Assembly: GCF_900187365.1 (NCBI RefSeq)
Contig: NZ_FYDG01000004.1
Span: 186,001 to 250,000, forward strand
Source of the DNA: Rhodoblastus acidophilus
Lineage (GTDB): Bacteria; Pseudomonadota; Alphaproteobacteria; Rhizobiales; Beijerinckiaceae
Reading direction: 5' to 3'
DNA: 64,000 nt
In this document: positions 1 to 64,000 of the stretch, piece after piece
Numbering within the stretch: position 1 is the first letter of the stretch
Layout: each line of letters starts with the position of its first letter
The notes under the pieces: model-generated
Told to the model about the DNA's origin: nothing
What the model saw: only the letters and a program-made list of their open reading frames with translations
Databases searched by the model: none
Made by a program: the position numbers and the translations under genes

Positions 1-223
1 AGGCCAGCAGCGCCGAACCGAAGCGCGGCTCGACCTTGTTCAAGATTTCGACCATTTCGCGCAGGCGACGCTGCGTTTTGTCCGAGCGGACGCGGTCGGC
101 GCGTTGCACGGCGTCGCGGCCGAGGCCGGCGGTGCGGGCGATCTCGGCGCTGGTGGTCAGCAATGTGTCCGCGATTTTTCGCGGGGCGAAATAGCCGTTG
201 TCAGCATACTGGGCGAGGCCCAT
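1..223 (-). CDS. DUF2384 (MbcA/ParS/Xre-type) antitoxin-like protein, partial
   Basis: The gene reads leftwards off the window, so only the first 74 residues are visible. It starts at an ATG (221-223) with MGLAQYADNGYFAPRKIA. The visible part resembles the N-terminal helical region of MbcA/ParS/Xre antitoxins (DUF2384): a short lead, then TSAEIARTAGLGRDAVQR and a run of basic helices. In that family the protein neutralises a RES-domain ADP-ribosyltransferase or NADase toxin, or acts as an orphan DNA-binding protein. No partner toxin can be seen because the gene runs out of the window. The family call rests on resemblance of a fragment and is moderate. Confidence 0.55.
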   Translation of the reverse strand, partial: MGLAQYADNGYFAPRKIADTLLTTSAEIARTAGLGRDAVQRADRVRSDKTQRRLREMVEILNKVEPRFGSALLA

Positions 224-299
224 GGGCGCATACTCCGCAAACTCTGACACAATATAGCGTCAAGAGTTGCGTGATTCAACGCGACGCCGAGGCCAACGC

Positions 300-323
300 C
301 CCTCCCCGCGCACGGGAAGAGGG
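300..323. repeat. Degenerate REP-like palindrome
   Basis: An imperfect palindrome, CCCCTCCCCG then CGCA then CGGGAAGAGGG, lies just behind the 3' end of parC. It is a decayed version of the perfect CCCTCTCCCCGC/GCGGGGAGAGGG palindromes at 50240-50388, so it is probably the same dispersed family. It could also act as a weak transcription stop for parC. Nothing else is seen in 224-336 besides the upstream region of the DUF2384 gene. Confidence 0.4.
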
Positions 324-336
324 AGAAGCGCCTCCC

Positions 337-2583
337 TCACCCGAACTTGTTGTTGCGTGGGAAATTCTTTGGCGGCAACCGGCCGGCGTCGGCGCGCGTG
401 CCCAGCCATTCGGTCAGCGCGTCCTTGGCGACATTGTGAACGCGGCCCGCCGAATCCGTCCACGACAGGCCGTCGTCGAGCGCGAACGTCTTGAGGTCCG
501 AGAGACCGCCGTCCTTGTAGCGTTGCAGCCGCACCCCCTTGCCGCGCGTCATCTCGGGAATTTCCGAAACCGGGAAGCACAGCAGTTTTCTATTCTCGCC
601 CATCGCCGCGACCGTGTCGCCCTCGACGGGAACGATGAAGCGCGCGGTCGCCCCCGCCTCGACATTGAGCAGCATCTTGCCCTTGCGGGTGTTGGCGATC
701 ATGTCGTTCTCGGCGGCGACGAAACCGCGCCCGTCGCTCGACGCCACCAGCATCTTGCCGTCGGGCTTGTGCACGAACACGGCGGCGACATCGGCGCCGT
801 CGTCAATATCCGCCAGCAGGCGAATCGGCTCGCCCGCGCCGCGCCCACCCGGCAATTTCGACGCGTCCAGCGTGAAAATCTTGCCGTCGCTCGACAGCAC
901 CATGATCTTGGACACCGTCTCGGCGAAGAACGACACCAGCAGGCCATCGTCGCCCTTGTATTGCAGGTTGGCCAGATCCGACACCTGCCCTTTTAGCGCC
1001 CGGATCCACCCTTTTTGGGTCACGACCACCGTGACCGGCTCGCGCTCGACCAGCACGTCGGTCAGGTCGAAATTCTCCGCCACCGCCGGCGGCGCCTCGA
1101 ACGTGGTGCGGCGCTTGCCGAGGGCGGTCAGCGGCCCCCATTTCTTCTTCATCTCGCGGATTTGCGCGACGATCGCCTTCCACTGGCGCGGCTCCTCGCC
1201 GACCAGCAGCTCCAGCTCGCCCTTTTCGCGGGTGAGTTCGGCGTGCTCGTTGCGCAGCTCCATTTCCTCCAGCCGGCGCAAGCTGCGCAGGCGGGTGTCG
1301 AGGATGTAATTGGCCTGGTTGTCGGTGAGATCGAACGCCGCCTTCAGCACATCCTTGGGCTCGTCCTCCTCGCGGATGATGCGGATCACCTCATCGAGAT
1401 TGAGGAAGGCGACGATCATTCCGGCCAGCACTTCGAGCCGGCGCTCGATCTCGCCCAGCCGATGCCGCGACCGCCGCAGCAGCACGTCGCGGCGATGGTC
1501 GAGCCATTGCCGCAGCGCCTCCGGCAGCGACAAAACTCGTGGCGTCACGCCGTCCACGAGCACGTTCATGTTCATCGCAAAGCGGGCCTCAAGCTCGCTC
1601 ATGCGGAACAGGCTCTCCATCAACACATTGGGCTCGACGCTGCGCGAACGCGGCTCCAGCACGACGCGCACGTCGTCGGTCGATTCGTCGCGCACGTCGG
1701 CGAGCAGCGGCAGCTTCTTCTCGTTGACCAGCTCGGCCAGCTTCTCGATCAGCCGCGATTTCTGCACGCCATAGGGAATTTCGGTGACGACCGCGTTCCA
1801 GGCGCCGCGATTGCCCTCCTCCTTCACCCAGCGCGAGCGGATGCGGAAGGAGCCGCGCCCGGTCGCATAGGTTTCGATGATCGACTCGCGCGAATCGACC
1901 ACGATGCCGCCGGTGGGAAAGTCCGGCCCCTGCACGAAGTTGCAGAGATCGCGCGCGGTCGCCACAGGATTGGAGATGAGATAGAGCGCGGCGTCGAGCA
2001 GTTCCGCGACATTATGCGGCGGAATCGAGGTCGCCATGCCCACGGCGATGCCCTGCGCGCCATTGGCCAGCAGATTCGGGAAGGCGGCGGGCAGCACCAC
2101 CGGCTCCTTGGCGTCGCCGGAATAATTGTCGCGGAAGTCGATGGCGTCTTCGTCGATGCCTTCGAGCAGCGCGCGGGCCACCTCGGTCATGCGCGCTTCG
2201 GTGTAGCGGTAGGCGGCGGCGCCGTCGCCGTCGATATTGCCGAAATTGCCCTGCCCGTCCACCAGCGGAAAGCGCGAGGAAAAATCCTGCGCCAGCCGCA
2301 CCAGCGCGTCATAGATCGCCTGATCGCCATGGGGATGGAACGAACCCATCACGTCGCCGACGATCTTCGCGCATTTCTTGAACGACGCCCCGGGATCGAG
2401 CCGCAGAATGTGCATGCCATAGAGAATGCGGCGATGCACCGGCTTCAAACCATCGCGCGCGTCCGGCAGGGCGCGCCCCATAATGGTCGAAAGCGCATAG
2501 GCGAGATAGCGCTCTTCCAACGCGTCGCGCAGGTTGACGGACTGGTTGATCTCGCTGGGCGGCGGAATATGAGCGCGGGCCAT
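337..2583 (-). CDS. parC: DNA topoisomerase IV subunit A (ParC)
   Basis: ParC is the DNA-cutting subunit of topoisomerase IV, which unlinks daughter chromosomes together with ParE. The product is 748 residues, a normal length. The start is the ATG at 2583 ([14 protein letters not shown]); the frame stays open 21 codons further upstream, but that stretch does not look conserved. The breakage-reunion domain is clear: [14 protein letters not shown] near 41-54, [12 protein letters not shown] at 83-94, and the active-site tyrosine Y127 in RYTEARMT. The quinolone-determining positions are Q88 and D92, not the Ser and Glu of E. coli; Gln here is common in alphaproteobacteria. C-terminal beta-pinwheel blades follow from about 500. 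No parE is in the window. Confidence 0.97.
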
Positions 2584-2852
2584 GGGCTCCAGATTTTGTT
2601 GAAGGCGTGACTTCCGTCCCGGACGAACTGAGCGGGATTGTCTCATCGCACGTCTAGTGCAGCCGGCGCTTCAGTTCAAGTTCGCGCTTCGTTCCAGCTT
2701 AAAATTTAATCGAGCTTGTTGCCGATCCGCACTAGCCGTAGCCAATTGGTCGGAATAGAAAACGGAACGCTTCGCAGTTGCGAAGGTTCTTTGAGCACCG
2801 CTGTCGTGCGGTTTGCCTTGAACTTGACCTTGACATATTCGCAGAGGGTCTG

Positions 2853-3098
2853 ATGAAGATTTCGAAAGCGCTCACGCCGGCAGTGGTCCTGCTGACGTTC
2901 GGCGTCGGTCTTGGCTTGACTTTTTTCACCTCGCAGGGCTCGGCCACGGCCGAAACCAGCGCGGGTTCCTCGGGCAAATTTGACGCTCGCGTCAACACCC
3001 TGGCTCTGGACGGCTCGGCGATCTGCGAGGATCGCGAGGTGGAAATGGACGAGGGCTATGCGCTGACCCGCAAGGAAAAGCGCCGCGTCTGCCATTAA
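2853..3098 (+). CDS. Small exported hypothetical protein
   Basis: This 81-residue protein has a basic N-terminus (MKISK), a hydrophobic segment (about 8-27) and a polar, acidic C-terminal half. It looks exported or anchored by one helix. The ATG at 2853 gives the clean signal-like start; the frame stays open upstream, but those residues are unlike a leader. Two cysteines (CEDRE and RVCH near the end) could form a disulfide. It stands alone, divergent from parC and followed at once by a strong terminator at 3123. I do not recognise the family. Confidence 0.6.
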   Translation: MKISKALTPAVVLLTFGVGLGLTFFTSQGSATAETSAGSSGKFDARVNTLALDGSAICEDREVEMDEGYALTRKEKRRVCH

Positions 3099-3122
3099 AG
3101 TCGCGTCCGATAAAACACTTCG

Positions 3123-3148
3123 AAAAGCGGCCCTTCGGGGCCGCTTTT
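3123..3148 (+). terminator. Rho-independent terminator after the small exported gene
   Basis: Stem AAAAGCGGCCC (3123-3133), loop TTCG, stem GGGCCGCTTTT (3138-3148). The 11-bp stem and UUCG tetraloop lie 25 nt behind the stop codon at 3098. The A and T tracts on both sides would let it work in both directions. Confidence 0.85.
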
Positions 3149-3202
3149 GATTCCGGGCGCCTGAGTCGGCCCGTCCCGTTCGGAACGCGGCGCCAAAAAG
3201 CA

Positions 3203-3234
3203 AACGGCGAGGCCTTTCATGGGACCTCGCCGTT
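3203..3234. terminator. Bidirectional terminator between convergent genes
   Basis: Inverted repeat AACGGCGAGG (3203-3212) and CCTCGCCGTT (3225-3234), with a T run to its right and an AAAAA run to its left. It sits between the rightward exported gene and the leftward nlpD-like gene, so it can end transcription from both. Confidence 0.7.
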
Positions 3235-3294
3235 CATTTTTTCCCGCACCGTGTCTCGCGGTCTGGGGGAAATTCTATGTCCTGAGCCGGGGCG

Positions 3295-4938
3295 TCACAG
3301 CCCCGCCAAAAACCCGGTGGGATCAACCGGCTTGTGGCCTTTGCGCAGCTCGAAATGCAGCTGCGGCGACGACACATTGCCGCTCTGGCCGGACAGCGCG
3401 ATGGTCTGGCCGCGCTTGACCGTGTCGCCGCGCTTCACGTTGATCGAGCCATTGTTGGCGTAGACGCTGTCGAAGCCGTTGGGATGGTGGATCAGCACCA
3501 GATTGCCGTAGCCCTTCAACTCGCTGCCGGCATAGGTGACCACGCCCGATTCGGCCGCCTTCACCGCCGTGCCTTCGGGCACCGCGATATTGATGCCGTC
3601 ATTGCCGCCCGAAGTGTAGCCGGTGATCACGCGGCCGCGCGCGGGCCAGCGGAATTCCGGATTGGAGCCGTCGGTGGCCGGCGTGGTGCGCGCCACAGCG
3701 TCTTCTTCAGGCGCCGCCGTCGGCTGTTTGGACGCGGCGGCGACGGGGACCTGCGCAGGGACGGGCGCCGGCGCGGCTTCCGCGAGCTTGGCGACCGGCT
3801 GGGCCGCGGCCTGCTGCTGCAGCTTGGCCTGGGCTTTCTGCGCCAGCTTTTCGGCGCGGGCGGCGTCGGCGGTCTTTTTCGCGTCGGCGGCGGCGGCGAG
3901 CTTCGCGGCGGCGCCGGTCTTGCCGACATCGGCGGCGGCGGTCTTGCCGGCGTCGGCGGCCGTCTGGGCGTCCTGCGCCTTGCGCTTCTCAATGGAGGAC
4001 GCGGCCTCCCGCATGGCGGCGGCGCGCGCCTCGGCGAGCTGCGCCTTGCGGTCGGCGGCGGGATCGAGCCGGGGCTTCGCCGGAGCGGCGACCTGCTCGC
4101 TTTCCTCCTGAACCAGAGATTTCGGGCCGGGCTGCATCACCATGCGCGGCTCGCCGCGAGTCGGCGCGGGCTCGGCCCGGGTCGGCGCCGGCGCGGCCAT
4201 GGCGGGTTCGACCGGGCGCGGCGGCTCGGCCCGGGCCACGCGCGGCGCCGGGGCGCCCGACGCTTCGGCGCGGTGATTGGCGTTGTAAACGGGGATGGTC
4301 AGCCGGGAGCCGGGCTGCACCTGCGCCGCGCTGCTGTAGCCGTTCAACTGCAACAGGGTGTCGGTCGGCACGCCATAACGATTGGCGATCGCCTTGGCGC
4401 TCTCGCCCTGCGCGACCACCACGGGAACGCCGCCCTCGACCGTCCAGCCGCCGACGCGCGCTGCAACCGCGCGCGGAGAGGGCGCCGGAGCCGCGGCTTG
4501 CGGCGGGGCGACCGGACGCGACGAATACGCCGGCGCGGAGGCGGCCTGACCGGGCGGCGGCAAGGGCTGCGACGAAATCGGCGCCGGCGCGCTCAAGGAG
4601 CGGCTCGGCATCGGGAGCGGGGCCGGGCGCGAGGAAGCGGCGCGCGGCGCGCGCGACCGGCGCGAATCAACGGGATCGGCGGACTGCCCGGACTCGTCGA
4701 AGGTGCGGAAGGTTTCGGAAAAGAACCCGCCCTCCTCGGCCTGCGGCGCGGCGGAGCTCGCGCCGGCGGGCGGCAGCGTGGTCCCGGTCGGGGAACGGTC
4801 GTAGCGCGAGGTGGAGGCTTTGAACGGATTGCCGAGCGGATCGTCAAGCCGAGACGAGTCCGCGCAGCCCGACAGGCCCAGGACCGCCACGCCGGCCAAC
4901 AATAGGCCGCATTCTTTCCGCTTCAGCGCATGAACCAT
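3295..4938 (-). CDS. NlpD-like lipoprotein: LysM plus degenerate M23 (LytM) domain
   Basis: This 547-residue lipoprotein starts at ATG 4936-4938 and has a lipobox LSGC with the lipidated cysteine at 25. A Ser/Pro/Ala-rich linker leads to a LysM domain (about 163-217) that binds peptidoglycan. An Ala/Lys-rich coiled stretch follows, and the last 110 residues form an M23/LytM domain. The M23 zinc ligands are lost: the HxxxD motif reads NDGIN and the final HxH reads QLHFE. This matches NlpD and EnvC, which do not cut the wall but switch on amidases at division. Its place downstream of surE and pcm is the classical surE-pcm-nlpD order. Function as an amidase activator is inferred from family and context. 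Confidence 0.85.
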   Translation of the reverse strand: MVHALKRKECGLLLAGVAVLGLSGCADSSRLDDPLGNPFKASTSRYDRSPTGTTLPPAGASSAAPQAEEGGFFSETFRTFDESGQSADPVDSRRSRAPRAASSRPAPLPMPSRSLSAPAPISSQPLPPPGQAASAPAYSSRPVAPPQAAAPAPSPRAVAARVGGWTVEGGVPVVVAQGESAKAIANRYGVPTDTLLQLNGYSSAAQVQPGSRLTIPVYNANHRAEASGAPAPRVARAEPPRPVEPAMAAPAPTRAEPAPTRGEPRMVMQPGPKSLVQEESEQVAAPAKPRLDPAADRKAQLAEARAAAMREAASSIEKRKAQDAQTAADAGKTAAADVGKTGAAAKLAAAADAKKTADAARAEKLAQKAQAKLQQQAAAQPVAKLAEAAPAPVPAQVPVAAASKQPTAAPEEDAVARTTPATDGSNPEFRWPARGRVITGYTSGGNDGINIAVPEGTAVKAAESGVVTYAGSELKGYGNLVLIHHPNGFDSVYANNGSINVKRGDTVKRGQTIALSGQSGNVSSPQLHFELRKGHKPVDPTGFLAGL

Positions 4939-5066
4939 GACGCAACTCACCAAACCCGACACCAACAAGTGGATTTAACGCCACGGGGGTTAAAGGAGCG
5001 TTTAAGATGAATCGTCATTCATCAGGGAGCCGGCGCGCAGATGTAAATCAGCCCTAAAAAAGGCTT

Positions 5067-5768
5067 TCAGCGGCCGGAATAGAGCCCTTGCAGCAGGTTT
5101 TGCGCTCGGCACGGCCCCAGCGAGACGATTTCGATCCGGTCGCCCGCGCCGCGCCGGTAAATCAGCCGCTCCATCTTGTCCTGCGCCGCGCCGGCGCCGG
5201 CGCGGGCCGCCATCAGCGCCCCGCCCTCCCCCAGCGCGCCCAGCAATGACGGCGGCGGCGCCTCGACGGCGGCGTGGACGACGATGCGGTCGAACAGCCC
5301 GAGTTCGGGCGAAATATCGGCGCCGTCGGCCCAGATCACCGCGACATTGTCGATGCGCAGACGTTCGAGTCGTTCACGCGCCGATTTGGCGAGAACATCG
5401 AAACATTCGACGCTGACGACCGTATCGACCAGCGCCGAAAGCACCGCGGCGGACCAGCCCGAGCCTGTCCCCACCTCCAGCACGCGCATGTGCGCTGCGA
5501 CGCCGAGCGCCGCCAAAGCCAGGGCCAATTCCGACGGGCTTTCGATGGTCTGGCCGCAAGGCAGCGGCAAGGCGATGTCGCGCAACGCGAGTTCGATCTG
5601 ATGCGGGCCGACGAAATTCTCGCGCGGCGCCGACTCCATGGCGCGCAACAGGCTGAGATCGTTGAATCCCTTGGAGCGCAGCCGCAACAGCAATTGCGCG
5701 GCCGCCAGCTTCCGCGCCTCTACGCGCGCCTGGGCGGCGGCCGAGGGGAATGGCGGCTTGTAGGCCAA
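5067..5768 (-). CDS. pcm: Protein-L-isoaspartate O-methyltransferase
   Basis: Pcm methylates isoaspartyl residues in aged proteins with S-adenosylmethionine so that they can be repaired. The SAM-binding motif I is VLEVGTGSGW (about 96-105), preceded by the family block around GQTIESPSELALAL. The start is a TTG (5766-5768) with GAGGA 10 nt upstream; no ATG fits. The gene begins 13 nt after surE, so the two are one transcript. The product is 233 residues, slightly longer than most members. The likely role is repair or stress survival, as for surE. Confidence 0.9.
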   Translation of the reverse strand: MAYKPPFPSAAAQARVEARKLAAAQLLLRLRSKGFNDLSLLRAMESAPRENFVGPHQIELALRDIALPLPCGQTIESPSELALALAALGVAAHMRVLEVGTGSGWSAAVLSALVDTVVSVECFDVLAKSARERLERLRIDNVAVIWADGADISPELGLFDRIVVHAAVEAPPPSLLGALGEGGALMAARAGAGAAQDKMERLIYRRGAGDRIEIVSLGPCRAQNLLQGLYSGR

Positions 5769-5781
5769 GGTCGAAGCGTCC

Positions 5782-6534
5782 TCAGCCGAACAGGCTGGCG
5801 AAATGGACCAGCGCCGGCTCGTCGGTCAGATCGAGCCGCAGCGGCGTAACCGAGATGCGGTCATGGGCCACGGCTTCGAGATCGGTGCCGGCGCCGGCCA
5901 CGAAACTCGGGCGCTCGAAGGCGATCCAGTAATACGGGTTGCCCCGGCCGTCGCGGCGCCCCTCGATCTTCATCAACTCCTGCTCGCGCCGGCCCTGCCG
6001 CGCCAGCGACACGCCCTTCACCTCGGAAGGGTCGCAGGCCGGGAAATTCAGGTTCATCAGCACGCCCGGCGGGAAGCCGCGCGCCACGATCTTTTGGATC
6101 AACCCGGCGGCGTGGGTTTCGGCGCAATCCCAGAACGAATTTTCGCCCGCGTAGCATTGCGACAGGGCGATGGAGGGAAAGCCCAGCAACGTGCCTTCCA
6201 TCGCGCCGGCGATCGTGCCGGAATAGGTGACGTCCTCGGCGACATTCTGGCCGCGATTGACGCCGGACAGGATCAGATCGGGCGGATTGTCCACCATGAT
6301 CTTGCGCACGCCCATGATGATGCAGTCGGTCGGCGTGCCTTTGACCGCGAAATGATTGTCGCAAACCTTGCGCAGGCGCAGCGGATCGGACAGCGACAGC
6401 GAATGCGCGACGCCGGATTGGTCGCTTTCAGGCGCCACCACCACGACCTCGTCTCCAACCTGTCTGGCGATCCGCTCCAGCACGGCCAGGCCGGGGGCGT
6501 GAACGCCGTCGTCATTGGTGATGAGAATGCGCAT
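5782..6534 (-). CDS. surE: 5'/3'-nucleotidase SurE
   Basis: SurE is a metal-dependent nucleoside monophosphate phosphatase of stationary-phase and stress survival. The 250-residue protein opens with MRILITNDDG, whose N7, D8 and D9 belong to the metal site. It also carries APESDQSG near 35-42 and the SGVNRGQN block, all hallmarks of the family. It is the first gene of surE-pcm-nlpD here. serS, often found just upstream in related genomes, is absent; dnaE is there instead. Confidence 0.95.
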   Translation of the reverse strand: MRILITNDDGVHAPGLAVLERIARQVGDEVVVVAPESDQSGVAHSLSLSDPLRLRKVCDNHFAVKGTPTDCIIMGVRKIMVDNPPDLILSGVNRGQNVAEDVTYSGTIAGAMEGTLLGFPSIALSQCYAGENSFWDCAETHAAGLIQKIVARGFPPGVLMNLNFPACDPSEVKGVSLARQGRREQELMKIEGRRDGRGNPYYWIAFERPSFVAGAGTDLEAVAHDRISVTPLRLDLTDEPALVHFASLFG

Positions 6535-6627
6535 GAGACCGCCCGCGATTCGAAAGGGATTTGGGCGTTTATAAGCCTGTCCGGCCGGCGCGCACAGCCC
6601 CCGCCCGCCCTACCGAAACGGCAGGCG

Positions 6628-9600
6628 CTAAACCAGCTCCACTTCGGCCACGCCGGGCAAGGTCTTGATCGCGTTCGACACCGCCGGATTGATCGCATAC
6701 TTGCCCGGCAGCTTGACCTCGACTTCGCGCGAATCCTCGTCGAGGCGCAGCAGCAGCGTCACCTCGCCCTCCGGCCGGCCTTTCAACTGCTCCGCCAGCG
6801 CCGGCAGAGCGGCGCCGTCGCGCAGCGCGATTCGCAATCCCTTCTGGATGCGCGCCGCCGCCTCGTCGAGTTTTTCCACCAGCGTGATGCGGGCGCGGAC
6901 ATCGTCGCCGTCGAGCCGCGCATCCAGCGTCACCAGCACGCAGGCGCCTTTTTCCAGCAATTCGCGGAACTGGTTCAGCCCCTCCTGGAACAGAATGGCC
7001 TCATATTGGCCGGAGGCGTCGGACAGGGTGACGATGCCCATCTTGTTGCCGGATTTGGTGCGGCGCTCGGCGCGGTCGAGCACGGTGGCGGCGAGACGGT
7101 CGGCCGACGCCCCCTGCTTCACCGCGCGCGAAAAGCTGGCCCAGTTGCGCACCCGCAGCTTTTGCAGCACCGCCTGATAGGAATCGAGCGGATGGCCCGA
7201 CAGGAAGAAGCCGATGGCGTCGAATTCGTGCTTCAACCGCTCCTCGGCCGACCAATTGTCCCATTTATTCAGGCGCAACGGCTCGGGCTCGCCGCCGCCG
7301 AACAAAGCATTCTGGCCGGCGCGGGCCTCGTCCTGCGCCACATTGGCGTGGGCCAGCACCTTCTCCATGCTGGCGAAGGCTTTGGCGCGGTCGCGTTCCA
7401 ATTCGTCGAAGGCGCCGGCCGCCGCCAGGCTTTCCAGCACTTTCTTGTTGACCTCGCGGGGGTTCAGCCGCTGGGCCATTTCCGCCAGGCTGACGAATTT
7501 GTCGCCGCCCCTGGCGGCGACCAGCGCCGCCGCCTGCCCCTCGCCCACGCCCTTCACCGCCGACAACGCATAGCGGATGGTCAGCGCGCCTTCCGCGTCT
7601 GGATGCACCTCGAAATCGACGCCGGAATAATTGATCGACGGCGGCTCCACCTTGACGCCAAGCCTCATGCACTCGTTGCGGAATTCCGCGAGCTTGTCGG
7701 TGTTGCTCTTGTCGAGCGTCATCGACGCCGCCATGAACTCCACGGGGTGATTGGCCTTGCACCACGCGGTCTGGTAGGCGACCAAGGCGTAAGCCGCCGC
7801 ATGGCTCTTGTTGAAACCGTAGTCGGCGAATTTGGCGAGCAGGTCGAAGATTTCGTCGGCCTTGGCGTGGTCCAGCCCGCCGGACACCGCGCCCTCGACG
7901 AAGCGGACGCGCTGCTTGTCCATCTCCGCCTTGATCTTCTTGCCCATGGCGCGGCGCAGCATGTCGGCCTCGCCGAGCGAATAGCCGGACAGGATCTGCG
8001 CGATCTGCATCACCTGCTCCTGGTAGATGATGACGCCGAACGTCTCCTTGAGCACACATTCGATTTTTGGATGGATGTAGTCGGCGTCCTGCTCGCCGAG
8101 CTTCACCGCGCAATAAGTGGGAATGTTGGCCATCGGGCCGGGTCGGTACAGCGCCACCAGCGCCACAATGTCCTCGAAACGGTCGGCGCGCATTTCGGCG
8201 AGCGCCTTCCTCATGCCCGCGCTTTCCAGCTGGAACACGCCGACGGTCTCGCCGCGCCCGAGCATTTCGTAAGTCTTGACGTCGTCGAGCGGAATTTTCG
8301 ACAGGTCCAGCTCGATCCCGCGCAGTTTCAGCAAATTGACGCAGGTGGCCAGGGTGGTGAGGGTCTTCAGGCCCAAAAAGTCGAATTTGACCAGACCGGC
8401 CGGCTCGACCCATTTCATGTTGAACTGGGTCGCCGGCATGTCGGACTTGGGGTCCTGGTACAGCGGCACCAGCCGGTCGAGCGGCCGGTCGCCGATCACC
8501 ACGCCCGCCGCATGGGTCGAGGCGTTGGAATACAGGCCTTCGAGCTTTTCCGAAATCTCCAGCAGTTTGGCGACCTTGGAATCCCGTTCCGCCTCCTCCT
8601 GCAGGCGCGGCTCGGATTCGATCGCCTGTTTCAGCGTCACCGGCGCGGCGGGGTTCTGCGGCACCATTTTGGCGAGCTTGTCGACCTGCCCGAGCGGCAT
8701 TTCGAGCACGCGCCCGACATTGCGCAACACGCCGCGCGCCAAAAACGAACCAAAGGTGATGATCTGGGCGACGCGGTCCTTGCCATAGCGCCGCTGCACA
8801 TAACCGATCACCTCTTCCCGCCGCGTCTGGCAGAAGTCGATGTCGAAGTCGGGCATCGACACGCGTTCGGGGTTGAGAAAGCGCTCGAACAGCAGCGAGA
8901 AGCGCATCGGATCGAGATCGGTGATGGTCAGCGAATAGGCCACCAGCGAGCCTGCGCCGGAGCCGCGCCCGGGACCCACGGGAATCCCCTGCGATTTCGC
9001 CCATTTGATGAAGTCCGACACGATCAGGAAGTAGCCGGGAAACTTCATCTTCTCGATGATCGACAGCTCGAATTCGAGCCTTTTGTCATAATCCTCCGGC
9101 GTCTGGCCCGGCGCCAGCCCATGGGCGTCGAGCCGCGCCTTCAAGCCGGCGATGGCCTGGGCGCGCAATTCGGCGGCCTCGTCGGTCCCCTCGGTGAAAT
9201 TCGGCAGGATCGGCCCGCGCGTCTTCGGGCGAAAGGCGCAGCGCAGCGCGATCTCGACGGTGGCGCGGGTCGCCTCGGGCAGATCGGCGAACAGCTCCAG
9301 CATTTCCGCGCGGGTCTTGAAGCGATGTTCCGGCGTCAGTTTTCTGCGATTGTCGTCGGAGACCAGCGCGCCTTCGGCGATGCACAGCAGCGCGTCATGG
9401 GCGTCATAGTCGGATTTGGCGGCGAAATAAGGCTCGTTGGTCGCCACCAGCGGCAGGTCGCGGCGATAGGCGCAATCGAGCAGCAGCGGCTCGACCTGTT
9501 TTTCGCGCGCGGTGCCGTGACGTTGCAACTCGATATAGAGCCGGCGCGGAAAAATGTCGGACAGCGCGTCGAGCCGCGCCGCGGCGGCCTCGTCCTTGTG

Positions 9601-10095
9601 CAGGACGAAGGCGCGGTCGAGCGGGCCGGACGGGCCGCCGGTCAGGGCGATCAGGCCCTCGTTCGACTCGCGCAGCTGCGCCAGCGTGATATGGGCGACG
9701 TCGCCGGGATCGACCCCGGTCCAGGCCGAGGACACCAGCTTCATCAAGTTGAGATAGCCGGCCTCGTCCATCGCCAGCAGCACCAGATTGCCCAGCGAGG
9801 CGTCGCCGGCGAGCGGCTCGCCGGGAACGCGCAGGCTTTCGGCGTCAGCGAAATCCACCGCGAGCTGGACGCCGGGGATCGGCTGCAAGCCCTCCTTCGA
9901 GCCCTTCTCCGCGAATTCCAGCGCGCCGAATAGATTGTTGGTGTCGGTGATGGCGAGCGCCGGCTGGCCGTCCGCCAAAGCGAGCTTCAGCAGTTTCGCC
10001 AGCGGCAAGGCGCCTTCGCGCAACGAAAACGACGTGTGCGCATGAAGGTGGACGAAGCCGACTTTTTCGATTACCTCATCGAGCGGCGACGTCAT
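6628..10095 (-). CDS. dnaE: DNA polymerase III subunit alpha
   Basis: DnaE is the catalytic subunit of the replicative polymerase. The product has 1155 residues with the usual order: an N-terminal PHP domain (HLHAHTSF, H16, H18, H20), then the C-family polymerase core with catalytic aspartates in PDFDIDF, the finger region (YQEQVM), an HhH segment, and a C-terminal OB fold. I chose the ATG at 10093-10095 because GGAG lies 8 nt upstream; an in-frame TTG at 10113 lacks that spacing. The gene stands alone, 93 nt from surE. A perfect FNR/FixK-type palindrome lies about 130 nt upstream. Confidence 0.97.
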   Translation of the reverse strand: MTSPLDEVIEKVGFVHLHAHTSFSLREGALPLAKLLKLALADGQPALAITDTNNLFGALEFAEKGSKEGLQPIPGVQLAVDFADAESLRVPGEPLAGDASLGNLVLLAMDEAGYLNLMKLVSSAWTGVDPGDVAHITLAQLRESNEGLIALTGGPSGPLDRAFVLHKDEAAAARLDALSDIFPRRLYIELQRHGTAREKQVEPLLLDCAYRRDLPLVATNEPYFAAKSDYDAHDALLCIAEGALVSDDNRRKLTPEHRFKTRAEMLELFADLPEATRATVEIALRCAFRPKTRGPILPNFTEGTDEAAELRAQAIAGLKARLDAHGLAPGQTPEDYDKRLEFELSIIEKMKFPGYFLIVSDFIKWAKSQGIPVGPGRGSGAGSLVAYSLTITDLDPMRFSLLFERFLNPERVSMPDFDIDFCQTRREEVIGYVQRRYGKDRVAQIITFGSFLARGVLRNVGRVLEMPLGQVDKLAKMVPQNPAAPVTLKQAIESEPRLQEEAERDSKVAKLLEISEKLEGLYSNASTHAAGVVIGDRPLDRLVPLYQDPKSDMPATQFNMKWVEPAGLVKFDFLGLKTLTTLATCVNLLKLRGIELDLSKIPLDDVKTYEMLGRGETVGVFQLESAGMRKALAEMRADRFEDIVALVALYRPGPMANIPTYCAVKLGEQDADYIHPKIECVLKETFGVIIYQEQVMQIAQILSGYSLGEADMLRRAMGKKIKAEMDKQRVRFVEGAVSGGLDHAKADEIFDLLAKFADYGFNKSHAAAYALVAYQTAWCKANHPVEFMAASMTLDKSNTDKLAEFRNECMRLGVKVEPPSINYSGVDFEVHPDAEGALTIRYALSAVKGVGEGQAAALVAARGGDKFVSLAEMAQRLNPREVNKKVLESLAAAGAFDELERDRAKAFASMEKVLAHANVAQDEARAGQNALFGGGEPEPLRLNKWDNWSAEERLKHEFDAIGFFLSGHPLDSYQAVLQKLRVRNWASFSRAVKQGASADRLAATVLDRAERRTKSGNKMGIVTLSDASGQYEAILFQEGLNQFRELLEKGACVLVTLDARLDGDDVRARITLVEKLDEAAARIQKGLRIALRDGAALPALAEQLKGRPEGEVTLLLRLDEDSREVEVKLPGKYAINPAVSNAIKTLPGVAEVELV

Positions 10096-10222
10096 GTCCC
10101 AATCTCCATCCAAACCTCAGGTTGCAGAGAGCGCGGCCCGCGCGGTCGCCCAGCGATTTTGCGCCCATGCTGGGACGGAACAATACGTTCCTGCAACGGT
10201 CGTGTTTCGTTCCCGTCACGAT

Positions 10223-10236
10223 TTGATCAGGATCAA
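10223..10236. promoter_or_regulatory. FNR/FixK-type palindrome in the dnaE-lolD gap
   Basis: TTGATCAGGATCAA matches the TTGAT-N4-ATCAA consensus of FNR/FixK/Anr regulators at every fixed position. It lies in the 329-bp gap between dnaE (leftward, start 10095) and the end of lolD. A weak -10-like TATTGT faces dnaE at 10180-10185. I see no gene or other element in the rest of the gap. Binding is a prediction from the motif. Confidence 0.45.
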
Positions 10237-10424
10237 TTTTTTTATCCAGACGACGAGACGCTGGCAATACAGAGTCTTGCGACGGATCGCCCATGTGGAC
10301 AACTCCGCCGTTTCTGTGGATGAGCTTAAGGCAGGACGGACGCGCAAGGTTAATGGAATAACAAGGACGAACGCGCCAGCGTGCCAAAATGAGCCAGCGC
10401 GACGGCGAGGGCGCGGGTTGCATT

Positions 10425-11114
10425 TTACTCAAGTTCAACCAGCAATCCATTGCGCAACGTCCAGCGCCGGTCCATGCGCCCCGCCAGTTCGAGATTATGC
10501 GTTGCGATCAGCGCCGCGAGGCCGGTCGCGCGGACCAGGGTCATGAGCGCGGAAAACACCTTTTCCGCCGTTTCCGGGTCGAGATTGCCGGTCGGCTCGT
10601 CCGCCAGCAACAGCGCGGGCGCGTTGGCCACCGCCCGCGCGATGGCGACGCGCTGCTGTTCGCCGCCGGAGAGTTCGGAGGGGCGGTGATGGGCGCGGGG
10701 CGACAGCCCCAGATAATCCAGCAATTCCATCGCCCGTTCGCGCGCCTCGGCCTTGTTCAGGCCGGCGATCAACTGCGGCGTCATGACGTTTTCGAGCGCG
10801 GTGAATTCCGGCAGCAGGTGATGGAACTGATAGACGAAGCCGATGCGGTCGCGGCGCAAGGCCGTGCGGGCGCGGTCGTCGAGGCCCGAGGCGTCCCAGC
10901 CGTCGATCGCCACGGCGCCGCCGTCCGGGCGCTCCAGCAAACCGGCGATGTGCAGCAGGGTGGACTTGCCGGCGCCGGACGGGGCGACCAGCGCCACCGC
11001 CTGCCCCGGCCAAAGCTGACCGTTGACCCCGCGCAGGATTTCGAGAAAGCCGTCGCCCTCGGAATAGCGGCGCGTCACGCCCGAGAGGGTCAGGACCGGA
11101 ATCGGCTCATTCAT
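10425..11114 (-). CDS. lolD: Lipoprotein-releasing ABC transporter ATPase LolD
   Basis: LolD powers release of outer-membrane lipoproteins from the inner membrane to LolA. The 229-residue ATPase has a Walker A (APSGAGKST, 44-52), a signature motif [14 protein letters not shown], and a Walker [12 protein letters not shown]. The start at 11114 overlaps the end of the permease gene by 8 nt, so the two genes are translationally coupled. The MacB/LolD subfamily call follows from the permease next door. Confidence 0.92.
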
Positions 11115-12399
11115 GGCGCAAAGCCTCCACCGGGTCGAGCCGGGCCGCGCGCCAGGCGGGATAAAGCGTGGCGACGAAGGACAGGCCCAGCGTCAGGAAG
11201 GCCACCGCGATCACCTCGTGACGCTCGACCACGGTCGGCAATTGCGACAGGCCGAAATAATATTGCGCCGGGAACAGGTTGAGGCTGAAGGCGCGGTTGA
11301 GGAACTGCCGGACGCCGTCGAGATGCAGCGCCAGCGGCACGCCCAGCCCGACGCCGAGCGTCACGCCGATCAGGCCGATGGCCACGCCGGTGAGAATGAA
11401 AATCCGCAGCACCGCCCAGCGCGTCGCGCCCATGGTGCGGAGGATGGCGATGTCGCGGGTCTTGTCCTTCACCAGCAGAATCAGCCCCTGCACGATCAGC
11501 AGCGCCGCCACGGCGACAATAATGGCCAGGATCAGGAAAATCGCCTGACTCTCGACCTTGAGCACGTCGAAGAACCCTTTGTTGCGCTGGCGCCAGTCGG
11601 TGAGGATGTTGGGCCGTTCGATGGCGGCCTCGATCTTCATGCGCAGGTCGTCCATCTTCTCGGGATCGGCGGCGAATCCCTCGATCACGCTGACCTCGCC
11701 CTCTTTATTGAAGAAGACCTGCGCCTCCTCCAGCGGCATATAGACGAACAGCTGGTCGAAATCCGACAGGCCGAACTGGAAGATCGCCTTGACCGGATAG
11801 GCTTTCATGCGCGGCGTGACCCCGAACGGGGTCTGCGCGCCCTTGGCCGTCAAAATGGAAACCGTGTCGCCGACGCGCACGCCGAGATTGTCGGCCATGC
11901 GCTGGCCGATGGCGAGGCCGCCGGACGCGTCGAAGCCTTCGAGCGTGCCCTGGCGGATATTGCCCTCGATGCCGGGCAGCCGCTTCAGATCCTCCCCCGA
12001 CACGCCGCGCACCAGGGCGCCGGTCTGCTGGGTCGGCGAAGAAATGCCGGCCGGACTCTCGACCATGGGAATGGCGCGACGCACGCCCGGAACCGCCTCG
12101 AGTTTGGCGGCGACCTCCTTGTAGTCGGTCATGGGCGTGTCGATCGGCTGGAGGAAGAAATGGCCGTTCACGCCGATGATCTTGCCGACCAGTTCGGCGC
12201 GCATGCCGTTCATCACCGCCATCACCACGATCAGCGACATGACGCCGACGGTGATGCCGGTGACGGACAGCCCGGCGATCGCCGACGGCAGGAAACGGTG
12301 CCGCCGCGCCCGCATGTAGCGCAGCGCGAGCATGCGTTCATAGGCCCCGAAAGGCTTGGCCCCGTCGCGGCCAAATAATGTGTTCAGCAAGCGGATCAT
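11107..12399 (-). CDS. Lipoprotein-releasing ABC transporter permease (LolC/LolE family)
   Basis: This 430-residue permease has the LolC/E layout: one N-terminal membrane helix (about 43-65), a large periplasmic domain, and three C-terminal helices (about 285-310, 330-360, 395-415). The opening, [17 protein letters not shown], is typical. Alphaproteobacteria usually have one such permease acting as a homodimer with LolD, which fits the single copy here. It is the first gene of a two-gene operon with lolD. Confidence 0.92.
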
Positions 12400-12618
12400 C
12401 GCGCCCCGGTCTCTTCAGCTTCGCGCGAGTTAGGCGAGAATTGCGGGCAAAAGAAGACTCTTCTTTCCTCGATTCGCGCCACGCGGACAATGGCGCAAAA
12501 CCTTTAGCGATTTATACCGGCATTTTAGATTTTTCCCCAACGCAGCGGCAATCCGGGCCTGCGACAAAGCGGACAGCTTGATTTTCAAGGCGTTCGCGCC
12601 AGTTACGGGAAGCCGCTC

Positions 12619-13500
12619 ATGTCCGACCTCCACCTGCAGGAAATCGCCCGCCTGCCGCTCGACCAGCGCGCTGCGCATATCGCGCAATTGTTCGCGGAAG
12701 GGATCAGCGAGGCGCCGCCGGCCCCCGCGGCCGCGAAACAGACCGACCTCGGACGGTTCGCGCGGCGAATCGCCTATTGGATGCGGCCCGACCGGCTGCC
12801 GCTGGCGCTGCGGGCGCTCGCCGCCATGGCCGGCCGGAAATTCCTGCACACCGTTCCCGCCTCGCGCCCGCGCGCCGACGGATTCTGCGGCGTCGCGCCG
12901 ATCCCCAACGGCGAGGCAGCGATGGATTTTTACGCCCAGGGCCTGTGTTTCGACGCCCTGCCCGGCTTCGTCGCCCTGTGGTCGCCGCCCTGGCGCGCCA
13001 TCGTCAGGCCGGCCGCGAGCCTGCGGCTGCCCGACGCCGGCGCCGCCGATGCCGGCGAAACGCGGTTCGACCGCGACTTCGTCCGCCTGCTCGACCTGTG
13101 CGAGGCCCAGGCGACCGGCGCCGGGCGCAAACCCGCCTGCCCAGCCGCCCTCAAGGAACTTTACGCCCATGGCCTCGCTCATTGCGTGGAATGGCGCGCG
13201 GGCGGCGACACGCGGGCGGCGCTGGTCGGCGTCGTCGTCGGCGGCGTTTTCACGGTCGAGGGCTTTTTCGCCAATGACCGCGCCGATCTCGGCCAAGCCG
13301 TGGCGGCGCTGGCGCGGCGTCTGGCGGCGTTGAACTTCGCCGCGCTCGACTTCCGCGGCCCCTCGCCGCAACTGCGCGGCCTGCCGATCGAATTGACCAG
13401 CCGCGAAAATTTCGTCGCGCTGCTGACGCAGCCGAGCGCCGTGCGCGCGGGCCGCTGGCGCAACCCCGAAACGCCGACGCAGCAGCAGGCGGCGGCGTAA
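12619..13500 (+). CDS. Divergent leucyl/phenylalanyl-tRNA-protein transferase (Aat) homologue
   Basis: Aat proteins move Leu or Phe from tRNA to the N-terminus of proteins and mark them for ClpS/ClpAP. This 293-residue protein shows the family's ordered blocks in weak form: AMDFYAQGLCF (for the AYRxGxFP block), FVALWSPPWRAIV (WWSP.PR), SLRLP, YAHGLAHCVE (LHxxGxAHSVE), GVVVGGVFTVEGFF (GxxFxGESMF) and LRGLPIELTSRENFVALL. The N-terminal 80 residues are unlike classical Aat. Because key blocks are altered, the substrate may differ. The gene is monocistronic, divergent from lolC/E, with a start at ATG 12619. Confidence 0.65.
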   Translation: MSDLHLQEIARLPLDQRAAHIAQLFAEGISEAPPAPAAAKQTDLGRFARRIAYWMRPDRLPLALRALAAMAGRKFLHTVPASRPRADGFCGVAPIPNGEAAMDFYAQGLCFDALPGFVALWSPPWRAIVRPAASLRLPDAGAADAGETRFDRDFVRLLDLCEAQATGAGRKPACPAALKELYAHGLAHCVEWRAGGDTRAALVGVVVGGVFTVEGFFANDRADLGQAVAALARRLAALNFAALDFRGPSPQLRGLPIELTSRENFVALLTQPSAVRAGRWRNPETPTQQQAAA

Positions 13501-13632
13501 CGCGCCCCTCCGTTGCGCGACAAGAGCAGGACACATTCGGAGAATGCAATTGAAGCCGCGGGGCGCGGACCTTTATACCCCTGAGGCCGCCATGGTCCGC
13601 TAGCGGCGCCAGACGCCCCCCGGAGCCTCGTC

Positions 13633-13986
13633 ATGATCGCCGCCCTCGCCGGTATCTTTCTCTGTCAGCTGCTGGGCGAAAGCCTGTGCCGCTTTTTCGC
13701 CCTGCCCCTGCCCGGCCCCGTGGTCGGCATGGGGCTACTGTTCTTCTTCCTGCTCATTCGCGGCGGCCAGGGCGAAAAAGCCGTGCCGAAGCCGCTCGCC
13801 GCCGTGTCCGACCAATTGCTCGGCCATTTGTCGCTGCTGTTCGTGCCGGCCGCCGTGGGCGTGATGCGTTATTTCGACGTGCTCTCGCAATATGCGCTGC
13901 TGCTCACGGTGACGCTGGTGGTTTCGACCACGCTCACGCTCGCCGCCACCGCCCTGACCTTCCAGCTGCTGACCAAGAAATCATGA
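13633..13986 (+). CDS. lrgA: CidA/LrgA family membrane protein
   Basis: This 117-residue protein with about four membrane helices has the LrgA/CidA signature LPGPVVGMGLLF in helix two and LLFVPAAVGVM later. The family is described as holin-like or as a partner of LrgB in export of small metabolites. Its stop codon overlaps the start of the next gene (ATGA), which is the usual lrgAB arrangement. Confidence 0.85.
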   Translation: MIAALAGIFLCQLLGESLCRFFALPLPGPVVGMGLLFFFLLIRGGQGEKAVPKPLAAVSDQLLGHLSLLFVPAAVGVMRYFDVLSQYALLLTVTLVVSTTLTLAATALTFQLLTKKS

Positions 13987-14717
13987 TCGACAATCTGCTC
14001 GCCCACGAGGCCGACCTCTGGGTCTATCTCGCCTCCAGCCCCCTGCTGTGGCTGACGCTGACGCTGATCGCCTATGTGCTCGCCGACCGCATTTCGATCG
14101 CCGCCAACCGCCATCCCGCCGTCAATCTGGTCGCCATCGCCGCGGCCCTGATCATTGTCGCGCTGAAACTCACCGGCGCCAGCTACGAAACCTATTTCGC
14201 CGGCGCGCAATTCATCCATTTCCTGCTGGGGCCGGCGACGGTCGCGCTGGCCATCCCGCTCTATCGCCATTGGGCGCAGGTGCGGGCCTGCGCCCTGCCC
14301 ATCCTGGCCTCGCTCGCCGTCGGCGCGCTGGTCGCCATCTTCTCGGCGGCGCTGCTGGCCCGGCTGATGGGCGGCGACAACCTGCTGATCGCTTCGCTGG
14401 CGCCGAAGTCGGTGACCTCGCCCATCGCCATGAGCCTGTCGGAACATATGGGCGGCGCGCCCTTCCTAACGACATGCCTTGTGATCATCACCGGCGTGCT
14501 CGGGGCGCTGATCCTGACCCCGCTGATGCGGCTGCTGCGCATCCGCGATTCGGCCGCCATCGGCATGGCCGCGGGCGTGGCGTCGCACGGCATCGGGACG
14601 GCGCGCGCCTTCCATGTCGATTCGGTCGCGGGCGCGTTCGGCGGCATCGGCATGGGCCTCAACGGCGCCTTCACCAGCGTGATTCTGCCGCTTCTGCGGC
14701 CTTTGCTGGGCCTGTAG
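13983..14717 (+). CDS. lrgB: LrgB family membrane protein
   Basis: LrgB is the partner of LrgA. The 244-residue protein is almost entirely membrane helices. Family hallmarks are LLGPATVALAIPLY (about 80-93), PKSVTSPIAMS (about 142-152) and ASHGIGTARAF (about 201-211). The start at 13983 overlaps the lrgA stop by 4 nt, so translation is coupled. No LytTR/LytSR regulator is next to it. Confidence 0.88.
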   Translation: MIDNLLAHEADLWVYLASSPLLWLTLTLIAYVLADRISIAANRHPAVNLVAIAAALIIVALKLTGASYETYFAGAQFIHFLLGPATVALAIPLYRHWAQVRACALPILASLAVGALVAIFSAALLARLMGGDNLLIASLAPKSVTSPIAMSLSEHMGGAPFLTTCLVIITGVLGALILTPLMRLLRIRDSAAIGMAAGVASHGIGTARAFHVDSVAGAFGGIGMGLNGAFTSVILPLLRPLLGL

Positions 14718-14830
14718 GACGCAACCGCCGACCGCCTAATCGACCTTGGGGCGAAAAGTAAAGGAAATCTTAGCGGGGATGGAAATCCATCCCCAGAATC
14801 CCCAACTTGTAGGGCCGGTTGATAACTCAC

Positions 14831-14869
14831 CCACAATATCTTGACGACATCGGCGGGCCGTCCTACCAT
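14831..14869 (+). promoter_or_regulatory. Predicted nrdJ promoter with NrdR-like box
   Basis: TTGACG (14841-14846), 17 nt and TACCAT (14864-14869) form a good sigma-70-type promoter. CCACAATATCTTGACG (14831-14846) overlaps the -35 and resembles the NrdR box (ACACAATATATTGTG-like), as expected for a ribonucleotide reductase gene. The leader from about 14876 to 15063 is some 190 nt long and holds a stem CGCCGGG (14987-14993)/CCCGGCG (14999-15005). I see no cobalamin-riboswitch B12 box in it. Confidence 0.5.
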
Positions 14870-15063
14870 TATTCATCATTGCTTGAAGACACGGTTTTCG
14901 CATGGGTTCGCCCGCTGCGAGGCCGATGACGCGTCTGGCGCGTCTCTTCAAGCGAAGCGTTCAGATCGGTCGCGTTCTCCGCGCGTCGCCGGGGGATTCC
15001 CGGCGCGAACGGTTGCGCGCGTCCGGCGTTCCACTCCAGTGCCAAATTCAGGCGGGATCATCC

Positions 15064-18000
15064 ATGCGGATCGAGCGGCATTACACCAAGACAGGCCAGT
15101 CTCCCTATCAGACCATCGAGTTCCGGGAGACCAAGAGCGAGATCCGCAATCCCGACGGCTCCACCGTCTTCTCCCAGACCGGCATCGAAACCCCGGCCGC
15201 CTGGAGCCAGGTGGCCTGCGACGTGCTCGCGCAAAAATATTTCCGCAAGGCCGGCGTCCCCGCCCGGCTGAAGAAGGTGGAAGAAACCTCCATCCCCTCC
15301 TTCCTGTGGCGTTCGGTTCCCGACGAGGCGGCGCTGGCGCAACTGCCGGAAAAGCAGCGTTTCGGCGGCGAAACCTCGGCGAAACAAGTGTTCGACCGTC
15401 TCGCCGGCGCCTGGACCTATTGGGGTTATAAAGGCGGCTATTTCGACTCCGAGGACGACGCCCAGGCGTTTTTCGACGAAATGCGCTACATGCTGGCCCG
15501 CCAGATCGCCGCGCCGAACTCGCCGCAATGGTTCAACACCGGCCTGCACTGGGCCTATGGCGTGGACGGCCCCGGCCAAGGCCATTTCTATGTCGATCAC
15601 GAGACCGGCGTCCTGACCGCCTCGGCCTCGGCCTATGAGCATCCCCAGCCCCACGCCTGCTTCATCCAGTCGGTGAAGGACGACCTCGTCAACGAGGGCG
15701 GCATCATGGATCTGTGGGTGCGCGAGGCGCGCCTGTTCAAATACGGCTCGGGCACCGGCGCGAACTTCTCCTCGCTGCGCGCGGAAAACGAGCGCCTGTC
15801 CGGCGGCGGCAAGTCCTCCGGCCTGATGTCGTTCTTAAAAATCGGCGACCGCGCCGCGGGCGCGATCAAGTCCGGCGGCACCACGCGGCGCGCGGCGAAA
15901 ATGGTGGTGGTGGACGCCGACCACCCGGATATCGAAGCGTTTATCGACTGGAAGGTGCGCGAGGAAGAAAAGGTCGCGGCCCTGGTCGCCGGCTCCAAAT
16001 CGCTGCGCAAGCACATGAAGGCCGTGTTCAAGGCTGCGGTGAATTGCGAAGGCCCCGGCGACGATTGCTTCAACCCGGAAAAGAACCCGGCGCTGAAGCG
16101 CGAAATCAAGCTGGCCCGCCGCGCCAACTGCCCCGACAGCTTCATCAACCGCGTGCTGCAATACGCCCGCCAGGGCTACACCGATTTCGACCTGGTCGAA
16201 TATAACACCGACTGGGATTCCGAGGCGTATCTGACCGTCTCCGGCCAGAATTCCAACAACAGCGTCCGCATCACCGACGCTTTCCTCCGCGCGGTCGAGC
16301 AGGACGGAAACTGGGATCTGATCCGCCGCACCGACGGCAAGGTGGCGCGCACGCTGAGCGCCGCCGACCTCTGGGACAAGATCGGCTACGCCGCCTGGGC
16401 CTCGGCCGATCCCGGCCTGCAGTTCCACACCACGATCAACGACTGGCACACCTGCCCCGGCGGCGGCGAGATTCGCGCCTCCAATCCGTGCTCGGAATAT
16501 ATGTTCCTCGACGACACGGCCTGTAACTTGGCCTCGCTGAACCTGCTGCAGTTCCGCGATCCCGAGACCAAACAGTTCGACGTCGCCGCCTACGAGCACG
16601 CCGTGCGCCTTTGGACCGTCGTGCTGGAAATCTCCGTGCTGATGGCGCAATTCCCGTCGCGCGAAATCGCCCAGCTTTCCTACGACTATCGCACCCTCGG
16701 CCTCGGCTTCGCCAATATCGGCGGGCTCTTGATGTCGTCGGGCCTCGCCTATGATTCCGACGCGGGCCGCAGCCTGTGCGGCGCGCTGTCGGCGATCATG
16801 ACCGGCGTGTGCTACGCCACCTCCGCCGAAATGGCCGGACAGCTCGGCGCCTTCGCGCGTTATTCCGGCAACGCCGCCCCGATGCTGCGGGTGATCCGCA
16901 ACCACCGGCGCGCCGCCCATGGCGCGAGCAGCGGCTATGAAGGCCTCGCGGTCAATCCGGTCCCGCTCGACGCCGCCTCCTGCCCCGACCCACGCCTGAT
17001 CGACCACGCCCGCAAGGCCTGGGACCGCGCGCTGGCGCTGGGCGAAAAGCACGGCTATCGCAACGCGCAGGTGTCCGTCGTCGCCCCCACCGGCACGATC
17101 GGCCTGGTGATGGATTGCGACACAACCGGCATCGAACCGGACTTCGCCCTGGTCAAATTCAAGAAGCTGGCCGGCGGCGGCTACTTCAAGATCATCAACC
17201 GCGCCGTTCCCGAAGGCCTTCGCGCCCTCGGCTATACGGAAGCGGAGATCGCGGAAATCGAGGTGTTCGCGGTCGGCCACGGCAATCTTGCCCAGGCGCC
17301 GAGCGTCAACCCGACCACGCTCAAGGCCAAAGGTTTTGGCGACGCCCAGCTCGCCGCGCTTGAAAAGAGCCTCGGCGGAGCGTTCGACATCAAGTTCGCC
17401 TTCAACAAATTCGTGTTGGGCGCGGAATTTTTGACGACCACGCTAAAAGTCCCTCAGGAAAAGCTGGACGATCCCAGCTTCGAGCTTCTTCCGTTCCTCG
17501 GCTTTTCCAAGGCCGAGATCGAGGCCGCCAACATCCACGTTTGCGGCGCGATGACGGTGGAAGGCGCGCCGCATCTCAAGCTCGAGCACTATGCGGTGTT
17601 CGACTGCGCCAATCCCTGCGGCCGCACCGGCAAGCGCTATTTGTCGGTCGAAAGCCACATCCGCATGATGGCGGCGTCGCAGCCGTTCATTTCCGGCGCG
17701 ATCTCGAAAACCATCAACATGCCCAACGACGCCAGCGTCGAGGATTGCAAGAACGCGTATCTGCTGTCCTGGCGCCTCGCGCTCAAAGCCAACGCGCTCT
17801 ATCGCGACGGCTCGAAACTGTCGCAGCCGCTGAACTCGCAGCTGATCGCCGATGAGGACGACGAGGACGACGACGCCCTGGAAGCGTTTATGGCGCAGAG
17901 CCAGCCGGCCCGCGCCACCCAGGTGGCCGAGCGCATCGTCGAGCGCGTGATCGAGCGTGTGGAACGCCGTCGCGAGCGTGAAAAGCTGCCCGACCGGCGC

Positions 18001-18816
18001 AAGGGCTACACCCAAAAAGCGGTGGTCGGCGGCCACAAGGTCTATCTGCGCACCGGCGAATACCAGGACGGCCGCATCGGCGAGATCTTCATCGACATGC
18101 ACAAGGAAGGCGCCGCCTTCCGCAGCCTGATGAACAATTTCGCCATCGCCATCTCGGTCGGCCTGCAATATGGCGTGCCGCTGGAGGAATATGTCGACGC
18201 CTTCACCTTCACCCGCTTCGAGCCGGCGGGATTCGTGCAGGGCAATGACGCCATCAAGAACGCGACGTCGATCCTCGACTATGTGTTCCGCGAACTGGCG
18301 ATCTCCTATCTCGGCCGCACCGACCTCGCCCATGTCGATCCCTCCGACATCGGCGCCACGGCGATGGGCGCCGGCGACGACCAGAGCCGCGCGCCGCAAG
18401 CGCAGCCCAACCAGACCCAGCGTTACGTTTCGCGCGGCTTCGTCCGCAACAAGACCGACAAGCTGATGCTGGTGCGCACCGACCGCCCGATGGAAAAGCC
18501 GGCGACGGTGGCGGTTGCGACCAAAGGCGCGACGGCGCTGAAGCCCGACGCCCTGGTCGAGCCGACGGCCCCGAGCCTGATGGACACGCTGACCTGGACG
18601 CCGCCGACAAGAGACGATGACGCCGGTGACGATCCTACATCGGGCGGCCTCGCCTACTCTAGAAAGACGCCTGTTTCATCTGACTCGCGCAGAGCAGAAG
18701 CACGGATGAAGGGATACGTTGGAGAGGCGTGTGGCGAGTGCGGAAATTTCACGCTAGTGCGCAACGGCACCTGCCTAAAGTGCGAGACATGCGGATCAAC
18801 GACGGGCTGCTCCTGA
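15064..18816 (+). CDS. nrdJ: Vitamin B12-dependent (class II) ribonucleotide reductase
   Basis: NrdJ makes deoxyribonucleotides with adenosylcobalamin and needs no oxygen. The 1250-residue length fits the long alphaproteobacterial form. The start is ATG 15064 ([15 protein letters not shown]); upstream in-frame codons are not conserved-looking. The active-site loop NPCSEYMF has its cysteine near 476. The C-terminus is a zinc-ribbon ([13 protein letters not shown]) ending in GCS. Codon use changes near 18630: the last 60 codons use AGA, GGA, CTA, TCA and TCT, which are rare before that point. Two Tn7-like elements are inserted 15 nt after the stop, and the 3' end is therefore their likely attachment site. 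Confidence 0.96.
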
Positions 18817-18817
18817 T

Positions 18818-18823
18818 GGAGAG
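18818..18823 (+). promoter_or_regulatory. Orphaned Shine-Dalgarno GGAGAG left of the transposon insertions
   Basis: GGAGAG begins 2 nt after the nrdJ stop. In the reconstructed empty site it stands 6 nt before the ATG now found at 49500 (ImmA/IrrE-like pseudogene). The insertions of E1 and E2 have carried the start codon 30.7 kb away. Confidence 0.7.
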
Positions 18824-18826
18824 CCC

Positions 18827-18831
18827 CCAAT
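18827..18831. repeat. E1 target-site duplication, left copy (CCAAT)
   Basis: CCAAT directly abuts the TGT end of E1 and recurs directly after the ACA end at 41111-41115. Five base pairs is the duplication length of Tn7-like elements. Confidence 0.95.
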
Positions 18832-18904
18832 TGTCGTTTTGAACGTGGTTTTTCCGCAAAACCCCGTTTTCCTTCCGCAAATTTGAATCTGGTTTTTCCG
18901 TAAA
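18832..18904. repeat. E1 left end with three tandem transposase-binding repeats
   Basis: Three sites in 22-bp phase at 18837-18860, 18859-18882 and 18881-18904. The outer and inner ones share TTTGAA, TGGTTTTTCCG and AAA; the middle one keeps mainly TTCCGCAAA. This matches the TnsB-binding arrays at Tn7-type ends. Confidence 0.9.
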
Positions 18905-18929
18905 CCAGCTAAAAGACTGAAAAATAAAG

Positions 18930-18959
18930 AAAACCCGGCAGAGCAATCTGCCGGGTTTT
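18930..18959. terminator. Strong bidirectional hairpin just inside the E1 left end
   Basis: AAAACCCGGCAGA (18930-18942), loop GCAA, TCTGCCGGGTTTT (18947-18959). The 13-bp stem with A and T tracts should stop transcription both ways, shielding the cargo and the transposon end from nrdJ transcription. A second stem, AAAGACGCAA (19012-19021)/TTGCGTCTTT (19042-19051), lies to its right. No gene is seen before about 19154. Confidence 0.85.
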
Positions 18960-19260
18960 ACGCGTGCACCTATCACCGCCAACAACGCCCAATGTTGGGG
19001 CAAACAATCGCAAAGACGCAAAAAATCCGAAGAATGATTTCTTGCGTCTTTCAAACCCACAAATGATCACAAAAACACAAACATCGCCGACATGCGAACG
19101 GGGAGCAAAGACTGCCGCATTTAATGTTTGCCAAATCGAAGGTTGACTCAAAAATGATCAAAGACGCAGACGATGATGAACGACGTTTCCAGGAATTCAT
19201 GGCACTCTCGGAAAAAGAGAAAGATGAACTTCTCGTTTCATAAGTAATGAAATTGAATTC

Positions 19261-20370
19261 ATGGATGCCACGGCGTCTTCCGACGAAATTAAAGCGTTTG
19301 CATTGAAAAAAGGCGACGTTATCATCACAAAGGACTCAGAGGACCCTTCTGACATCGGAATCCCCTCCCTAGTAATCAATGATATGCCGGGAGTTGTCTG
19401 TGGCTATCACCTTACTATCATACGTTCATCTGATTTCGATACAGCCAGAATATTGCATCGCATTTTTGAATCGCACCCAACAAAGGCGCACTTCTTTATA
19501 GAAGCGCCAGGAATAACCAGATATGGGCTAGGTCAAGACGCCATAGGCAATGTTCCTATCAACCTACCTCCATCAGAAGCGCGAAAATCAATCGCGGACC
19601 GAATTGAACGGGAAGTCATCCGTATAGACGCACTAATTTCAAAAAAAACACGCTTCCTTGAAATATTGAAAGAGAAGCGCCAAACGCTCATAACACATGC
19701 AATTACAAAGGGGACCGACCCTAACACACCTATGAAAGATTCCGATAATACATGGACATCCAAGGTTCCACAACACTGGAAATCTATAAAATTCTGTAGA
19801 ATTGCAAGAGTTACCGAGGGTTTAGTAGATCCGCGCAATGAACCTTACTGCTCCATGGTGCTTATTGCCCCCAATCACATAGAAAGCTCGACTGGTAAAC
19901 TGATTAACCTAGAGACTGCATTACAACAAAATGCAGAAAGCGGAAAATATATATGCCGAAAAGGCAATGTCATTTATTCAAAAATTCGCCCTGCTTTGGC
20001 AAAAGTCACCATTGCACCCTGTGACGGATTATGCAGTGCTGATATGTACCCATTAGAATGCACAAATTTAGCCACCGAAAAGTGGCTATATTATTTAATG
20101 CTGTCTAAACCATTCACTGCATGGGCTATTCTTGAGTCCGACCGAGTCGCAATGCCTAAAATAAATCGAGAATCATTGTCAGAACTTCAGGTGTTATTAC
20201 CGCCAAAAGTCGAACAAATTCAAATTGCCGAATACATCGATGCAGCCATCCCACGAATAGACGCGCTTGCAACAAAAACTCAACGCAGCATCGAATTGCT
20301 CAAGGAGCGGCGCTCAGCCTTCATAACAGCTGCCGTCACCGGCCAAATCGACATTCGGAATGCCTTATGA
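19261..20370 (+). CDS. hsdS: Type I restriction specificity subunit HsdS, N-terminally truncated
   Basis: HsdS recognises the target DNA for a type I restriction-modification complex. The two conserved helical spacers are present (EREVIRIDALISKKTRFLEIL near 115-135; IDAAIPRIDALATKTQRSIELL near the end), as is the whole second target-recognition domain. The first recognition domain is cut: the frame opens inside it, and sense codons run upstream only to a stop at 19225. Roughly 100 or more N-terminal residues are missing compared with the family. A 29-codon ORF in another frame (19154-19243) lies at the break. No hsdM exists in the window. The product is probably inactive or depends on subunits elsewhere. 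Confidence 0.8.
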   Translation: MDATASSDEIKAFALKKGDVIITKDSEDPSDIGIPSLVINDMPGVVCGYHLTIIRSSDFDTARILHRIFESHPTKAHFFIEAPGITRYGLGQDAIGNVPINLPPSEARKSIADRIEREVIRIDALISKKTRFLEILKEKRQTLITHAITKGTDPNTPMKDSDNTWTSKVPQHWKSIKFCRIARVTEGLVDPRNEPYCSMVLIAPNHIESSTGKLINLETALQQNAESGKYICRKGNVIYSKIRPALAKVTIAPCDGLCSADMYPLECTNLATEKWLYYLMLSKPFTAWAILESDRVAMPKINRESLSELQVLLPPKVEQIQIAEYIDAAIPRIDALATKTQRSIELLKERRSAFITAAVTGQIDIRNAL

Positions 20371-23300
20371 GCAACACTGCCCATCAAGAGAAACACTTCG
20401 AGGACTACATCGTCTCGAAGCTCAAGGCGCAAGGCTGGCTGGTCGGCACCACGTCCGGCTATGACACTGAACGAGCTCTCTATGCCGACGACCTGATAGG
20501 CTGGCTGCAGGACACCCAGCCGGAGAAATGGGACAAACTTGTCCAGGGCAACGGCGAGAAGGCGCGCGATGTCCTGATGGATCGCTTGGCCAAGGTTATG
20601 GAAGATCGCGGCATCATGGACGTGCTGCGCAACGGCTTCCAGATCGCTGGATGCGGCCAGATAGACATCTCCGAGGCAGCGCCCGAGGACAAGCGCAACA
20701 AGGACGTGCTGAAGCGCTACGCCGCCAACCGACTGCGCGTCGTGCCGCAGCTGAAGTACCACCCCACGCGCAACCTCGCGATCGACCTGGTGCTGTTCAT
20801 CAATGGCATTCCGGTCGCCACCATCGAGATCAAGACCGACTTCACCCAGTCAGCCGATCTGGCGGTGGAGCAATACAAGACCGATCGCCTGCCGGTCGAT
20901 CCGAAAACAAAGCGCCGTGAGCCCCTGCTGACCTTCAAGCGCGGCGCCGTTGTGCATTTTGCCATGTCCGAGACCGAAATCCGGATGACGACCAAGCTCG
21001 ACGGCGAAAACACGTTCTTCCTGCCCTTCAACCAGGGCAACAATGGCCGCGCAGGCAATGCGCCGCGCGACGACGGCGAATACCGCGTCGCCTATTTCTG
21101 GGAGCAGATCTGCCAGCGCGACTCCTGGCTGCGCATCTTCCATAGCTTCGTTTACGTCGAGAAGAAGGACGTCGTCGACCTGAAGGGCAACTGGTCGAAG
21201 AAGGAAACGCTGATCTTCCCACGCTACCACCAATGGGCTGCGGTCAACGCCATGATCGCCGACGCCAAGACCAACGGCGCAGGCATGCAGTACCTCTGCG
21301 AGCACAGCGCCGGCTCCGGCAAAACCAGCACCATCGCCTGGACGGCGCACGACCTGATCAAGCTGCGCAGCGACGACGGCGAGGCCATTTTCAGCAGCGT
21401 GGTGATCGTCACCGACCGCACGGTCCTCGACGGACAGCTGCAGGACGCCGTCAAGCAGATCGACCACCAGTTTGGCGTCATCGCCGCCATTGACCGCCAG
21501 AAATCCTCGGAGTCGAAGAGTAAGCAGCTAGCCAAAGCCCTGCTCAGCAACACGCCGATCATCATCGTGACCATCCAGACCTTCCCCTATGCGCTGGAGG
21601 CAATCGTCACGGTGGACGCGCTCAAGGGCAAAAACTTCGCCGTCATCATCGACGAGGCTCACGCGTCCCAGACAGGAACCGTCGCGGCAAAACTGCAAGC
21701 AGCGCTGGCGATCGGCGGCCAAGGCGGCATGGGCGACCTGACGATCGAAGAGCTGCTGAAAAAAATGCAGGAATCGCGCGCCCGCGCGCAGAACATCAGC
21801 CATTTCGCGTTCACCGCGACGCCGAAGCATTCAACCATGATGCTGTTCGGACGCCCTGCGGATCCGAAGAAGCCCGCCAGCGACGACAACAAGCCTCAGG
21901 CGTTCCACCGATACACGATGCGCCAGGCGATCGACGAGGTCTTCATCCGCGATGTGCTGGAAGGCTACGTGCCCTACCAGACCGCCTTCAACATCGCCAA
22001 GAAGGTCGATGACGACAAGCGCGTCACGGGCAAAAAAGCCAAGAAAAAGCTCGCGGAATGGATGGCGCTCCATCCCACCAACGTCGTCCAAAAGGTGCAG
22101 TTCATTGTCGAGCACTTCGCCCGGAGCGTCGCCCACCTGCTGGGTGGCAGGGCCAAGGCAATGGTCGTCACCAGCTCGCGCGCCGCGGCCATCCGATACA
22201 AGAAGGGATTCGACGCCTACATCGCCAAGCACCCCGAGCACGCTGGCATCCGTTCGCTGGTCGCATTCTCAGGATCACTCACCGGCAAGCAGGTGATGCA
22301 CAATGATGACCCGCAGCTAGCGAAGGACACCTTCGTGGTCGATGAGGCCGCAGAGTTCACCGAAATCAGCATGAATCCTGAGATCGCAGGCCAGGATCTG
22401 GCCACGGCATTCAAGCGACCGGAATACCGCGTGATGATAGTCGCGGACAAGTTTCAGACCGGCTTTGACCAGCCCATGCTCGTGGCGATGTACATCGATA
22501 AAAAAATCGCCAACGATGTCGAGATCGTTCAGACCCTCTCGCGCCTCAACCGCATAGCTCCCGGCAAGGACCAGACCTTCGTAATCGACTTCGTCAACGA
22601 TCCCAAGACGGTCAAGGCTGCGTTCCTAAAATACGACGCAGGCGCCCAGATCGACGAGATTCAAGACCCCAACGTCGTCTACGAGATCAAGAGCGCGCTG
22701 GACGATCAGCCGATCTACCAAGACGACGACCTCGAAGCCTTCAAGCAAGCGCGCTTCAGGAGCATACAAGACTTCGCCAAGGCGCAGGACCCACAGCACA
22801 AGGCGCTGTACGCCGCCACGGAGAGGCCGACCAACGTCTTCAACAACCAGATGAAAATGCTGCGCGAAGCCGTCGAGAAGTGGGAAGGTGAATTCGAAAA
22901 AGCCCGGAAGAAGGGCGCCGACGACGCCATGAAAGCCGCTGACCACCAGCGCCAGGACTATGCCGAGCGGGTAAAGCAGCTGCTACAATTCAAAAACGGA
23001 CTCGGGCGATTCTGCCGAACCTACGCCTACGTCGCCCAACTTCTCGACTTCGGCGACCCAGAGCTGGAAAACTTCGCCGCCTTCGCCAAGCTGCTACAAA
23101 AGCGCCTTAACGGCGAGCCTTCGGAAAACATCGACCTGAAAGGCTTGGTCCTGACTGGCTTCGACATCAAACTCAAAGCCGAGGAGCACATAGAGGATGA
23201 CAAGCCGCCCGTCCTAAAGCCCATCGGGCCTGGCGGAAAAACAGTGACGGTCGATGAGGTCGGTTATCTCAAGGAGATCATCGACCGCCTGAACAGGCTG

Positions 23301-23597
23301 TTCGGCGAGACGACACCTCTGAGCGATCAGGTCGCGCTCGTAAACCACGTCGTGGACATCACCCGTGAGAACGACACTGTGGTCGCGCAGGTGATGAATA
23401 ACCCACGCGAACAGGCGCTCAAGGGCAACCTACCCGGCGCTGTGCAGCAGGCAGTCGTACGCGCCTTCTCGTCGCATAGGACATTGGCGGAGATCGTCCT
23501 GAAGTCGGACCGGCAAGCCATGGATGCGCTCACCCATCTGATCTATGAACTGGTCAAGGACGGCAAGAAGATCGACCTAACCGACCTAAATGTCTAG
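20367..23597 (+). CDS. hsdR: Type I restriction endonuclease subunit HsdR
   Basis: HsdR translocates and cuts unmodified DNA in a type I complex. The 1076-residue protein has the PD-(D/E)xK nuclease site (D140, E154, K156 in AID...IEIKTD), Walker A SAGSGKTS near 314-321, DEAH near 427-430, and helicase motif VI-like QTLSRLNR. It is full length. Its ATG overlaps the hsdS stop by 4 nt. The gene is richer in GC than hsdS, the YaaC-like gene and the other cargo around it. Without HsdM and a whole HsdS no working complex can be built from this locus alone. Confidence 0.95.
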   Translation: MSNTAHQEKHFEDYIVSKLKAQGWLVGTTSGYDTERALYADDLIGWLQDTQPEKWDKLVQGNGEKARDVLMDRLAKVMEDRGIMDVLRNGFQIAGCGQIDISEAAPEDKRNKDVLKRYAANRLRVVPQLKYHPTRNLAIDLVLFINGIPVATIEIKTDFTQSADLAVEQYKTDRLPVDPKTKRREPLLTFKRGAVVHFAMSETEIRMTTKLDGENTFFLPFNQGNNGRAGNAPRDDGEYRVAYFWEQICQRDSWLRIFHSFVYVEKKDVVDLKGNWSKKETLIFPRYHQWAAVNAMIADAKTNGAGMQYLCEHSAGSGKTSTIAWTAHDLIKLRSDDGEAIFSSVVIVTDRTVLDGQLQDAVKQIDHQFGVIAAIDRQKSSESKSKQLAKALLSNTPIIIVTIQTFPYALEAIVTVDALKGKNFAVIIDEAHASQTGTVAAKLQAALAIGGQGGMGDLTIEELLKKMQESRARAQNISHFAFTATPKHSTMMLFGRPADPKKPASDDNKPQAFHRYTMRQAIDEVFIRDVLEGYVPYQTAFNIAKKVDDDKRVTGKKAKKKLAEWMALHPTNVVQKVQFIVEHFARSVAHLLGGRAKAMVVTSSRAAAIRYKKGFDAYIAKHPEHAGIRSLVAFSGSLTGKQVMHNDDPQLAKDTFVVDEAAEFTEISMNPEIAGQDLATAFKRPEYRVMIVADKFQTGFDQPMLVAMYIDKKIANDVEIVQTLSRLNRIAPGKDQTFVIDFVNDPKTVKAAFLKYDAGAQIDEIQDPNVVYEIKSALDDQPIYQDDDLEAFKQARFRSIQDFAKAQDPQHKALYAATERPTNVFNNQMKMLREAVEKWEGEFEKARKKGADDAMKAADHQRQDYAERVKQLLQFKNGLGRFCRTYAYVAQLLDFGDPELENFAAFAKLLQKRLNGEPSENIDLKGLVLTGFDIKLKAEEHIEDDKPPVLKPIGPGGKTVTVDEVGYLKEIIDRLNRLFGETTPLSDQVALVNHVVDITRENDTVVAQVMNNPREQALKGNLPGAVQQAVVRAFSSHRTLAEIVLKSDRQAMDALTHLIYELVKDGKKIDLTDLNV

Positions 23598-23645
23598 TCA
23601 CATGCAGCACACACAAAATTTCTAACAAGAATGTAAAATTTGACG

Positions 23646-24677
23646 ATGACAAACCGAATCCGATACGGCGCTAAGGTTCTTAGGCTTCATAAAGCCATTT
23701 CAGCGCCGCAGTTTGAGGTTAAAACCGTTCTAACGAATGATCCGTTCGTGTATGTAGATCTATGGTTGCGGCGAAATCATAAAGATGAAGCTCTATTCTA
23801 TTGGCGTCAGGCTCACGAATTCTATAAGGCATCAATAGGGCTGCCGATAGAATCAGCGCCACTCGTGCTTTACTATTGCTTTATGAATGCTGCCAAAGCC
23901 TTACTATCTGCAAAGGGCCAACAATTTTCTCCACACCACGGAGTTTCACGCCATCAGATGCGCGGCCCGAATGCAAAGGTAGTCCTGAGCAACGAAGGCA
24001 TTGCCATCAAACCGGCGGGCATCGTTCCTGCCCTAAGCGTGTATTTTTCAGAGCAAGAGACAAGACAGCAACATAGCTTGGAGGATGTGCTTTATAATCT
24101 CGCCTACATACACAGAACATACTGCCTGAGCTATCCGCGAAAGCCAGAGCGTTTTCTACCGCTCAAAGATTTGAGCTTCATTAGAGACGCGAATAACGAA
24201 GTTAGATTTTTTGCCAGACCGGTTGATGAAGCCAATTGGACCCAGTTCAAAAAGAACCTGCCGCAGGAGTTGGCTGCAAATCCAGACGGCAGCAAGAGCC
24301 TAGTTTCAAGCGGTCACGTCGTTTGGGCAACGCAAAATGCTCCCACAACAGCCGAACTTGACAGCCTCAGACAATTGAGCGCCACCTTACGAAAAGTGAT
24401 TCACTATATAAATGGCGCGAACGCACTATGGTACGTGAAGTTAAAACATAAGACCTCCATAGGCAGGCAGTCAATAACATTAACGCTAGCCGCGATGCAC
24501 AGATTAAGCGAAATATGCAGGTATCGCCCTGATGAATTGCTCTCATTCTTAAATGGACAAAAGAACTGGCTCCTGAGCGAATTCTTGAGCACATCAAGAA
24601 CTCAGTTCATAGATGAAATCGCCTGCGAAATGACCGGCCAACAAATAATGATACCTAACGTCCGCATCCCGAGCTAG
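23646..24677 (+). CDS. YaaC-like protein
   Basis: This 343-residue protein resembles the YaaC family (function unknown): the N-terminal block YWRQAHEFYKAS, then LVLYYCFMNAAKALL, and a C-terminal helical part. Such proteins often sit in mobile or defence islands. The start is ATG 23646; a TTG two codons earlier is possible. It is 48 nt behind hsdR and 3 nt before the next gene, so it probably forms a two-gene unit with the deoxyribosyltransferase-like gene. Codon use is AT-rich, unlike hsdR. Confidence 0.55.
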   Translation: MTNRIRYGAKVLRLHKAISAPQFEVKTVLTNDPFVYVDLWLRRNHKDEALFYWRQAHEFYKASIGLPIESAPLVLYYCFMNAAKALLSAKGQQFSPHHGVSRHQMRGPNAKVVLSNEGIAIKPAGIVPALSVYFSEQETRQQHSLEDVLYNLAYIHRTYCLSYPRKPERFLPLKDLSFIRDANNEVRFFARPVDEANWTQFKKNLPQELAANPDGSKSLVSSGHVVWATQNAPTTAELDSLRQLSATLRKVIHYINGANALWYVKLKHKTSIGRQSITLTLAAMHRLSEICRYRPDELLSFLNGQKNWLLSEFLSTSRTQFIDEIACEMTGQQIMIPNVRIPS

Positions 24678-24680
24678 ATC

Positions 24681-25202
24681 ATGAAAATGGAAATATATAT
24701 AGCATGCGGACTTACGCACGTACCGCAAGCTGTATTCTCTGAATATGTTAGCTTCATACATGGAATTGCAAGTCAATTACGTGCGCTGGCGCATATCAAA
24801 GCTGTGAAATACGCGCTCGTTGACAGTGACTCGCAACTTAAGACCAAGCCATACACGGAGCGCGCAACGCTATGCTACGCCTGGGACAGGCAGATGGTAG
24901 AACAAGCCGACCTCATTGTCGCCGATGCCAGCTTCCCTTCGACGGGCCTTGGAGTTGAACTCCAGATAGCTGAAGCAGCCGGAAAACCAGTAATCCTTTT
25001 CATCGGAGACTATGGAACAAATCGAGTTAAGAGCCAACATTATGTAAACCCGGACAAAACTGAACACGACCTGCAAGTCGGCGAAGGTATCGTCTCGTTA
25101 ATGGCGCTAGGCATACCTGCAATACGTAATATTATCAAATATACAGATTCCGAAAGCGCCATGAATGAACTCATCGACGCGGTGAACTTATACCAGCGAT
25201 AA
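24681..25202 (+). CDS. Nucleoside 2-deoxyribosyltransferase-like protein
   Basis: This 173-residue Rossmann-like protein starts MKMEIYIACGLT. It has the family pattern of nucleoside 2-deoxyribosyltransferases and related glycosyl hydrolases: QADLIVADASFPSTGLGVE followed by AAGKPVILF. In that family the Asp and Glu of this segment bind and cleave the N-glycosidic bond. Related domains act as nucleotide-consuming effectors in several phage-defence systems, so a YaaC sensor plus this effector is a possible reading. That function is inference. Three nt separate it from the YaaC-like gene. Confidence 0.6.
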   Translation: MKMEIYIACGLTHVPQAVFSEYVSFIHGIASQLRALAHIKAVKYALVDSDSQLKTKPYTERATLCYAWDRQMVEQADLIVADASFPSTGLGVELQIAEAAGKPVILFIGDYGTNRVKSQHYVNPDKTEHDLQVGEGIVSLMALGIPAIRNIIKYTDSESAMNELIDAVNLYQR

Positions 25203-25345
25203 GGGCGCTGAATGAGGGGCTTGACAGGCATGCTGTCAGCAACCTCAACGACCTCTATTATCGTCATCTGATGTGATTACACCGGAAATCAAGCTTTAAG
25301 TAAAACAGCGGTTCAGATATTGAGGCGCGGTGTCGTAGGGCAACG

Positions 25346-25420
25346 ATGGATGCGCTGACAAATCTAATCTACGAATTCATCCGAGATGATAAAAAAATCG
25401 AACTAAATAAAGATTTGTGA
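25346..25420 (+). pseudogene. Remnant of an hsdR 3' end
   Basis: The 24 codons ATG...TGA read MDALTNLIYEFIRDDKKIEL and four more residues. They align with the last residues of the intact hsdR product (MDALTHLIYELVKDGKKIDL at its C-terminus). Only this tail of a second, diverged hsdR remains. It shows that an earlier type I locus was broken or exchanged here. The surrounding gap 25203-25491 otherwise holds only a small hairpin (TGACAG/CTGTCA near 25222). Confidence 0.7.
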
Positions 25421-25491
25421 TCGGGCATCAGTAGACAAAACCAAATTTTTCTTAAAAAATTAAATTCCCAAAAACTTAAAGGGCGAATGAA

Positions 25492-25710
25492 ATGACCGAT
25501 GTGTATCAAGAACAAGTGAAATGTCCAAAATGCGGCGGAACCGTCGTATTGCCCACGGACAAACCCACAGATGACACTCCTGTGAAGTGCGCAGACTGCA
25601 ATCAATCACTGGGAACATTCGGTGAGTTTATTTCCAATATGAAGAAAAGAATAGCCGAAGAAATAGGCAATGCAATTAAAGGCTGCGAAAATATGTCATT
25701 AAAAAATTAG
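25492..25710 (+). CDS. Small zinc-ribbon protein
   Basis: This 72-residue protein has CPKCGG and CADC knuckles spaced like a zinc ribbon, then a charged helical tail. Small ribbon proteins of this kind are common in mobile islands, where their role is mostly unknown. It starts at ATG 25492 and is preceded by the hsdR remnant. Confidence 0.6.
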   Translation: MTDVYQEQVKCPKCGGTVVLPTDKPTDDTPVKCADCNQSLGTFGEFISNMKKRIAEEIGNAIKGCENMSLKN

Positions 25711-25824
25711 TTCAGGCAATTATCTCTTTTCGTCAATGGCGAAATATAAATATTTTGCCATTGATATTTATCAATCTTCAATAAATAATTTATAAGATAA
25801 ATTCGTCTCATTTCCAGCGAAGTC

Positions 25825-26190
25825 TCAGCTTTTTGATCGAAGGGCCGCCTCATCCGCAGCGATCGACGCTTCCAGCAAGCGCGAGAGACGCTGCAGGGGA
25901 GACGGCGACGATTCCACCATCGCCAGCAAGTTCCTCTTGCTGGCAACCTCCTTGCGATCTTCGGCGGCCACCGCCGCCGCCAGCAGGACAGCGATATCAC
26001 GTGATCTCGCAACACCCGTGCGAAGGGGAATGGAACTGAATTCGTTGCGTCTGAGCGCCAGGTCCAGAATCATGAATTCGGCGACGAGCAAATGAACGGA
26101 ATAGATACGTCCGGCCATGAGAACGTGCGCGGCCTCCACCTCTGGAGACATCTCAACGCCGTCCGCATCCCACTTGTAATGTTGAATCAT
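25825..26190 (-). CDS. Small hypothetical protein, paralogue A of the exonuclease operon
   Basis: This 121-residue protein starts at ATG 26188-26190 with GAGAGG about 10 nt upstream. Its central stretch (EVEAAHVLMAGRIYSVHLLV) resembles the matching part of the next gene (EAQTAHEYIAGRPTDIHGLA), so the two look like paralogues. It is predicted helical, without motifs I recognise. It is the last of three leftward genes behind a DnaQ-type exonuclease. Confidence 0.5.
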   Translation of the reverse strand: MIQHYKWDADGVEMSPEVEAAHVLMAGRIYSVHLLVAEFMILDLALRRNEFSSIPLRTGVARSRDIAVLLAAAVAAEDRKEVASKRNLLAMVESSPSPLQRLSRLLEASIAADEAALRSKS

Positions 26191-26239
26191 TGGAATTGAC
26201 CTCTCGGGGACATCGCCGGAAAAAAATATTTCAAGGGGA

Positions 26240-26623
26240 TCAGCGGAGTTTCGCGCGAGCGCCAGCAAGGCGGTAATGATCGGCGCGGATAGAGGCTTCC
26301 AGCAGGACCGGCAGCAAGGCAGTCTCACCGAGGAGCGGCTCACGGTCCTGAAAAATCAGCTCTTTGAAATCCAGGTCGGCAAACGTCTCGGACGGCAGCG
26401 CAGCGATGAGCATGCGAACCATGTCGATGCTGAGAGCAACGCCCGCGAGCGCCCGTGGCGAAAGCTTTGGCGAGGGCGTGGCCAAGACGGCGCGAAGGCT
26501 GGTGATTTCGCCTGCAAGTCCGTGGATATCCGTCGGCCTACCAGCGATATATTCATGCGCCGTCTGAGCTTCGGACGACATGTGAACAACGCCGCCGCGA
26601 CGATAAATGTGCAACTTCGCCAT
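26240..26623 (-). CDS. Small hypothetical protein, paralogue B of the exonuclease operon
   Basis: This 127-residue protein starts at ATG 26621-26623 with GGGGG upstream. It shares the pattern of a short beta lead (KLHIYRRGGVVHM), then SxEAxxAHxxxAGR and a long helix, with the gene at 25825. It lies between that gene and the exonuclease, with gaps of about 50-60 nt. A joint function with the exonuclease is only suggested by the operon. Confidence 0.5.
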   Translation of the reverse strand: MAKLHIYRRGGVVHMSSEAQTAHEYIAGRPTDIHGLAGEITSLRAVLATPSPKLSPRALAGVALSIDMVRMLIAALPSETFADLDFKELIFQDREPLLGETALLPVLLEASIRADHYRLAGARAKLR

Positions 26624-26680
26624 TTTGACCCCCGACGATAATTCCGCAACGGCGGCGCCACGCAGCGCCGCCACCAACAC

Positions 26681-27565
26681 TCAGCGGCGATGACGTTCGC
26701 GGGAGGTGATGCGCTCGATCGCGGGCGCAGGGGCAGACGGATAGTGGCGAGGCGCATACACGGCGGACGCGAGCCACGCCTTCTCAGCCTCAAGCTGGCT
26801 CTCTTCGAGTTCGCGCCACCAGAAGCACTCGCGGGGATTCCAGAAATATCCCCGCTCCTTCAAGTACGTCTTGAGGTCATAGTGCGCGCCAATGGCGGAG
26901 ACCCGCCACGTCGTGCGACCAGCCGCGGCGACAAGCTCGGCAAGCGCCGTCTGGTCTTGATGCCGCTGCATCAGGAGAACGATCACGGCGTCCACGTCGG
27001 CGCCAGCACGATGCGCCTTGTCCGAGAACAACCGGGATTGCATGAGCAGCGATCCCAGGCCGCGCCCGTCAAAGCCGCGCTCAGCCCAGCGAATTTCCCT
27101 GCAGCTGCAAGCCCATGGCAGGTTTCTGAGCAGCGGAAAGCGCTTCTCGAACACCCGCCGATCAAACAGCGCGTTGTGGCTAACGACAAGCGTCGCCTGG
27201 GAAACGATATCCATAACCGCAGCGGCGTCGATGACCTTGCCGTGTAGGTCTGCGTCGTTAAGGCCGGTAAGCTTCTGAATTTCCGAAGAAAGAGGCTCGC
27301 CCGGATCTTCGAGCCACGAACGGGGCTCGCCCAGGGCGACCACCCGGAACTCCTCGTCATACCAGACCGCCCGGAGCGCCAGCTCGACGATGCTGCAGCG
27401 ATCCGGGTCAAGCCCTGTGGTCTCGGCGTCGAGCACGACCACGCATTGCAGCGAAAAATCCGCCGGAATGTCCACGACCGGAATGGCCGACAGGTCAACA
27501 CGGCGCAGGACGCGATAATCGCCAGTTTTTTCGAGAACTTCGATGACTTCATCATGATCGGACAT
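26681..27565 (-). CDS. DnaQ-like 3'-5' exonuclease (DEDDh)
   Basis: This 294-residue protein has the three exonuclease motifs: DAETTGLDP (Exo I, D and E near 48-50), SHNALFDRR (Exo II) and HRAGADVDA (Exo III with the His). The last 100 residues form an extra domain, with WRVSAIGAHYDLKTYLKERG and FWWRELEESQLEAEKAWL, that is attached to many stand-alone DnaQ-like exonucleases of mobile elements. It leads a three-gene leftward operon with two small paralogues. A defence or DNA-processing role is inferred from its place in E1. Confidence 0.85.
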   Translation of the reverse strand: MSDHDEVIEVLEKTGDYRVLRRVDLSAIPVVDIPADFSLQCVVVLDAETTGLDPDRCSIVELALRAVWYDEEFRVVALGEPRSWLEDPGEPLSSEIQKLTGLNDADLHGKVIDAAAVMDIVSQATLVVSHNALFDRRVFEKRFPLLRNLPWACSCREIRWAERGFDGRGLGSLLMQSRLFSDKAHRAGADVDAVIVLLMQRHQDQTALAELVAAAGRTTWRVSAIGAHYDLKTYLKERGYFWNPRECFWWRELEESQLEAEKAWLASAVYAPRHYPSAPAPAIERITSRERHRR

Positions 27566-27846
27566 TTACGCAGCCCTTTCACATGCGGCTGGAAAAACCC
27601 CGGAAAAACGCTCAGATGTTCTATATATGTCCCAACAAGCGGCGCAGTTCTCCCGCGGGTGTTGTCCAGGGCGTCAGGCGACCAGCCACCCGGTCCGCCG
27701 TTCGCATGGGGCAAATTTGTTCGACCTCTGTTCGGATTTCTAGGGAAAATCCAGGATCAAAAGCATTTTTTAAACGGGCCGCCCGATGATGCCGGCTTGA
27801 TAGCAATCCGCGCGCCAAAACAGCGTGGAAGCCGGGAATTCAAGTA

Positions 27847-28737
27847 ATGCCCACTGATAACAGATGGAAATTTCCAGATATTAACGATTTTGCGGCTTGG
27901 CCGGCATTCATGGATAACAACCCATTGCCTGAAACATGGGAAGAAACACTGGGCTCATGGAGCGAGATATTCGCTGCAAATCCGCCAGCAAGCCTCATCA
28001 AAATGATGATTACGGCAAGGTCATTCGGTGATGGTCGCCTTAGAATCAAGAACTACATCGACAAAGCGGTCAAACTGACCATCCATCGCGCCGTGCGCTA
28101 CAGGGTCAGGATCATACAGATGAACCGCCGCATGGATGTCATCGAAGACGCCATAAAACAAATCGAGGATAAAATTCTATTTCTGGATGAAGACAGCAAT
28201 GAATGGACCAACATTGTATTTTATAATCAAATAAGATTCCGCGTCGCTGACGCCGTTAACAAAATCAACAAAATCCCGAACTTTGCCGAATATCTCCCCG
28301 ATATGCACGAATTCCGTCTGGATAACGCAGAACACCTGCCCAAAGCATTCCGCGACGCAATAGCAGCCATGCCTCCAGCCTTAAAGGAAGCATATGAGGA
28401 GCTGATAACCGGCAAGGAAGATCCGAACATCAGTTGCGAAGCGCGCAAAAAGCGAAAGCAGCGCCTGCGGAAACATTTCGAAAGCCATATATTGGACAGC
28501 GGATTCGCAACCGCACTCGACGAAGACGATGACGAGACAGAGATCTACGTTGACATCAAGGATCACAACCCCAATGGCGCAGCCATCGCCATGTGCCTGA
28601 TGGCGTTCAGCGCGAACTTTGAAACACAGCCGTCCGACGCCGACACCGAAAAATGGTGCGCGAAATTCCCCGAATTTGCGTCTGAAATCCGCGCCCACGC
28701 CAAGGCCATGGAAATTCTCGCGGCGCCAGACGAATAA
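27847..28737 (+). CDS. Hypothetical protein
   Basis: This 296-residue protein is mostly helical and highly charged, with a basic stretch EARKKRKQRLRKHFESH near 208-224 and an acidic block EDDDETE soon after. I do not recognise it. It has no signal peptide or membrane helix. It stands alone between the leftward exonuclease operon and the leftward XRE gene. The preceding gap (27566-27846) shows no gene. Confidence 0.55.
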   Translation: MPTDNRWKFPDINDFAAWPAFMDNNPLPETWEETLGSWSEIFAANPPASLIKMMITARSFGDGRLRIKNYIDKAVKLTIHRAVRYRVRIIQMNRRMDVIEDAIKQIEDKILFLDEDSNEWTNIVFYNQIRFRVADAVNKINKIPNFAEYLPDMHEFRLDNAEHLPKAFRDAIAAMPPALKEAYEELITGKEDPNISCEARKKRKQRLRKHFESHILDSGFATALDEDDDETEIYVDIKDHNPNGAAIAMCLMAFSANFETQPSDADTEKWCAKFPEFASEIRAHAKAMEILAAPDE

Positions 28738-28810
28738 CTCGACTGAGGAAAGTGACACTCCTAGAATAAACTGCCGCAGCAAAATCGATAAATTACATAA
28801 GCGGCAGCGA

Positions 28811-29074
28811 TCACTGAGGATCACTTATAATAATAGCCCCGGAGACGACGTCCATGCCGCCAAGCTCGCTGGCGGCATGGACGAACACTACGCCCGCCTT
28901 AGTAAATGCGGTGCGTATAGCGAGATCAGTCGCGTCCGCGCGACGATTGCAGTCGCGATCCTCGGCCCGCTTCACTGTCCGAACACCAAGATTTGATTCC
29001 CTGGTAAGATCAGCCTGAGACCAGCCGGCCAATGCCCGTGCGGCACGTATCAGCGCGCTTGAAAGATGCTCCAT
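28811..29074 (-). CDS. Small XRE-type HTH regulator
   Basis: This 87-residue protein has a lambda-repressor-like helix-turn-helix (ALIRAARALAGWSQADLTRE, then LGVRTVKRAED) and the short tail AFTKAGVVFV seen in many small XRE proteins. It reads away from the tns operon, with 602 bp between them. The region between holds a 24-bp perfect palindrome (29541-29564), a candidate operator through which it could control tnsA-tniQ. Confidence 0.75.
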   Translation of the reverse strand: MEHLSSALIRAARALAGWSQADLTRESNLGVRTVKRAEDRDCNRRADATDLAIRTAFTKAGVVFVHAASELGGMDVVSGAIIISDPQ

Positions 29075-29540
29075 GCATGGAACGTAACGCGCAGCATCAC
29101 CTCAGTGGCGCATGCAATCATCTTGCTCACCGAAAAATCTGTGTTAATTTTTTTAAAAAAGGCACCTCAGAGGCCATAATCGAAGAGCCACTCGATCTTA
29201 ATCTGGACAAAACGCGAACATCGAGTCCGTAAAAAAATTCAAAGCCCCAATGTCCCCTTCGGCAGTGAAACACGGATAAGGGACTCATTTGCAAAGCCTT
29301 AGATCAGGAGGGATTCAATGCCGCCGTAGCACCACACCCCAACGAAAACGCGCGATCCGAAGACCGCGCGCTCGAAGGGGATCGACATCGAACTGCTGCA
29401 CAAGCCTAGGAACTTCCAGCAGATCGACCAAAATCCTTAAGTAAAGTATCGCACAAACCCGCTTGATTTTCAAGGGTGGGTAAAGCGCGCACGTCTGTTC
29501 GAGCGCAAGAGTCCCAGTATCGCCGCGCACAGCACCGCCA

Positions 29541-29564
29541 GGCGGAAAGCTTAAGCTTTCCGCC
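29541..29564. promoter_or_regulatory. 24-bp perfect palindrome upstream of the E1 tns operon
   Basis: GGCGGAAAGCTT followed at once by AAGCTTTCCGCC, with no spacer. Such a symmetric site fits an operator for a dimeric regulator rather than a terminator. It is 112 nt before tnsA and in the gap shared with the XRE gene. The gap 29075-29676 also has a weaker CGCGCG/CGCGCG stem near 29350 and no convincing gene. Confidence 0.5.
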
Positions 29565-29676
29565 GATCGCCGACGCTTGCCCGGACAGTATCCATGCGCC
29601 CGAAAACACACGCAATTTCAAACAGTACAACGAAGCTTAAACTTTGCAACAGCGTCGCCACCAGATGGGGGCGACC

Positions 29677-30402
29677 ATGACGACCACAGTCAACACAGAC
29701 ACAAGGTTCGACGACCCGCTGGACGAATTCTGGCGCGAACCGCTCCCTTCGGTCGCATCGCGCAAATTCAGCATGAAAGCGCGCAGGACAGGCCGCTCCA
29801 CCATACCGGCAATCGTGGGAATTCCGCGCTATGTGCGGAAAGTCCAATGTGAAAGCCTCCTGGAGAGCAATTGTGCGATAGTGCTGCTGGCGCGCCGCGA
29901 CGTCATCAATCTGGTGGAGCAGCTGCCGCCAGTCGCCTATTTCGACGAAGTCGAGCAAAAGTGGAAAAAGCACCACTTCGACTTCCTGGCCCAACTCACT
30001 GACGGTTCAAGGATCGCTATCGCTGTGCGATCAGCTGCGCGTGCGCAAGAGGTCCGCGCCGTCGTCGAGGCTATAGCGGCGCAGGGCTGCGCGCTCGCCG
30101 ACGGATACGCCGTCGTCACCGACGCCGATTTGCCCATAAATCTGGTCAGGAATTCAGAGCTCATCCTGGCGGTGCGGCGCGACCATGACCGGTCAGCCGA
30201 CGAGAAAATCCGCGACATCGTCACAACGTTACACGGCACGACAACCATCGAAATGCTGGTTGCCGCCAGCGGGCTGGAGGGCAAGGGATTCCGCGCCGTT
30301 GTCCGCATGATCGACGAGGGCGAACTCGAGATCGCCCGCGACACACTGATCGACTACCCAGCGACCGTGCGCCGCCCCGCAACTGGGAGGGCGGCAGCAT
30401 GA
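29677..30402 (+). CDS. tnsA: TnsA-like endonuclease of E1 (catalytic Lys replaced by Arg)
   Basis: In Tn7, TnsA cuts the 5' ends of the transposon so that it moves by cut-and-paste. This 241-residue protein has the TnsA N-terminal fold: CESLLESN (E60 or E63), VEQLPPV, HHFDFLAQ (D102) and then AIAVRSA. The position held by the catalytic lysine in TnsA, and in the E2 copy (MVKPA), is R118 here. The nuclease may be weak or dead. The start is ATG 29677 with GGGGG six nt before it. Its stop overlaps tniA (ATGA). Confidence 0.85.
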   Translation: MTTTVNTDTRFDDPLDEFWREPLPSVASRKFSMKARRTGRSTIPAIVGIPRYVRKVQCESLLESNCAIVLLARRDVINLVEQLPPVAYFDEVEQKWKKHHFDFLAQLTDGSRIAIAVRSAARAQEVRAVVEAIAAQGCALADGYAVVTDADLPINLVRNSELILAVRRDHDRSADEKIRDIVTTLHGTTTIEMLVAASGLEGKGFRAVVRMIDEGELEIARDTLIDYPATVRRPATGRAAA

Positions 30403-32678
30403 AGGGCAAAGCTCTCGTCTCCTACCTGCCGAAACCACCTGCAGTTCAGCCAGTTCCGGTAATCCGCGAACACTACGGTCCGTATGACCGCATTGGCATA
30501 GGCATCGGTCTCAAAGGAGAAAACGCCGGAATTTACTACCGGTGCGTCTCCAGTTCCACCATCGGGCACTCCCTCGAGCGCCTCGACGGCACAAAGATGG
30601 TGGAAAGCTTCACACACGAAGACATCGCAGAAATTAAGAAAAGCGGTGGATATCTCTACGATAAAGATCACTTTGCGCCTGAGACGGCGACGATACGCTT
30701 ACGGACAGGCGGGTTGTACTTTGAAGACCTCCACAGAAATCGCCAAAACCGTGCAATACTCAAGCAGATAATCTGCGACGGACTGCAGCATCTGATAAAG
30801 GCGAAAATAATCGGAAAATCTGATGACGGCATCCAGCGTGGATTGAAGCTCATTTTCGAAACCAGGGGCAGCGAACTCGACAAGCTTGCGATGAAAAAAT
30901 GCAAAGATCGAGAAGGTTACCACCGCTGGATTCCCTGCAGCAAAACAGTGCGCCAATGGCTAAGGAATTACCAGGACGCAGACTGCAACGTACTTGGAAT
31001 CATCGACGCCTACCGTTACGGACCGCAGCCGTCGCCGCTTGACCAGGAAGTCCAGCAGATCCTGTTCGGAATGTCGCTGAAATACGCCAGCACCAGCAGG
31101 CTGAGCGTCGCTGACATATTCCGGAAAATGAAATCGGTCATCAAGCGGATCAACAAGACACGAACGAAGCAAAACCTGCCTCCCCTAGGATGTCCAGACT
31201 ACAACACACTCAACGCGCGTATTGAAGCCAACGGCGCATTCTACAATTTTGCCGGACGCGAAGGGCCGGATGAAGCCCGCAAGCATTTCGCGCTTGTTAT
31301 GGGCGGCGTTACAATAACCCGGATTGGTGAACGCTGGGAAATGGACTTTTGGGAGGTCCACATCATCATATGGCTTCGCCATGGACAACTATGGAAATAC
31401 CTTTCGCCGGAACAGAAGGACGAAATCGATCGAGGGCGATGGCGTTTATGCCTGGCCATTGATTGCGCAAGCCAAGTGATTGTTGGCGCACACATGGCGC
31501 CGACAGAGACAGCCGCAGCGGCAATAGCCACGCTCGAAATGGGAATGATCGACAAGAGCGCATACGCCGTCGCCGCCGGAGCGAGATCGACATGGCGTTT
31601 CCACGCAGGCTGCGAGAAACTCGCGACGGACCAGGGAAGCGCCTTTTTATCCAACAATTTCAAAGACGCGTGCGCGCGCCTCGGCATCAAGTCGGACAAT
31701 CCGCCCGCCGCCGTGCCGATCCTGCGCGGCAAGATCGAGCGGATTTTCCGCACGATCGACATCCAGGCGTTTTGCCGCCTCGTTGGACGGACGTTCGAAA
31801 ATGTCACCAAGCGCAACAACACCGAACAAGACCTAACGGCACTGACGATCGGGCAGCTGGCGACCATCCTGGTGCTCTACCTCGTCGACGTCTATCACAA
31901 CGAGGGACACGAAGGCTTGGGCGGTGAAACACCCGCCAACGCCTGGAATAGGCTCGAAAGGGAACGCGGCGTTCTGCCAGCGCCAGACATGCACCGTCGA
32001 CGCAACGCATGCGGCATCAGACTCACCCGCAAGGTGAACAAAGAAGGGGTCCGAGTCCTCAACAACTTCTACAACAACAGGATCCTGAACGAATATTTCC
32101 GTCAGGTTGGCGACGGCACGGAAGTCGACGTGATCGCTGACCGTCGCGACCTCGGCTGGATATCCGTCCGTCTCGGCGCGAGAGGCTTCGCCAACATCCC
32201 TTGCATCACCAAAGAGATGCAGGGCGTCAGCATGGTGACATGGATTGCCACGTGCAAGGTTCTGCGCGACCAGTTCAAGTCCCAGAACATTCCGTCAGAG
32301 GAGATCGCCCTCGATGCGCTCGACCGCATTGAGGAAATCGGCGAGGCCGCCAGGCTGGAGCATTCAATCGCGTGCCCGATCATTACGCCTGATGTCGTGG
32401 ACAGGCACGAAAGAATGGTCGAAATCCCCTGGAAATCTCGCGACGCCGCGCTGAGCAACCCGATCGCCGGTGGCGACATCCTCGCTCGCGCCATCACGCC
32501 CAGTCCGCCTGGAAGCTACACAGCGTCGCCCATACCGGAACCCACGCCACCTGCGCCGCGGCCAACGCCGCAGGAGCGGATCGACTTCGACCCGGAGACT
32601 GGCGAAATCACCCCTTCACCCAGCCAGGAGGACAACGATGACGATGAACTGCCTGAAGGATGGAACATCGAGGACTGA
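30399..32678 (+). CDS. tniA: TniA/TnsB transposase of E1
   Basis: This is the DDE transposase that binds the end repeats and joins the 3' ends to the target. The 759-residue protein has N-terminal HTH-type DNA-binding regions, an integrase (rve) core with D316 (EMDFWE), D411 (ATDQGS) and E447 (KIERIF), and a C-terminal Mu-type beta barrel. An acidic tail with Pro-rich linker ends it, as in TnsB proteins that contact the ATPase. All catalytic residues are present. It overlaps tnsA by 4 nt. Confidence 0.95.
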   Translation: MKGKALVSYLPKPPAVQPVPVIREHYGPYDRIGIGIGLKGENAGIYYRCVSSSTIGHSLERLDGTKMVESFTHEDIAEIKKSGGYLYDKDHFAPETATIRLRTGGLYFEDLHRNRQNRAILKQIICDGLQHLIKAKIIGKSDDGIQRGLKLIFETRGSELDKLAMKKCKDREGYHRWIPCSKTVRQWLRNYQDADCNVLGIIDAYRYGPQPSPLDQEVQQILFGMSLKYASTSRLSVADIFRKMKSVIKRINKTRTKQNLPPLGCPDYNTLNARIEANGAFYNFAGREGPDEARKHFALVMGGVTITRIGERWEMDFWEVHIIIWLRHGQLWKYLSPEQKDEIDRGRWRLCLAIDCASQVIVGAHMAPTETAAAAIATLEMGMIDKSAYAVAAGARSTWRFHAGCEKLATDQGSAFLSNNFKDACARLGIKSDNPPAAVPILRGKIERIFRTIDIQAFCRLVGRTFENVTKRNNTEQDLTALTIGQLATILVLYLVDVYHNEGHEGLGGETPANAWNRLERERGVLPAPDMHRRRNACGIRLTRKVNKEGVRVLNNFYNNRILNEYFRQVGDGTEVDVIADRRDLGWISVRLGARGFANIPCITKEMQGVSMVTWIATCKVLRDQFKSQNIPSEEIALDALDRIEEIGEAARLEHSIACPIITPDVVDRHERMVEIPWKSRDAALSNPIAGGDILARAITPSPPGSYTASPIPEPTPPAPRPTPQERIDFDPETGEITPSPSQEDNDDDELPEGWNIED

Positions 32679-32689
32679 AAGGAAACATA

Positions 32690-33706
32690 ATGGACCAGAA
32701 TACACCAGATCCAGATCGAATACGCACGATCATGCGCGACCTGCGCATGAAATACATCAAATCACCGCGCGACGAAAAGCTGCAGGAAATATTTCAGTGG
32801 CTGGTCGGGCGCGGCAGCCTTCGCCAGATGCCCAATCAAATAGCCAACGGCGCGAGACTCGCGGAGGGACGCGCCGTGGCGGTGTCCGGCTACAGCGGCG
32901 AAGGGAAAACAACGGCGATCGGACGCATATTTGCCAACAACCCGAACCTGCCGGACTTCGGACAGCCGTCCTGCAAGGTCGTCTGCGTCACCACCCCAGC
33001 GCCCTGCACGCTCAAGACGCTTGGGCGCGCCATCCTGCGAGCGCTGGGATATCCGCTCAACGCGGACAGAAAGGAACATGAAATCTGGGAGATGGTCCAC
33101 GCCCGACTGGCGCAGATGGGAACGCAGATCATCTTCATAGACGAGCTTCAAAACGTGACGTCCATCGCCAAGAAGGACGAGGCGACACGCATCAGAGACA
33201 CGCTGAAATCGCTGATGAACTCGCCGGAACATCCGGTCTGCCTGATGTTCTCGGGCTTGCCGGAAATCGAACGGTTTCTCACGGAAGACGAACAGGTCGC
33301 ACGGCGCACGCGCTTCGTGAAATTCGAAACCATCAACGAATCCAATGCGGCAGTCATCAAGGCCATCATCAAGAGCTACACGAACGTTGCAGCTCTGGCC
33401 GTCACCTTCGGCGACAAGCTCGCAGAGCGGCTCATCCACGCCTCCAACGGAAGGTTCGGCGTCATCATCGAGATGACGCTCGAGGCGATCGAAATTGCCC
33501 TCGAGGCCGGCGCAACGGAACTGACGCGCGAGCACTTCGCCACCGCCTATGTATGGCGGACAGGAAATGCCGCGCCAGCGAACCCCTTCGTCGCTGACAA
33601 CTGGCGAGCGATCAATTCCCGCCGTGTGCACCTCAGAGATGTGTTTGACGGCCACGAGGATCAGGAAGCGCAAGCCACCAAGAAAACTTCCAGAAGAAGA
33701 AGATGA
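32690..33706 (+). CDS. tniB: TniB/TnsC transposition ATPase of E1
   Basis: This AAA+ regulator links target choice to the transposase and confers target immunity. The 338-residue protein has Walker A GYSGEGKT (67-74), Walker B IIFIDELQ (D151, E152) and a sensor-type region near LMFSGLPEIE. The start is ATG 32690 with AAAGGA seven nt upstream; this is 11 nt after the tniA stop. The basic C-terminus (KKTSRRRR) may touch DNA. Confidence 0.93.
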   Translation: MDQNTPDPDRIRTIMRDLRMKYIKSPRDEKLQEIFQWLVGRGSLRQMPNQIANGARLAEGRAVAVSGYSGEGKTTAIGRIFANNPNLPDFGQPSCKVVCVTTPAPCTLKTLGRAILRALGYPLNADRKEHEIWEMVHARLAQMGTQIIFIDELQNVTSIAKKDEATRIRDTLKSLMNSPEHPVCLMFSGLPEIERFLTEDEQVARRTRFVKFETINESNAAVIKAIIKSYTNVAALAVTFGDKLAERLIHASNGRFGVIIEMTLEAIEIALEAGATELTREHFATAYVWRTGNAAPANPFVADNWRAINSRRVHLRDVFDGHEDQEAQATKKTSRRRR

Positions 33707-33710
33707 GACA

Positions 33711-35561
33711 ATGCAACAGCTTTGCCCAACACTGACGCCCGGAATCGACGAAACACCAATAAGCTTCGCGTCGCGCTTGGCGCACCTTCACAATATCCAC
33801 CATCTGCGCCGCTTCTGCACAGACCTCGGCCTGCCCTTTCAGGGCATCGCCGACGGCGACCCCGTCGCCATAGGAATGCTCGCAAGGGTTTCTGGAGCCG
33901 ACGAACAGCAGCTTCAGGCCAACGCCTTCGTGCGCGACGGTACGGATTACCGCATCCGCGGCCAAAAGCTGATCAAATCCACCTGCGCGCTGACCCACAT
34001 CCGGATCTGCCCGCTATGTGCGGCGGAAGACATCAGGACTTTCGGTCTGGCGCCCGAGATCGCCATCTACGACCGCCTGCAATGGAAAATCACGTCGATC
34101 CGCACCTGCGTGAACCATAGCGTCGCGTTGGAACACCTCGGCGTGGAGGACAAGACCAACTCCGTGCACCATTTCGCCGGCGCCATAGCATCTCGGCTCC
34201 CCCAGATCAGCGCGCTCGAACCGATCGCCCGCGACGCATCCGGGCTCGAACATTACCTGGTCGGACGCCTCAACGGCCTGGCCAGCGCCATACCCTTCCT
34301 GGACAGCATGGAGTTCCACGCCGCGGCAAAAACCTGTGAGATGATCGGCGCCATCGCGACCAGCGGACGACATGTGGCCGTGAGCAGCTTCTCGGAAGAC
34401 GACTGGCGAAGCGCGGGCCAGGCAGGATTTGAAATCGCCAAGGGCGGAGAAGATTCCATCCGCGCCTTCCTGCAGGAATTGCAGCGCACCTTCACGCCGA
34501 GAGCTGGCGTCGCCCATGACGGACCCCAGGGCGTATACGACCAACTGTACAAATGGGCGGAGTTTTCAGCCCAAAGCAGCGACTTCGACGCCTTCCGCGC
34601 AATTTTCCACCAGCACATTGTCAGAACCATGCCGATCAGCGCTGGCGAAACCCTGCTGGGCAGGATCGTGGAAGAACGCCAGGTGCATTCAATCAGGACG
34701 GCGGCGAAGAAATTTCAGGTCCACCCCAAGCGCCTGAGAAAGATCCTCGCCATCAAGGGGCTGATCCCAGCAAACCACGAAGGGCTTCACGACAACCACC
34801 TCATGATGGACGCCGAAGCAGTCCAGAAGCTCTACGATGACGGCGTGCTCACCGGACTGACACGAAAGGACACGGAGGACTATATCGGCGCTGGACGTGT
34901 CCAGACAAAGGTCATGGTCGACGCCGGCATCCTCGTTCCGGCGATTGCGACCAGCGACATAGGCGACCAGGGCGGATGGAGCTCATTCCCGACCAGGACT
35001 CTCGACGCCTTCCTCGCGCGGCTGATGCAAGACGCCGTGCCTGTGGCAACCGCAGGCGAAGAACAATTCGACATTCCAGCGGCGGCGAAACGCGCCAACT
35101 GCTCAGCCGCCGAAATCGTCCGCATGATCCTGGACAGGAAGCTGAACTGGGTGGGCAGACTGACGACGAAGGACAAATATATGTCCGTCCTCGTCGACCT
35201 GCAGGAAGTCAAGGCGAAGACGCAAAACCTGCAGCCCCTCGACGGCCTCACGGCGCAACAGGTTCAGCAGGCGCTGAAGACGACACACGCAGTCGTACGC
35301 GCGCTGATCGACGAGGGAATTCTGCGACAGGAGAAACACATCCATCCAGTCAACCGCTGCCCAGTCATGATTACGCCCCACGCCGAATTCAAATCATTTC
35401 AGGAGACCTACGTATCGCTGACTGAATTGGCAAAAAAAGCAGACACCCACCCACTGACATTGAAAAAGCTCTTGTATGAAATGGATATTGACCCAGCGAT
35501 CGACCCAAAAAGGGTTCACGCGACCTTCTATGAAAGAAGCAAAGTACAGGAGCATGAGTGA
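33711..35561 (+). CDS. tniQ: TniQ/TnsD target-selection protein of E1
   Basis: TniQ/TnsD proteins choose the target; TnsD binds a fixed chromosomal site. This 616-residue protein has the TniQ zinc ligands C100, C103, C133 and H136 (CPLC...CVNH) and the lead PISFASRLAHLH. The long part after 350 has repeated HTH-like units (for example AAKRANCSAAEIVRMILDRK), suited to reading a DNA site. As E1 sits just behind nrdJ, this protein is the best candidate to bind the nrdJ 3' end. The start is ATG 33711, 4 nt after tniB. Confidence 0.9.
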   Translation: MQQLCPTLTPGIDETPISFASRLAHLHNIHHLRRFCTDLGLPFQGIADGDPVAIGMLARVSGADEQQLQANAFVRDGTDYRIRGQKLIKSTCALTHIRICPLCAAEDIRTFGLAPEIAIYDRLQWKITSIRTCVNHSVALEHLGVEDKTNSVHHFAGAIASRLPQISALEPIARDASGLEHYLVGRLNGLASAIPFLDSMEFHAAAKTCEMIGAIATSGRHVAVSSFSEDDWRSAGQAGFEIAKGGEDSIRAFLQELQRTFTPRAGVAHDGPQGVYDQLYKWAEFSAQSSDFDAFRAIFHQHIVRTMPISAGETLLGRIVEERQVHSIRTAAKKFQVHPKRLRKILAIKGLIPANHEGLHDNHLMMDAEAVQKLYDDGVLTGLTRKDTEDYIGAGRVQTKVMVDAGILVPAIATSDIGDQGGWSSFPTRTLDAFLARLMQDAVPVATAGEEQFDIPAAAKRANCSAAEIVRMILDRKLNWVGRLTTKDKYMSVLVDLQEVKAKTQNLQPLDGLTAQQVQQALKTTHAVVRALIDEGILRQEKHIHPVNRCPVMITPHAEFKSFQETYVSLTELAKKADTHPLTLKKLLYEMDIDPAIDPKRVHATFYERSKVQEHE

Positions 35562-35737
35562 AACGCGATATCGTGTTCGCGGCGCTCGCCGCAGCAACTG
35601 GCATAAATCTCGCCGAGGCGGTGAGCATCAGCGTAAAGGCAACCACCCTCTGGAAAGCGCCTCACCGCGGACGTGGACAAATCATGCGGTCAAATTTTAT
35701 CCGCGTCATTTTCAATCGACGAAATTATTTTTATTGA
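35558..35737 (+). CDS. Possible small protein overlapping the tniQ stop
   Basis: A GTG start overlaps the tniQ stop (GTGA), as if translationally coupled, and gives 59 residues: VKRDIVFAALAAATGINLAE, then a hydrophobic-basic rest. The first half could form a small HTH. A second frame across the same bases is also open, so coding is not certain. I list it because of the coupling and the position. Confidence 0.3.
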   Translation: MKRDIVFAALAAATGINLAEAVSISVKATTLWKAPHRGRGQIMRSNFIRVIFNRRNYFY

Positions 35738-35796
35738 CATAAAACAACTGATGCGGAACACTTTTTTATACCAAAACATAAGCGATCAGAAACGCA

Positions 35797-36237
35797 ATGA
35801 AACAATACAAACAATTCGCCGCAATAGCCGTTATGAGCTACCTCGCAATTAATCCCGCAAGATCAGAGACACTCGCAATCGGACCTACAAAATGCTTTTC
35901 TTCAATAGAGGAATTGCTCAATGCGGAAATCAATAAGAATGGCGTAAAGATAAATAACTTTAATATGGAACGAGGGAACTCGCTGTTTTCGCGAAATATG
36001 AAATCTTTCCACTTTTCTGCGTCTGGCGTAAATCGTACAGACAAGGATGTCCATTTAGACATTCAATTAGTTGGTTATCGCCAAAACAACGATTTCGCAT
36101 TCATTATTGTTGCAAAACCAATGATGAGCATACTCAGTGCTGGAAAAAACGAAGAGATATCTGGAGATTCATTCGAAGGCAACAACCCAGTAACGGAATT
36201 GTCGAAGGTGTGCATACGGGTGATTGGCGATTTCTAA
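35797..36237 (+). CDS. Exported hypothetical protein
   Basis: This 146-residue protein has an N-terminal signal peptide (MKQYKQFAAIAVMSYLAI, probable cut after ARS near 23) and two later cysteines (CFSS and VCIRV) that may pair in the periplasm. It is AT-rich cargo of E1. It probably forms a unit with the TM2 gene and the broken exported gene downstream. I do not recognise the family. Confidence 0.55.
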   Translation: MKQYKQFAAIAVMSYLAINPARSETLAIGPTKCFSSIEELLNAEINKNGVKINNFNMERGNSLFSRNMKSFHFSASGVNRTDKDVHLDIQLVGYRQNNDFAFIIVAKPMMSILSAGKNEEISGDSFEGNNPVTELSKVCIRVIGDF

Positions 36238-36308
36238 TATCACATAATTTTCTCTCAACACTATCAAAATCAATAAATGTTCAACAAGCGATAACAAAGG
36301 AAAAAACA

Positions 36309-36590
36309 ATGACTCAATATCAAATCTCTGTGCCTCTAAAAAGCGTCGGAACAGCATACCTTTTATGGTTGTTTTTCGGGTTTTTAGGAGCCCACAAATT
36401 CTATTTAAACAGGCCAGGATGGGGAATAATATATATTTTTACGTTCGGCTTTTTCTTAATCGGACTGATACTCGACTTGTTCACAATGTCATATCATGTG
36501 CGCATTGCCTCAGGAGGGCTGTTTAGAAATCAATATTCACTTTTCAAAATAAGCGCCCGATTTCCCCTGGTTAAGGAATCTGCCAAATGA
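36309..36590 (+). CDS. TM2 domain membrane protein
   Basis: This 93-residue protein has the TM2 pattern: helix one with AYLLWLFFGFLGAHKFYLNR, a short turn with RPGWGIIY, and helix two ending in LILDLFTM. TM2 proteins are small two-helix membrane proteins of unknown or varied role, some tied to envelope toxins. It starts at ATG 36309. Its stop overlaps the next start (ATGA). Confidence 0.75.
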   Translation: MTQYQISVPLKSVGTAYLLWLFFGFLGAHKFYLNRPGWGIIYIFTFGFFLIGLILDLFTMSYHVRIASGGLFRNQYSLFKISARFPLVKESAK

Positions 36591-37189
36591 AAATGCCGAT
36601 CTATCTCTCATGCTTGGTTTTAGCAGCAGTAACATCTTTCTGGTCTACACATGTCTATGCCGAACAATAACACCGCATTGCGAATAAACCATATGTAATT
36701 GGAAGCTGGGCTGTACTAACACGAACAGACCCAATCACCGATGATAAATCCGTCGCAGTACAAACACCGCTCAACGCGAATGCAGGCCCATACTTAAGAA
36801 TAGACTGTGAGCATGAAAAGCCATACTTAACATTTGGCATACCAGGCATAACGTGGAACCCAAACGAATTACTAACTGTTTCACTAAGGATCGACCATGG
36901 GAATGTTATAACGTCCAAATACGTAACCATAGGAACGCTTGGGCGAATAGCTGCAAATCTTTCTAGAGAAACATATGAAAAAATACAAAATGCAAAATTA
37001 ATATCAGCATTTATTGAACGTGACGATGGGTATAATTGGACTTTAGAACTGCCAGTAATGCAAACGCAAGAAGCAATGAAGCCGATGCTAGAGGCTTGCC
37101 CCATAAGTTCAGCGGTATCAATCAAAGATATAATCAAAAACCAAAATCAACCACCGCAAAATGGGACTGGCTCAATCCAGTCTAAATGA
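36587..37189 (+). pseudogene. Exported protein gene broken by a stop after the signal peptide
   Basis: From ATG 36587 the frame reads a signal peptide ending THVYAEQ and then TAA (36668-36670). The same frame stays open for 172 more codons to TGA 37187-37189, with protein-like content (GSWAVLTRTDPITDDKSVAV, later YNWTLELPVMQ). A single nonsense change therefore splits a 200-residue exported protein. The start overlaps the TM2 stop by 4 nt. Readthrough or a sequencing error are alternatives. Confidence 0.65.
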
Positions 37190-37633
37190 TATTAACGACT
37201 AACAATTTCAGCGGGAAGGAACAGGATCCGCGCGAACTACTCTCAAAACGCAAACATTTCAAAAAGCAGCGAAGACAGAATAACCAGTCGAATGTATAAT
37301 GTACGACCATCGCGATCCTGATTTACACTATTGTACCAAGCGGTACCGCCATGACGCTGACGCTGCGTCACTTATCTCAAGCGGAGCCGCTGAAGGGCGC
37401 AGCGACTGAATCCAATGAGCTAGACTAAAGCGCGCCAACGACAAAGATCCACCAGCGCGAGCCCCACATGAACGAGTGAATCGCCTGCGCAGGAAATTTT
37501 AGCCTCATTGCCCCAGGAAAACATACCTAATTGTGAACTTTTTCGCTTCAGCTCGGCTTGAAACGCGCTATCATTTTTTGCGCCTCAGCCGCGCCAAGGC
37601 TTGATTCAAAAGACATAATTGCGAGGTAAAACA
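37190..37633. other. Gene-free gap with small hairpins upstream of the TrlF gene
   Basis: No gene is seen in these 444 bases. Three short symmetric units sit together: GCGGTACCGC (37340-37349), TGACGC/GCGTCA (37352-37370) and AGCGG/CCGCT (37380-37391). They may be remnants of a regulatory or structured RNA. Confidence 0.4.
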
Positions 37634-40600
37634 ATGTATTCCAGGGGATCGGAGTGGCGCGAATGGGATTTGCACATTCATACACCCGCATCATTCCACT
37701 GGAATGGTGAGCATTTTGGAGCCGACGCTGCCCGGAACGCTCAGTTGGTCGACGAGATGATTGGCGCGCTGAACGATGCGCGGCCAATTGCATTTTCGAT
37801 AATGGATTATTGGAACTTCGAAGGATGGTTCGCCCTACAAAGGCGTCGGCGGGAGCAAGGTTCTCCAGAGCTAACAAAGACCGTCTTTCCTGGAATAGAG
37901 CTACGACTCGCCGCGCCTATTGAAGGGCGCCTCAATGCGCACGTTCTCTTCTCAGACAAGATTAGCGACCAGCATCTAAAGGATTTCCTATCGCGTTTAA
38001 AGTTAGAGCTGACCAACCAGCCACTTTCCCGTGACGCGCTTATAGGATATGCGCGGCAAGTCGGAGACGATATATTAGCTACACATGGTTTTGACAAAAG
38101 CACAATCATCGGAAACGAGGCCGAAGCATACAAAGCTGGGTGCACCATTGCCGAGATAAACGTTGATTCCTACAAGGAGGCAATCCGCCTCGTGCCCGAC
38201 TCGCAGGCAGTCGGTTTCATGCCCTTCTCGACCAATGACGGGCTTCAATCCGTCAAGTGGTCAAGGCACTACGCATACGTACTCGGGCTATTCCAATGTT
38301 CGCCAATCTTCGAAACCCGAAAGCCTGAGCAATGGGCGGCCTTCGCGGGCATAGAGACGCAAGAGAACAAAGCCTGGTTCGCCAATTTTCAGGCCGCCCT
38401 CAAGGGAATTCCACGACTGGCGGTTTCGGGTAGCGACGCGCACTGTTTCCGAGGAAATGGCACCAATGACAAACGCGGCTATGGCGATTTTCCGTCGGGG
38501 AAGCGCACATGGATCAAGGCCGACCCAACCTGGAAGGGCTTGCTGCAAGCGCTCAAGGAACCTGCGAAGCGTTCATACATCGGGGAGCAGCCGCCAAAGC
38601 TGGACCGCATCAAGCAGAACAAAACTTTTTATATCGACTGCGTAAGCGTTCGGAAAGCTGACAACAGCACGATTCAAGATGCATGGCTTGATGGAGTAAA
38701 AATCCCACTTAATCCAGACTTGGTTGCAATCATTGGAAACAAGGGAAGCGGAAAGAGCGCCCTCGCAGATATCATCGCATTGCTCGGAAACTCACAGCAG
38801 AGCATTCACTTCTCCTTTTTGAAGAAGGATCGTTTCCGCGGGAAGGCCGGAGAGCCAGCCAGACAGTTCATAGGTGAGCTATCATGGCTCGCCGGTGATC
38901 CCAGCACCATGCCTCTAGCAGATGACCCATCGGTAGACCGGGTCGAACTTGTGCGATACATCCCGCAAGGTCGTTTCGAGGCCCTGTGCAACGATCATGT
39001 GTCAGGAAAAACCGACCGGTTTGAAAAGGAACTCCGAGGCGTCATCTTTTCACACGTACCTGCCAGCATCCGCTTGGACGCACTTGATTTCGATCAACTC
39101 ATTGAAAAGCAAGAGAGTGTCTTCCGAGCTCGGATCAACGAGCTTCGAAAGTCGTTGCGGGCCCTCAACCAGCAGATCGTGGAAACAGAAGACCAACTTC
39201 ACCCAAAGGTCAAAAAGAACATCGAAGAACTGATCAGACTAAAGATAGGCGAATACGAAGGGCAAAAGGCGTTAGAGCCTACTGCGGTTAATCCACCTGC
39301 GGAAGAGCTAAGCCCAGAACAAGCCGTGGCTAGTTCACGACTTGCAGAAATATCCGCACGACTGGAAGAGCTTGAGGTTGGATACAAGGCCACCAATCCG
39401 GCGCACCAGCTGATTAAAAAGAAACAAAGGTCTATCAGGAGCATCAATGATAGGCTTGCGTTGGTCGAAAGACAATTTAAAGAATTTACAAATGAGATCG
39501 CCAACGACCTGAGCATTATTGGCGTTAACACGAGCGATTTAATCACGCTTTCAATAAACCGAACGCTACTTAATAGCCATCAAGAAGCGCTCAGTTTGGA
39601 AGACGAAACTATATCTAAAACCGTTAAGGATATTGGCGAAGAGCAATTCAAGTTGATCGAGGAGCGAAAGTGTCTCGCGGAAAAGTTGAACGAACCACAG
39701 AAGCAATATCAAGTTTATGTACAGGCAGTGAAAGAATGGAAAGCTGCCTTGGAGGCAATAGACGGTTCAGAAACTGAGCCGGATAGCCTTAGAGGTCTGC
39801 GGAGGCGCCTGACTCAGATAGACAAACTGGGAGACTTCCTTACAGACAAAAAGGCAGAAAGGCTGGAGATTACACGACAACTTTTCGGCGTTCTCGACGA
39901 ACAGCGCAAAGCGCGCGAAGAGCTATTCGCGCCATTGCAGGAGTTGATTCAAACCAACTCCCTCATCCGCGATCATTATAAGCTCCAATTCCAATCTAAG
40001 CTTCTAGGCTCGCCAGAAACGGTCGCCTCACAGCTATTCAGTGGAATTAAACAACTTAGAGGTGAAATCCGCGGCGAAGATGAAAGCTTTGCAGCCGTGA
40101 GAACACGGTTTGAGAAATACCAGTTCGACTCTGCCGACGACTGCGTCGCTTTCGCATCTGAAATAGCCACACTCCTTGAGGAAAGCGCTGACGGGCAGAA
40201 CCATATTCCCGGAATACGCACCATCATGCGCAAGGACAAAGAGCCGGCAGACGTATATAGCTACATCTTTGGCCTACAATATCTAGAACCAAAATACACA
40301 TTGCTCTTCCAGGATACGCAAATTGAGCAGCTGTCACCTGGGCAGCGCGGTGCTTTGCTTCTGATTTTCTACCTGCTGGTCGACAAAGGACGCAATCCCA
40401 TTGTGCTGGATCAGCCAGAAGAAAACCTCGACAACGAGACCGTCGTAAGCCTGCTGGTTCCGGTTCTGAACGAGGCAAAGAAAACACGCCAAATCATCAT
40501 GGTGACCCACAATCCGAACCTCGCAGTCGTGTGCGACGCCGAACAAATCATCCATGCAACATTCGATCGGAAAAATGGCGCACGAATCTCATACCATTCC

Positions 40601-40696
40601 GGCTCAATCGAAAATCAGACAATAAACAAAGCTGTCGTTGATGTGCTTGAAGGAACCAAAATCGCCTTCGACAACAGAGGGCAGAAATATCACTGA
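37634..40696 (+). CDS. TrlF-type PHP-SMC ATPase
   Basis: This 1020-residue protein joins an N-terminal PHP phosphoesterase (WDLHIHTPAS, H14 and H16; a later SGSDAHCF) to an SMC/Rad50-like ATPase. The ATPase has Walker A IGNKGSGKSA near 375, long coiled coils (about 480-800), signature LSPGQRGALLL and Walker B PIVLDQPEENLDNE near 930, then THNPNLA. TrlF-family proteins are found in defence islands and are thought to sense or cut nucleic acid; that role is inference. The start is ATG 37634 with GAGGT upstream. It is the largest right-hand cargo gene of E1. Confidence 0.85.
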   Translation: MYSRGSEWREWDLHIHTPASFHWNGEHFGADAARNAQLVDEMIGALNDARPIAFSIMDYWNFEGWFALQRRRREQGSPELTKTVFPGIELRLAAPIEGRLNAHVLFSDKISDQHLKDFLSRLKLELTNQPLSRDALIGYARQVGDDILATHGFDKSTIIGNEAEAYKAGCTIAEINVDSYKEAIRLVPDSQAVGFMPFSTNDGLQSVKWSRHYAYVLGLFQCSPIFETRKPEQWAAFAGIETQENKAWFANFQAALKGIPRLAVSGSDAHCFRGNGTNDKRGYGDFPSGKRTWIKADPTWKGLLQALKEPAKRSYIGEQPPKLDRIKQNKTFYIDCVSVRKADNSTIQDAWLDGVKIPLNPDLVAIIGNKGSGKSALADIIALLGNSQQSIHFSFLKKDRFRGKAGEPARQFIGELSWLAGDPSTMPLADDPSVDRVELVRYIPQGRFEALCNDHVSGKTDRFEKELRGVIFSHVPASIRLDALDFDQLIEKQESVFRARINELRKSLRALNQQIVETEDQLHPKVKKNIEELIRLKIGEYEGQKALEPTAVNPPAEELSPEQAVASSRLAEISARLEELEVGYKATNPAHQLIKKKQRSIRSINDRLALVERQFKEFTNEIANDLSIIGVNTSDLITLSINRTLLNSHQEALSLEDETISKTVKDIGEEQFKLIEERKCLAEKLNEPQKQYQVYVQAVKEWKAALEAIDGSETEPDSLRGLRRRLTQIDKLGDFLTDKKAERLEITRQLFGVLDEQRKAREELFAPLQELIQTNSLIRDHYKLQFQSKLLGSPETVASQLFSGIKQLRGEIRGEDESFAAVRTRFEKYQFDSADDCVAFASEIATLLEESADGQNHIPGIRTIMRKDKEPADVYSYIFGLQYLEPKYTLLFQDTQIEQLSPGQRGALLLIFYLLVDKGRNPIVLDQPEENLDNETVVSLLVPVLNEAKKTRQIIMVTHNPNLAVVCDAEQIIHATFDRKNGARISYHSGSIENQTINKAVVDVLEGTKIAFDNRGQKYH

Positions 40697-40728
40697 TAAT
40701 CCAATGGCAAGCCATTGGGAGGTATTAA

Positions 40729-40962
40729 ATGAAATGGTACTGGAACACACGAAAAGGCACTGTTTGGATTGTGCCAAGACAGGATTTGGGCAGCATAAGG
40801 TATCATGTTGTTTATGACGACGAGGCGCTCGGTAGTTACCACTCTCCTCAACAAGCCGCCGACGACGTCGCTGGCGGACACACGTTCGGACCCAGCAATG
40901 GAGTCGATCTCGGTTCGCTGGGAATATCCAACAACATCGCGGACTGGCAACACACGAACTGA
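40729..40962 (+). CDS. Small partner protein of the TrlF gene
   Basis: This 77-residue protein (MKWYWNTRKGTVWIVPRQDL...) lies 32 nt behind the TrlF-type gene with GGAGG 10 nt before its ATG. It carries YDDEALGSYHSPQQAADDVA and PSNGVDLGSLGI. I believe similar small proteins recur in mobile islands, but I know no function. Its position suggests it may act with the ATPase. The E1 right end starts about 40 nt later. Confidence 0.55.
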   Translation: MKWYWNTRKGTVWIVPRQDLGSIRYHVVYDDEALGSYHSPQQAADDVAGGHTFGPSNGVDLGSLGISNNIADWQHTN

Positions 40963-41003
40963 GACTCAATCCAGCAGATCGCCCTGCTGGATTATTTTTT
41001 CAA

Positions 41004-41110
41004 TTTAGGGAAAAACCAGATTCAAATTCAGGGAAAAACCGAGTCCGATCGGAATGGTTAAACCTCTGATTTATGATTGCGATGCAGGAAAAACCAAACT
41101 CAAAGCGACA
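41004..41110. repeat. E1 right end with transposase-binding repeats
   Basis: In inverted orientation to the left end. The inner site 41004-41028 differs from the inner left site at one of 25 positions. A second site adjoins it at 41029-41052, and the outermost (41087-41110) ends in GCGACA. The common core is GGAAAAACC. Confidence 0.9.
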
Positions 41111-41115
41111 CCAAT
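41111..41115. repeat. E1 target-site duplication, right copy (CCAAT)
   Basis: Identical to 18827-18831 and directly next to the E1 ACA end. Its last two bases also form the start of the E2 duplication ATGTC. Confidence 0.95.
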
Positions 41116-41118
41116 GTC
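41114..41118. repeat. E2 target-site duplication, left copy (ATGTC)
   Basis: ATGTC directly precedes the TGT end of E2 and recurs directly after its ACA end at 49500-49504. Confidence 0.93.
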
Positions 41119-41192
41119 TGTGGGCAGAACGATAATTCCTCCGCAATGGAAGCATATTCCCACGCAGACGGAATGAATATTCTGCTCACACA
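41119..41192. repeat. E2 left end with three 22-bp repeats
   Basis: Sites begin at 41127 (GAACGATAATTCC), 41149 (GAAGCATATTCC) and 41171 (GAATGAATATTC), exactly 22 bp apart. The first two also share CGCA after the ATTCC core. This is a typical transposase-binding array. Confidence 0.85.
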
Positions 41193-41210
41193 GTAAAAAC
41201 AATGAATTAG

Positions 41211-41410
41211 GCGACATGCGAGCGAGGTGTTCCCCGCTCGCAGCAGCGGGCGGCTGGCAATGCCAGTCGCCCAAGTCGCAGAAGGAACAAAGTAAGATCG
41301 ATTTGGCCGTCGCTCATGCAGCGATGGCAAAAGAAAACCGAGGCCGACAGAGTCGACCTCGGTTACCGCGGGAAGGCCAAAGGCCGCGCGGGGCGAAGAG
41401 GCGAACCTCT
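41211..41410 (+). ncRNA. Candidate structured RNA upstream of the YTGPGGGx-repeat gene
   Basis: A three-way junction is visible: GCGAC (41211)/GTCGC (41275) encloses TGCGAGCG/CGCTCGCA (41217-41242) and GGGCGGCTGGCA/TGCCAGTCGCCC (41248-41272). Further stems follow: TTTGGCCGTCGCT/AGCGATGGCAAA (41302-41331), AACCGAGG/CCTCGGTT (41336-41364), CCGCG..GGCC/GGCC..CGCGG (41366-41391) and AGAGG/CCTCT (41397-41410). So many strong stems in 200 nt suggest a folded RNA or leader. The second stem and the AGGAACAAAG that follows recur behind the gene. The strand is assumed from the gene. Confidence 0.5.
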
Positions 41411-41492
41411 CCTGTATCGGCAAAATCAGGTTAGCGGGATTCGTGCCTCCGAGTCGATGAGCCTTTGGCATCATCACAGGAGAAATTTCAAA

Positions 41493-41906
41493 ATGGCATG
41501 GCCACGCAACCTTTACACTGGACCGGGCGGTGGAGCCTACACCGGCCCGGGAGGAGGTCTGTACACTGGACCGGGTGGTGGAGCTTACACTGGACCGGGA
41601 GGCGGCATGTATACTGGTCCCGGCGGAGGAATGTACGCGGGGCCGGGTGGAGGAATTTACTCCGGCCCCGGCGGCGGCCTTTATACGGGTCCGGGCGGCG
41701 GTCTCTACACAGGTCCCGGCGGTGGCCTTTATACAGGACCGGGAGGAGGGCTTTATACTGGTCCCGGCGGCGGTATGTACAATGGACCGGGTGACTATAA
41801 AGCGAAGACCCCGCCATGGTATGTGTTGGTCGCCGTACTTCGCCAGAAAGGCATGCACAAATACGCCGACCTCATCGAGAAATATCTCAAAGGGCGGAAG
41901 GCATAA
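41493..41906 (+). CDS. YTGPGGGx octapeptide-repeat protein
   Basis: This 137-residue protein has MAWPRNL, then eleven tandem copies of YTGPGGGx (x is mostly L, A or M; two copies read YAGPGGG and YSGPGGG) and a partial YNGPG. A 37-residue, probably helical tail follows (KTPPWYVLVAVLRQKGMHKY...). Codons vary freely between copies, so the peptide pattern, not the DNA repeat, is being kept. AGGAG lies 9 nt before the ATG. Gly/Pro/Tyr repeats suggest a flexible or fibrous array with a binding tail. I know no function. It is the main cargo of E2 and lies between two similar folded RNA-like elements. Confidence 0.7.
   Translation: MAWPRNLYTGPGGGAYTGPGGGLYTGPGGGAYTGPGGGMYTGPGGGMYAGPGGGIYSGPGGGLYTGPGGGLYTGPGGGLYTGPGGGLYTGPGGGMYNGPGDYKAKTPPWYVLVAVLRQKGMHKYADLIEKYLKGRKA
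41514..41792 (+). repeat. 24-bp tandem repeats encoding YTGPGGGx
   Basis: Eleven full 24-bp units and one partial. Synonymous positions differ widely between units (TAC/TAT, GGC/GGA/GGT/GGG, CCG/CCC), so this is not a fresh slippage array. Confidence 0.9.
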
Positions 41907-41921
41907 GGCCGAAGTAAAGGA

Positions 41922-41990
41922 AAGCGGAAATCGCTTCCGCTTGCGGCAAACCGGGTGGCTGGCAATGTCAGCCGCCCGAGTGAGCAGGAA
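41922..41990 (+). ncRNA. Second copy of the folded element, behind the repeat gene
   Basis: A perfect 8-bp hairpin AAGCGGAA/TTCCGCTT (41922-41942) precedes GGGTGGCTGGCA/TGTCAGCCGCCC (41953-41977) and CAGGAACAAAG. The last two parts copy the element at 41248-41292, with changes in the stem. The rest of the gap up to tnsA (41991-42782) holds a terminator-like hairpin and a palindrome but no convincing gene. Confidence 0.45.
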
Positions 41991-42328
41991 CAAAGAGGTG
42001 TTGAAGCGATCGCAACTTTTAGCGAAGATTTGGCGGCTGAGTTGGAGCTTCAACAAGGCGTCTGAGAGGTCTAACCCACGGGAATAGCGCCAGAAAACTC
42101 CACGTCAACACGGCCTGGATTTAGTTCTTGCCAAAGTTCATGCTGTGTTCTAAACTGAACAAATGCGAAACATGCAGCTCATAGGCGTCGAGCCGGAATC
42201 TGAGGCGACTTCGATCGCCCAGGCGGCTCCGTGCGCCCTTCCCGGAGTCTGCAAGACGACCTGATGTCGGGAGGGCGCCAGCGCGGTCCCCTCCCATGCA
42301 AAATCTCGCCAGCGATGTCGTGTTGGAA

Positions 42329-42358
42329 CCTGCCGGATGCTCCGTTCGGCGGGTTTTT
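42329..42358 (+). terminator. Terminator-like hairpin in E2
   Basis: CCTGCCG (42329-42335) and CGGCGGG (42347-42353) form a stem followed by TTTTT. It may end a transcript from the repeat gene or a small RNA in 41910-42330. Further on, GGGACGTCCC (42591-42600) is a 10-bp palindrome about 180 nt before tnsA and a possible operator. Confidence 0.55.
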
Positions 42359-42782
42359 CGTGTCGTTTCAGCAACGCGGTCTTGGCAATTCAAGCGATTT
42401 TGGCGGCAGCTGAAAATTTTTTCGATTCCTCGCCAGACCAATAGAATCCGGACGCCGCGGTCACAGTCATGGTCAAGCTGGAGTTCCGATCGACTCGCAT
42501 CTCGCCGCTGGCTGTTGCAACGTGAGCTTGTCAACAGCGAATCACCCCAGCCGCAACAGAGGCCGCCTTGAACTAGACCAGAAATGAAAAGGGACGTCCC
42601 GAACTTCGACCTTCGGAGCGTCCCCAATCTCTTCAAACCGCCCGCCGAATCCTACCAAGACAAAACGGGCGACTCTCTGCATCCCGGCTTCCGCCGAGTG
42701 GGATGATCTTGCTTGCGTCGACCCGAAAACGCAAGAACAAAGATCCTCCTCCTTGCGGCGCCGGTCAAACGGACCGACGCGA

Positions 42783-43511
42783 ATGTCTCCTTTACCAAGC
42801 AGCGCCGACTTGGACGCCGACAACGGCGCCTTCCGGTCGCCCGCGCCGTCGAGCGCCTCGCGCCTGCCGCCGAAGCCGTCGGAGAACCAGCGATTTTCCG
42901 GGCGGGTCCGCTTTGTCGCCGGTCTCGATCCGCACGTCGTTCACTGCGAGTCCATCCTCGAATGGAAGGCGGCGCTCGTCTTGCTCGCCATGCCCGACGC
43001 CTTGGATATATTCGAGCAGCCGCCGGCGGTCGAATACGTCGACCAGCATGGCGAGATCCATCACCACACTTTCGATTTCATGCTGCATCTGCGCGACGGA
43101 ACCCGGCTCGCCATCATGGTCAAGCCGGCGGAAATCGCCGCTCGGAAAGGAATTTACGATCTCGTCAAGCTGATCGCGCTTCAGGTTTCGATGGATTTCG
43201 CCGACGGCGTGCTGCTGATCACCGACGAGGACTGCGACCGGGATACGGTCCACGACGCCGTCCTGATCGACGACATGCGCCGCCACGACGACCCGGAGGC
43301 GGATGCCGCCGTTCGCGGCATCGTTGCGGACCTCGTCGGGGAGCCGACGATCCAATGCCTGGTTGACGCCACTGGCCTCGGCCCGCGCGCGTTCGGCGCC
43401 GTCGTGCGTCTGATCGGCGACGGCGTGCTTCAGGTGATGAACTCGCGGCGCATCCGCCACGGCGCCCGTGTGCGTCGGACCGGCGCCCCGTTCAGGGATT
43501 CGCCGCCATGA
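42783..43511 (+). CDS. tnsA: TnsA-like endonuclease of E2
   Basis: This 242-residue protein is homologous to the E1 TnsA. All expected catalytic positions are there: CESILEWK (E56 or E60), HTFDFMLH (D98) and MVKPA (K114). It should therefore cut the 5' ends and allow cut-and-paste movement. The start is ATG 42783; the frame is open ten codons further upstream. The stop overlaps tniA (ATGA). Confidence 0.87.
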   Translation: MSPLPSSADLDADNGAFRSPAPSSASRLPPKPSENQRFSGRVRFVAGLDPHVVHCESILEWKAALVLLAMPDALDIFEQPPAVEYVDQHGEIHHHTFDFMLHLRDGTRLAIMVKPAEIAARKGIYDLVKLIALQVSMDFADGVLLITDEDCDRDTVHDAVLIDDMRRHDDPEADAAVRGIVADLVGEPTIQCLVDATGLGPRAFGAVVRLIGDGVLQVMNSRRIRHGARVRRTGAPFRDSPP

Positions 43512-45688
43512 ACGTGCATTCCCCCGGCGGCTCCGCGCCCGTTCGCATCTGGAAATTCGACAAGGACGACCTGATCGGCATCGGCAGGCATGACTTTTCC
43601 CTCGTCGAGTCGACGCCGGAAGGGCACGTTCTCGCGCGCCTCGACAACCCGTCGATCACGCAGAATGTCTCCCACGCCGACATCGAGCGCTGGCGCGGAA
43701 CCACCGGATTCCGCCACGTCCCCAACCACTTCTCGGCGGAGAAGCAGAAGGCGCTCGCCAAGGGCGACATCTCCTATCTTTCCGACCTGCCCGCCAAGGT
43801 GCAGTCCACGATCCTGTGGAAGTGGGAGTTCTGTCGGCGCTTCCTCGAAATGGAGCAATTGAAGGCGGCAAGCCGCTCGGACGACGGTCTTGGCCGGGCC
43901 ATCGACGCCATCCATGCGGTCGTGTCGAAGATGGACATCGGCAGGAAGATTGTGCCTGAGAAGAAGAACAGGCTGGGCATCGTCATGGCCGAGGCGACTG
44001 TCGTCGAGCGCAAGAAGCCTTGCGCCGCGACCGTGCGCGACTGGCTGATCAGGCTCGAAGGCTACGGCTTCGACCTGCGGGTTTTGCGCGACGGTCGCTA
44101 CAGGAGCGGCAACAGGAACGGTCTCGACCCCGACGTCAAGGCGTTGCTCGACAACGCCATCAATGGCGTCTGCGGCGCGACCGACGAGCGCCGCGTTCCG
44201 GTCGCGAGAATCGTCGAAAATCTCGCCGTCGCGCTTAGGAAGGAGAACGCGAACAGGGCGTCTGACGACCAGCTGTCGCGCCCCTGCGACAAGACGATCT
44301 CGAACCACGCCAGAAAACTCCCACAGTTCCTGCGCTATGCGGGGCGGCACGGCATCGACGCCGCGAGGAAGCGCTATCCCGCGAACTCGTCGGGCATCGA
44401 CGTCACGCGCCCGCTCCAGCGCGTCGAGATCGACGAGTGGCGCGTGCCCCTGCACGTTCTCCTGACGTGGACCGGCGCATGGAACGACCTGACCGACAAG
44501 AAAAAGAAGAAGTTGAAGCGGGTTCGCGTGTGGGTCTGCGTCGCCATTGACGTGGCGACCCGTTGCATTCTCGGCATGCGTCTCAGCGAGACCGTGGCTT
44601 CCACCAACTCCATGGCGGTGCTGGAGATGATGGTCGGCGACAAGACCGACATGGCGCTCGCCGTCGGCGCGAAGACGCCGTGGGACATGTTCGGGCGCCC
44701 GCACCAGATCGCCAGCGACTGGGGCGGATCGCTGGTCTCGCGGCGCGTCGTGGCTGCGATCATGGACCTTCAGGTCGCCTCGTTGCAGCCGCCGCGTGGC
44801 TGTCCGAGCCTGCGCGCACACATCGAGCGCGTCTTCAGGACTGTCGGAACGCAGCTGATTTCCCGCTTCACCGGGCAGACCTTCGCCAACGTTGTCGCCA
44901 AGGCCGGATACGACAGCGAGAAGCGCGCCAGCCTGACCGTTGCGGAACTTTGCCGCTGCCTCGTTCTGTACGTGGTCGACGTCTATCACAACCTGCCGCA
45001 CGACGGGTTGGGCGGCGAGACGCCGCGCGAGGCTTGGCTGCGCCTGACCAAGAATTTTCCTATCGCGCCACCGCCCGACATGGACGCCGCACGCGCGATC
45101 TTCGGCGAGCATCTCGCCAAGCCGCTCGGCCCGAATGGCGTCGAGTTCGCCGGCATCCCCTACCAGTCGCCGGAATTGCAGCAGCTCTTCCGCGACAAGG
45201 GCAAGATCGACGTGGAGATGCGCGTCCACCTGAAGGACTTGCGCCGCGCCAGCGTGCTGATCGACGGCGCGTGGCGCCCGGCGCCATGCATAATCTTCGA
45301 CGAGGACAGGCTGAAGCAGTCTCTGTCGCTCGGCCAATGGAAGGCCGTCGCCGGCAAGCTGAACCGGGAATATCCCGGCGGCAGGGGCTTGGACAACGAC
45401 ATCGTCCTCAACGCCATCAAGGAGATCCAGCGCGTCAGCGAGGACGCTGTCAGGCTCCGGGGAATCGGCTCCACCATCCCCAGCGAGAAGGCCATCGCTC
45501 GCGCCGAAAGGGACATCATGCTCGGCTTCACCATGCCGCCCGCCGACGCCGACTGGCCTGATCGCGAGCCCGTCGCACCGAAGGATTTCAGGTCGCGCGT
45601 CGTGCCGACCGGAAGCGGCGGTGCGCCTTCGCCTGCCGCGCCGAGTACCGGCGCCTCCAGCCGCACCATCAGGACCGAGAAGGACTAG
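43508..45688 (+). CDS. tniA: TniA/TnsB transposase of E2
   Basis: This 726-residue DDE transposase has the core residues D309 (EIDEWR), D404 (ASDWGG) and E440 (AHIERVF), all intact. N-terminal DNA-binding and C-terminal beta-barrel regions match the E1 protein in order, but the sequences are far apart. It should bind the 22-bp GAANNATATTCC-type repeats at the E2 ends. It overlaps tnsA by 4 nt and is followed 2 nt later by tniB. Confidence 0.95.
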   Translation: MNVHSPGGSAPVRIWKFDKDDLIGIGRHDFSLVESTPEGHVLARLDNPSITQNVSHADIERWRGTTGFRHVPNHFSAEKQKALAKGDISYLSDLPAKVQSTILWKWEFCRRFLEMEQLKAASRSDDGLGRAIDAIHAVVSKMDIGRKIVPEKKNRLGIVMAEATVVERKKPCAATVRDWLIRLEGYGFDLRVLRDGRYRSGNRNGLDPDVKALLDNAINGVCGATDERRVPVARIVENLAVALRKENANRASDDQLSRPCDKTISNHARKLPQFLRYAGRHGIDAARKRYPANSSGIDVTRPLQRVEIDEWRVPLHVLLTWTGAWNDLTDKKKKKLKRVRVWVCVAIDVATRCILGMRLSETVASTNSMAVLEMMVGDKTDMALAVGAKTPWDMFGRPHQIASDWGGSLVSRRVVAAIMDLQVASLQPPRGCPSLRAHIERVFRTVGTQLISRFTGQTFANVVAKAGYDSEKRASLTVAELCRCLVLYVVDVYHNLPHDGLGGETPREAWLRLTKNFPIAPPPDMDAARAIFGEHLAKPLGPNGVEFAGIPYQSPELQQLFRDKGKIDVEMRVHLKDLRRASVLIDGAWRPAPCIIFDEDRLKQSLSLGQWKAVAGKLNREYPGGRGLDNDIVLNAIKEIQRVSEDAVRLRGIGSTIPSEKAIARAERDIMLGFTMPPADADWPDREPVAPKDFRSRVVPTGSGGAPSPAAPSTGASSRTIRTEKD

Positions 45689-45690
45689 CC

Positions 45691-46785
45691 ATGCCCGACG
45701 ACCAGAACACCCAAGGCAAGCCGGACACGCTGGCCCTTCTTAGCCTCTCGCAGTCCGAGGACGACATGAGGCGGTTGGGCGTGCTCGCCGACGTCTATTC
45801 CCTCTACTTCGCCTTCGGCCATCGTGACGACCCCTTGAGGGCCGAACTGGACCGCATGATCGGGCGCCTTCTGATGCGAATCTCCGGTCTTCTGCCGCCA
45901 GAGGCCGCCGACAGGTTGGACACGAGATGCCTGGTTCTGACGGGCGCTTCCGGCGCGGGCAAGAGCGCGGCTCTGGGGCGCATGTTCCTCAAGCACCCGT
46001 CGTTCCCCGGATTCGGCGTCGCCGGTTCGGGATGCCCAGCCGTCAGGGTGCGGGTCCGGGGCGGCTGCACCCACGGCAGCCTCGCGCGCGCCCTGCTCCG
46101 CGCCCTCGACTATCCGATCATCGTCGCGAGGAAGGACGCCGAGACCCTGTGGGAGATGGCGCGCGAGCGCGTCCGAATGATGGACGTTCGGGTGATCTAT
46201 TTCGACGAGTTCCAGAACGTGATCGAAACCGCCAACGTCGACGAGGTCCAGAAGATGCTGAATAGCCTCAAGACCTTCCTGAACCACGAAACCCACCCGG
46301 TCCTGCTGGTCCTCTCCGGCCTGCCCTCAATCGTTCCGTTTCTAGAAATCGACACGCAGGTCTTCCGGCGCAGCGTGTTCATCCGGTTCCAGCCGCTCGA
46401 TGCTGACGACCTTCCGTTGCTGTCCAAGATCGTCGGCGATCTCGCCAAGGCGGCCAATTTGCGCGTGGACATCCCGAAGATGGCCGGATTTCTGCCGCGC
46501 CTGATGCATGCCTCTCTGTTCCAACTCGGCACCTCCGTCGAACTCGCCTGCGAGGCGGCGGAACAGGCGTTGATGGTTGGAGGCGATACGCTGGAAGTCG
46601 GCCATTTCGCCGCCGGCTTCGCGCGCCGCACCGGAAACGCCGACGAGGCCAACCCCTTCCTCGCCAAGGACTACCACCTGATCGACTGCTCCCGCGTCCA
46701 CCGGAAGGCGGTCATCGCCCCGGACGATGACGACGAGATGGACAAGCGCCGCCGGATGCGCCGGAAGATGCGAGCGACGAAGTGA
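45691..46785 (+). CDS. tniB: TniB/TnsC transposition ATPase of E2
   Basis: This 364-residue AAA+ protein has Walker A GASGAGKS (85-92) and Walker B VIYFDEFQ (D172, E173). It starts 2 nt after the tniA stop and overlaps tniQ by 4 nt (GTGA), so the four genes are one tightly coupled operon. The C-terminus is strongly basic (KRRRMRRKMR). Confidence 0.93.
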   Translation: MPDDQNTQGKPDTLALLSLSQSEDDMRRLGVLADVYSLYFAFGHRDDPLRAELDRMIGRLLMRISGLLPPEAADRLDTRCLVLTGASGAGKSAALGRMFLKHPSFPGFGVAGSGCPAVRVRVRGGCTHGSLARALLRALDYPIIVARKDAETLWEMARERVRMMDVRVIYFDEFQNVIETANVDEVQKMLNSLKTFLNHETHPVLLVLSGLPSIVPFLEIDTQVFRRSVFIRFQPLDADDLPLLSKIVGDLAKAANLRVDIPKMAGFLPRLMHASLFQLGTSVELACEAAEQALMVGGDTLEVGHFAAGFARRTGNADEANPFLAKDYHLIDCSRVHRKAVIAPDDDDEMDKRRRMRRKMRATK

Positions 46786-48620
46786 CCGTCGGCAAGCTCC
46801 ATCCGCGCGTGCCCCTCGGGCGCGACGAGTCGGCGACATCGTTCCTGTCGCGGCTGGCGCGGTGCAACGGCGTAGACTCCGCTCGCAGGCTCTGTCTCGA
46901 CGTGGGGCTGGATTTTCAGGGCGTGGTCGACGGGCGCGGCGACGCCCTGTCGGCGCTGGCTTGGATGGCGGACGCGGCGCAGGAAAACGTCGTCGCCGGC
47001 GCCATCGTGCGCGAGGGAGACGCCATTTTTCGGCTGCGGGACGAAAGGCTGCTGAAGCCCGCCCTGCGCCGGGACAAGCTTCACGTTTGCCCGGCCTGCC
47101 TGAGTGACGACATCGCGGCATCAGGCCGCGCGCCGGAGGTTGCCGCCTATGGGCGGGTCCATTGGCTTCTGGGCGCGATCCGCACCTGCCCCGTACACGA
47201 GATGGCGCTGGTCGATGCCGTTGCCGGCGCCACTCCCAGCAAGCTGCACGACTTCGCGCTGCTGATGGCGCCGGCGGTTGCGGACCTCGACGGTCTGGCC
47301 GAACACGCGGCGCGTCGTGCGCCGTCCTCCCTCGAAACCTATCTCCTCGACCGGCTGGCAGGCGTCGTGGGCAGGTCTCCATGGCTCGACGGTCTGGAAT
47401 TCTATGCCGCCGCCAAGACTTGCGAGATGGTCGGCGCCGTCGCCGTTCATGGGCGCACGCCGAACTTGAAGCTCCTGACCGACGACGAGTGGCGCGAGGC
47501 TGGCGCCATCGGCTTCGGGATTGCGGCGGGCGGCGAGACGAGCATTCGCGAGTTCCTCGCCGACCTTCAGGCGACGTTCTCCTATGGGCGCGGCGGAAAC
47601 GATGGGCCGCAGGCCACTTTCGGGCGGCTCTTTCAGTGGATTGCCTTCGGCGCCGAGGACACCTCCTTCGACCCGGTGCGCGACGTGGTGCGGCGCCATG
47701 TCTGCGAGACGACCCCGGTCGGCCCCGGCGATGTCGTTCTCGGCCAGCCGGTCGAGCGCCGCCGCATTCATTCGATCCGTTCCGCGTCTCTGGAGATCGG
47801 CGCGCATCCGAAGCGCCTCCGCAAGCTGCTCGCCGCCAAGGCGCTGATCGCCGACGACCATCAGAGCAGGCCGGACAACCTCGTCCTGTTCGACGCCGAA
47901 GCCGCGCGCGACGCAATGGAGGCCGCCGTCGGACTGTCATTGAAGGAGGTCGAGAGCTACCTCAACGCCGGGCGCGTGCAGGCGAGACTGCTGGCCGAGC
48001 ACGGCTTCATCAGGCCTCTCGTGGCGGCGGGAGCGCCGGGAATCGGCGAAAACGCATTTTCCAGGGCGGAACTCGACGCGTTCCTGGATCGCCTGCTCGA
48101 CGGGGCCGAGCCAATGGTCGAGGCGGTCGAGCCGATGGCGGACATTCCATGGGCGGCCAAGCGGGCGTGCTGCTCGGCAGCCGAGGTCGTCCGGCTGATC
48201 CTTGATCGTCGCCTTACTCGTGTTGGCCGTCTGGAGGGTGCCGGGGGCTACATGTCGGTCCTTGTCGATGTCGAGGAGATCAGGCGCCACGTCTGCGGCC
48301 CGGCGCTGGAGGGGCTGACGGGCCGCGACCTCATGCGCGAGTTGCGGACCAACAACCGCGTCGTCAGCGCCCTGATCGCCGCCGGGAAGCTGCGGGCGAC
48401 GCGGGCCGTGAACCCGGTCAACCGCTGCCCGGTCGATGTCGTTACGTGCGAGGAACTCGACAGGTTCAGGCGCGAGTATGTCTCGCTGACGGAGATGTCC
48501 GAGGCGCTTGGGCGCCACAGGCGCGGCGTGATCGCCATGATGGAGGAGCGCGGCGTCAGGCCCGCGCTCGACAGGGAGGCGTTCGGAGCAACGTTCTATC
48601 GGCGGGCGGAGGTGGAATGA
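46782..48620 (+). CDS. tniQ: TniQ/TnsD target-selection protein of E2
   Basis: This 612-residue protein starts at a GTG that overlaps the tniB stop. The zinc ligands are C103, C106, C136 and H139 (CPAC...CPVH). It has the same length and block order as the E1 TniQ, including the YAAAKTCEMVGA-like and AAKRACCSAAEVVRLILDRR units. Both elements sit at the same site behind nrdJ, so the parts shared by the two TniQ proteins should include the nrdJ-reading surface. Confidence 0.9.
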   Translation: MTVGKLHPRVPLGRDESATSFLSRLARCNGVDSARRLCLDVGLDFQGVVDGRGDALSALAWMADAAQENVVAGAIVREGDAIFRLRDERLLKPALRRDKLHVCPACLSDDIAASGRAPEVAAYGRVHWLLGAIRTCPVHEMALVDAVAGATPSKLHDFALLMAPAVADLDGLAEHAARRAPSSLETYLLDRLAGVVGRSPWLDGLEFYAAAKTCEMVGAVAVHGRTPNLKLLTDDEWREAGAIGFGIAAGGETSIREFLADLQATFSYGRGGNDGPQATFGRLFQWIAFGAEDTSFDPVRDVVRRHVCETTPVGPGDVVLGQPVERRRIHSIRSASLEIGAHPKRLRKLLAAKALIADDHQSRPDNLVLFDAEAARDAMEAAVGLSLKEVESYLNAGRVQARLLAEHGFIRPLVAAGAPGIGENAFSRAELDAFLDRLLDGAEPMVEAVEPMADIPWAAKRACCSAAEVVRLILDRRLTRVGRLEGAGGYMSVLVDVEEIRRHVCGPALEGLTGRDLMRELRTNNRVVSALIAAGKLRATRAVNPVNRCPVDVVTCEELDRFRREYVSLTEMSEALGRHRRGVIAMMEERGVRPALDREAFGATFYRRAEVE

Positions 48621-48733
48621 TCTGCACCCCATAGGCATTGACGTACAAGCGAACCGTGGCGAATGCGGCATCGCAGCGCGATCGCCCGCACCTTTACCGT
48701 TCAAGCTTTGACAACGATGGAAAACCGCACATT

Positions 48734-49063
48734 ATGACCGTCAAGGCGATGCGTAAGGTTCGCAGAAAGAAGGTGAAAAAAATGCTCAACGGAGCTGATA
48801 TCCAGTGGGAAGAACCCCATCAAGTAAAAAACCGGACATTTCAAATTGTCGTTTACATCGATCCGTCGCTTCCGAATTCAACCTGCGTTGAGGCATTCGA
48901 GAACGGAAAAGAAGTCATCTACACCCTGGCACCGGGCCTCTCCCAGCGTGAACGCCATCTGATAGATCACACCACAGGGTCTTCTTATTTCAAGAAATTC
49001 GGCACAGCTGGTCTGTTCGACTTGATCGAAGACATAAAATCGCGGCTCGATAAATACGCATAA
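48734..49063 (+). CDS. Small hypothetical protein of E2
   Basis: This 109-residue basic protein starts at ATG 48734 (MTVKAMRKVRRKKVKK). The frame is open back to a TTG at 48638, which would add 32 plausible residues, so the true start is unsure. The middle (FQIVVYIDPSLPNSTCVEAF) looks like a beta-rich fold, and the end is helical. I do not recognise it. It follows tniQ in the same direction. Confidence 0.5.
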   Translation: MTVKAMRKVRRKKVKKMLNGADIQWEEPHQVKNRTFQIVVYIDPSLPNSTCVEAFENGKEVIYTLAPGLSQRERHLIDHTTGSSYFKKFGTAGLFDLIEDIKSRLDKYA

Positions 49064-49135
49064 TCTCAACATAAAAGAGCGTTAAGGCGCATTTGTCGGA
49101 CGACACCCGCCAAAATATCTTATGCGTGCGCCGTT

Positions 49136-49294
49136 TCAGTAGCCCGACTGCGGGTTAAGCGGCGCCGCCTCGGCCACCAATGCGCTGACGCGGTTCTGTG
49201 CAGGCGGGCCATTTCCTATGATCTTGCTGGCGTAAAGTGCGGCACCGAGCACAAGGGCGCCAACAATGGCGATCTGAGTCATACGCATAGTCAT
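49136..49294 (-). CDS. Small single-helix membrane protein of E2
   Basis: This 52-residue protein has one hydrophobic helix (MTQIAIVGALVLGAALYAS) and a short tail. It starts at ATG 49292-49294 with GAGG upstream. It faces the end of the previous gene. The function is unknown. Confidence 0.4.
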   Translation of the reverse strand: MTMRMTQIAIVGALVLGAALYASKIIGNGPPAQNRVSALVAEAAPLNPQSGY

Positions 49295-49402
49295 CTGAGA
49301 CCTCTTCACGGCGCATAAACCACATCGGGCCGCAATGGTTGCGGCGCCGGTTGACGAGCGTTTGAGTTCAGGCTGCGCGCCGGACCTCCAATTCGCCATG
49401 GT

Positions 49403-49499
49403 CTTCGCAGAGAAATATTCGTTCTGTTTGCGAATGGATTAGCGGTCGGAAGAGGTCGAAAATTGACAGTTTTGCGTAGGTTTTTTCGTTCTGGCTACA
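49403..49499. repeat. E2 right end with transposase-binding repeats
   Basis: In inverted orientation to the left end. The outer site 49469-49491 reads GAACGAAAAAACCTACGCA on the minus strand, and the inner site 49403-49426 reads GAACGAATATTTCTCTGCG. They lie about 67 bp (three turns of 22) apart. The end is CTACA. Confidence 0.85.
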
Positions 49500-49504
49500 A
49501 TGTC
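49500..49504. repeat. E2 target-site duplication, right copy (ATGTC)
   Basis: Identical to 41114-41118 and directly next to the ACA end of E2. Its ATG is also the first codon of the ImmA/IrrE-like pseudogene. Confidence 0.93.
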
Positions 49505-50084
49505 AGAACCTATCGATCACCTGGTAAAGGCCGTCTTTGAAGACGACATAATTATACTCGCGAACAGTGTAAGGAAATCTCTTGGTCAAGAACACGAGCT
49601 TGCAATTTCACCGTTGCAAGCACTGCGATGGTTTGAAAGTATAGCAATACCACAAAAAGGGCTCCTAAAAGTGAACACCTTTAGCGCGCCGAAAGGAACG
49701 CCTCCGGCGCGCGTAAAATACGACCCGTTGCGAATGTTTATTGATTCAGACAGCTATCAATAAGCGAAAGACTATCGAGATCCAGACTCACATGAAATCA
49801 TTGCTCATGAAATTGGGCACATGCTTCTTCATGACAAAACAGCAAAAGCCTTTTCTGCTGCTGATGCCGAGCGGCTTCCATCAATTCCAAAAGAACAAAG
49901 CGCAGAATGGCAAGCTGACCGATTTTGCGATCATTATCTTCTACCAATCAAGTTTGTCGAATCATTAAATTTTGACGCCCATTTAATCGTCAATCAATGC
50001 AATGTACCGCACCGAATAGCTTTGCGTCAGATCATAAACGCACAACGTATACTCAAAGTCGGCACTTCAAATTATCAGACATAA
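49500..50084 (+). pseudogene. ImmA/IrrE-like metallopeptidase gene with a nonsense codon
   Basis: The frame from ATG 49500 runs to a TAA at 49761-49763 and then stays open to 50084. After the stop it encodes the zinc motif SHEIIAHEIGHMLLHDKTA and AEWQADRFCDHYLLP, as in ImmA/IrrE peptidases that cut repressors or regulators. One base change would restore a 194-residue protein. The start codon lies in the E2 target duplication. Its ribosome binding site was left at 18818 by the insertions, so the gene lost translation and probably then decayed. The sequence is AT-rich and foreign-looking. Confidence 0.8.
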
Positions 50085-50239
50085 AATACATAAATTTACC
50101 CACCCCCTTACAACTTCCATTTGAGACATCTTTTTCCAGAAAGAGACAAAAAAACATTAGAAAACCGCAAGACGGCACACTTCCTTCTCAAGGGAATACT
50201 AAAATAATGAAGACCCCCTTACTCAGATAGGGCGCCATC

Positions 50240-50388
50240 CCCTCTCCCCGCGAGCGGGGAGAGGGTTAGGGTGAGGGGGGCTCCGGCGCTCGCCTCGCCC
50301 CATCCACGTCCGCCCGCCAAACCGGCGCAGACCGCTCAAATCGCAGATCCCCCTCACCCCCGCCCTCTCCCCGCGCGCGGGGAGAGGG
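50240..50388. repeat. Pair of REP-type palindromes in inverted orientation
   Basis: Two copies of CCCTCTCCCCGC/GCGGGGAGAGGG (50240-50265 and 50363-50388), flanked by GGGTGAGGGGG on one side and CCCCCTCACCC on the other, so the unit as a whole is an inverted repeat. Such BIME-like units are dispersed in related genomes. A decayed copy is at 300-323. Confidence 0.8.
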
Positions 50389-50578
50389 TGCGCAAACGTC
50401 GCAAGGCTCGACGGGATTGATGGCGACACACCCGCTCATTGACGGCGAAGCGCACGCCTAATCAAAGCGCAGCCGACGCGCCGCCGCGTGGACGGCCTCT
50501 CGCCCCCTCCCAAACCCCGTCGCTCTGGAACACAACCACAGCGGCGCGCGTTGAAAAACAATAGTTTGGGAGGACTCT

Positions 50579-50875
50579 ATGACAAACAACATGTCGAACC
50601 GCGCCGCCATCGCCACCCTGATCTACATGATGGTCCAGGCGGTCGTCTTCGGCGTCGGAATGGTGCTGCTCATGGCGACGCCGCTGGCCAACATCGCCAT
50701 GACCCTGATGCCCTATGTCGTCGCGGCCTCGCTGATCGCCTCGGCCCCGCTGGCGTGGTGGATCGCGCCCTATGCGCGCGCCTCGCACGAACGGTTGCTG
50801 AATGCGCGGGAGCCCGGCCGTTCGGTCGATGACCAACCGGCGCGCGGCTACCACGGGAGCCGGCCGCAAGGCTGA
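50579..50875 (+). CDS. Small two-helix membrane protein
   Basis: This 98-residue protein has two membrane helices (about 10-34 and 40-64) and a polar C-terminus (ERLLNAREPGRSVDDQ). GGGAGG lies about 8 nt before the ATG, and a terminator follows at 50907. It is monocistronic. No family is recognised. Confidence 0.65.
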   Translation: MTNNMSNRAAIATLIYMMVQAVVFGVGMVLLMATPLANIAMTLMPYVVAASLIASAPLAWWIAPYARASHERLLNAREPGRSVDDQPARGYHGSRPQG

Positions 50876-50906
50876 CCCCGCCGTCCCACGGGCGAAAATG
50901 CAAGAG

Positions 50907-50935
50907 ATCCCGACCGCAAGTCGGGATTTTGCATT
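50907..50935 (+). terminator. Rho-independent terminator
   Basis: ATCCCGAC (50907-50914), loop CGCAA, GTCGGGAT (50920-50927), then a T-rich tail (TTTGCATTTTT). It ends the small membrane-protein transcript. Confidence 0.8.
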
Positions 50936-51050
50936 TTTGACGCTAAGCCGCGCCCCCGCCCGCCCCAGGCGCCCGCCGCCATTTCCAGCAAAGCCGGCCC
51001 CTCCCCGCCCGTCGTCCCCACACCCGCGCCCAGCCCACTCGAGACCGTGC

Positions 51051-51078
51051 TTGACTAACCAGTCAGTCATTCTAAAAT
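51051..51078 (+). promoter_or_regulatory. Promoter with TetR-type operator for the efflux operon
   Basis: TTGACT (51051-51056), 16 nt and TAAAAT (51073-51078) form a promoter. A palindrome TGACT-AACC-AGTCA (51052-51065) overlaps the -35, with an extra GTCA behind it. This matches the operators of TetR-family repressors that control HlyD/ABC-2 exporters. The repressor gene is not in the window. Confidence 0.6.
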
Positions 51079-51183
51079 GCCGGCCTGTCCCCGTTGCGGG
51101 CGATTGGCGCTTCCGCCATCCTTCTCGACGCGAAGCCATCCCAAGCTTGCCGAACGGGGCCGCACAGCACGGGAGCCGACGCC

Positions 51184-52203
51184 ATGAAGCCGCGCGTCAT
51201 TGTCATTGTTGTCATCCTTGCCCTTCTGGCCGGCGGCGGCTGGTGGTGGAGCCGGCGCGGCCCCGCCGAAGGGCCGCTCGTCCTGCAGGGCAATGTCGAG
51301 GTCCGTCAGGTCAATCTCGGCTTCAAGGTCGCCGGCCGCATCGCGCAATTGCTCGTGGACGAAGGCGACCATGTCGTCGCCGGCCAGAAGCTCGCCGCCC
51401 TCGATAAAATCTATTTCGAGGACACGCTGCGGCAATTGCGGGCGCAGCGCGACCAGTCCGCCGCCAATCTGGCCAAGATGATCGCCGGCAACCGGCCCGA
51501 GGAAATCGCCCAGGCCGAAGCCCTGGTCTCCGAGCGCGAGGCCACGCTCGCCAATATGAAGCTCACCGCCGAGCGGGCGCAAAAACTGTTCACCACCGCC
51601 GCGGGCACTCAGAAAACCTATGACGACGCCACCATGGCGGCGCGGCAGGCGGAGGCGCAGCGCGAATCGGCGCGGCAGGCGCTCAATCTGATGAAGGCCG
51701 GCTTCCGCAAGGAAGACATTGATCTCGCGCGCGGCCAGCTCGCCGAACGCGAAGCCGCCATCGGCATCGCCGAACGCCAGCTGGCCGACGCCGACCTGAT
51801 CGCGCCCGGCCCCGGCATCGTCCTGAGCCGGGTGCGCGAAGCCGGCGCCATCGTCAACGGCGGCGAAACCGTCTTCATCGTGAGCCTGACCACCCCGGTC
51901 TGGGTGCGCACCTATGTGTCCGAACTCGAACTCGGCCGCATCAAGCCCGGCCAGCCGGTCGATCTGCGGCTGGATGCGCCGCAGGCCAAGCCGATGACGG
52001 GCCGGATCGGCTTCATCTCGACCACGGCGGAATTCACGCCCAAAACGGTGGAAACCCGCGAATTGCGCACCGCCCTGGTCTATCGCGTCCGCATCGTCGC
52101 CGACGATCCCGACGGGGTGCTGCGCCAGGGCATGCCGGTCACGGCGACGGTCAACGCGGCCGGGCCGGACGGCCCCCGCCTGTCGGAAAGCGCGCGGCCA
52201 TGA
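51184..52203 (+). CDS. HlyD-family periplasmic adaptor (YbhG-like)
   Basis: This 339-residue membrane fusion protein has an N-terminal membrane helix (IVIVVILALLAGGGWWW), a biotinyl-lipoyl half (VEVRQVNLGFKVAGRI), a coiled-coil hairpin (about 80-200) and the second lipoyl half with APGPGIVLSRVREAGAIV. It links the inner-membrane ABC exporter to an outer-membrane channel. The start is ATG 51184. Its stop overlaps the ATPase gene (ATGA). Confidence 0.88.
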   Translation: MKPRVIVIVVILALLAGGGWWWSRRGPAEGPLVLQGNVEVRQVNLGFKVAGRIAQLLVDEGDHVVAGQKLAALDKIYFEDTLRQLRAQRDQSAANLAKMIAGNRPEEIAQAEALVSEREATLANMKLTAERAQKLFTTAAGTQKTYDDATMAARQAEAQRESARQALNLMKAGFRKEDIDLARGQLAEREAAIGIAERQLADADLIAPGPGIVLSRVREAGAIVNGGETVFIVSLTTPVWVRTYVSELELGRIKPGQPVDLRLDAPQAKPMTGRIGFISTTAEFTPKTVETRELRTALVYRVRIVADDPDGVLRQGMPVTATVNAAGPDGPRLSESARP

Positions 52204-53927
52204 CCGACGCCCTGGTCGTCATCACGGCGCTGGAAAAGTCGTTCGGGGCGGGGCCGCCGGCGATCCAGAACCTGACGACCACGATCAAGCCCGGCCAGGT
52301 CACCGGGCTGGTCGGGCCGGACGGCGCCGGCAAGACCACGCTGATGCGGCTGATGGCCGCCCTGCTCAAGCCAAGCGCCGGCCGCATAGAAACCTGCGGC
52401 TTCGACACTGTGGCCCGCGCGGCGGACATCCGCGACGTGATCGGCTACATGCCGCAACGCTTCGGCCTCTACGAAGATCTGACTGTCCTCGAAAATCTCA
52501 CCCTCTACGCCGATTTGCGCGGCGTGCTCGGGCAGGCCCGCACGGACACGTTCGAGCGGCTGCTCGCCTTCACCGATCTCGCCCGCTTCACCGGCCGGCT
52601 CGCGGGCGCGCTGTCGGGCGGCATGAAGCAGAAGCTTGGCCTCGCCTGCGCCATGCTGCGCTCGCCGCGCCTGCTGCTGCTCGACGAGCCGAGCGTCGGC
52701 GTCGATCCGATCTCCCGGCGCGAACTGTGGCGCATGGTTTATGCGCTGATCGCCGAGGGTGTCGGCGTGGTCTGGAGCACCGCCTATCTCGACGAGGCCG
52801 AGAACTGCGCCGAGGTCATCGTCATGAACGGCGGGCGCGTGCTGTACCAGGGCGACCCCAAGGCCATGACCGCCACAATGGCGGGCCGGGTGTTCCACGC
52901 CCGCGGCGCCGGGGCGGAACGCCGCGAGGCGCTGGCCCGCGCGCTGACGCGGCCCGACATTGTCGATGGCGTGCTGCAGGGCGAGGCGATTCGCCTCGTC
53001 ACCGCCGAGGGCGCCCCCGCGCCGCAGCCCGAAAACCTCGGCGCCGCCGCCCCGGTCGAAATCGTCGCCGCCGCCCCGCGCTTCGAGGACGCTTTCGTCG
53101 CCTTGCTCGGCGGTCAGGCCAAACACGCCTTGTCGGTCGCCGCGCGCGCGCCAATGGACGACAGCGGCGCCCTGCCGGTGGAGGCGCGCGCGCTGACGCG
53201 CCGGTTCGGCGATTTCACCGCCGCCGATTCCATCACGTTTCAGATCAAGCGCGGCGAAATCTTCGGCCTGCTCGGGCCGAACGGCGCCGGCAAGTCCACC
53301 ACGTTCAAGATGATGTGCGGCCTGCTGCGCCCGACCGAAGGCACGGCGCTGGTCGATGGCCTCGACCTCTACAAAGCCTCGTCGGCGGCGCGCGGGCGAC
53401 TCGGCTATATGGCGCAGAAATTCTCGCTCTATGGCGATCTCAGCGTGCGGCAGAATCTCGAATTTTTCGCCGGCGCTTACGGCCTGTCCGGCGCCCGGCG
53501 CCGCGAGGCGGTGGCGCGGGTCGTCGAGGCGTTCGACCTCAAGCCGCATCTCGATGAAAACGCCGGCGGCCTGCCGCTGGGCTTCAAGCAGCGGCTGGCG
53601 CTGTCGGCGGCGATCATGCACGAACCGCCCGTGCTGTTCCTCGACGAGCCGACCTCGGGCGTCGATCCGCTCACCCGCCGCGAATTCTGGGCCACGATCA
53701 ACGCCATGGTGGGGCGCGGCGTCACCGTGATGGTGACCACCCATTTCATGGACGAAGCCGAATATTGCGACCGGATCGCCCTGATCTATCGCGGTCGCGC
53801 CATCGCCGTGGGTACGCCGGAGGCGCTGCAAGCCCGCGTCCGCTCGCCCGAAATCCCCGCCCCCACGCTGGAAGACGCGTTTGTCGCCCTGGTGGAGGAG
53901 AGCGACAAACCGAGGGCGGCGGCATGA
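52200..53927 (+). CDS. Tandem ABC exporter ATPase (YbhF-like)
   Basis: This 575-residue protein has two fused ATPase domains. The first has GPDGAGKTT, SGGMKQK and LLLDEPSVGVDP; the second has GPNGAGKST, LPLGFKQR and FLDEPTSGVDP. The second signature is altered (LPLGF rather than LSGG), as is usual in YbhF. It powers the two ABC-2 permeases encoded next. Overlaps of 4 nt on both sides show coupled translation. Confidence 0.92.
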   Translation: MTDALVVITALEKSFGAGPPAIQNLTTTIKPGQVTGLVGPDGAGKTTLMRLMAALLKPSAGRIETCGFDTVARAADIRDVIGYMPQRFGLYEDLTVLENLTLYADLRGVLGQARTDTFERLLAFTDLARFTGRLAGALSGGMKQKLGLACAMLRSPRLLLLDEPSVGVDPISRRELWRMVYALIAEGVGVVWSTAYLDEAENCAEVIVMNGGRVLYQGDPKAMTATMAGRVFHARGAGAERREALARALTRPDIVDGVLQGEAIRLVTAEGAPAPQPENLGAAAPVEIVAAAPRFEDAFVALLGGQAKHALSVAARAPMDDSGALPVEARALTRRFGDFTAADSITFQIKRGEIFGLLGPNGAGKSTTFKMMCGLLRPTEGTALVDGLDLYKASSAARGRLGYMAQKFSLYGDLSVRQNLEFFAGAYGLSGARRREAVARVVEAFDLKPHLDENAGGLPLGFKQRLALSAAIMHEPPVLFLDEPTSGVDPLTRREFWATINAMVGRGVTVMVTTHFMDEAEYCDRIALIYRGRAIAVGTPEALQARVRSPEIPAPTLEDAFVALVEESDKPRAAA

Positions 53928-55060
53928 GCGACACATCCTCGCTGCAGGCGCGCTGGCGGCGCATAAGGGCGCTGACCATCAAGGAAACCTTGCAAGTCTC
54001 GCGCGACCCGTCCAGCTTCGTCGTCGCCTTCGTGCTGCCGGCGCTGCTGCTGTTCCTGTTCGGCTTCGGCATTTCCTTCGACGCCACCCGGCTGAAGGTC
54101 GGGCTGACGCTGGAGGAGCCGACGCCCGCCGCGCGTGAATTCCTGATCTCACTCAGCAACACCCGCTATTTCGAGGTGCGCCAGTCCGCCGACCGCCGCG
54201 CCTTCCTCGACGACCTGTCGGCGGGCAAGCTCAATGCGGTGATCGTGCTGGCGGGCGATTTCGCCCAGCGGCTCGGCCGCGGCGACACGGCGGCGATCCA
54301 GGTGGTCACCGACGGCAGCGACCCCAACACCGCCGCCCTCGTCAACGGCTATGTGCAGGGCGCGTGGCGGACGTGGGAGGCGCAGCGCGGCCTGGGCGCC
54401 GCGGGACCGCCGGGCCAGATCGACGTCCAGACCCGCGTCTGGTTCAACCCCGAGCTGGAAAGTCGCCGCTTCCTGGTGCCCGGCTCGATCTCGCTGATCC
54501 AGATGATGATCGGCTCGCTGCTGACGGCGCTGGTGGTGTCGCGCGAGTGGGAGCGCGGCACGATGGAGGCGCTGCTGGCGACCCCCGTCGGCGTGCTGGA
54601 GTTCATTCTCGGCAAGCTCGCGCCCAATTTCATTCTGGGCATGTGCGCCATGGGCGTGTGCGTGCTGGCGTCGCTGTTCGTGTTCGACATTCCGTTGCGC
54701 GGATCGCTGCTCGCCCTCACCGCCTTCACCGCCATCTTCCTCATCGTGGCGCTGAGTCTCGGCCTGCTGATCTCGACGGTGGCGCGCACGCAATTCCTGG
54801 CGAGTCAGATGGCCATGATGGTCGCCTTCCTGCCCGGCCTCTATTTCTCCGGCTTCCTGTTCGAAGTCGCCAGCATGCCCGCCCCCTTGCGCGCCTTCGC
54901 GCGCGTGGTGCCCGCCTATTATTACGTGCCGGGGCTGCAGACCATTTTCCTCGCCGGCGACATCTGGGCGGTGATTCTGCCGGCCAGCGCCATCCTGCTG
55001 GGCATGTCGGCGCTGCTGTTCACCCTCACCGCGCGCAAGACGCGCCAGACGCTGGATTGA
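53924..55060 (+). CDS. ABC-2 type exporter permease (YbhS-like)
   Basis: This 378-residue permease has one N-terminal helix (VVAFVLPALLLFLFGFG), a large periplasmic domain and five C-terminal helices with the ABC-2 motif SREWERGTMEALLATPV. The start ATG 53924 overlaps the ATPase stop. It should pair with the next permease. The substrate is unknown; relatives export drugs or detergents. Confidence 0.9.
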   Translation: MSDTSSLQARWRRIRALTIKETLQVSRDPSSFVVAFVLPALLLFLFGFGISFDATRLKVGLTLEEPTPAAREFLISLSNTRYFEVRQSADRRAFLDDLSAGKLNAVIVLAGDFAQRLGRGDTAAIQVVTDGSDPNTAALVNGYVQGAWRTWEAQRGLGAAGPPGQIDVQTRVWFNPELESRRFLVPGSISLIQMMIGSLLTALVVSREWERGTMEALLATPVGVLEFILGKLAPNFILGMCAMGVCVLASLFVFDIPLRGSLLALTAFTAIFLIVALSLGLLISTVARTQFLASQMAMMVAFLPGLYFSGFLFEVASMPAPLRAFARVVPAYYYVPGLQTIFLAGDIWAVILPASAILLGMSALLFTLTARKTRQTLD

Positions 55061-55064
55061 AGCC

Positions 55065-56174
55065 ATGATCTGGACGCGCCTGTCCGCCCTCGTCGTCAAG
55101 GAACTGCTCGCGGCCTTCCGCGATCCCAAGGCGCGCGTCGCCCTGATCGCGCCGCCGCTGATTCAATTGGTCCTGTTCGCCTTCGCCGCCACGATGGAAG
55201 TCACCAACGTCCCCGTCGGCGTGGTCAATCAGGATTGGGGCGCGCAGTCGGCGCAACTCATCAGCCGATTCGAACGCGCCTCGGCCTTTTCCGAAATCCG
55301 CCGCTACGCCAGCGAGAGCGAGGCGCGCGCGGCGGTGGATCGGCAGGAGGTGATGGCGGTGGTGCAGATCGACCAGGAATTTTCGCGCAAGATGGCGGCG
55401 GGCGAGACGCCGAGCGTGCTGCTGGTGCTCGACGGCCGCAAATCCAACAGCGCCCAGCTGGTGAACTCCTATCTCACCACCATCATCACCCAGTTCGGGA
55501 CCGATTCGCTGGCGGGAAGCGCGCAGGACCCGGCGAGCGCGCTGGTCGATCGCAGCTGGTACAATCCGAATCGCGAATATCGCAACGCCATGGTGCCGAT
55601 TCTGATCGCGACCCTGCCGATGACCATGGTGCTGATGATCGTGGGCATGTCGGTGGCGCGCGAGCGCGAACTCGGCACGTTCGAGCAATTGCTGGTGTCG
55701 CCGCTGCAGCCGTTCGAAATTATCATCGGCAAGGCCGTGCCCGGCATGATCATCGGCATGGCGCAATGCGCCGTGCTGGCGCTGATCGTGATTGTGCTGT
55801 TCGGCATCCCCCTGCTCGGCTCGCCGCTGGCGCTGTTTTTCAGCCTGTTCGTGTTTCTCATCGCCGTGATCGGCATCGCCCTGTTCATTTCGTCGCTGGT
55901 TTCGACCCAGCAGCAGGCGATGATGGGCATAATGGTGGTGATGATGCCGGCGATGATGCTGTCCGGCTTTTCCTCGCCGGTGCAGAACATGCCGGACTGG
56001 CTGCAGCCGGTCTCGCTGATGAATCCGCTGACCCACATTCTGGTGATCGTGCGCGGGCTGTTCCTGCGCGACATGCCGATCTGGCTGGTGGCGCAGCGAA
56101 TCTGGCCGATGGCGCTGGTGGCGGTCGCGACCATGTCGGCGGCGACCTGGATGTTCCGGCGTACGATCCAGTAA
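55065..56174 (+). CDS. ABC-2 type exporter permease (YbhR-like)
   Basis: This 369-residue permease is parallel in layout to the one before: N-terminal helix, periplasmic domain, then the ABC-2 block ARERELGTFEQLLVSPLQP and five helices, ending LFLRDMPIWLV...MFRRTIQ. It starts 4 nt after the previous stop and closes the four-gene efflux operon. Confidence 0.9.
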   Translation: MIWTRLSALVVKELLAAFRDPKARVALIAPPLIQLVLFAFAATMEVTNVPVGVVNQDWGAQSAQLISRFERASAFSEIRRYASESEARAAVDRQEVMAVVQIDQEFSRKMAAGETPSVLLVLDGRKSNSAQLVNSYLTTIITQFGTDSLAGSAQDPASALVDRSWYNPNREYRNAMVPILIATLPMTMVLMIVGMSVARERELGTFEQLLVSPLQPFEIIIGKAVPGMIIGMAQCAVLALIVIVLFGIPLLGSPLALFFSLFVFLIAVIGIALFISSLVSTQQQAMMGIMVVMMPAMMLSGFSSPVQNMPDWLQPVSLMNPLTHILVIVRGLFLRDMPIWLVAQRIWPMALVAVATMSAATWMFRRTIQ

Positions 56175-56296
56175 ATTCCGACCGGCGAAGCGGAAGCGCC
56201 AGACGTTTCCAAGTCGCGCCGAAGTCGCGCGTAAATTGCGGCGGCTTGCGCCGACAATCCGGCGCAGCCGGATTAAGTTTTACTGTGTTGAGAAGG

Positions 56297-56372
56297 TGGC
56301 TCCCTGAGCAGGACTCGAACCTGCGACCCAGCGATTAACAGTCGCTTGCTCTACCGGCTGAGCTATCAGGGA
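56297..56372 (-). tRNA. tRNA-Asn (GTT)
   Basis: Full cloverleaf on the minus strand: acceptor TCCCTGA/TCAGGGA, D arm AGCTCAGCCGGTAGAGC, anticodon loop CTGTTAA (anticodon GTT) and T arm with GGTTCGAGTCC. CCA is encoded (56297-56299). Confidence 0.95.
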
Positions 56373-56544
56373 TCACGTTGCGCGGTGAATTGCGTATAGC
56401 AGCGTGAAATCGGATTGAAAACCCCCCCAGCGAACTTTTCGCGACAGAAATGAGAAAGTGGTCCGAACGCACAAACACCAGCTTGCGGCGACAGCGGTTC
56501 TGCTGCTATAGGCCTTGCATCGTCCAGCGCGAAGCGCGCTCGGC

Positions 56545-56618
56545 GGCCTCGTGGCGGAGTGGCTACGCAGAGGACTGCAAATCCTTGCACCCCGGTTCGA
56601 TTCCGGGCGAGGCCTCCA
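56545..56618 (+). tRNA. tRNA-Cys (GCA)
   Basis: Acceptor GGCCTCG/CGAGGCC, anticodon loop CTGCAAA (anticodon GCA) and T arm GGTTCGATTCC. CCA is encoded. It lies divergent from the tRNA-Asn, 172 bp away. Confidence 0.95.
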
Positions 56619-56827
56619 AAAATCCTTCAATCAGCATCCAGACTCGTGCAAAATCAGCCTGCTAGGCTTGGTTTTGCTGGGACCGCTTGTCCGCTTGCGT
56701 TTGAGGGCGGGTGTTCAAATGCGAGAAATCGGCTGGATGTGGCCCGCCGGGCCTGCCCAGCCTATTTCGCCGGCCTTCGCCGCCGTGTCGGCCATGCGCC
56801 CACGGGCGCGACCGGCGTCGCTTGGGG

Positions 56828-58747
56828 TCACGCCGCCTGCGCGGTCGAGACGAAGGCGGCGACATTCTTGTGCAAATGCGCGGCTTCCTGCTCCAATTCC
56901 CTCACAATGTTCCGCACTTCAAACGTCTCGTCGCGCGAGGCGGCGATCGCTTGCGCCACATGGGCGGCGCTGACCGTCACTTCCTCCGAACTCGACGCCG
57001 CCAGCTGAACATTTCGGGCGATCTCCTGAGTCGCGGCGCGCTGCTGCTCGATCACGCCCGCAATGGACGACGACACCCGATTGACCCGCTCGATGGTGGC
57101 GTCGACCTCGTTGATCGCGGCGATCACCTGACCGGACGCTTCGGTGACGGCGTGGATATGGCTGGCGATTTCCTCGGTGGCGCGCGCGGTTTGGCCCGCC
57201 AGCGTCTTGACCTCGGAGGCGACGACGGCGAAGCCGCGGCCCGCGTCGCCCGCGCGCGCCGCCTCGATGGTGGCGTTCAGCGCCAGCAGGTTGGTCTGAC
57301 CGGCGATGTCGTTGATCAGGCCGATCACGGCGCGAATCTTCTCCGAGGCGCCCGACAGGTTCTTGACCAGATTCTGCGCCTGCCGCATTTCGCTGGACGC
57401 GGCGGACGTGATCTCGGACGCCTCGATCACGCTGTTGGCGATCTCGCCGATCGACGTCGCCAATTGATCGGCGGAACGGGCGGCGAGTTGCACGGTGGCC
57501 GCGGCCTGCTGCGCCGATTCCGCGATGGCCGTGGCTTGACTGGCGGCGGCGTCGGTCTGGTCGGCGATCCGGCAGGCGCTGCCCTCGGTTCGCTTGATCT
57601 GGCCGCCAAGCGCGGCGATGGCCTCGTGCATGTTTTTTGTGAAGGCGGCGCTGCTTTCGCTCTTGGCGCTGGCGTCCTGCATTTCCCTTTCGTGCCGGCG
57701 CCTGACTTCCCGTTGCGCCTCGGCGGCTTGCGCGGCGGCCTCGCGATAACGTGCGGCGGCGACGGCGAGCTGGCCGATTTCGTCGCGGCTGCGGATGTCG
57801 GGAATCGCCGTGTCGAACCGCCCGTTCTGAATGGCGTCGAGCGCGTGGACGATTTTGACAATTGGGCGGGTGATCGAGCGGACGACCACCAACGCGATGA
57901 TCAGGCCGACCAGGGCGGCCGCCAGCGAGACGCCCAGGCGCTCAAAGACGACGGCGCGGTATCCCTTGACGCGGGCTTCAAGCAATTGCTGCATCGCGTC
58001 GTCGAGCTTGGGCAGCGCGGTGAGAATGCGGCTCTCCACGTCCGGCTCCAGCGCCAGAATGGCGGCGACGTCATGGGCTTTCGCGGCCTCCGCCAGTTGG
58101 GGCAGCAGCTTGACGATCGGCTCGATGGTCGGGCCGAGCGCCTCGCGCAGCGCGCCATCCGCATTGCCATTGACCGCCCGGCTCCAATCGTTGGCGAAAC
58201 TGACGGCGGCCGAGGCGAGACTCGTGCTCGCCACGGCGAATTCGATGGTCGCCGCCTCCGATTTGCTCTGTTGCAGCGCCCGGGCGGCGCCGACGAGTTC
58301 GGTGGAGCGTTGCAGGATCGCCTGGGTCTGGTTGACCAGAAGGTCGCCGACGAAATAGGCGTCGGCCTCGGGATCCAGCGTGATGTTGGAATTGTCCGAC
58401 GCCGCGGTGATCGCTTCCAGCAATTTCGGCAGCGCCGCGTCATAGCGATGCGACCTGAGCGCGTCCACAATGTCCCGGCTCAGGCGCGTCAACCCCAAAC
58501 GTCCCTGATCCTGCTCCTCCGCCTTGAGGATCGCCGCCGCCGACCCCGAGCTTTCCTCCGCCAGCGCCGAGGCGAACCCTTGCTGAAGCGCGCGCAAATA
58601 GGTCACGCCCGCCATTTCCTTTTGGGTGAACTGGATCAGCGAATCCTTCTCGATCACCACAAAATACAAAAGAAATACAAGGGGAACGACAAGGATCGCC
58701 AATGCCGAAAACAGCTTGTGCGACAAGGACAGGTTCTGCATTGGCAT
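56828..58747 (-). CDS. Methyl-accepting chemotaxis protein
   Basis: This 639-residue receptor has membrane helix one (about 13-33), a periplasmic helical sensor of about 235 residues, helix two (about 271-290), a HAMP domain, and the MCP signalling domain with a hairpin tip near [21 protein letters not shown] chose ATG 58745-58747; the frame is open to 58798 but without a ribosome binding site. No che genes are nearby, so it is an orphan receptor. The ligand is unknown. Confidence 0.93.
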
Positions 58748-58884
58748 GACGCGTATTCCGCTAGCGTTCAATGTAAGCGCAACCTTAACTTGCAGCATTA
58801 CGGTTAAGGAAGCCTTGATGAAAAGTCTAACCGCTTGACGTTACAGCATGAAGGCGCTCGGACCGCGCAAGCCCGCCGGCGCGA

Positions 58885-61236
58885 TCACGCCGCTTTGCCG
58901 GGCGCCCGCACCGCGACGGGCAGCAGCTCGGCGAACGGCCGGGGCCGGCTGAACAGATAGCCCTGAATATGATGGATGCCGCGATTGGTGAGGATCGCCA
59001 GTTGTTCTTCCGACTCGACGCCTTCGACCACCAGCGACAAGTTGAGGCGTTCGGCGAGCTGGGTGATCGCTGTAATGACCGCCAGCGATTTGGGATTGTG
59101 CATGTCGCTGACGAAGGCGCGGTCGATCTTGATCTTGTCGAACGGAAATTTGTTCAGATAGCTCAAGCTGGAATAGCCTGAGCCGAAATCGTCGAGGCAA
59201 AGCCGCACGCCCAGGCGCCTCAGATCGTCGAACACCACGCAGGTGGCTTCCGCGTCGCGGATCAGGATGGCCTCGGTCACTTCCACTTCCAGCCGGTCGG
59301 GCGCCAACCCGGCCGCCGCCAGCGTGCGCGCGATCAGCGCGACCACGTCGCAACGCCGGAACTGAACCGGCGAAAAATTCACGGCGACGCGGATGTCGTC
59401 CGGCCAGACCGTCGCATCCCGACAGGCGCGCTCGACGACCCATTCGCCGATTTCCACGATCAGCCCCGTCTCCTCCGCGATCGGAATGAACGCATCCGGC
59501 GAGATCAGGCCGCGGGTCGGATGCCGCCAGCGCAACAGCGCCTCGAATGTGTGGACGCGATTGTCGCGGACATCGACGATGGGCTGGTAGAACAGCTCCA
59601 GCTCGTTCTTGACGATCGCCGCGCGCAGGTCGCATTCGATCTGGCGCCGCTGCATCGCCTCCACCTGCATCGACAGGTCGAAATGGCGGAAGCAGCAGCG
59701 GCCCAGCGACTTGGAGCGGTAGAGGGCGATGTCGGCGCATTTGACGATGGCTTCGGCGGTGGCCGCGTCGCGGGGGAACGAAGCCGTGCCGATGCTGGCG
59801 CCGATCACGACGCTGTGCCGGTCGATCTGATAGGGGGCGCTGATCGCATCGATCAGGCGATGGCAGACCTCGTCGAGTTCGGACGGCGCGATGGTGGGGG
59901 CGAGGATGACGCCAAACTCGTCGCCGCCGAAACGCGCCACCAGACCGGCCTCCCCGACCGTCGCCTTCAAACGATCCGCCACCTGGCACAGCAGCCGGTC
60001 GCCGGCGGGATGCCCCAGCGAATCGTTGACCTCCTTGAACGCGTCGAGATCGAGAATCAGCAGCGAAAACGTGCGCTTGCCGTTGCCGCACATTTCGATG
60101 GACGCGGCGAGCTGGTCGCGGAAGTGGAAACGATTGGACAGCCCGGTCAAAGCGTCGAACATCGCCAGGCGCTCGATTTTCTGCGACGCGCGCCGGGCGG
60201 CGGTGACGTCGTCGATCACGATCAGGCGGCCGCCGTCGTCCATCTGGTGGCAACGAATCTCGAACTGGCGCTCGCCAAGCTCCGCGACGAAGGGCGTCGG
60301 GAACGGCGCCTCGAACAGCCGGCCGAACTGGGTCATGAAAGCGGCGCGGTCCTGGTCGACAAGCTTGGCGCTCGCGGCGATTTCCTCAGCCAGCCGGCGG
60401 ATGCTTTGGCCGCTCAAATCTGTCTCGATGCCGAAAAACGCCGGCAGGCGATCATTGACGATGGTCAACACGCCGTTCTCATCGGCCATGCAGATGCCCA
60501 GCGGCATATTGTTCATCGCCACGTCGTAACGCCGCTTCTGCCGGGTGGCGTTGCGGCGCCGCAGCAGCATGATCGCGACCAGCGCGCCAATCGCCACGGT
60601 CGCGGCGGGAACCGTCTGCTGCATCGCCAACCGGACGCGCCGGCCGATGGTCCAGGACGTGCGCATGGCGGCGGCGTTGGCGAGCATGTCCTGGCTCAGG
60701 CGCTGCACGTCGGCCAGCATGTTCTGGCGGTTCACGACGGTCGCCCGGTCGTTGGCCTGGATGATCGCGGCCTTGGGAGAGACCTCCAGGCACAGTTTCG
60801 CCGTGTCCGCCTGATAGGCGATGAACTCGTCAATGCGCAGGGACAGCCGCGCCTTGTCGGACGCGGACATTTCGGCGCCGACCCTGGACAACAGCGAGGT
60901 CCGGGACTCCGCGACCTTGCGGAGGTCGCGCTGCAACTCGATCGACCTGTCGCGCGCGGCGGCCGCATCCTCGGCGAGCAGCACCGCCATGACCTGCGCC
61001 GCCGTCTTTTGCACGTCCTGGGCGAGGCCGTTGGCTTCGATCGCGACTTCGAAGTCGTCCACGATGGCCTGCGACTGCCGCCATTCGAGATCGGCGAGAT
61101 AGACCGCCGCCGCCGATAGCGCCGCCGCGAGGAGGAACGACAGGCCGACAACGGCCGTGATCTTGGTTTGAACAGCGAGGCGCATCCGGGGAGACTCTGA
61201 ACGCAGATGACGAACGGCCTCTACCGCTAGTTGCAT
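58885..61236 (-). CDS. Membrane PAS-GGDEF-EAL cyclic-di-GMP protein
   Basis: This 783-residue protein makes and/or breaks c-di-GMP. Two membrane helices (about 24-46 and 210-227) bracket a helical periplasmic sensor. A PAS-like domain (about 240-345) follows, then GGDEF (437-441 in RFGGDEFG) and EAL (565-567 in FEALLRW). EAL metal and catalytic residues such as DDFGSGYSS and VVEGVES are present, so both activities look possible. A second start at 61185 is an alternative. The gene runs in the same direction as the chemotaxis receptor, with a 137-nt gap. Confidence 0.93.
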   Translation of the reverse strand: MQLAVEAVRHLRSESPRMRLAVQTKITAVVGLSFLLAAALSAAAVYLADLEWRQSQAIVDDFEVAIEANGLAQDVQKTAAQVMAVLLAEDAAAARDRSIELQRDLRKVAESRTSLLSRVGAEMSASDKARLSLRIDEFIAYQADTAKLCLEVSPKAAIIQANDRATVVNRQNMLADVQRLSQDMLANAAAMRTSWTIGRRVRLAMQQTVPAATVAIGALVAIMLLRRRNATRQKRRYDVAMNNMPLGICMADENGVLTIVNDRLPAFFGIETDLSGQSIRRLAEEIAASAKLVDQDRAAFMTQFGRLFEAPFPTPFVAELGERQFEIRCHQMDDGGRLIVIDDVTAARRASQKIERLAMFDALTGLSNRFHFRDQLAASIEMCGNGKRTFSLLILDLDAFKEVNDSLGHPAGDRLLCQVADRLKATVGEAGLVARFGGDEFGVILAPTIAPSELDEVCHRLIDAISAPYQIDRHSVVIGASIGTASFPRDAATAEAIVKCADIALYRSKSLGRCCFRHFDLSMQVEAMQRRQIECDLRAAIVKNELELFYQPIVDVRDNRVHTFEALLRWRHPTRGLISPDAFIPIAEETGLIVEIGEWVVERACRDATVWPDDIRVAVNFSPVQFRRCDVVALIARTLAAAGLAPDRLEVEVTEAILIRDAEATCVVFDDLRRLGVRLCLDDFGSGYSSLSYLNKFPFDKIKIDRAFVSDMHNPKSLAVITAITQLAERLNLSLVVEGVESEEQLAILTNRGIHHIQGYLFSRPRPFAELLPVAVRAPGKAA

Positions 61237-61503
61237 CCTCTTTCATAAAGATTAACCCAGAGATTTCCGGTCCAATCGGATCAAGTGTTTGGTAAATCGT
61301 CAAAAAAACTTCATATTATCATAAGGGCCGCCTGTCGCCGCCACACGCAGGACGCGCCGGCGTCAAAGCTTGGCCCGCGCGGCGAGCCCGAATCCCGCGG
61401 ACGCAACGCCTCAAAACTTCCGCTCCGATGGTCAACAGACGACGCTGCGGCCGGTTGTCACACTGTTGCAACAATACAACCGTCAGGGCGCATTCCATGA
61501 CGT

Positions 61504-61608
61504 TACGTAATTTTCTGATGCAAATGATCCTTTTTGGCGCCACTTGTGGGTTGTCTGAGGCCTTACGTAGCGACAGATTCGTGTTTATCCGGTTCGTGAC
61601 TCTACGTA
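61504..61608 (+). promoter_or_regulatory. Three TACGTA hexamers upstream of the outer-membrane protein gene
   Basis: TACGTA occurs at 61504, 61564 and 61603, twice preceded by T and once by C, in the 430-bp upstream region. It may be a regulator binding site. I see no other gene in 61237-61666. Confidence 0.3.
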
Positions 61609-61666
61609 TTTTGGGCGGATTTTCTTTCGCTTGGCCCAGCAATGACTGACTGTTAGAGGCCAAAAA

Positions 61667-62434
61667 ATGCGACTTCTTACCCTTGCCAGCATTACCCTTG
61701 CGTCACTTGCAGGTTCCGCCCTCGCCGCCGACCTGCCTTCGAGCAAGGCGGCGCCCCTGCTGGCGCCCGCGCCGACCGCGGACTGGACCGGCTTCTATAT
61801 CGGCGCGAACGTCGGTTACGGCGGCGACACGTTCGACTATCCGGTCAATGTGGCGCGCGTCGGCTCCGGCTCGGCGCACCTCACCTCCGGCGGCGTGCTC
61901 GGCGGCGGTCAGGTCGGTTACAACAAGCAGTTCGGCTCTTACCTGCTCGGCCTTGAAGCCGACATCCAGGGAACCGACGTCAAGGCGGAACTCGGCGCCG
62001 GCGGCGCCGTGGGCGGCACGACGTTCGACGGCAAGGCCGGATCGAGCCTCGATTATTTCGGCACGGTGCGCGGCCGTCTCGGCTATCTCGCGACCAGCAA
62101 CATCCTGGTCTATGCGACCGGCGGTTTCGCCTATGGCGGCCTGAATTCCTACGCCAAGGGCTCCATCGCCGGCGTCGGCTCGGCCTCCCTCACCAAGGAC
62201 AGCGACCTGACCGGCTGGACCGTCGGCGGCGGCGCGGAACTCGCGCTCAACCCGCAGTGGAGCGTCAAGGGCGAATATCTCTACGCCGATCTCGGCAAGG
62301 CCACCCTGGCGTCGGGCAATATTCTCGGCACGTCCGCCAGCCTGTCCGTCAAGCCGACCGTGAATGTGTTCCGCATCGGCCTGAACTACAAGCTCGACGC
62401 CTTCGACGTCGCGTCGGTCATCGCCAAATACTGA
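61667..62434 (+). CDS. Omp25/Omp31-type outer-membrane beta-barrel protein
   Basis: This 255-residue protein has a signal peptide (MRLLTLASITLASLAGSALA, cut before ADLPS). An eight-stranded barrel follows, opening WTGFYIGANVGYG and ending FRIGLNYKLDAF, with the typical LRGRLGYL-like strand (VRGRLGYLATSNILVYATGG). Such proteins are abundant surface proteins of Hyphomicrobiales. AGAGG lies 7 nt before the ATG, and a terminator follows 26 nt after the stop. Confidence 0.9.
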   Translation: MRLLTLASITLASLAGSALAADLPSSKAAPLLAPAPTADWTGFYIGANVGYGGDTFDYPVNVARVGSGSAHLTSGGVLGGGQVGYNKQFGSYLLGLEADIQGTDVKAELGAGGAVGGTTFDGKAGSSLDYFGTVRGRLGYLATSNILVYATGGFAYGGLNSYAKGSIAGVGSASLTKDSDLTGWTVGGGAELALNPQWSVKGEYLYADLGKATLASGNILGTSASLSVKPTVNVFRIGLNYKLDAFDVASVIAKY

Positions 62435-62460
62435 TCGCAGCCGCGATCGCCTCAACAAAG

Positions 62461-62490
62461 ATCCCGGCCGTTCAGGCCGGGATTTTTTTT
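62461..62490 (+). terminator. Rho-independent terminator of the outer-membrane protein gene
   Basis: ATCCCGGCC (62461-62469), loop GTTCA, GGCCGGGAT (62475-62483) and an eight-T run. The stem is a perfect 9 bp. Confidence 0.92.
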
Positions 62491-62699
62491 GACCCACGCC
62501 GTCTCGCGCCTGGTTCCGGCCCGCCCCGCGTGCGACGGCCGCAACCGGCCGGGTCTTTTCTCCGCCTTGTGATCAAAGTTTAGTTGATTATTTTTATAGA
62601 CAAGATAATTTTTGTAATCGCGTAGGCGCTGGCCGCCGGCGCCTCGCCTCGCCCAAGCGAGACGCCGATGACCGAGATTTTGATTCAAGGACTGCCCAG

Positions 62700-63230
62700 A
62701 TGGACCGCATTGATCTGCAGATTTTGAAAATCCTTCAGGACGACGCCACCGTGACCGTCGCCGAAATCTCGTCGCGAGTCGCGCTTTCGGCGACGCCCTG
62801 CTGGAAGCGCATCCAGAAGATGGAAACGCTCGGGATTTTGAAAAAGCGGGTCGCCCTGCTCTGCGCGCCCAAAGTCGGCCTTGGGCTGACGGTGCATATT
62901 TCCATCCAGGCCGGCGATCATTCAAGCGAAAAGCTCGACGATTTCGTCCGCGCGGTCCAGGCCATGCCGGAAGTGCTGGAGTTCAGCCGTCTCGCGGGCG
63001 AGGTCGATTATGCGCTGAAGGTGGTGACGTCGGACATTTCCGCCTACGACGATTTTTACAAGCGCCTCACCGCCATCATGCCGCTGCGCAATGTGACGTC
63101 GCATTTCGAATTGCAGAAGATCAAGTCGACGACCGCCCTGCCGCTCGATCTGGCCGCAGGCGCGGCGCCCGAGATTCGCGAATCGTTCGGCCGCCCCGTC
63201 GAGCGGGTGGTCGCGTTGCGGCCAGTCTGA
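62700..63230 (+). CDS. Lrp/AsnC family transcriptional regulator
   Basis: This 176-residue regulator has an N-terminal HTH (DRIDLQILKILQDDATVTVA, then LSATPCWKRIQKME) and a C-terminal RAM ligand domain (GEVDYALKVVTSDISAYDDF). It would bind an amino acid or similar small molecule. It stands alone. The 265-bp gap before it holds the terminator above and an AT-rich stretch near 62580-62610 that may be its promoter. Confidence 0.92.
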   Translation: MDRIDLQILKILQDDATVTVAEISSRVALSATPCWKRIQKMETLGILKKRVALLCAPKVGLGLTVHISIQAGDHSSEKLDDFVRAVQAMPEVLEFSRLAGEVDYALKVVTSDISAYDDFYKRLTAIMPLRNVTSHFELQKIKSTTALPLDLAAGAAPEIRESFGRPVERVVALRPV

Positions 63231-63286
63231 GCGCGAATCGCCCGCCGCGCGATCGCCTGCGACCAAGGGTCGCTGGGCGCTTCCAA

Positions 63287-63335
63287 AAGATATATCTTGT
63301 TGAGATAGGTCTTAAGAGCTATCTAACGATATATC
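63287..63335. promoter_or_regulatory. Palindromic operator cluster upstream of padR
   Basis: A perfect 12-bp palindrome AAGATATATCTT (63287-63298), a 22-bp near-palindrome from AGATAG to CTATCT (63303-63324), and a second GATATATC (63328-63335) lie in a row just before the padR ribosome binding site. This fits autoregulation by a PadR dimer. Confidence 0.6.
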
Positions 63336-63353
63336 TTTTAGGGAGGCGCGGCC

Positions 63354-63953
63354 TTGGAACACCTGGAATGCGCGGGAGGCGGTCCCGGCTGCGGCCGGGG
63401 ACGCGGTTTTGGCTGGCGCGGCGGGCGCGGCGGCGGCATGGGGGGCGGCGGCGGCGAATTCCGCGTCGGACGCATGCTGGCGCAGGGCGACCTCAAGCTG
63501 ATCGCGCTGGCGCTGATCGCGCAGCAGCCGCGACACGGCTACGACATCATCAAGGCGCTGGAAGAACGAACCGGCGGCCTCTACGCGCCGAGTCCAGGCG
63601 TGGTCTATCCGACTCTCACCTATCTCGAAGAGGTGGGGCATGTGACCTCGCAGACGGAGGGCGCCAAAAAGCTCTACGCCATTACGGCGGAGGGCCGCGC
63701 CTTTCTCGATGACAACCGCGCCCTCGCCGAAGCCGTGCTGGACCGGCTCGCCGCTTTTGGCGCCCGCGCGCTGGCGACACAGGTCCAGGAGGACGCCGCC
63801 CCCTCCTCCGGTCTGCCGCCGCTGGTCGAGGCGGCGCTGGTCAATCTGCGCGCCGCCGCCGCGAAAAAACTCGCCGACGATACCGAGGCCGAAGCCGAGA
63901 TCGTCGCCGTCCTCGCCCGCGCCGCCAGTCACATTCGCAAGGCAGGAGACTGA
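63354..63953 (+). CDS. PadR family transcriptional regulator
   Basis: This 199-residue protein has a Gly-rich, cysteine-bearing lead (about 1-40), then the PadR winged helix: LIALALIAQQPRHGYDIIKA, GLYAPSPGVVYPTLTYLEE, and KKLYAITAEGRAFL. A C-terminal helical part follows. The start is a TTG (63354) with GGGAGG 7 nt upstream. It is followed 1 nt later by the next gene, which it probably controls together with itself. Confidence 0.9.
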   Translation: MEHLECAGGGPGCGRGRGFGWRGGRGGGMGGGGGEFRVGRMLAQGDLKLIALALIAQQPRHGYDIIKALEERTGGLYAPSPGVVYPTLTYLEEVGHVTSQTEGAKKLYAITAEGRAFLDDNRALAEAVLDRLAAFGARALATQVQEDAAPSSGLPPLVEAALVNLRAAAAKKLADDTEAEAEIVAVLARAASHIRKAGD

Positions 63954-63954
63954 A

Positions 63955-64000
63955 ATGACCGCCATTCCCATGGACGACCCCAACCGCAGGGATTTGCTCC
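63955..64000 (+). CDS. Start of a further gene, partial
   Basis: ATG at 63955 directly behind the padR stop, with AGGAG upstream, begins MTAIPMDDPNRRDLL and leaves the window. It is co-transcribed with padR. PadR genes are often followed by a siderophore-interacting flavoprotein or an exporter, but 15 codons do not allow a call. Confidence 0.5.
   Translation, partial: MTAIPMDDPNRRDLL

Follow-up and report, generated by a model that had tools for sequence, protein, structure and literature searches.

Two different, distantly related Tn7-like transposons, here termed E1 and E2, lie almost end to end behind the nrdJ gene in the window (the whole 64,000-nt stretch of Rhodoblastus acidophilus DNA that was analysed). 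Their closeness is likely due to a common attachment site behind nrdJ that has been filled more than once. The favoured reading, with a probability of roughly 0.75, is that both elements homed to the 3′ end of nrdJ, E2 first, and that E1 was not blocked by the ends of E2.

The two elements and their junction

E1 occupies positions 18832–41110 (22,279 bp; all features are on the forward strand unless noted). Its ends are TGTCG...CGACA, with TGTCGTTTTGAAC as the first bases, and it is flanked by a perfect 5-bp target site duplication, CCAAT, at 18827–18831 and 41111–41115. Repeats of the GGTTTTTCC type make up the left end (18832–18904), and the right end (41002–41110, reverse strand) displays three GGAAAAACC repeats, at 41009, 41032 and 41087. 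E2 occupies 41119–49499 (8,381 bp), with ends TGTGGGCAGAACGA...TCGTTCTGGCTACA and the right terminus ...TCTGGCTACA; its perfect 5-bp duplication, ATGTC, is at 41114–41118 and 49500–49504, and its left-end repeats (41119–41190) form an inverted repeat (41119–41139 and 41170–41190). The left and right terminal 80 bp are alike in each element (z 5.8 for E1 and 4.9 for E2, with 0 of 300 shuffles as good in either case). The end repeats of both are putative TnsB sites.

Between the E1 right end (...GCGACA, to 41110) and the start of E2 (TGTGGGCAG, 41119) is an 8-bp spacer, CCAATGTC (41111–41118). It is composed of the two duplications, CCAAT of E1 and ATGTC of E2, which overlap by AT at 41114–41115, so that three spacer bases on each side belong to a single duplication. 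The empty site, as reconstructed, is GAGCCC-CCAATGTC-AGAACC, directly 3′ of nrdJ. A first-pass annotation had placed only three target bases between the elements and had the facing TnsB arrays within about 120 bp. The near-abutting junction and the facing arrays are real, but the spacer is 8 bp long, the duplications share two bases, and the E1 right-end and E2 left-end arrays span ~190 bp in total, with their outermost repeats ~14–23 bp apart.

Both elements carry the Tn7-like gene set tnsA, tnsB, tnsC and tniQ. In E1 these are a tnsA-like gene (29644–30402), tnsB (30399–32678), a tnsC of the TniB/AAA type (32660–33706; Pfam TniB 8e-21) and tniQ (33549–35561; Pfam TniQ 1e-16), which probably starts only at the ATG of position 33711, just past the end of tnsC, since the annotated open reading frame overlaps tnsC. 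In E2 they are tnsA (42753–43511; Pfam Tn7_TnsA-like_N 1e-4, 23.2 bits, below the cut-off of 26.5), tnsB (43508–45688), tnsC (TniB/AAA; 45691–46785; Pfam TniB 3e-18) and tniQ (46782–48620; Pfam TniQ 3e-16). E1 TnsB matches Pfam rve with 31 bits, just below the cut-off of 32.6, and Mu-transpos_C above cut-off. E1 TnsA and E2 TnsB have no Pfam match at 1e-3 and were recognised through their similarity to the partner element. Protein identity between E1 and E2 is 38% for TnsA, 29% for TnsB (~690 aa), 35–36% for TnsC and 42% for TniQ. Five acidic columns, which appear to include the catalytic triad, are invariant across 25 near-full-length TnsB sequences, those of E1 and E2 among them. A search of the window's own genome with E2 TnsB (E <= 0.001) gave two matches, E1 and E2, and no further ones. 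Both elements also show the TGT...ACA termini, repeated end sites and 5-bp duplication of Tn7-like transposons, and no Cas match was found among the part of their open reading frames scanned.

A closer relationship in TniQ than in TnsB was considered as a hallmark of the E1/E2 pair and rejected; the same is seen in 267 of 375 pairs and is a general trend, in which the E1/E2 gap ranks 18 of 375. When E1 is compared with contig C206 (L024) of G009, a genome of E1's genus, identity is 55% for TnsB, 50–53% for TnsC, 58% for TnsA and 35–37% for TniQ, and E1 is placed differently in the TnsB and TniQ trees, with modest support in the latter. The close TnsABC and distant TniQ, together with the discordant trees, thus suggest that the target selector may have been exchanged.

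Other genes in and next to the two elements were also noted. E1 carries a type I restriction specificity subunit and a restriction subunit at 19261–23597; the specificity subunit is without its first ~70 residues, judged by the best PADLOC profile, and a modification subunit was not found among the E1 open reading frames scanned. Near the E1 right end (37619–40696) is a 1025-aa SMC/AAA-type ATPase with matches to defence ATPases, the best being Ppl (1e-20) over the last ~120 residues. An open reading frame in E2 (41493–41906) consists largely of YTGPGGG-like glycine-rich repeats and has no Pfam or PADLOC match at 1e-3. The right ATGTC duplication of E2 provides the ATG of an open reading frame at 49500–50150, with a HEIGH motif, ImmA/IrrE-like by eye, and an in-frame stop.

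The site behind nrdJ

The nrdJ gene (14902–18816) encodes a class II (B12-dependent) ribonucleotide reductase (Pfam Ribonuc_red_2_N 7e-45, Ribonuc_red_lgC 3e-119), and its 3′ end would be the attachment site common to E1 and E2. An alignment of three TniQ proteins was used to scan 397 genomes of the same family. TniQ matches at E <= 1e-20 are found in 52 of these genomes, and nrdJ is found in 50 of the 52. Placement relative to nrdJ was scored for the 41 of 66 TniQ matches with at least 240 bits, the 25 under 240 bits being left out. Eighteen of the 41, E1 and E2 included, follow nrdJ on its own contig and strand at a distance of no more than 100 kb, and none is upstream of or opposite to nrdJ over the same distance. 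Five are farther off on the nrdJ contig (one, in G368, 177 kb downstream), 17 are on contigs other than that of nrdJ, where a positional link to nrdJ is unseen, and one is in a genome where nrdJ was not found. On L035 of Methylobacterium soli, the tns genes begin near base 6013, beyond an nrdJ that ends near 805.

Element ends were sought as TG...CA ends 8–35 bp past the nrdJ stop, with an identical 5-bp duplication and a right end at most 6 kb behind TniQ, at a threshold of at least 13 of 24 matching end bases; 1,232 windows 150–1,500 bp downstream served as controls. The search took in 25 of the 52 TniQ genomes (G000 with E1 only) and left out 27, including G426 with its 0.4-kb TniQ remnant. 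A matching end pair, with the left end 14–23 bp past the nrdJ stop, is found in 14 of 25 element/nrdJ combinations against 8 of 1,232 controls. At the looser thresholds of 12 and 11 of 24 the controls rise to 31 and 69 of 1,232, with the 14 real pairs unchanged in number. The left-end distances are 14 bp in G298, 15 in E1 and G422, 18 in G348 and G250, 19 in G414, 20 in G392 and G394, 21 in G066, G399 and G362, 22 in G333, and 23 in G416 and G272. A fixed insertion place behind a conserved gene, a further Tn7-like trait, is thus displayed by these 14, E1 included, and E2 fits it at +18. No matching pair was found in the other 11 (G417, G360, G304, G207, G286, G276, G176, G318, G365, G387 and G009). 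The earlier account, in which unlike ends may be what allows the stacking of E1 and E2, had overlooked this shared site as the likely cause of their closeness.

TniQ genes 57–87 kb from nrdJ were considered as conserved synteny with another site. This was rejected, since eight of the nine are in large elements with one end at nrdJ and a matching one behind TniQ (G066, G416, G348, G392, G394, G422, G414 and G399; not G304). In G009 an E1-type left end (z 19.7) is found behind one of two nrdJ copies. These are C-terminal copies on different contigs (L113 and L114), with different sequence after each; the window's own genome likewise has two further partial NrdJ matches (contigs C52 and C42), 74–75% identical. 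A search of 60 genomes, its own included, with the E2 right flank (49500–50420) did not reveal an empty site of the species; among the matches listed, all those in other genomes are confined to the query from base 724 on, where there is a dispersed repeat.

Stacking, target immunity and order of insertion

In the proposed mechanism, the TniQ proteins of E1 and E2, by a presumed TnsD-type homing, would both recognise the nrdJ 3′ end and direct insertion some 14–23 bp past the stop codon. E2 would have arrived first, at +18. The site would have stayed open because insertion leaves nrdJ intact, and E1 would then have entered it at +15, between nrdJ and E2, displacing E2 and producing the overlapping duplications and the 8-bp spacer. 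The ends of E2 would have been no block to E1, most likely because E1 TnsB and TnsC do not recognise them. Between the facing ends, E1 right and E2 left, no likeness above chance level is seen (z 0.4, equalled by 118 of 300 shuffles); the left ends of the two elements resemble each other only weakly (z 1.8, 25 of 300). Absence of cross-immunity between E1 and E2 would be the natural reading, because the ends are unlike and identity is low in TnsB (29%) and TnsC (~35%).

At ten junctions in the family, E1/E2 included, a right end is followed immediately by an array resembling a left end. Their spacers are 8 bp in E1/E2, G250 and G310, 7 bp in G394, G392, G335 (where the left end is uncertain) and contig 35 of G365, 9 bp in G414, 4 bp in G394b and 0 bp in G272. 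Left-end arrays behind elements in G333, G399 and G416 are weak or ambiguous and were not counted. The G250 spacer, CATCGATC (8 bp), combines the duplications CATCG and CGATC, again with an overlap of 2 bp; the outer element there is bounded on both sides, is 9.6 kb long and keeps only a TniQ remnant, and the proximal element is spread over two contigs. Within the sequence examined, tns sets in both partners are found only in E1/E2. The right end of the outer element was sought in G394, G392, G272, G414, G310 and G365 (G335 and G394b were left out) and was not found in the sequence examined. The outer elements of the eight stacks other than E1/E2 and G250 may be relics. G310 and G394b are two different species, but are not independent cases because their proximal elements are 99.9% identical over 26 kb. 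The G394b element is ~122 kb long, with the duplication TCTTT (G394:C3, about 2,258,500–2,380,800; the G310 copy is L059/L150–L152), and nrdJ was not found beside it within the 200 kb examined. This case, like the 11 combinations with no matching end pair and the 17 TniQ matches on other contigs, speaks against the proposed homing to nrdJ.

Seven of the ten junctions are of the unlike type (G335 from direct comparison only) and three, G310, G365 and G394b, are of the same type. The facing ends in G310 are alike by direct comparison (z 9.3, 0 of 300 shuffles), with the elements 8 bp apart. The other nine junctions gave z −1.1 to 1.0 (G365 −1.1, G394b 1.0), a comparison that can miss likeness because the left and right ends of some types differ (G394: z −0.1). 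Ends were also typed by homology with 45 nrdJ flanks. The G394b outer end is best like G305 (z 11.8) and its proximal element is of the G305 type, and the G365 outer end is like G394 (z 34.9). By eye, the G365 proximal right end has 26 of 30 bases like those of G394, although related types have similar right ends. Both stacks are thus same-type by homology. Alike pairs among the nrdJ flanks amount to 32 of 259 within genus, 45 of 990 over all, and 18 of 105 in the genus with all three same-type stacks; since an evident end is lacking in some of the 45 flanks, the fractions are underestimates. In this small sample same-type neighbours are not seen to be depleted (3 of 10 junctions against 32 of 259 within-genus pairs).

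It had been held that TniB-type immunity should forbid insertion near a related end, and that unlike ends may permit the stacking, with stacked elements of the same ends elsewhere as the observation that would speak against this. Such elements were looked for in the family and occur in G310 and, by homology, in G365 and G394b; the prohibition thus finds no support as a general principle. The role of unlike ends is plausible for E1/E2, where it fits the divergent ends and TnsB as well as known orthogonality, but it is not general. Since same-type stacks exist, unlike ends need not explain the admission of E1 and are not strictly required for stacking.

Immunity could instead be weak or one-sided in the family, such that protection might need more than a left end, stacking would need no more than a common site, and the end difference would be incidental. 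The three same-type junctions and their lack of depletion point this way. However, no outer right end was found in the sequence examined of G310 or G365, so these outer elements are possibly relics unable to protect, G310 and G394b share one element, and seven of ten junctions in a small sample are unlike. This alternative is entertained only tentatively. The wider generalisation, that the nrdJ-homing group has weak or one-end immunity and that its common site is filled repeatedly by insertions that abut or cut the last left end, whether the ends match or not, is considered unlikely.

The order in which the elements arrived also has to be considered. The E1/E2 junction is by itself compatible with either order, and no strain with only E1 or only E2 was found. 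Had E1 come first, with E2 later aimed at its far end or there by chance, CCAATGTC and both duplications would look identical. In that order, however, E2 would have inserted 22 kb away from nrdJ but would still match +18 of the empty site precisely when E1 is removed on paper; E1 is at +15, and both distances are within the 14–23 bp range. For this reason E2 is likely to have inserted first, and E1 to have followed, entering between nrdJ and E2. The outer element of G272 has the first 8 bases of its left end split by the nrdJ-proximal element, which is flanked by TGCGG; TGCGG plus the TGA on the nrdJ side complete the outer left end (TGATGCGGGACCCAAAG; compare TGAAGGCAGACCCAAAG of G422). Since the outer end is interrupted by the proximal element, the proximal element is the younger one in this relative, which also argues against E1 first, a reading that appears quite improbable. 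That E1 and E2 are one composite island moved as a unit, as their adjacency and the common orientation of their tns genes might suggest, is scarcely credible, given that E1 and E2 are each bounded by separate ends and a separate duplication and that the outermost flanks differ (CCAAT left, ATGTC right).

Comparison with known systems

A literature search found no paper on Tn7-like elements at nrdJ, and among the matches listed the term "ribonucleotide reductase" is not used in Tn7-like papers. Tn7 islands are said to be stacked at attTn7, with several Tn7-like elements at one site, reportedly described by Parks and Peters in 2007. The nrdJ stacks differ in their site, and document overlapping duplications, polarity and same-type neighbours. 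Together they are a naturally occurring collection of stacks at one site, with both unlike and like end pairs, on which no paper was found; with these natural pairs, the reach of target immunity and its specificity could be tested. For relatives of Methylobacterium and Microvirga, they further supply a candidate insertion site, as well as transposase pairs that may be orthogonal.

E1 and E2 share with Tn7 and Tn7-like elements that home by TnsD/TniQ, as presented in the available text of PMC11406308, the tnsABC and tniQ genes, the TGT/ACA ends, the 5-bp duplication and insertion immediately 3′ of a conserved gene, which is left intact. The known sites given there are glmS, tRNA and parE genes, whereas that of E1 and E2 is nrdJ. 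The same portion of text explains that immunity matters where the attachment site stays intact. According to the accessible part of PMC11702153, target immunity limits tandem insertions, yet these occur at a low level, and orthogonal CASTs are proposed as a way to circumvent immunity for consecutive insertions at one place. Ends unrelated to the other machinery would be invisible to it, such that a second insertion can adjoin the first, as is envisaged for E1 and E2. In contrast to the orthogonal CASTs proposed there, E1 and E2 are natural and appear to be protein-homing; no cas gene was seen among the open reading frames scanned, and their orthogonality is putative. Re-insertion was not detected for one CAST in the available sections of PMC12452197, and those of PMC6360697 add nothing on stacking. 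Neither "nrd" nor "ribonucleo" occurs in the main texts, as far as available, of PMC10293859 and PMC8649781. In the former (Faure et al. 2023), as far as its available text goes, target selector and transposition core are described as evolving as separable modules. E1 and the G009 element likewise share a core (TnsB 55%) but no close TniQ (35–37%).

Follow-up and report, generated by a model that had tools for sequence, protein, structure and literature searches.

The left-hand cargo slot of a compact Tn7-like transposon (E2) in Rhodoblastus acidophilus holds a gene built largely of octapeptide repeats, with folded, RNA-like elements before it and again behind it. The preliminary description of this locus considered a protein-RNA unit plausible, whether as a structured leader, as a selfish RNA, or as an RNA-binding protein array. 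The question is whether the gene and the RNA belong together or are separable. The window analyzed here is a 64,000-nt stretch of contig NZ_FYDG01000004.1 (positions 186,001 to 250,000), and its features are collected in Table 1. We consider that two independent modules have probably been joined, a mobile cargo gene of the defense kind and a leader exerting translational control in cis.

Table 1. Features of the repeat-gene locus and of the transposon that carries it (window positions).
Feature	Position	Strand	Remark
Tn7-like element E2, 8381 bp	41119..49499	.	target duplication ATGTC at 41114-41118 and 49500-49504
Structured leader RNA, 5' three-way junction to start codon	41205..41492	+	fold z, homologs L066/L079, covariation
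Leader hairpin H1	41216..41242	+	
Leader hairpin H2, upstream copy	41247..41276	+	
AGGAACAAAG motif, upstream copy	41283..41292	+	
Leader helix 1	41336..41364	+	compensatory changes in 6/10 pairs; minus strand also terminator-like
Leader helix 2	41366..41391	+	
Leader helix 3, AGAGG-cgaa-CCTCT	41397..41410	+	stem invariant in three genera
Leader helix 4	41438..41455	+	holds CCTCC predicted to pair with Shine-Dalgarno
Shine-Dalgarno of repeat gene, CAGGAG	41477..41482	+	predicted sequestered
Octapeptide-repeat gene	41493..41906	+	137 aa: WPRN head, 12 octapeptides, C-terminal PPW helical hairpin
Downstream hairpin H1'	41921..41942	+	sequence differs from H1, place corresponds
Hairpin H2, downstream copy	41952..41981	+	
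AGGAACAAAG motif, downstream copy	41986..41995	+	
TnsA-like endonuclease of E2	42753..43511	+	sub-threshold Pfam/NCBIfam match
TnsB/TniA-type DDE transposase of E2	43508..45688	+	
TnsC/TniB ATPase of E2	45691..46785	+	
TniQ of E2	46782..48620	+	

The assignment of E2 as a transposon is borne out by terminal repeats that match at 18 of 24 positions and by a 5 bp target duplication. The repeat gene lies inside these terminal repeats as left-hand cargo, as is characteristic of Tn7-like elements. To the right of TniQ, a 141-aa ORF (48638-49063) is without significant match, and no reverse transcriptase was found among the E2 proteins scanned, so the element does not qualify as a retron or DRT carrier. 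A second, larger Tn7-like element (18832-41110; duplication CCAAT, own terminal repeats) ends 8 bp before E2. Its right-hand cargo is a TrlF family AAA-like ATPase (37619-40696; NF045780, 3e-194), which is weakly similar to anti-phage Ppl.

From N- to C-terminus, the repeat protein consists of MAWPRNL, the octapeptides, and a C-terminal stretch, AKTPPWYVLVAVLRQKGMHKYADLIEKYLKGRKA. The array itself is as first described, with a corrected count: in place of eleven YTGPGGGx units there are 12, comprising 11 of the form YxGPGGGx (9 of them exactly YTGPGGGx) and a final YNGPGDYK. Freely varying codons had been taken as a sign of selection on the peptide, and the codon differences agree, with 274 synonymous vs 104 nonsynonymous among the 12 units. 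Between the window gene and its closest relative (L004) the counts are 59 synonymous and 7 nonsynonymous, which supports purifying selection at the peptide level, as judged from these codon comparisons. AlphaFold2 predicts the C-terminal helical hairpin with confidence (about 91 to 96) but gave no fold for the octapeptide tract with two alignments (pLDDT about 30). Matches of the protein to solved structures look like low-complexity matches and were discarded.

Relatives of the repeat protein were recovered at 26 loci in a search of 84,980 species genomes; further ones came from the host's own taxonomic family, from plasmids, and from four viral contigs, and of 5426 complete E. coli genomes, 18 carry a copy. 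Members are ~57-83% identical to the window copy over a range that takes in Alphaproteobacteria, Bacilli, Myxococcota, and gammaproteobacterial phages, and the taxa represented include Alpha- and Gammaproteobacteria, Desulfobacterales, a Helicobacteraceae MAG, Bacilli, Clostridiales, Actinobacteria, Myxococcota, and Rariglobus. The family shares a head with W-x-R-N/D ahead of the octapeptides, a tract of usually 12 units, one of the early ones holding a fixed alanine and the last being conserved, and the C-terminus (S)NIPPWxVFVxxLxxxGxxxxADLIxxxL. Serine replaces tyrosine in some members, and the unit number is lower in a few copies from Bacilli. The mostly stable number of 12 units and the residues kept at particular positions from phylum to phylum lend further support to selection at the peptide level.

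GPGGX-repeat silks and other low-complexity Gly/Pro/Tyr proteins contain Gly-Pro-Gly-Gly motifs with spaced tyrosines. The family described here likewise combines such motifs with spaced tyrosines and has no confidently predicted fold in this tract. However, the bacterial proteins differ in their mostly fixed 12 units and their conserved helical PPW head, and the likeness is without demonstrated homology. The repeat proteins of L005 (and L002) and L007 have signal-peptide-like N-termini and cysteines (YNGPGGG, YDGPGGx), apparently forming an exported branch.

The repeat gene is a horizontally mobile single-gene cargo of many unrelated elements. The Vibrio campbellii copy (L059) is a superintegron cassette flanked by two VCR-type attC sites, and an attC-like sequence precedes the gene in Methylobacter and Rhodanobacter. 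In a P2-like phage (L045) it lies between the portal (phrog_68, 1e-168) and the replication nickase (phrog_91), a slot that corresponds to the P2 phage defense hotspot described in PMC9122126, and in E. coli P2-like prophages, Silvania, and viral contig L044 it directly follows the integrase (int-att slot). One of the E. coli prophage copies is the gene at 10001-10399 of L056 (NZ_AP027550.1). Other copies are borne on plasmids of Enterococcus, Bacillus, Clavibacter, and Acinetobacter. The 2365 bp cryptic plasmid pJY33 of Weissella cibaria (L062) has just two genes, one for replication and the repeat gene, and is a minimal natural test construct.

Neighbors across the family loci include a complete Gabija pair (GajA/GajB, 4e-253/2e-242), type III and type I restriction enzymes (REase_III, 1e-196; REase_I, 6e-170), Orf5/GmrSD (2e-192), a dCTPase (1e-113), Tmn (2e-68), and ImmA-Fic. 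Judged from these listed neighbors, the set is typical of defense cargo and may point to a defense function. In addition, a reverse transcriptase, a DUF4062 protein, and an HTH gene occur near the repeat gene on Acinetobacter junii pAJ_068-3 (L057), and DUF4062 adjoins it in L025 too. Cargo of P2-like hotspots (Rousset et al. 2022, PMC9122126) is alike in its portal-gpA position and defense neighbors (family member L045), and cargo of Tn7-like transposons (Benler et al. 2021, PMC8649781) is alike in its cargo slot and in having defense genes as neighbors. The repeat family, known here from sequence, differs from both in that it matches no model in Pfam, NCBIfam, or PHROGs, and 0 of 20 members match the curated defense models of PADLOC. 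No mention of the octapeptide motif was found in the literature searched.

Upstream of the gene, at least six stems including a three-way junction had been noted, and the 288 nt before the start codon indeed fold at -128.3 kcal/mol, compared to -100 +/- 4.7 for shuffled sequences (z -6.03, 0/200), into at least six stems with the three-way junction at the 5' end. The GGAG of the ribosome-binding site is predicted to pair with a conserved CCTCC segment, which can alternatively form part of helix 4. The predicted pairing probability of the Shine-Dalgarno is 0.93-0.97 in the window. Other readings of the leader were considered and set aside: no reading frame is common to the leader and its two homologs introduced below, a tRNA-like reading of GGATTCGAACC was dropped for want of a full T-arm and of any ARAGORN or Rfam match, and inspection by eye found no CGTT at 16-17 nt from GGAAC, as an EcfG-type promoter would have.

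BLAST within the host's taxonomic family returned a single homolog of the leader (L066, 77% identity), in a genome of another genus (G211), where it precedes a 53-aa zinc-ribbon ORF followed by a TIR_2-domain gene. The two remain homologous past the Shine-Dalgarno (CAGGAGAAA and CTGGAGAAA) up to the ATG, and the genes beyond are unrelated. Pairing of GGAG with CCTCC is predicted here too, with a probability of about 0.8. A covariance search with a model made from these two leaders found a third (L079; 36 bits, E 9e-7) in a further genus (G729). This is the weak member of the three: a zinc-ribbon ORF lies behind it with no TIR gene detected after that, Shine-Dalgarno sequestration is not evident, and the placement of the leader directly before Shine-Dalgarno and start codon, kept in the window and L066, is less clear. 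A fourth match is weaker still (G650, E 0.009). An order-wide pattern scan found the leader at its own locus only, and scans of plasmids and viruses gave nothing convincing.

In the alignment of the three leaders, 96% of cells are paired and 8 pairs are changed on both sides, a value reached by 0 of 500 shuffles; slid structures give 0-1. The statistic is favorable to the structure, which was built on two of the sequences and then served to find the third. Together, the compensatory changes in other genera and the conservation that ends at the start codon uphold the proposal of a structured leader. It resembles Shine-Dalgarno-sequestering leaders and riboswitches in being a structured 5' leader with an anti-Shine-Dalgarno segment and homology that stops at the start codon. 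However, it differs from the known ones in that Rfam yields no match at the gathering threshold (permissive thresholds gave chance-level matches only), the genes behind it are unrelated, and it has three members.

The G211 arrangement relates the leader to TIR defense proteins (Thoeris and relatives), with which the window shares only the leader. In zinc-ribbon-TIR pairs elsewhere (L082, L083, and L091), (A)GGAACAAA or a closely similar sequence lies upstream. In L082 and L083, AGGAACAAA (or AAAGAACAAA) is found ~90 bases ahead of the zinc-ribbon start, with a short ORF (MNQ.../MMNQ...) after it, and L082 also has a hairpin. This arrangement is a possible translation attenuator of zinc-ribbon-TIR operons, in which AGGAACAAA could be the ribosome site of a leader ORF, an explanation that does not hold in the window. 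On plasmids of Methylorubrum, Paracoccus, Sulfitobacter, Phaeobacter, and Sinorhizobium (L091-L096), a small zinc-ribbon ORF, often unannotated, overlaps, adjoins, or lies near TIR-domain genes in most cases.

The recurrence of a stem and its following AGGAACAAAG behind the gene, also part of the preliminary description, was confirmed and extends to a two-hairpin unit with a variable H1, a conserved H2, and the motif, found at 41216-41292 and again at 41921-41995. The two H2 copies (30 nt) are 87% identical, the AGGAACAAAG copies are identical, and 0.01 such H2 matches are expected by chance in the window; elsewhere in the 4.7-Mb genome, H2 matches only its own palindrome and one site with three mismatches. 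The downstream copy also folds more stably than shuffled sequences (z -4.26). It is a duplicate of the 5' part of the leader with no recognizable gene behind it: no remnants of a zinc-ribbon or TIR gene were found behind the downstream hairpin, and no such gene is detectable in the window. IS200/IS605-like ends were rejected as an interpretation, as AGGAACAAAG follows both hairpins in one direction.

A hairpin and motif on both sides of the gene would fit a dedicated pair in which the repeat protein binds the hairpins on either side, comparable to RNA-antitoxin or RNA-scaffold systems. This is very improbable, as both leader and motif are absent from every other repeat-gene locus tested and neither of the other two leaders is accompanied by a repeat gene. 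The genome search revealed a widespread family and a leader missing from its other tested loci, which speaks against a protein array that binds this RNA, and the idea of a selfish RNA fares no better, since the two other occurrences precede zinc-ribbon genes. Repeat genes that always lack the flanking structures had been named in advance as the observation that would count against the proposal; what was found has this effect on the protein-RNA unit but leaves the leader standing. The same direct repeats, together with the integron cassettes among family members, could instead mark recombination sites of a cassette that brought the gene into E2, rather than regulatory RNA, and the downstream copy could be the scar of a cassette exchange. 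We regard this as unlikely: by reading, there is no attC core pair (GTTRRRY/RYYYAAC) at 41211-41292 or 41905-41995, so the window copy does not have the makings of an integron cassette, the upstream copy is part of a leader conserved up to the start codon in another genus, and AGGAACAAA precedes zinc-ribbon-TIR operons too. A small antisense RNA on the minus strand, regulating the repeat gene in trans or cis, deserves about as little credence. On that strand, helix 1 is followed by TTTTCTTTT in a terminator-like arrangement, with a similar T-rich run in L066, but the T-run is weak in L079, the wobble pairs (8 G-U vs 3 A-C) favor the plus strand, and the homology ends at the Shine-Dalgarno and start codon.

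Concerning the protein, the more serious alternative is that it has a structural, surface, or stress role and benefits mobile elements in some way other than defense. Its silk- or elastin-like composition and the versions with signal-peptide-like N-termini, which fit poorly with a cytoplasmic defense effector, make this a reasonable possibility, though not the one we would expect. Most members have no signal peptide, and members are found in known defense hotspots and beside defense systems.

On comparative grounds, the leader is thus most likely an element that controls translation in cis and has been captured by different cargo genes, and not the RNA partner of the repeat protein: its homology ends at the start codon, and in both the window and G211 the Shine-Dalgarno is predicted to be sequestered. 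A gene swap at the start codon may have placed the repeat gene under a leader that elsewhere serves a zinc-ribbon gene. In the off state, the conserved CCTCC would pair with the Shine-Dalgarno and hold translation low; a trigger would refold the leader so that the CCTCC segment forms helix 4 and the Shine-Dalgarno is freed. The repeat gene itself would be an accessory gene of the phage-defense kind, a role suggested by its cargo niche. Its Gly/Pro/Tyr low-complexity tract may self-assemble as a flexible, multivalent chain, with the PPW hairpin as a dimerization or target-binding head, such that the protein, once made, could act against an invading element, perhaps by assembly. The boldest form of this model, in which the 12-octapeptide protein represents a new class of mobile anti-phage effector acting by assembly of a low-complexity chain and an undescribed alphaproteobacterial family of leader RNAs switches on the translation of such cargo, be it the repeat protein or zinc-ribbon-TIR, upon infection, is doubtful.

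A broad mobile family of repeat proteins, often found beside phage-defense systems, is missing from the standard protein-family libraries. As it is a single gene with natural copies in E. coli prophages, a test of its function in laboratory E. coli would be simple. As a candidate new RNA family, the leader would exemplify one regulatory RNA serving different cargo genes of the defense type.
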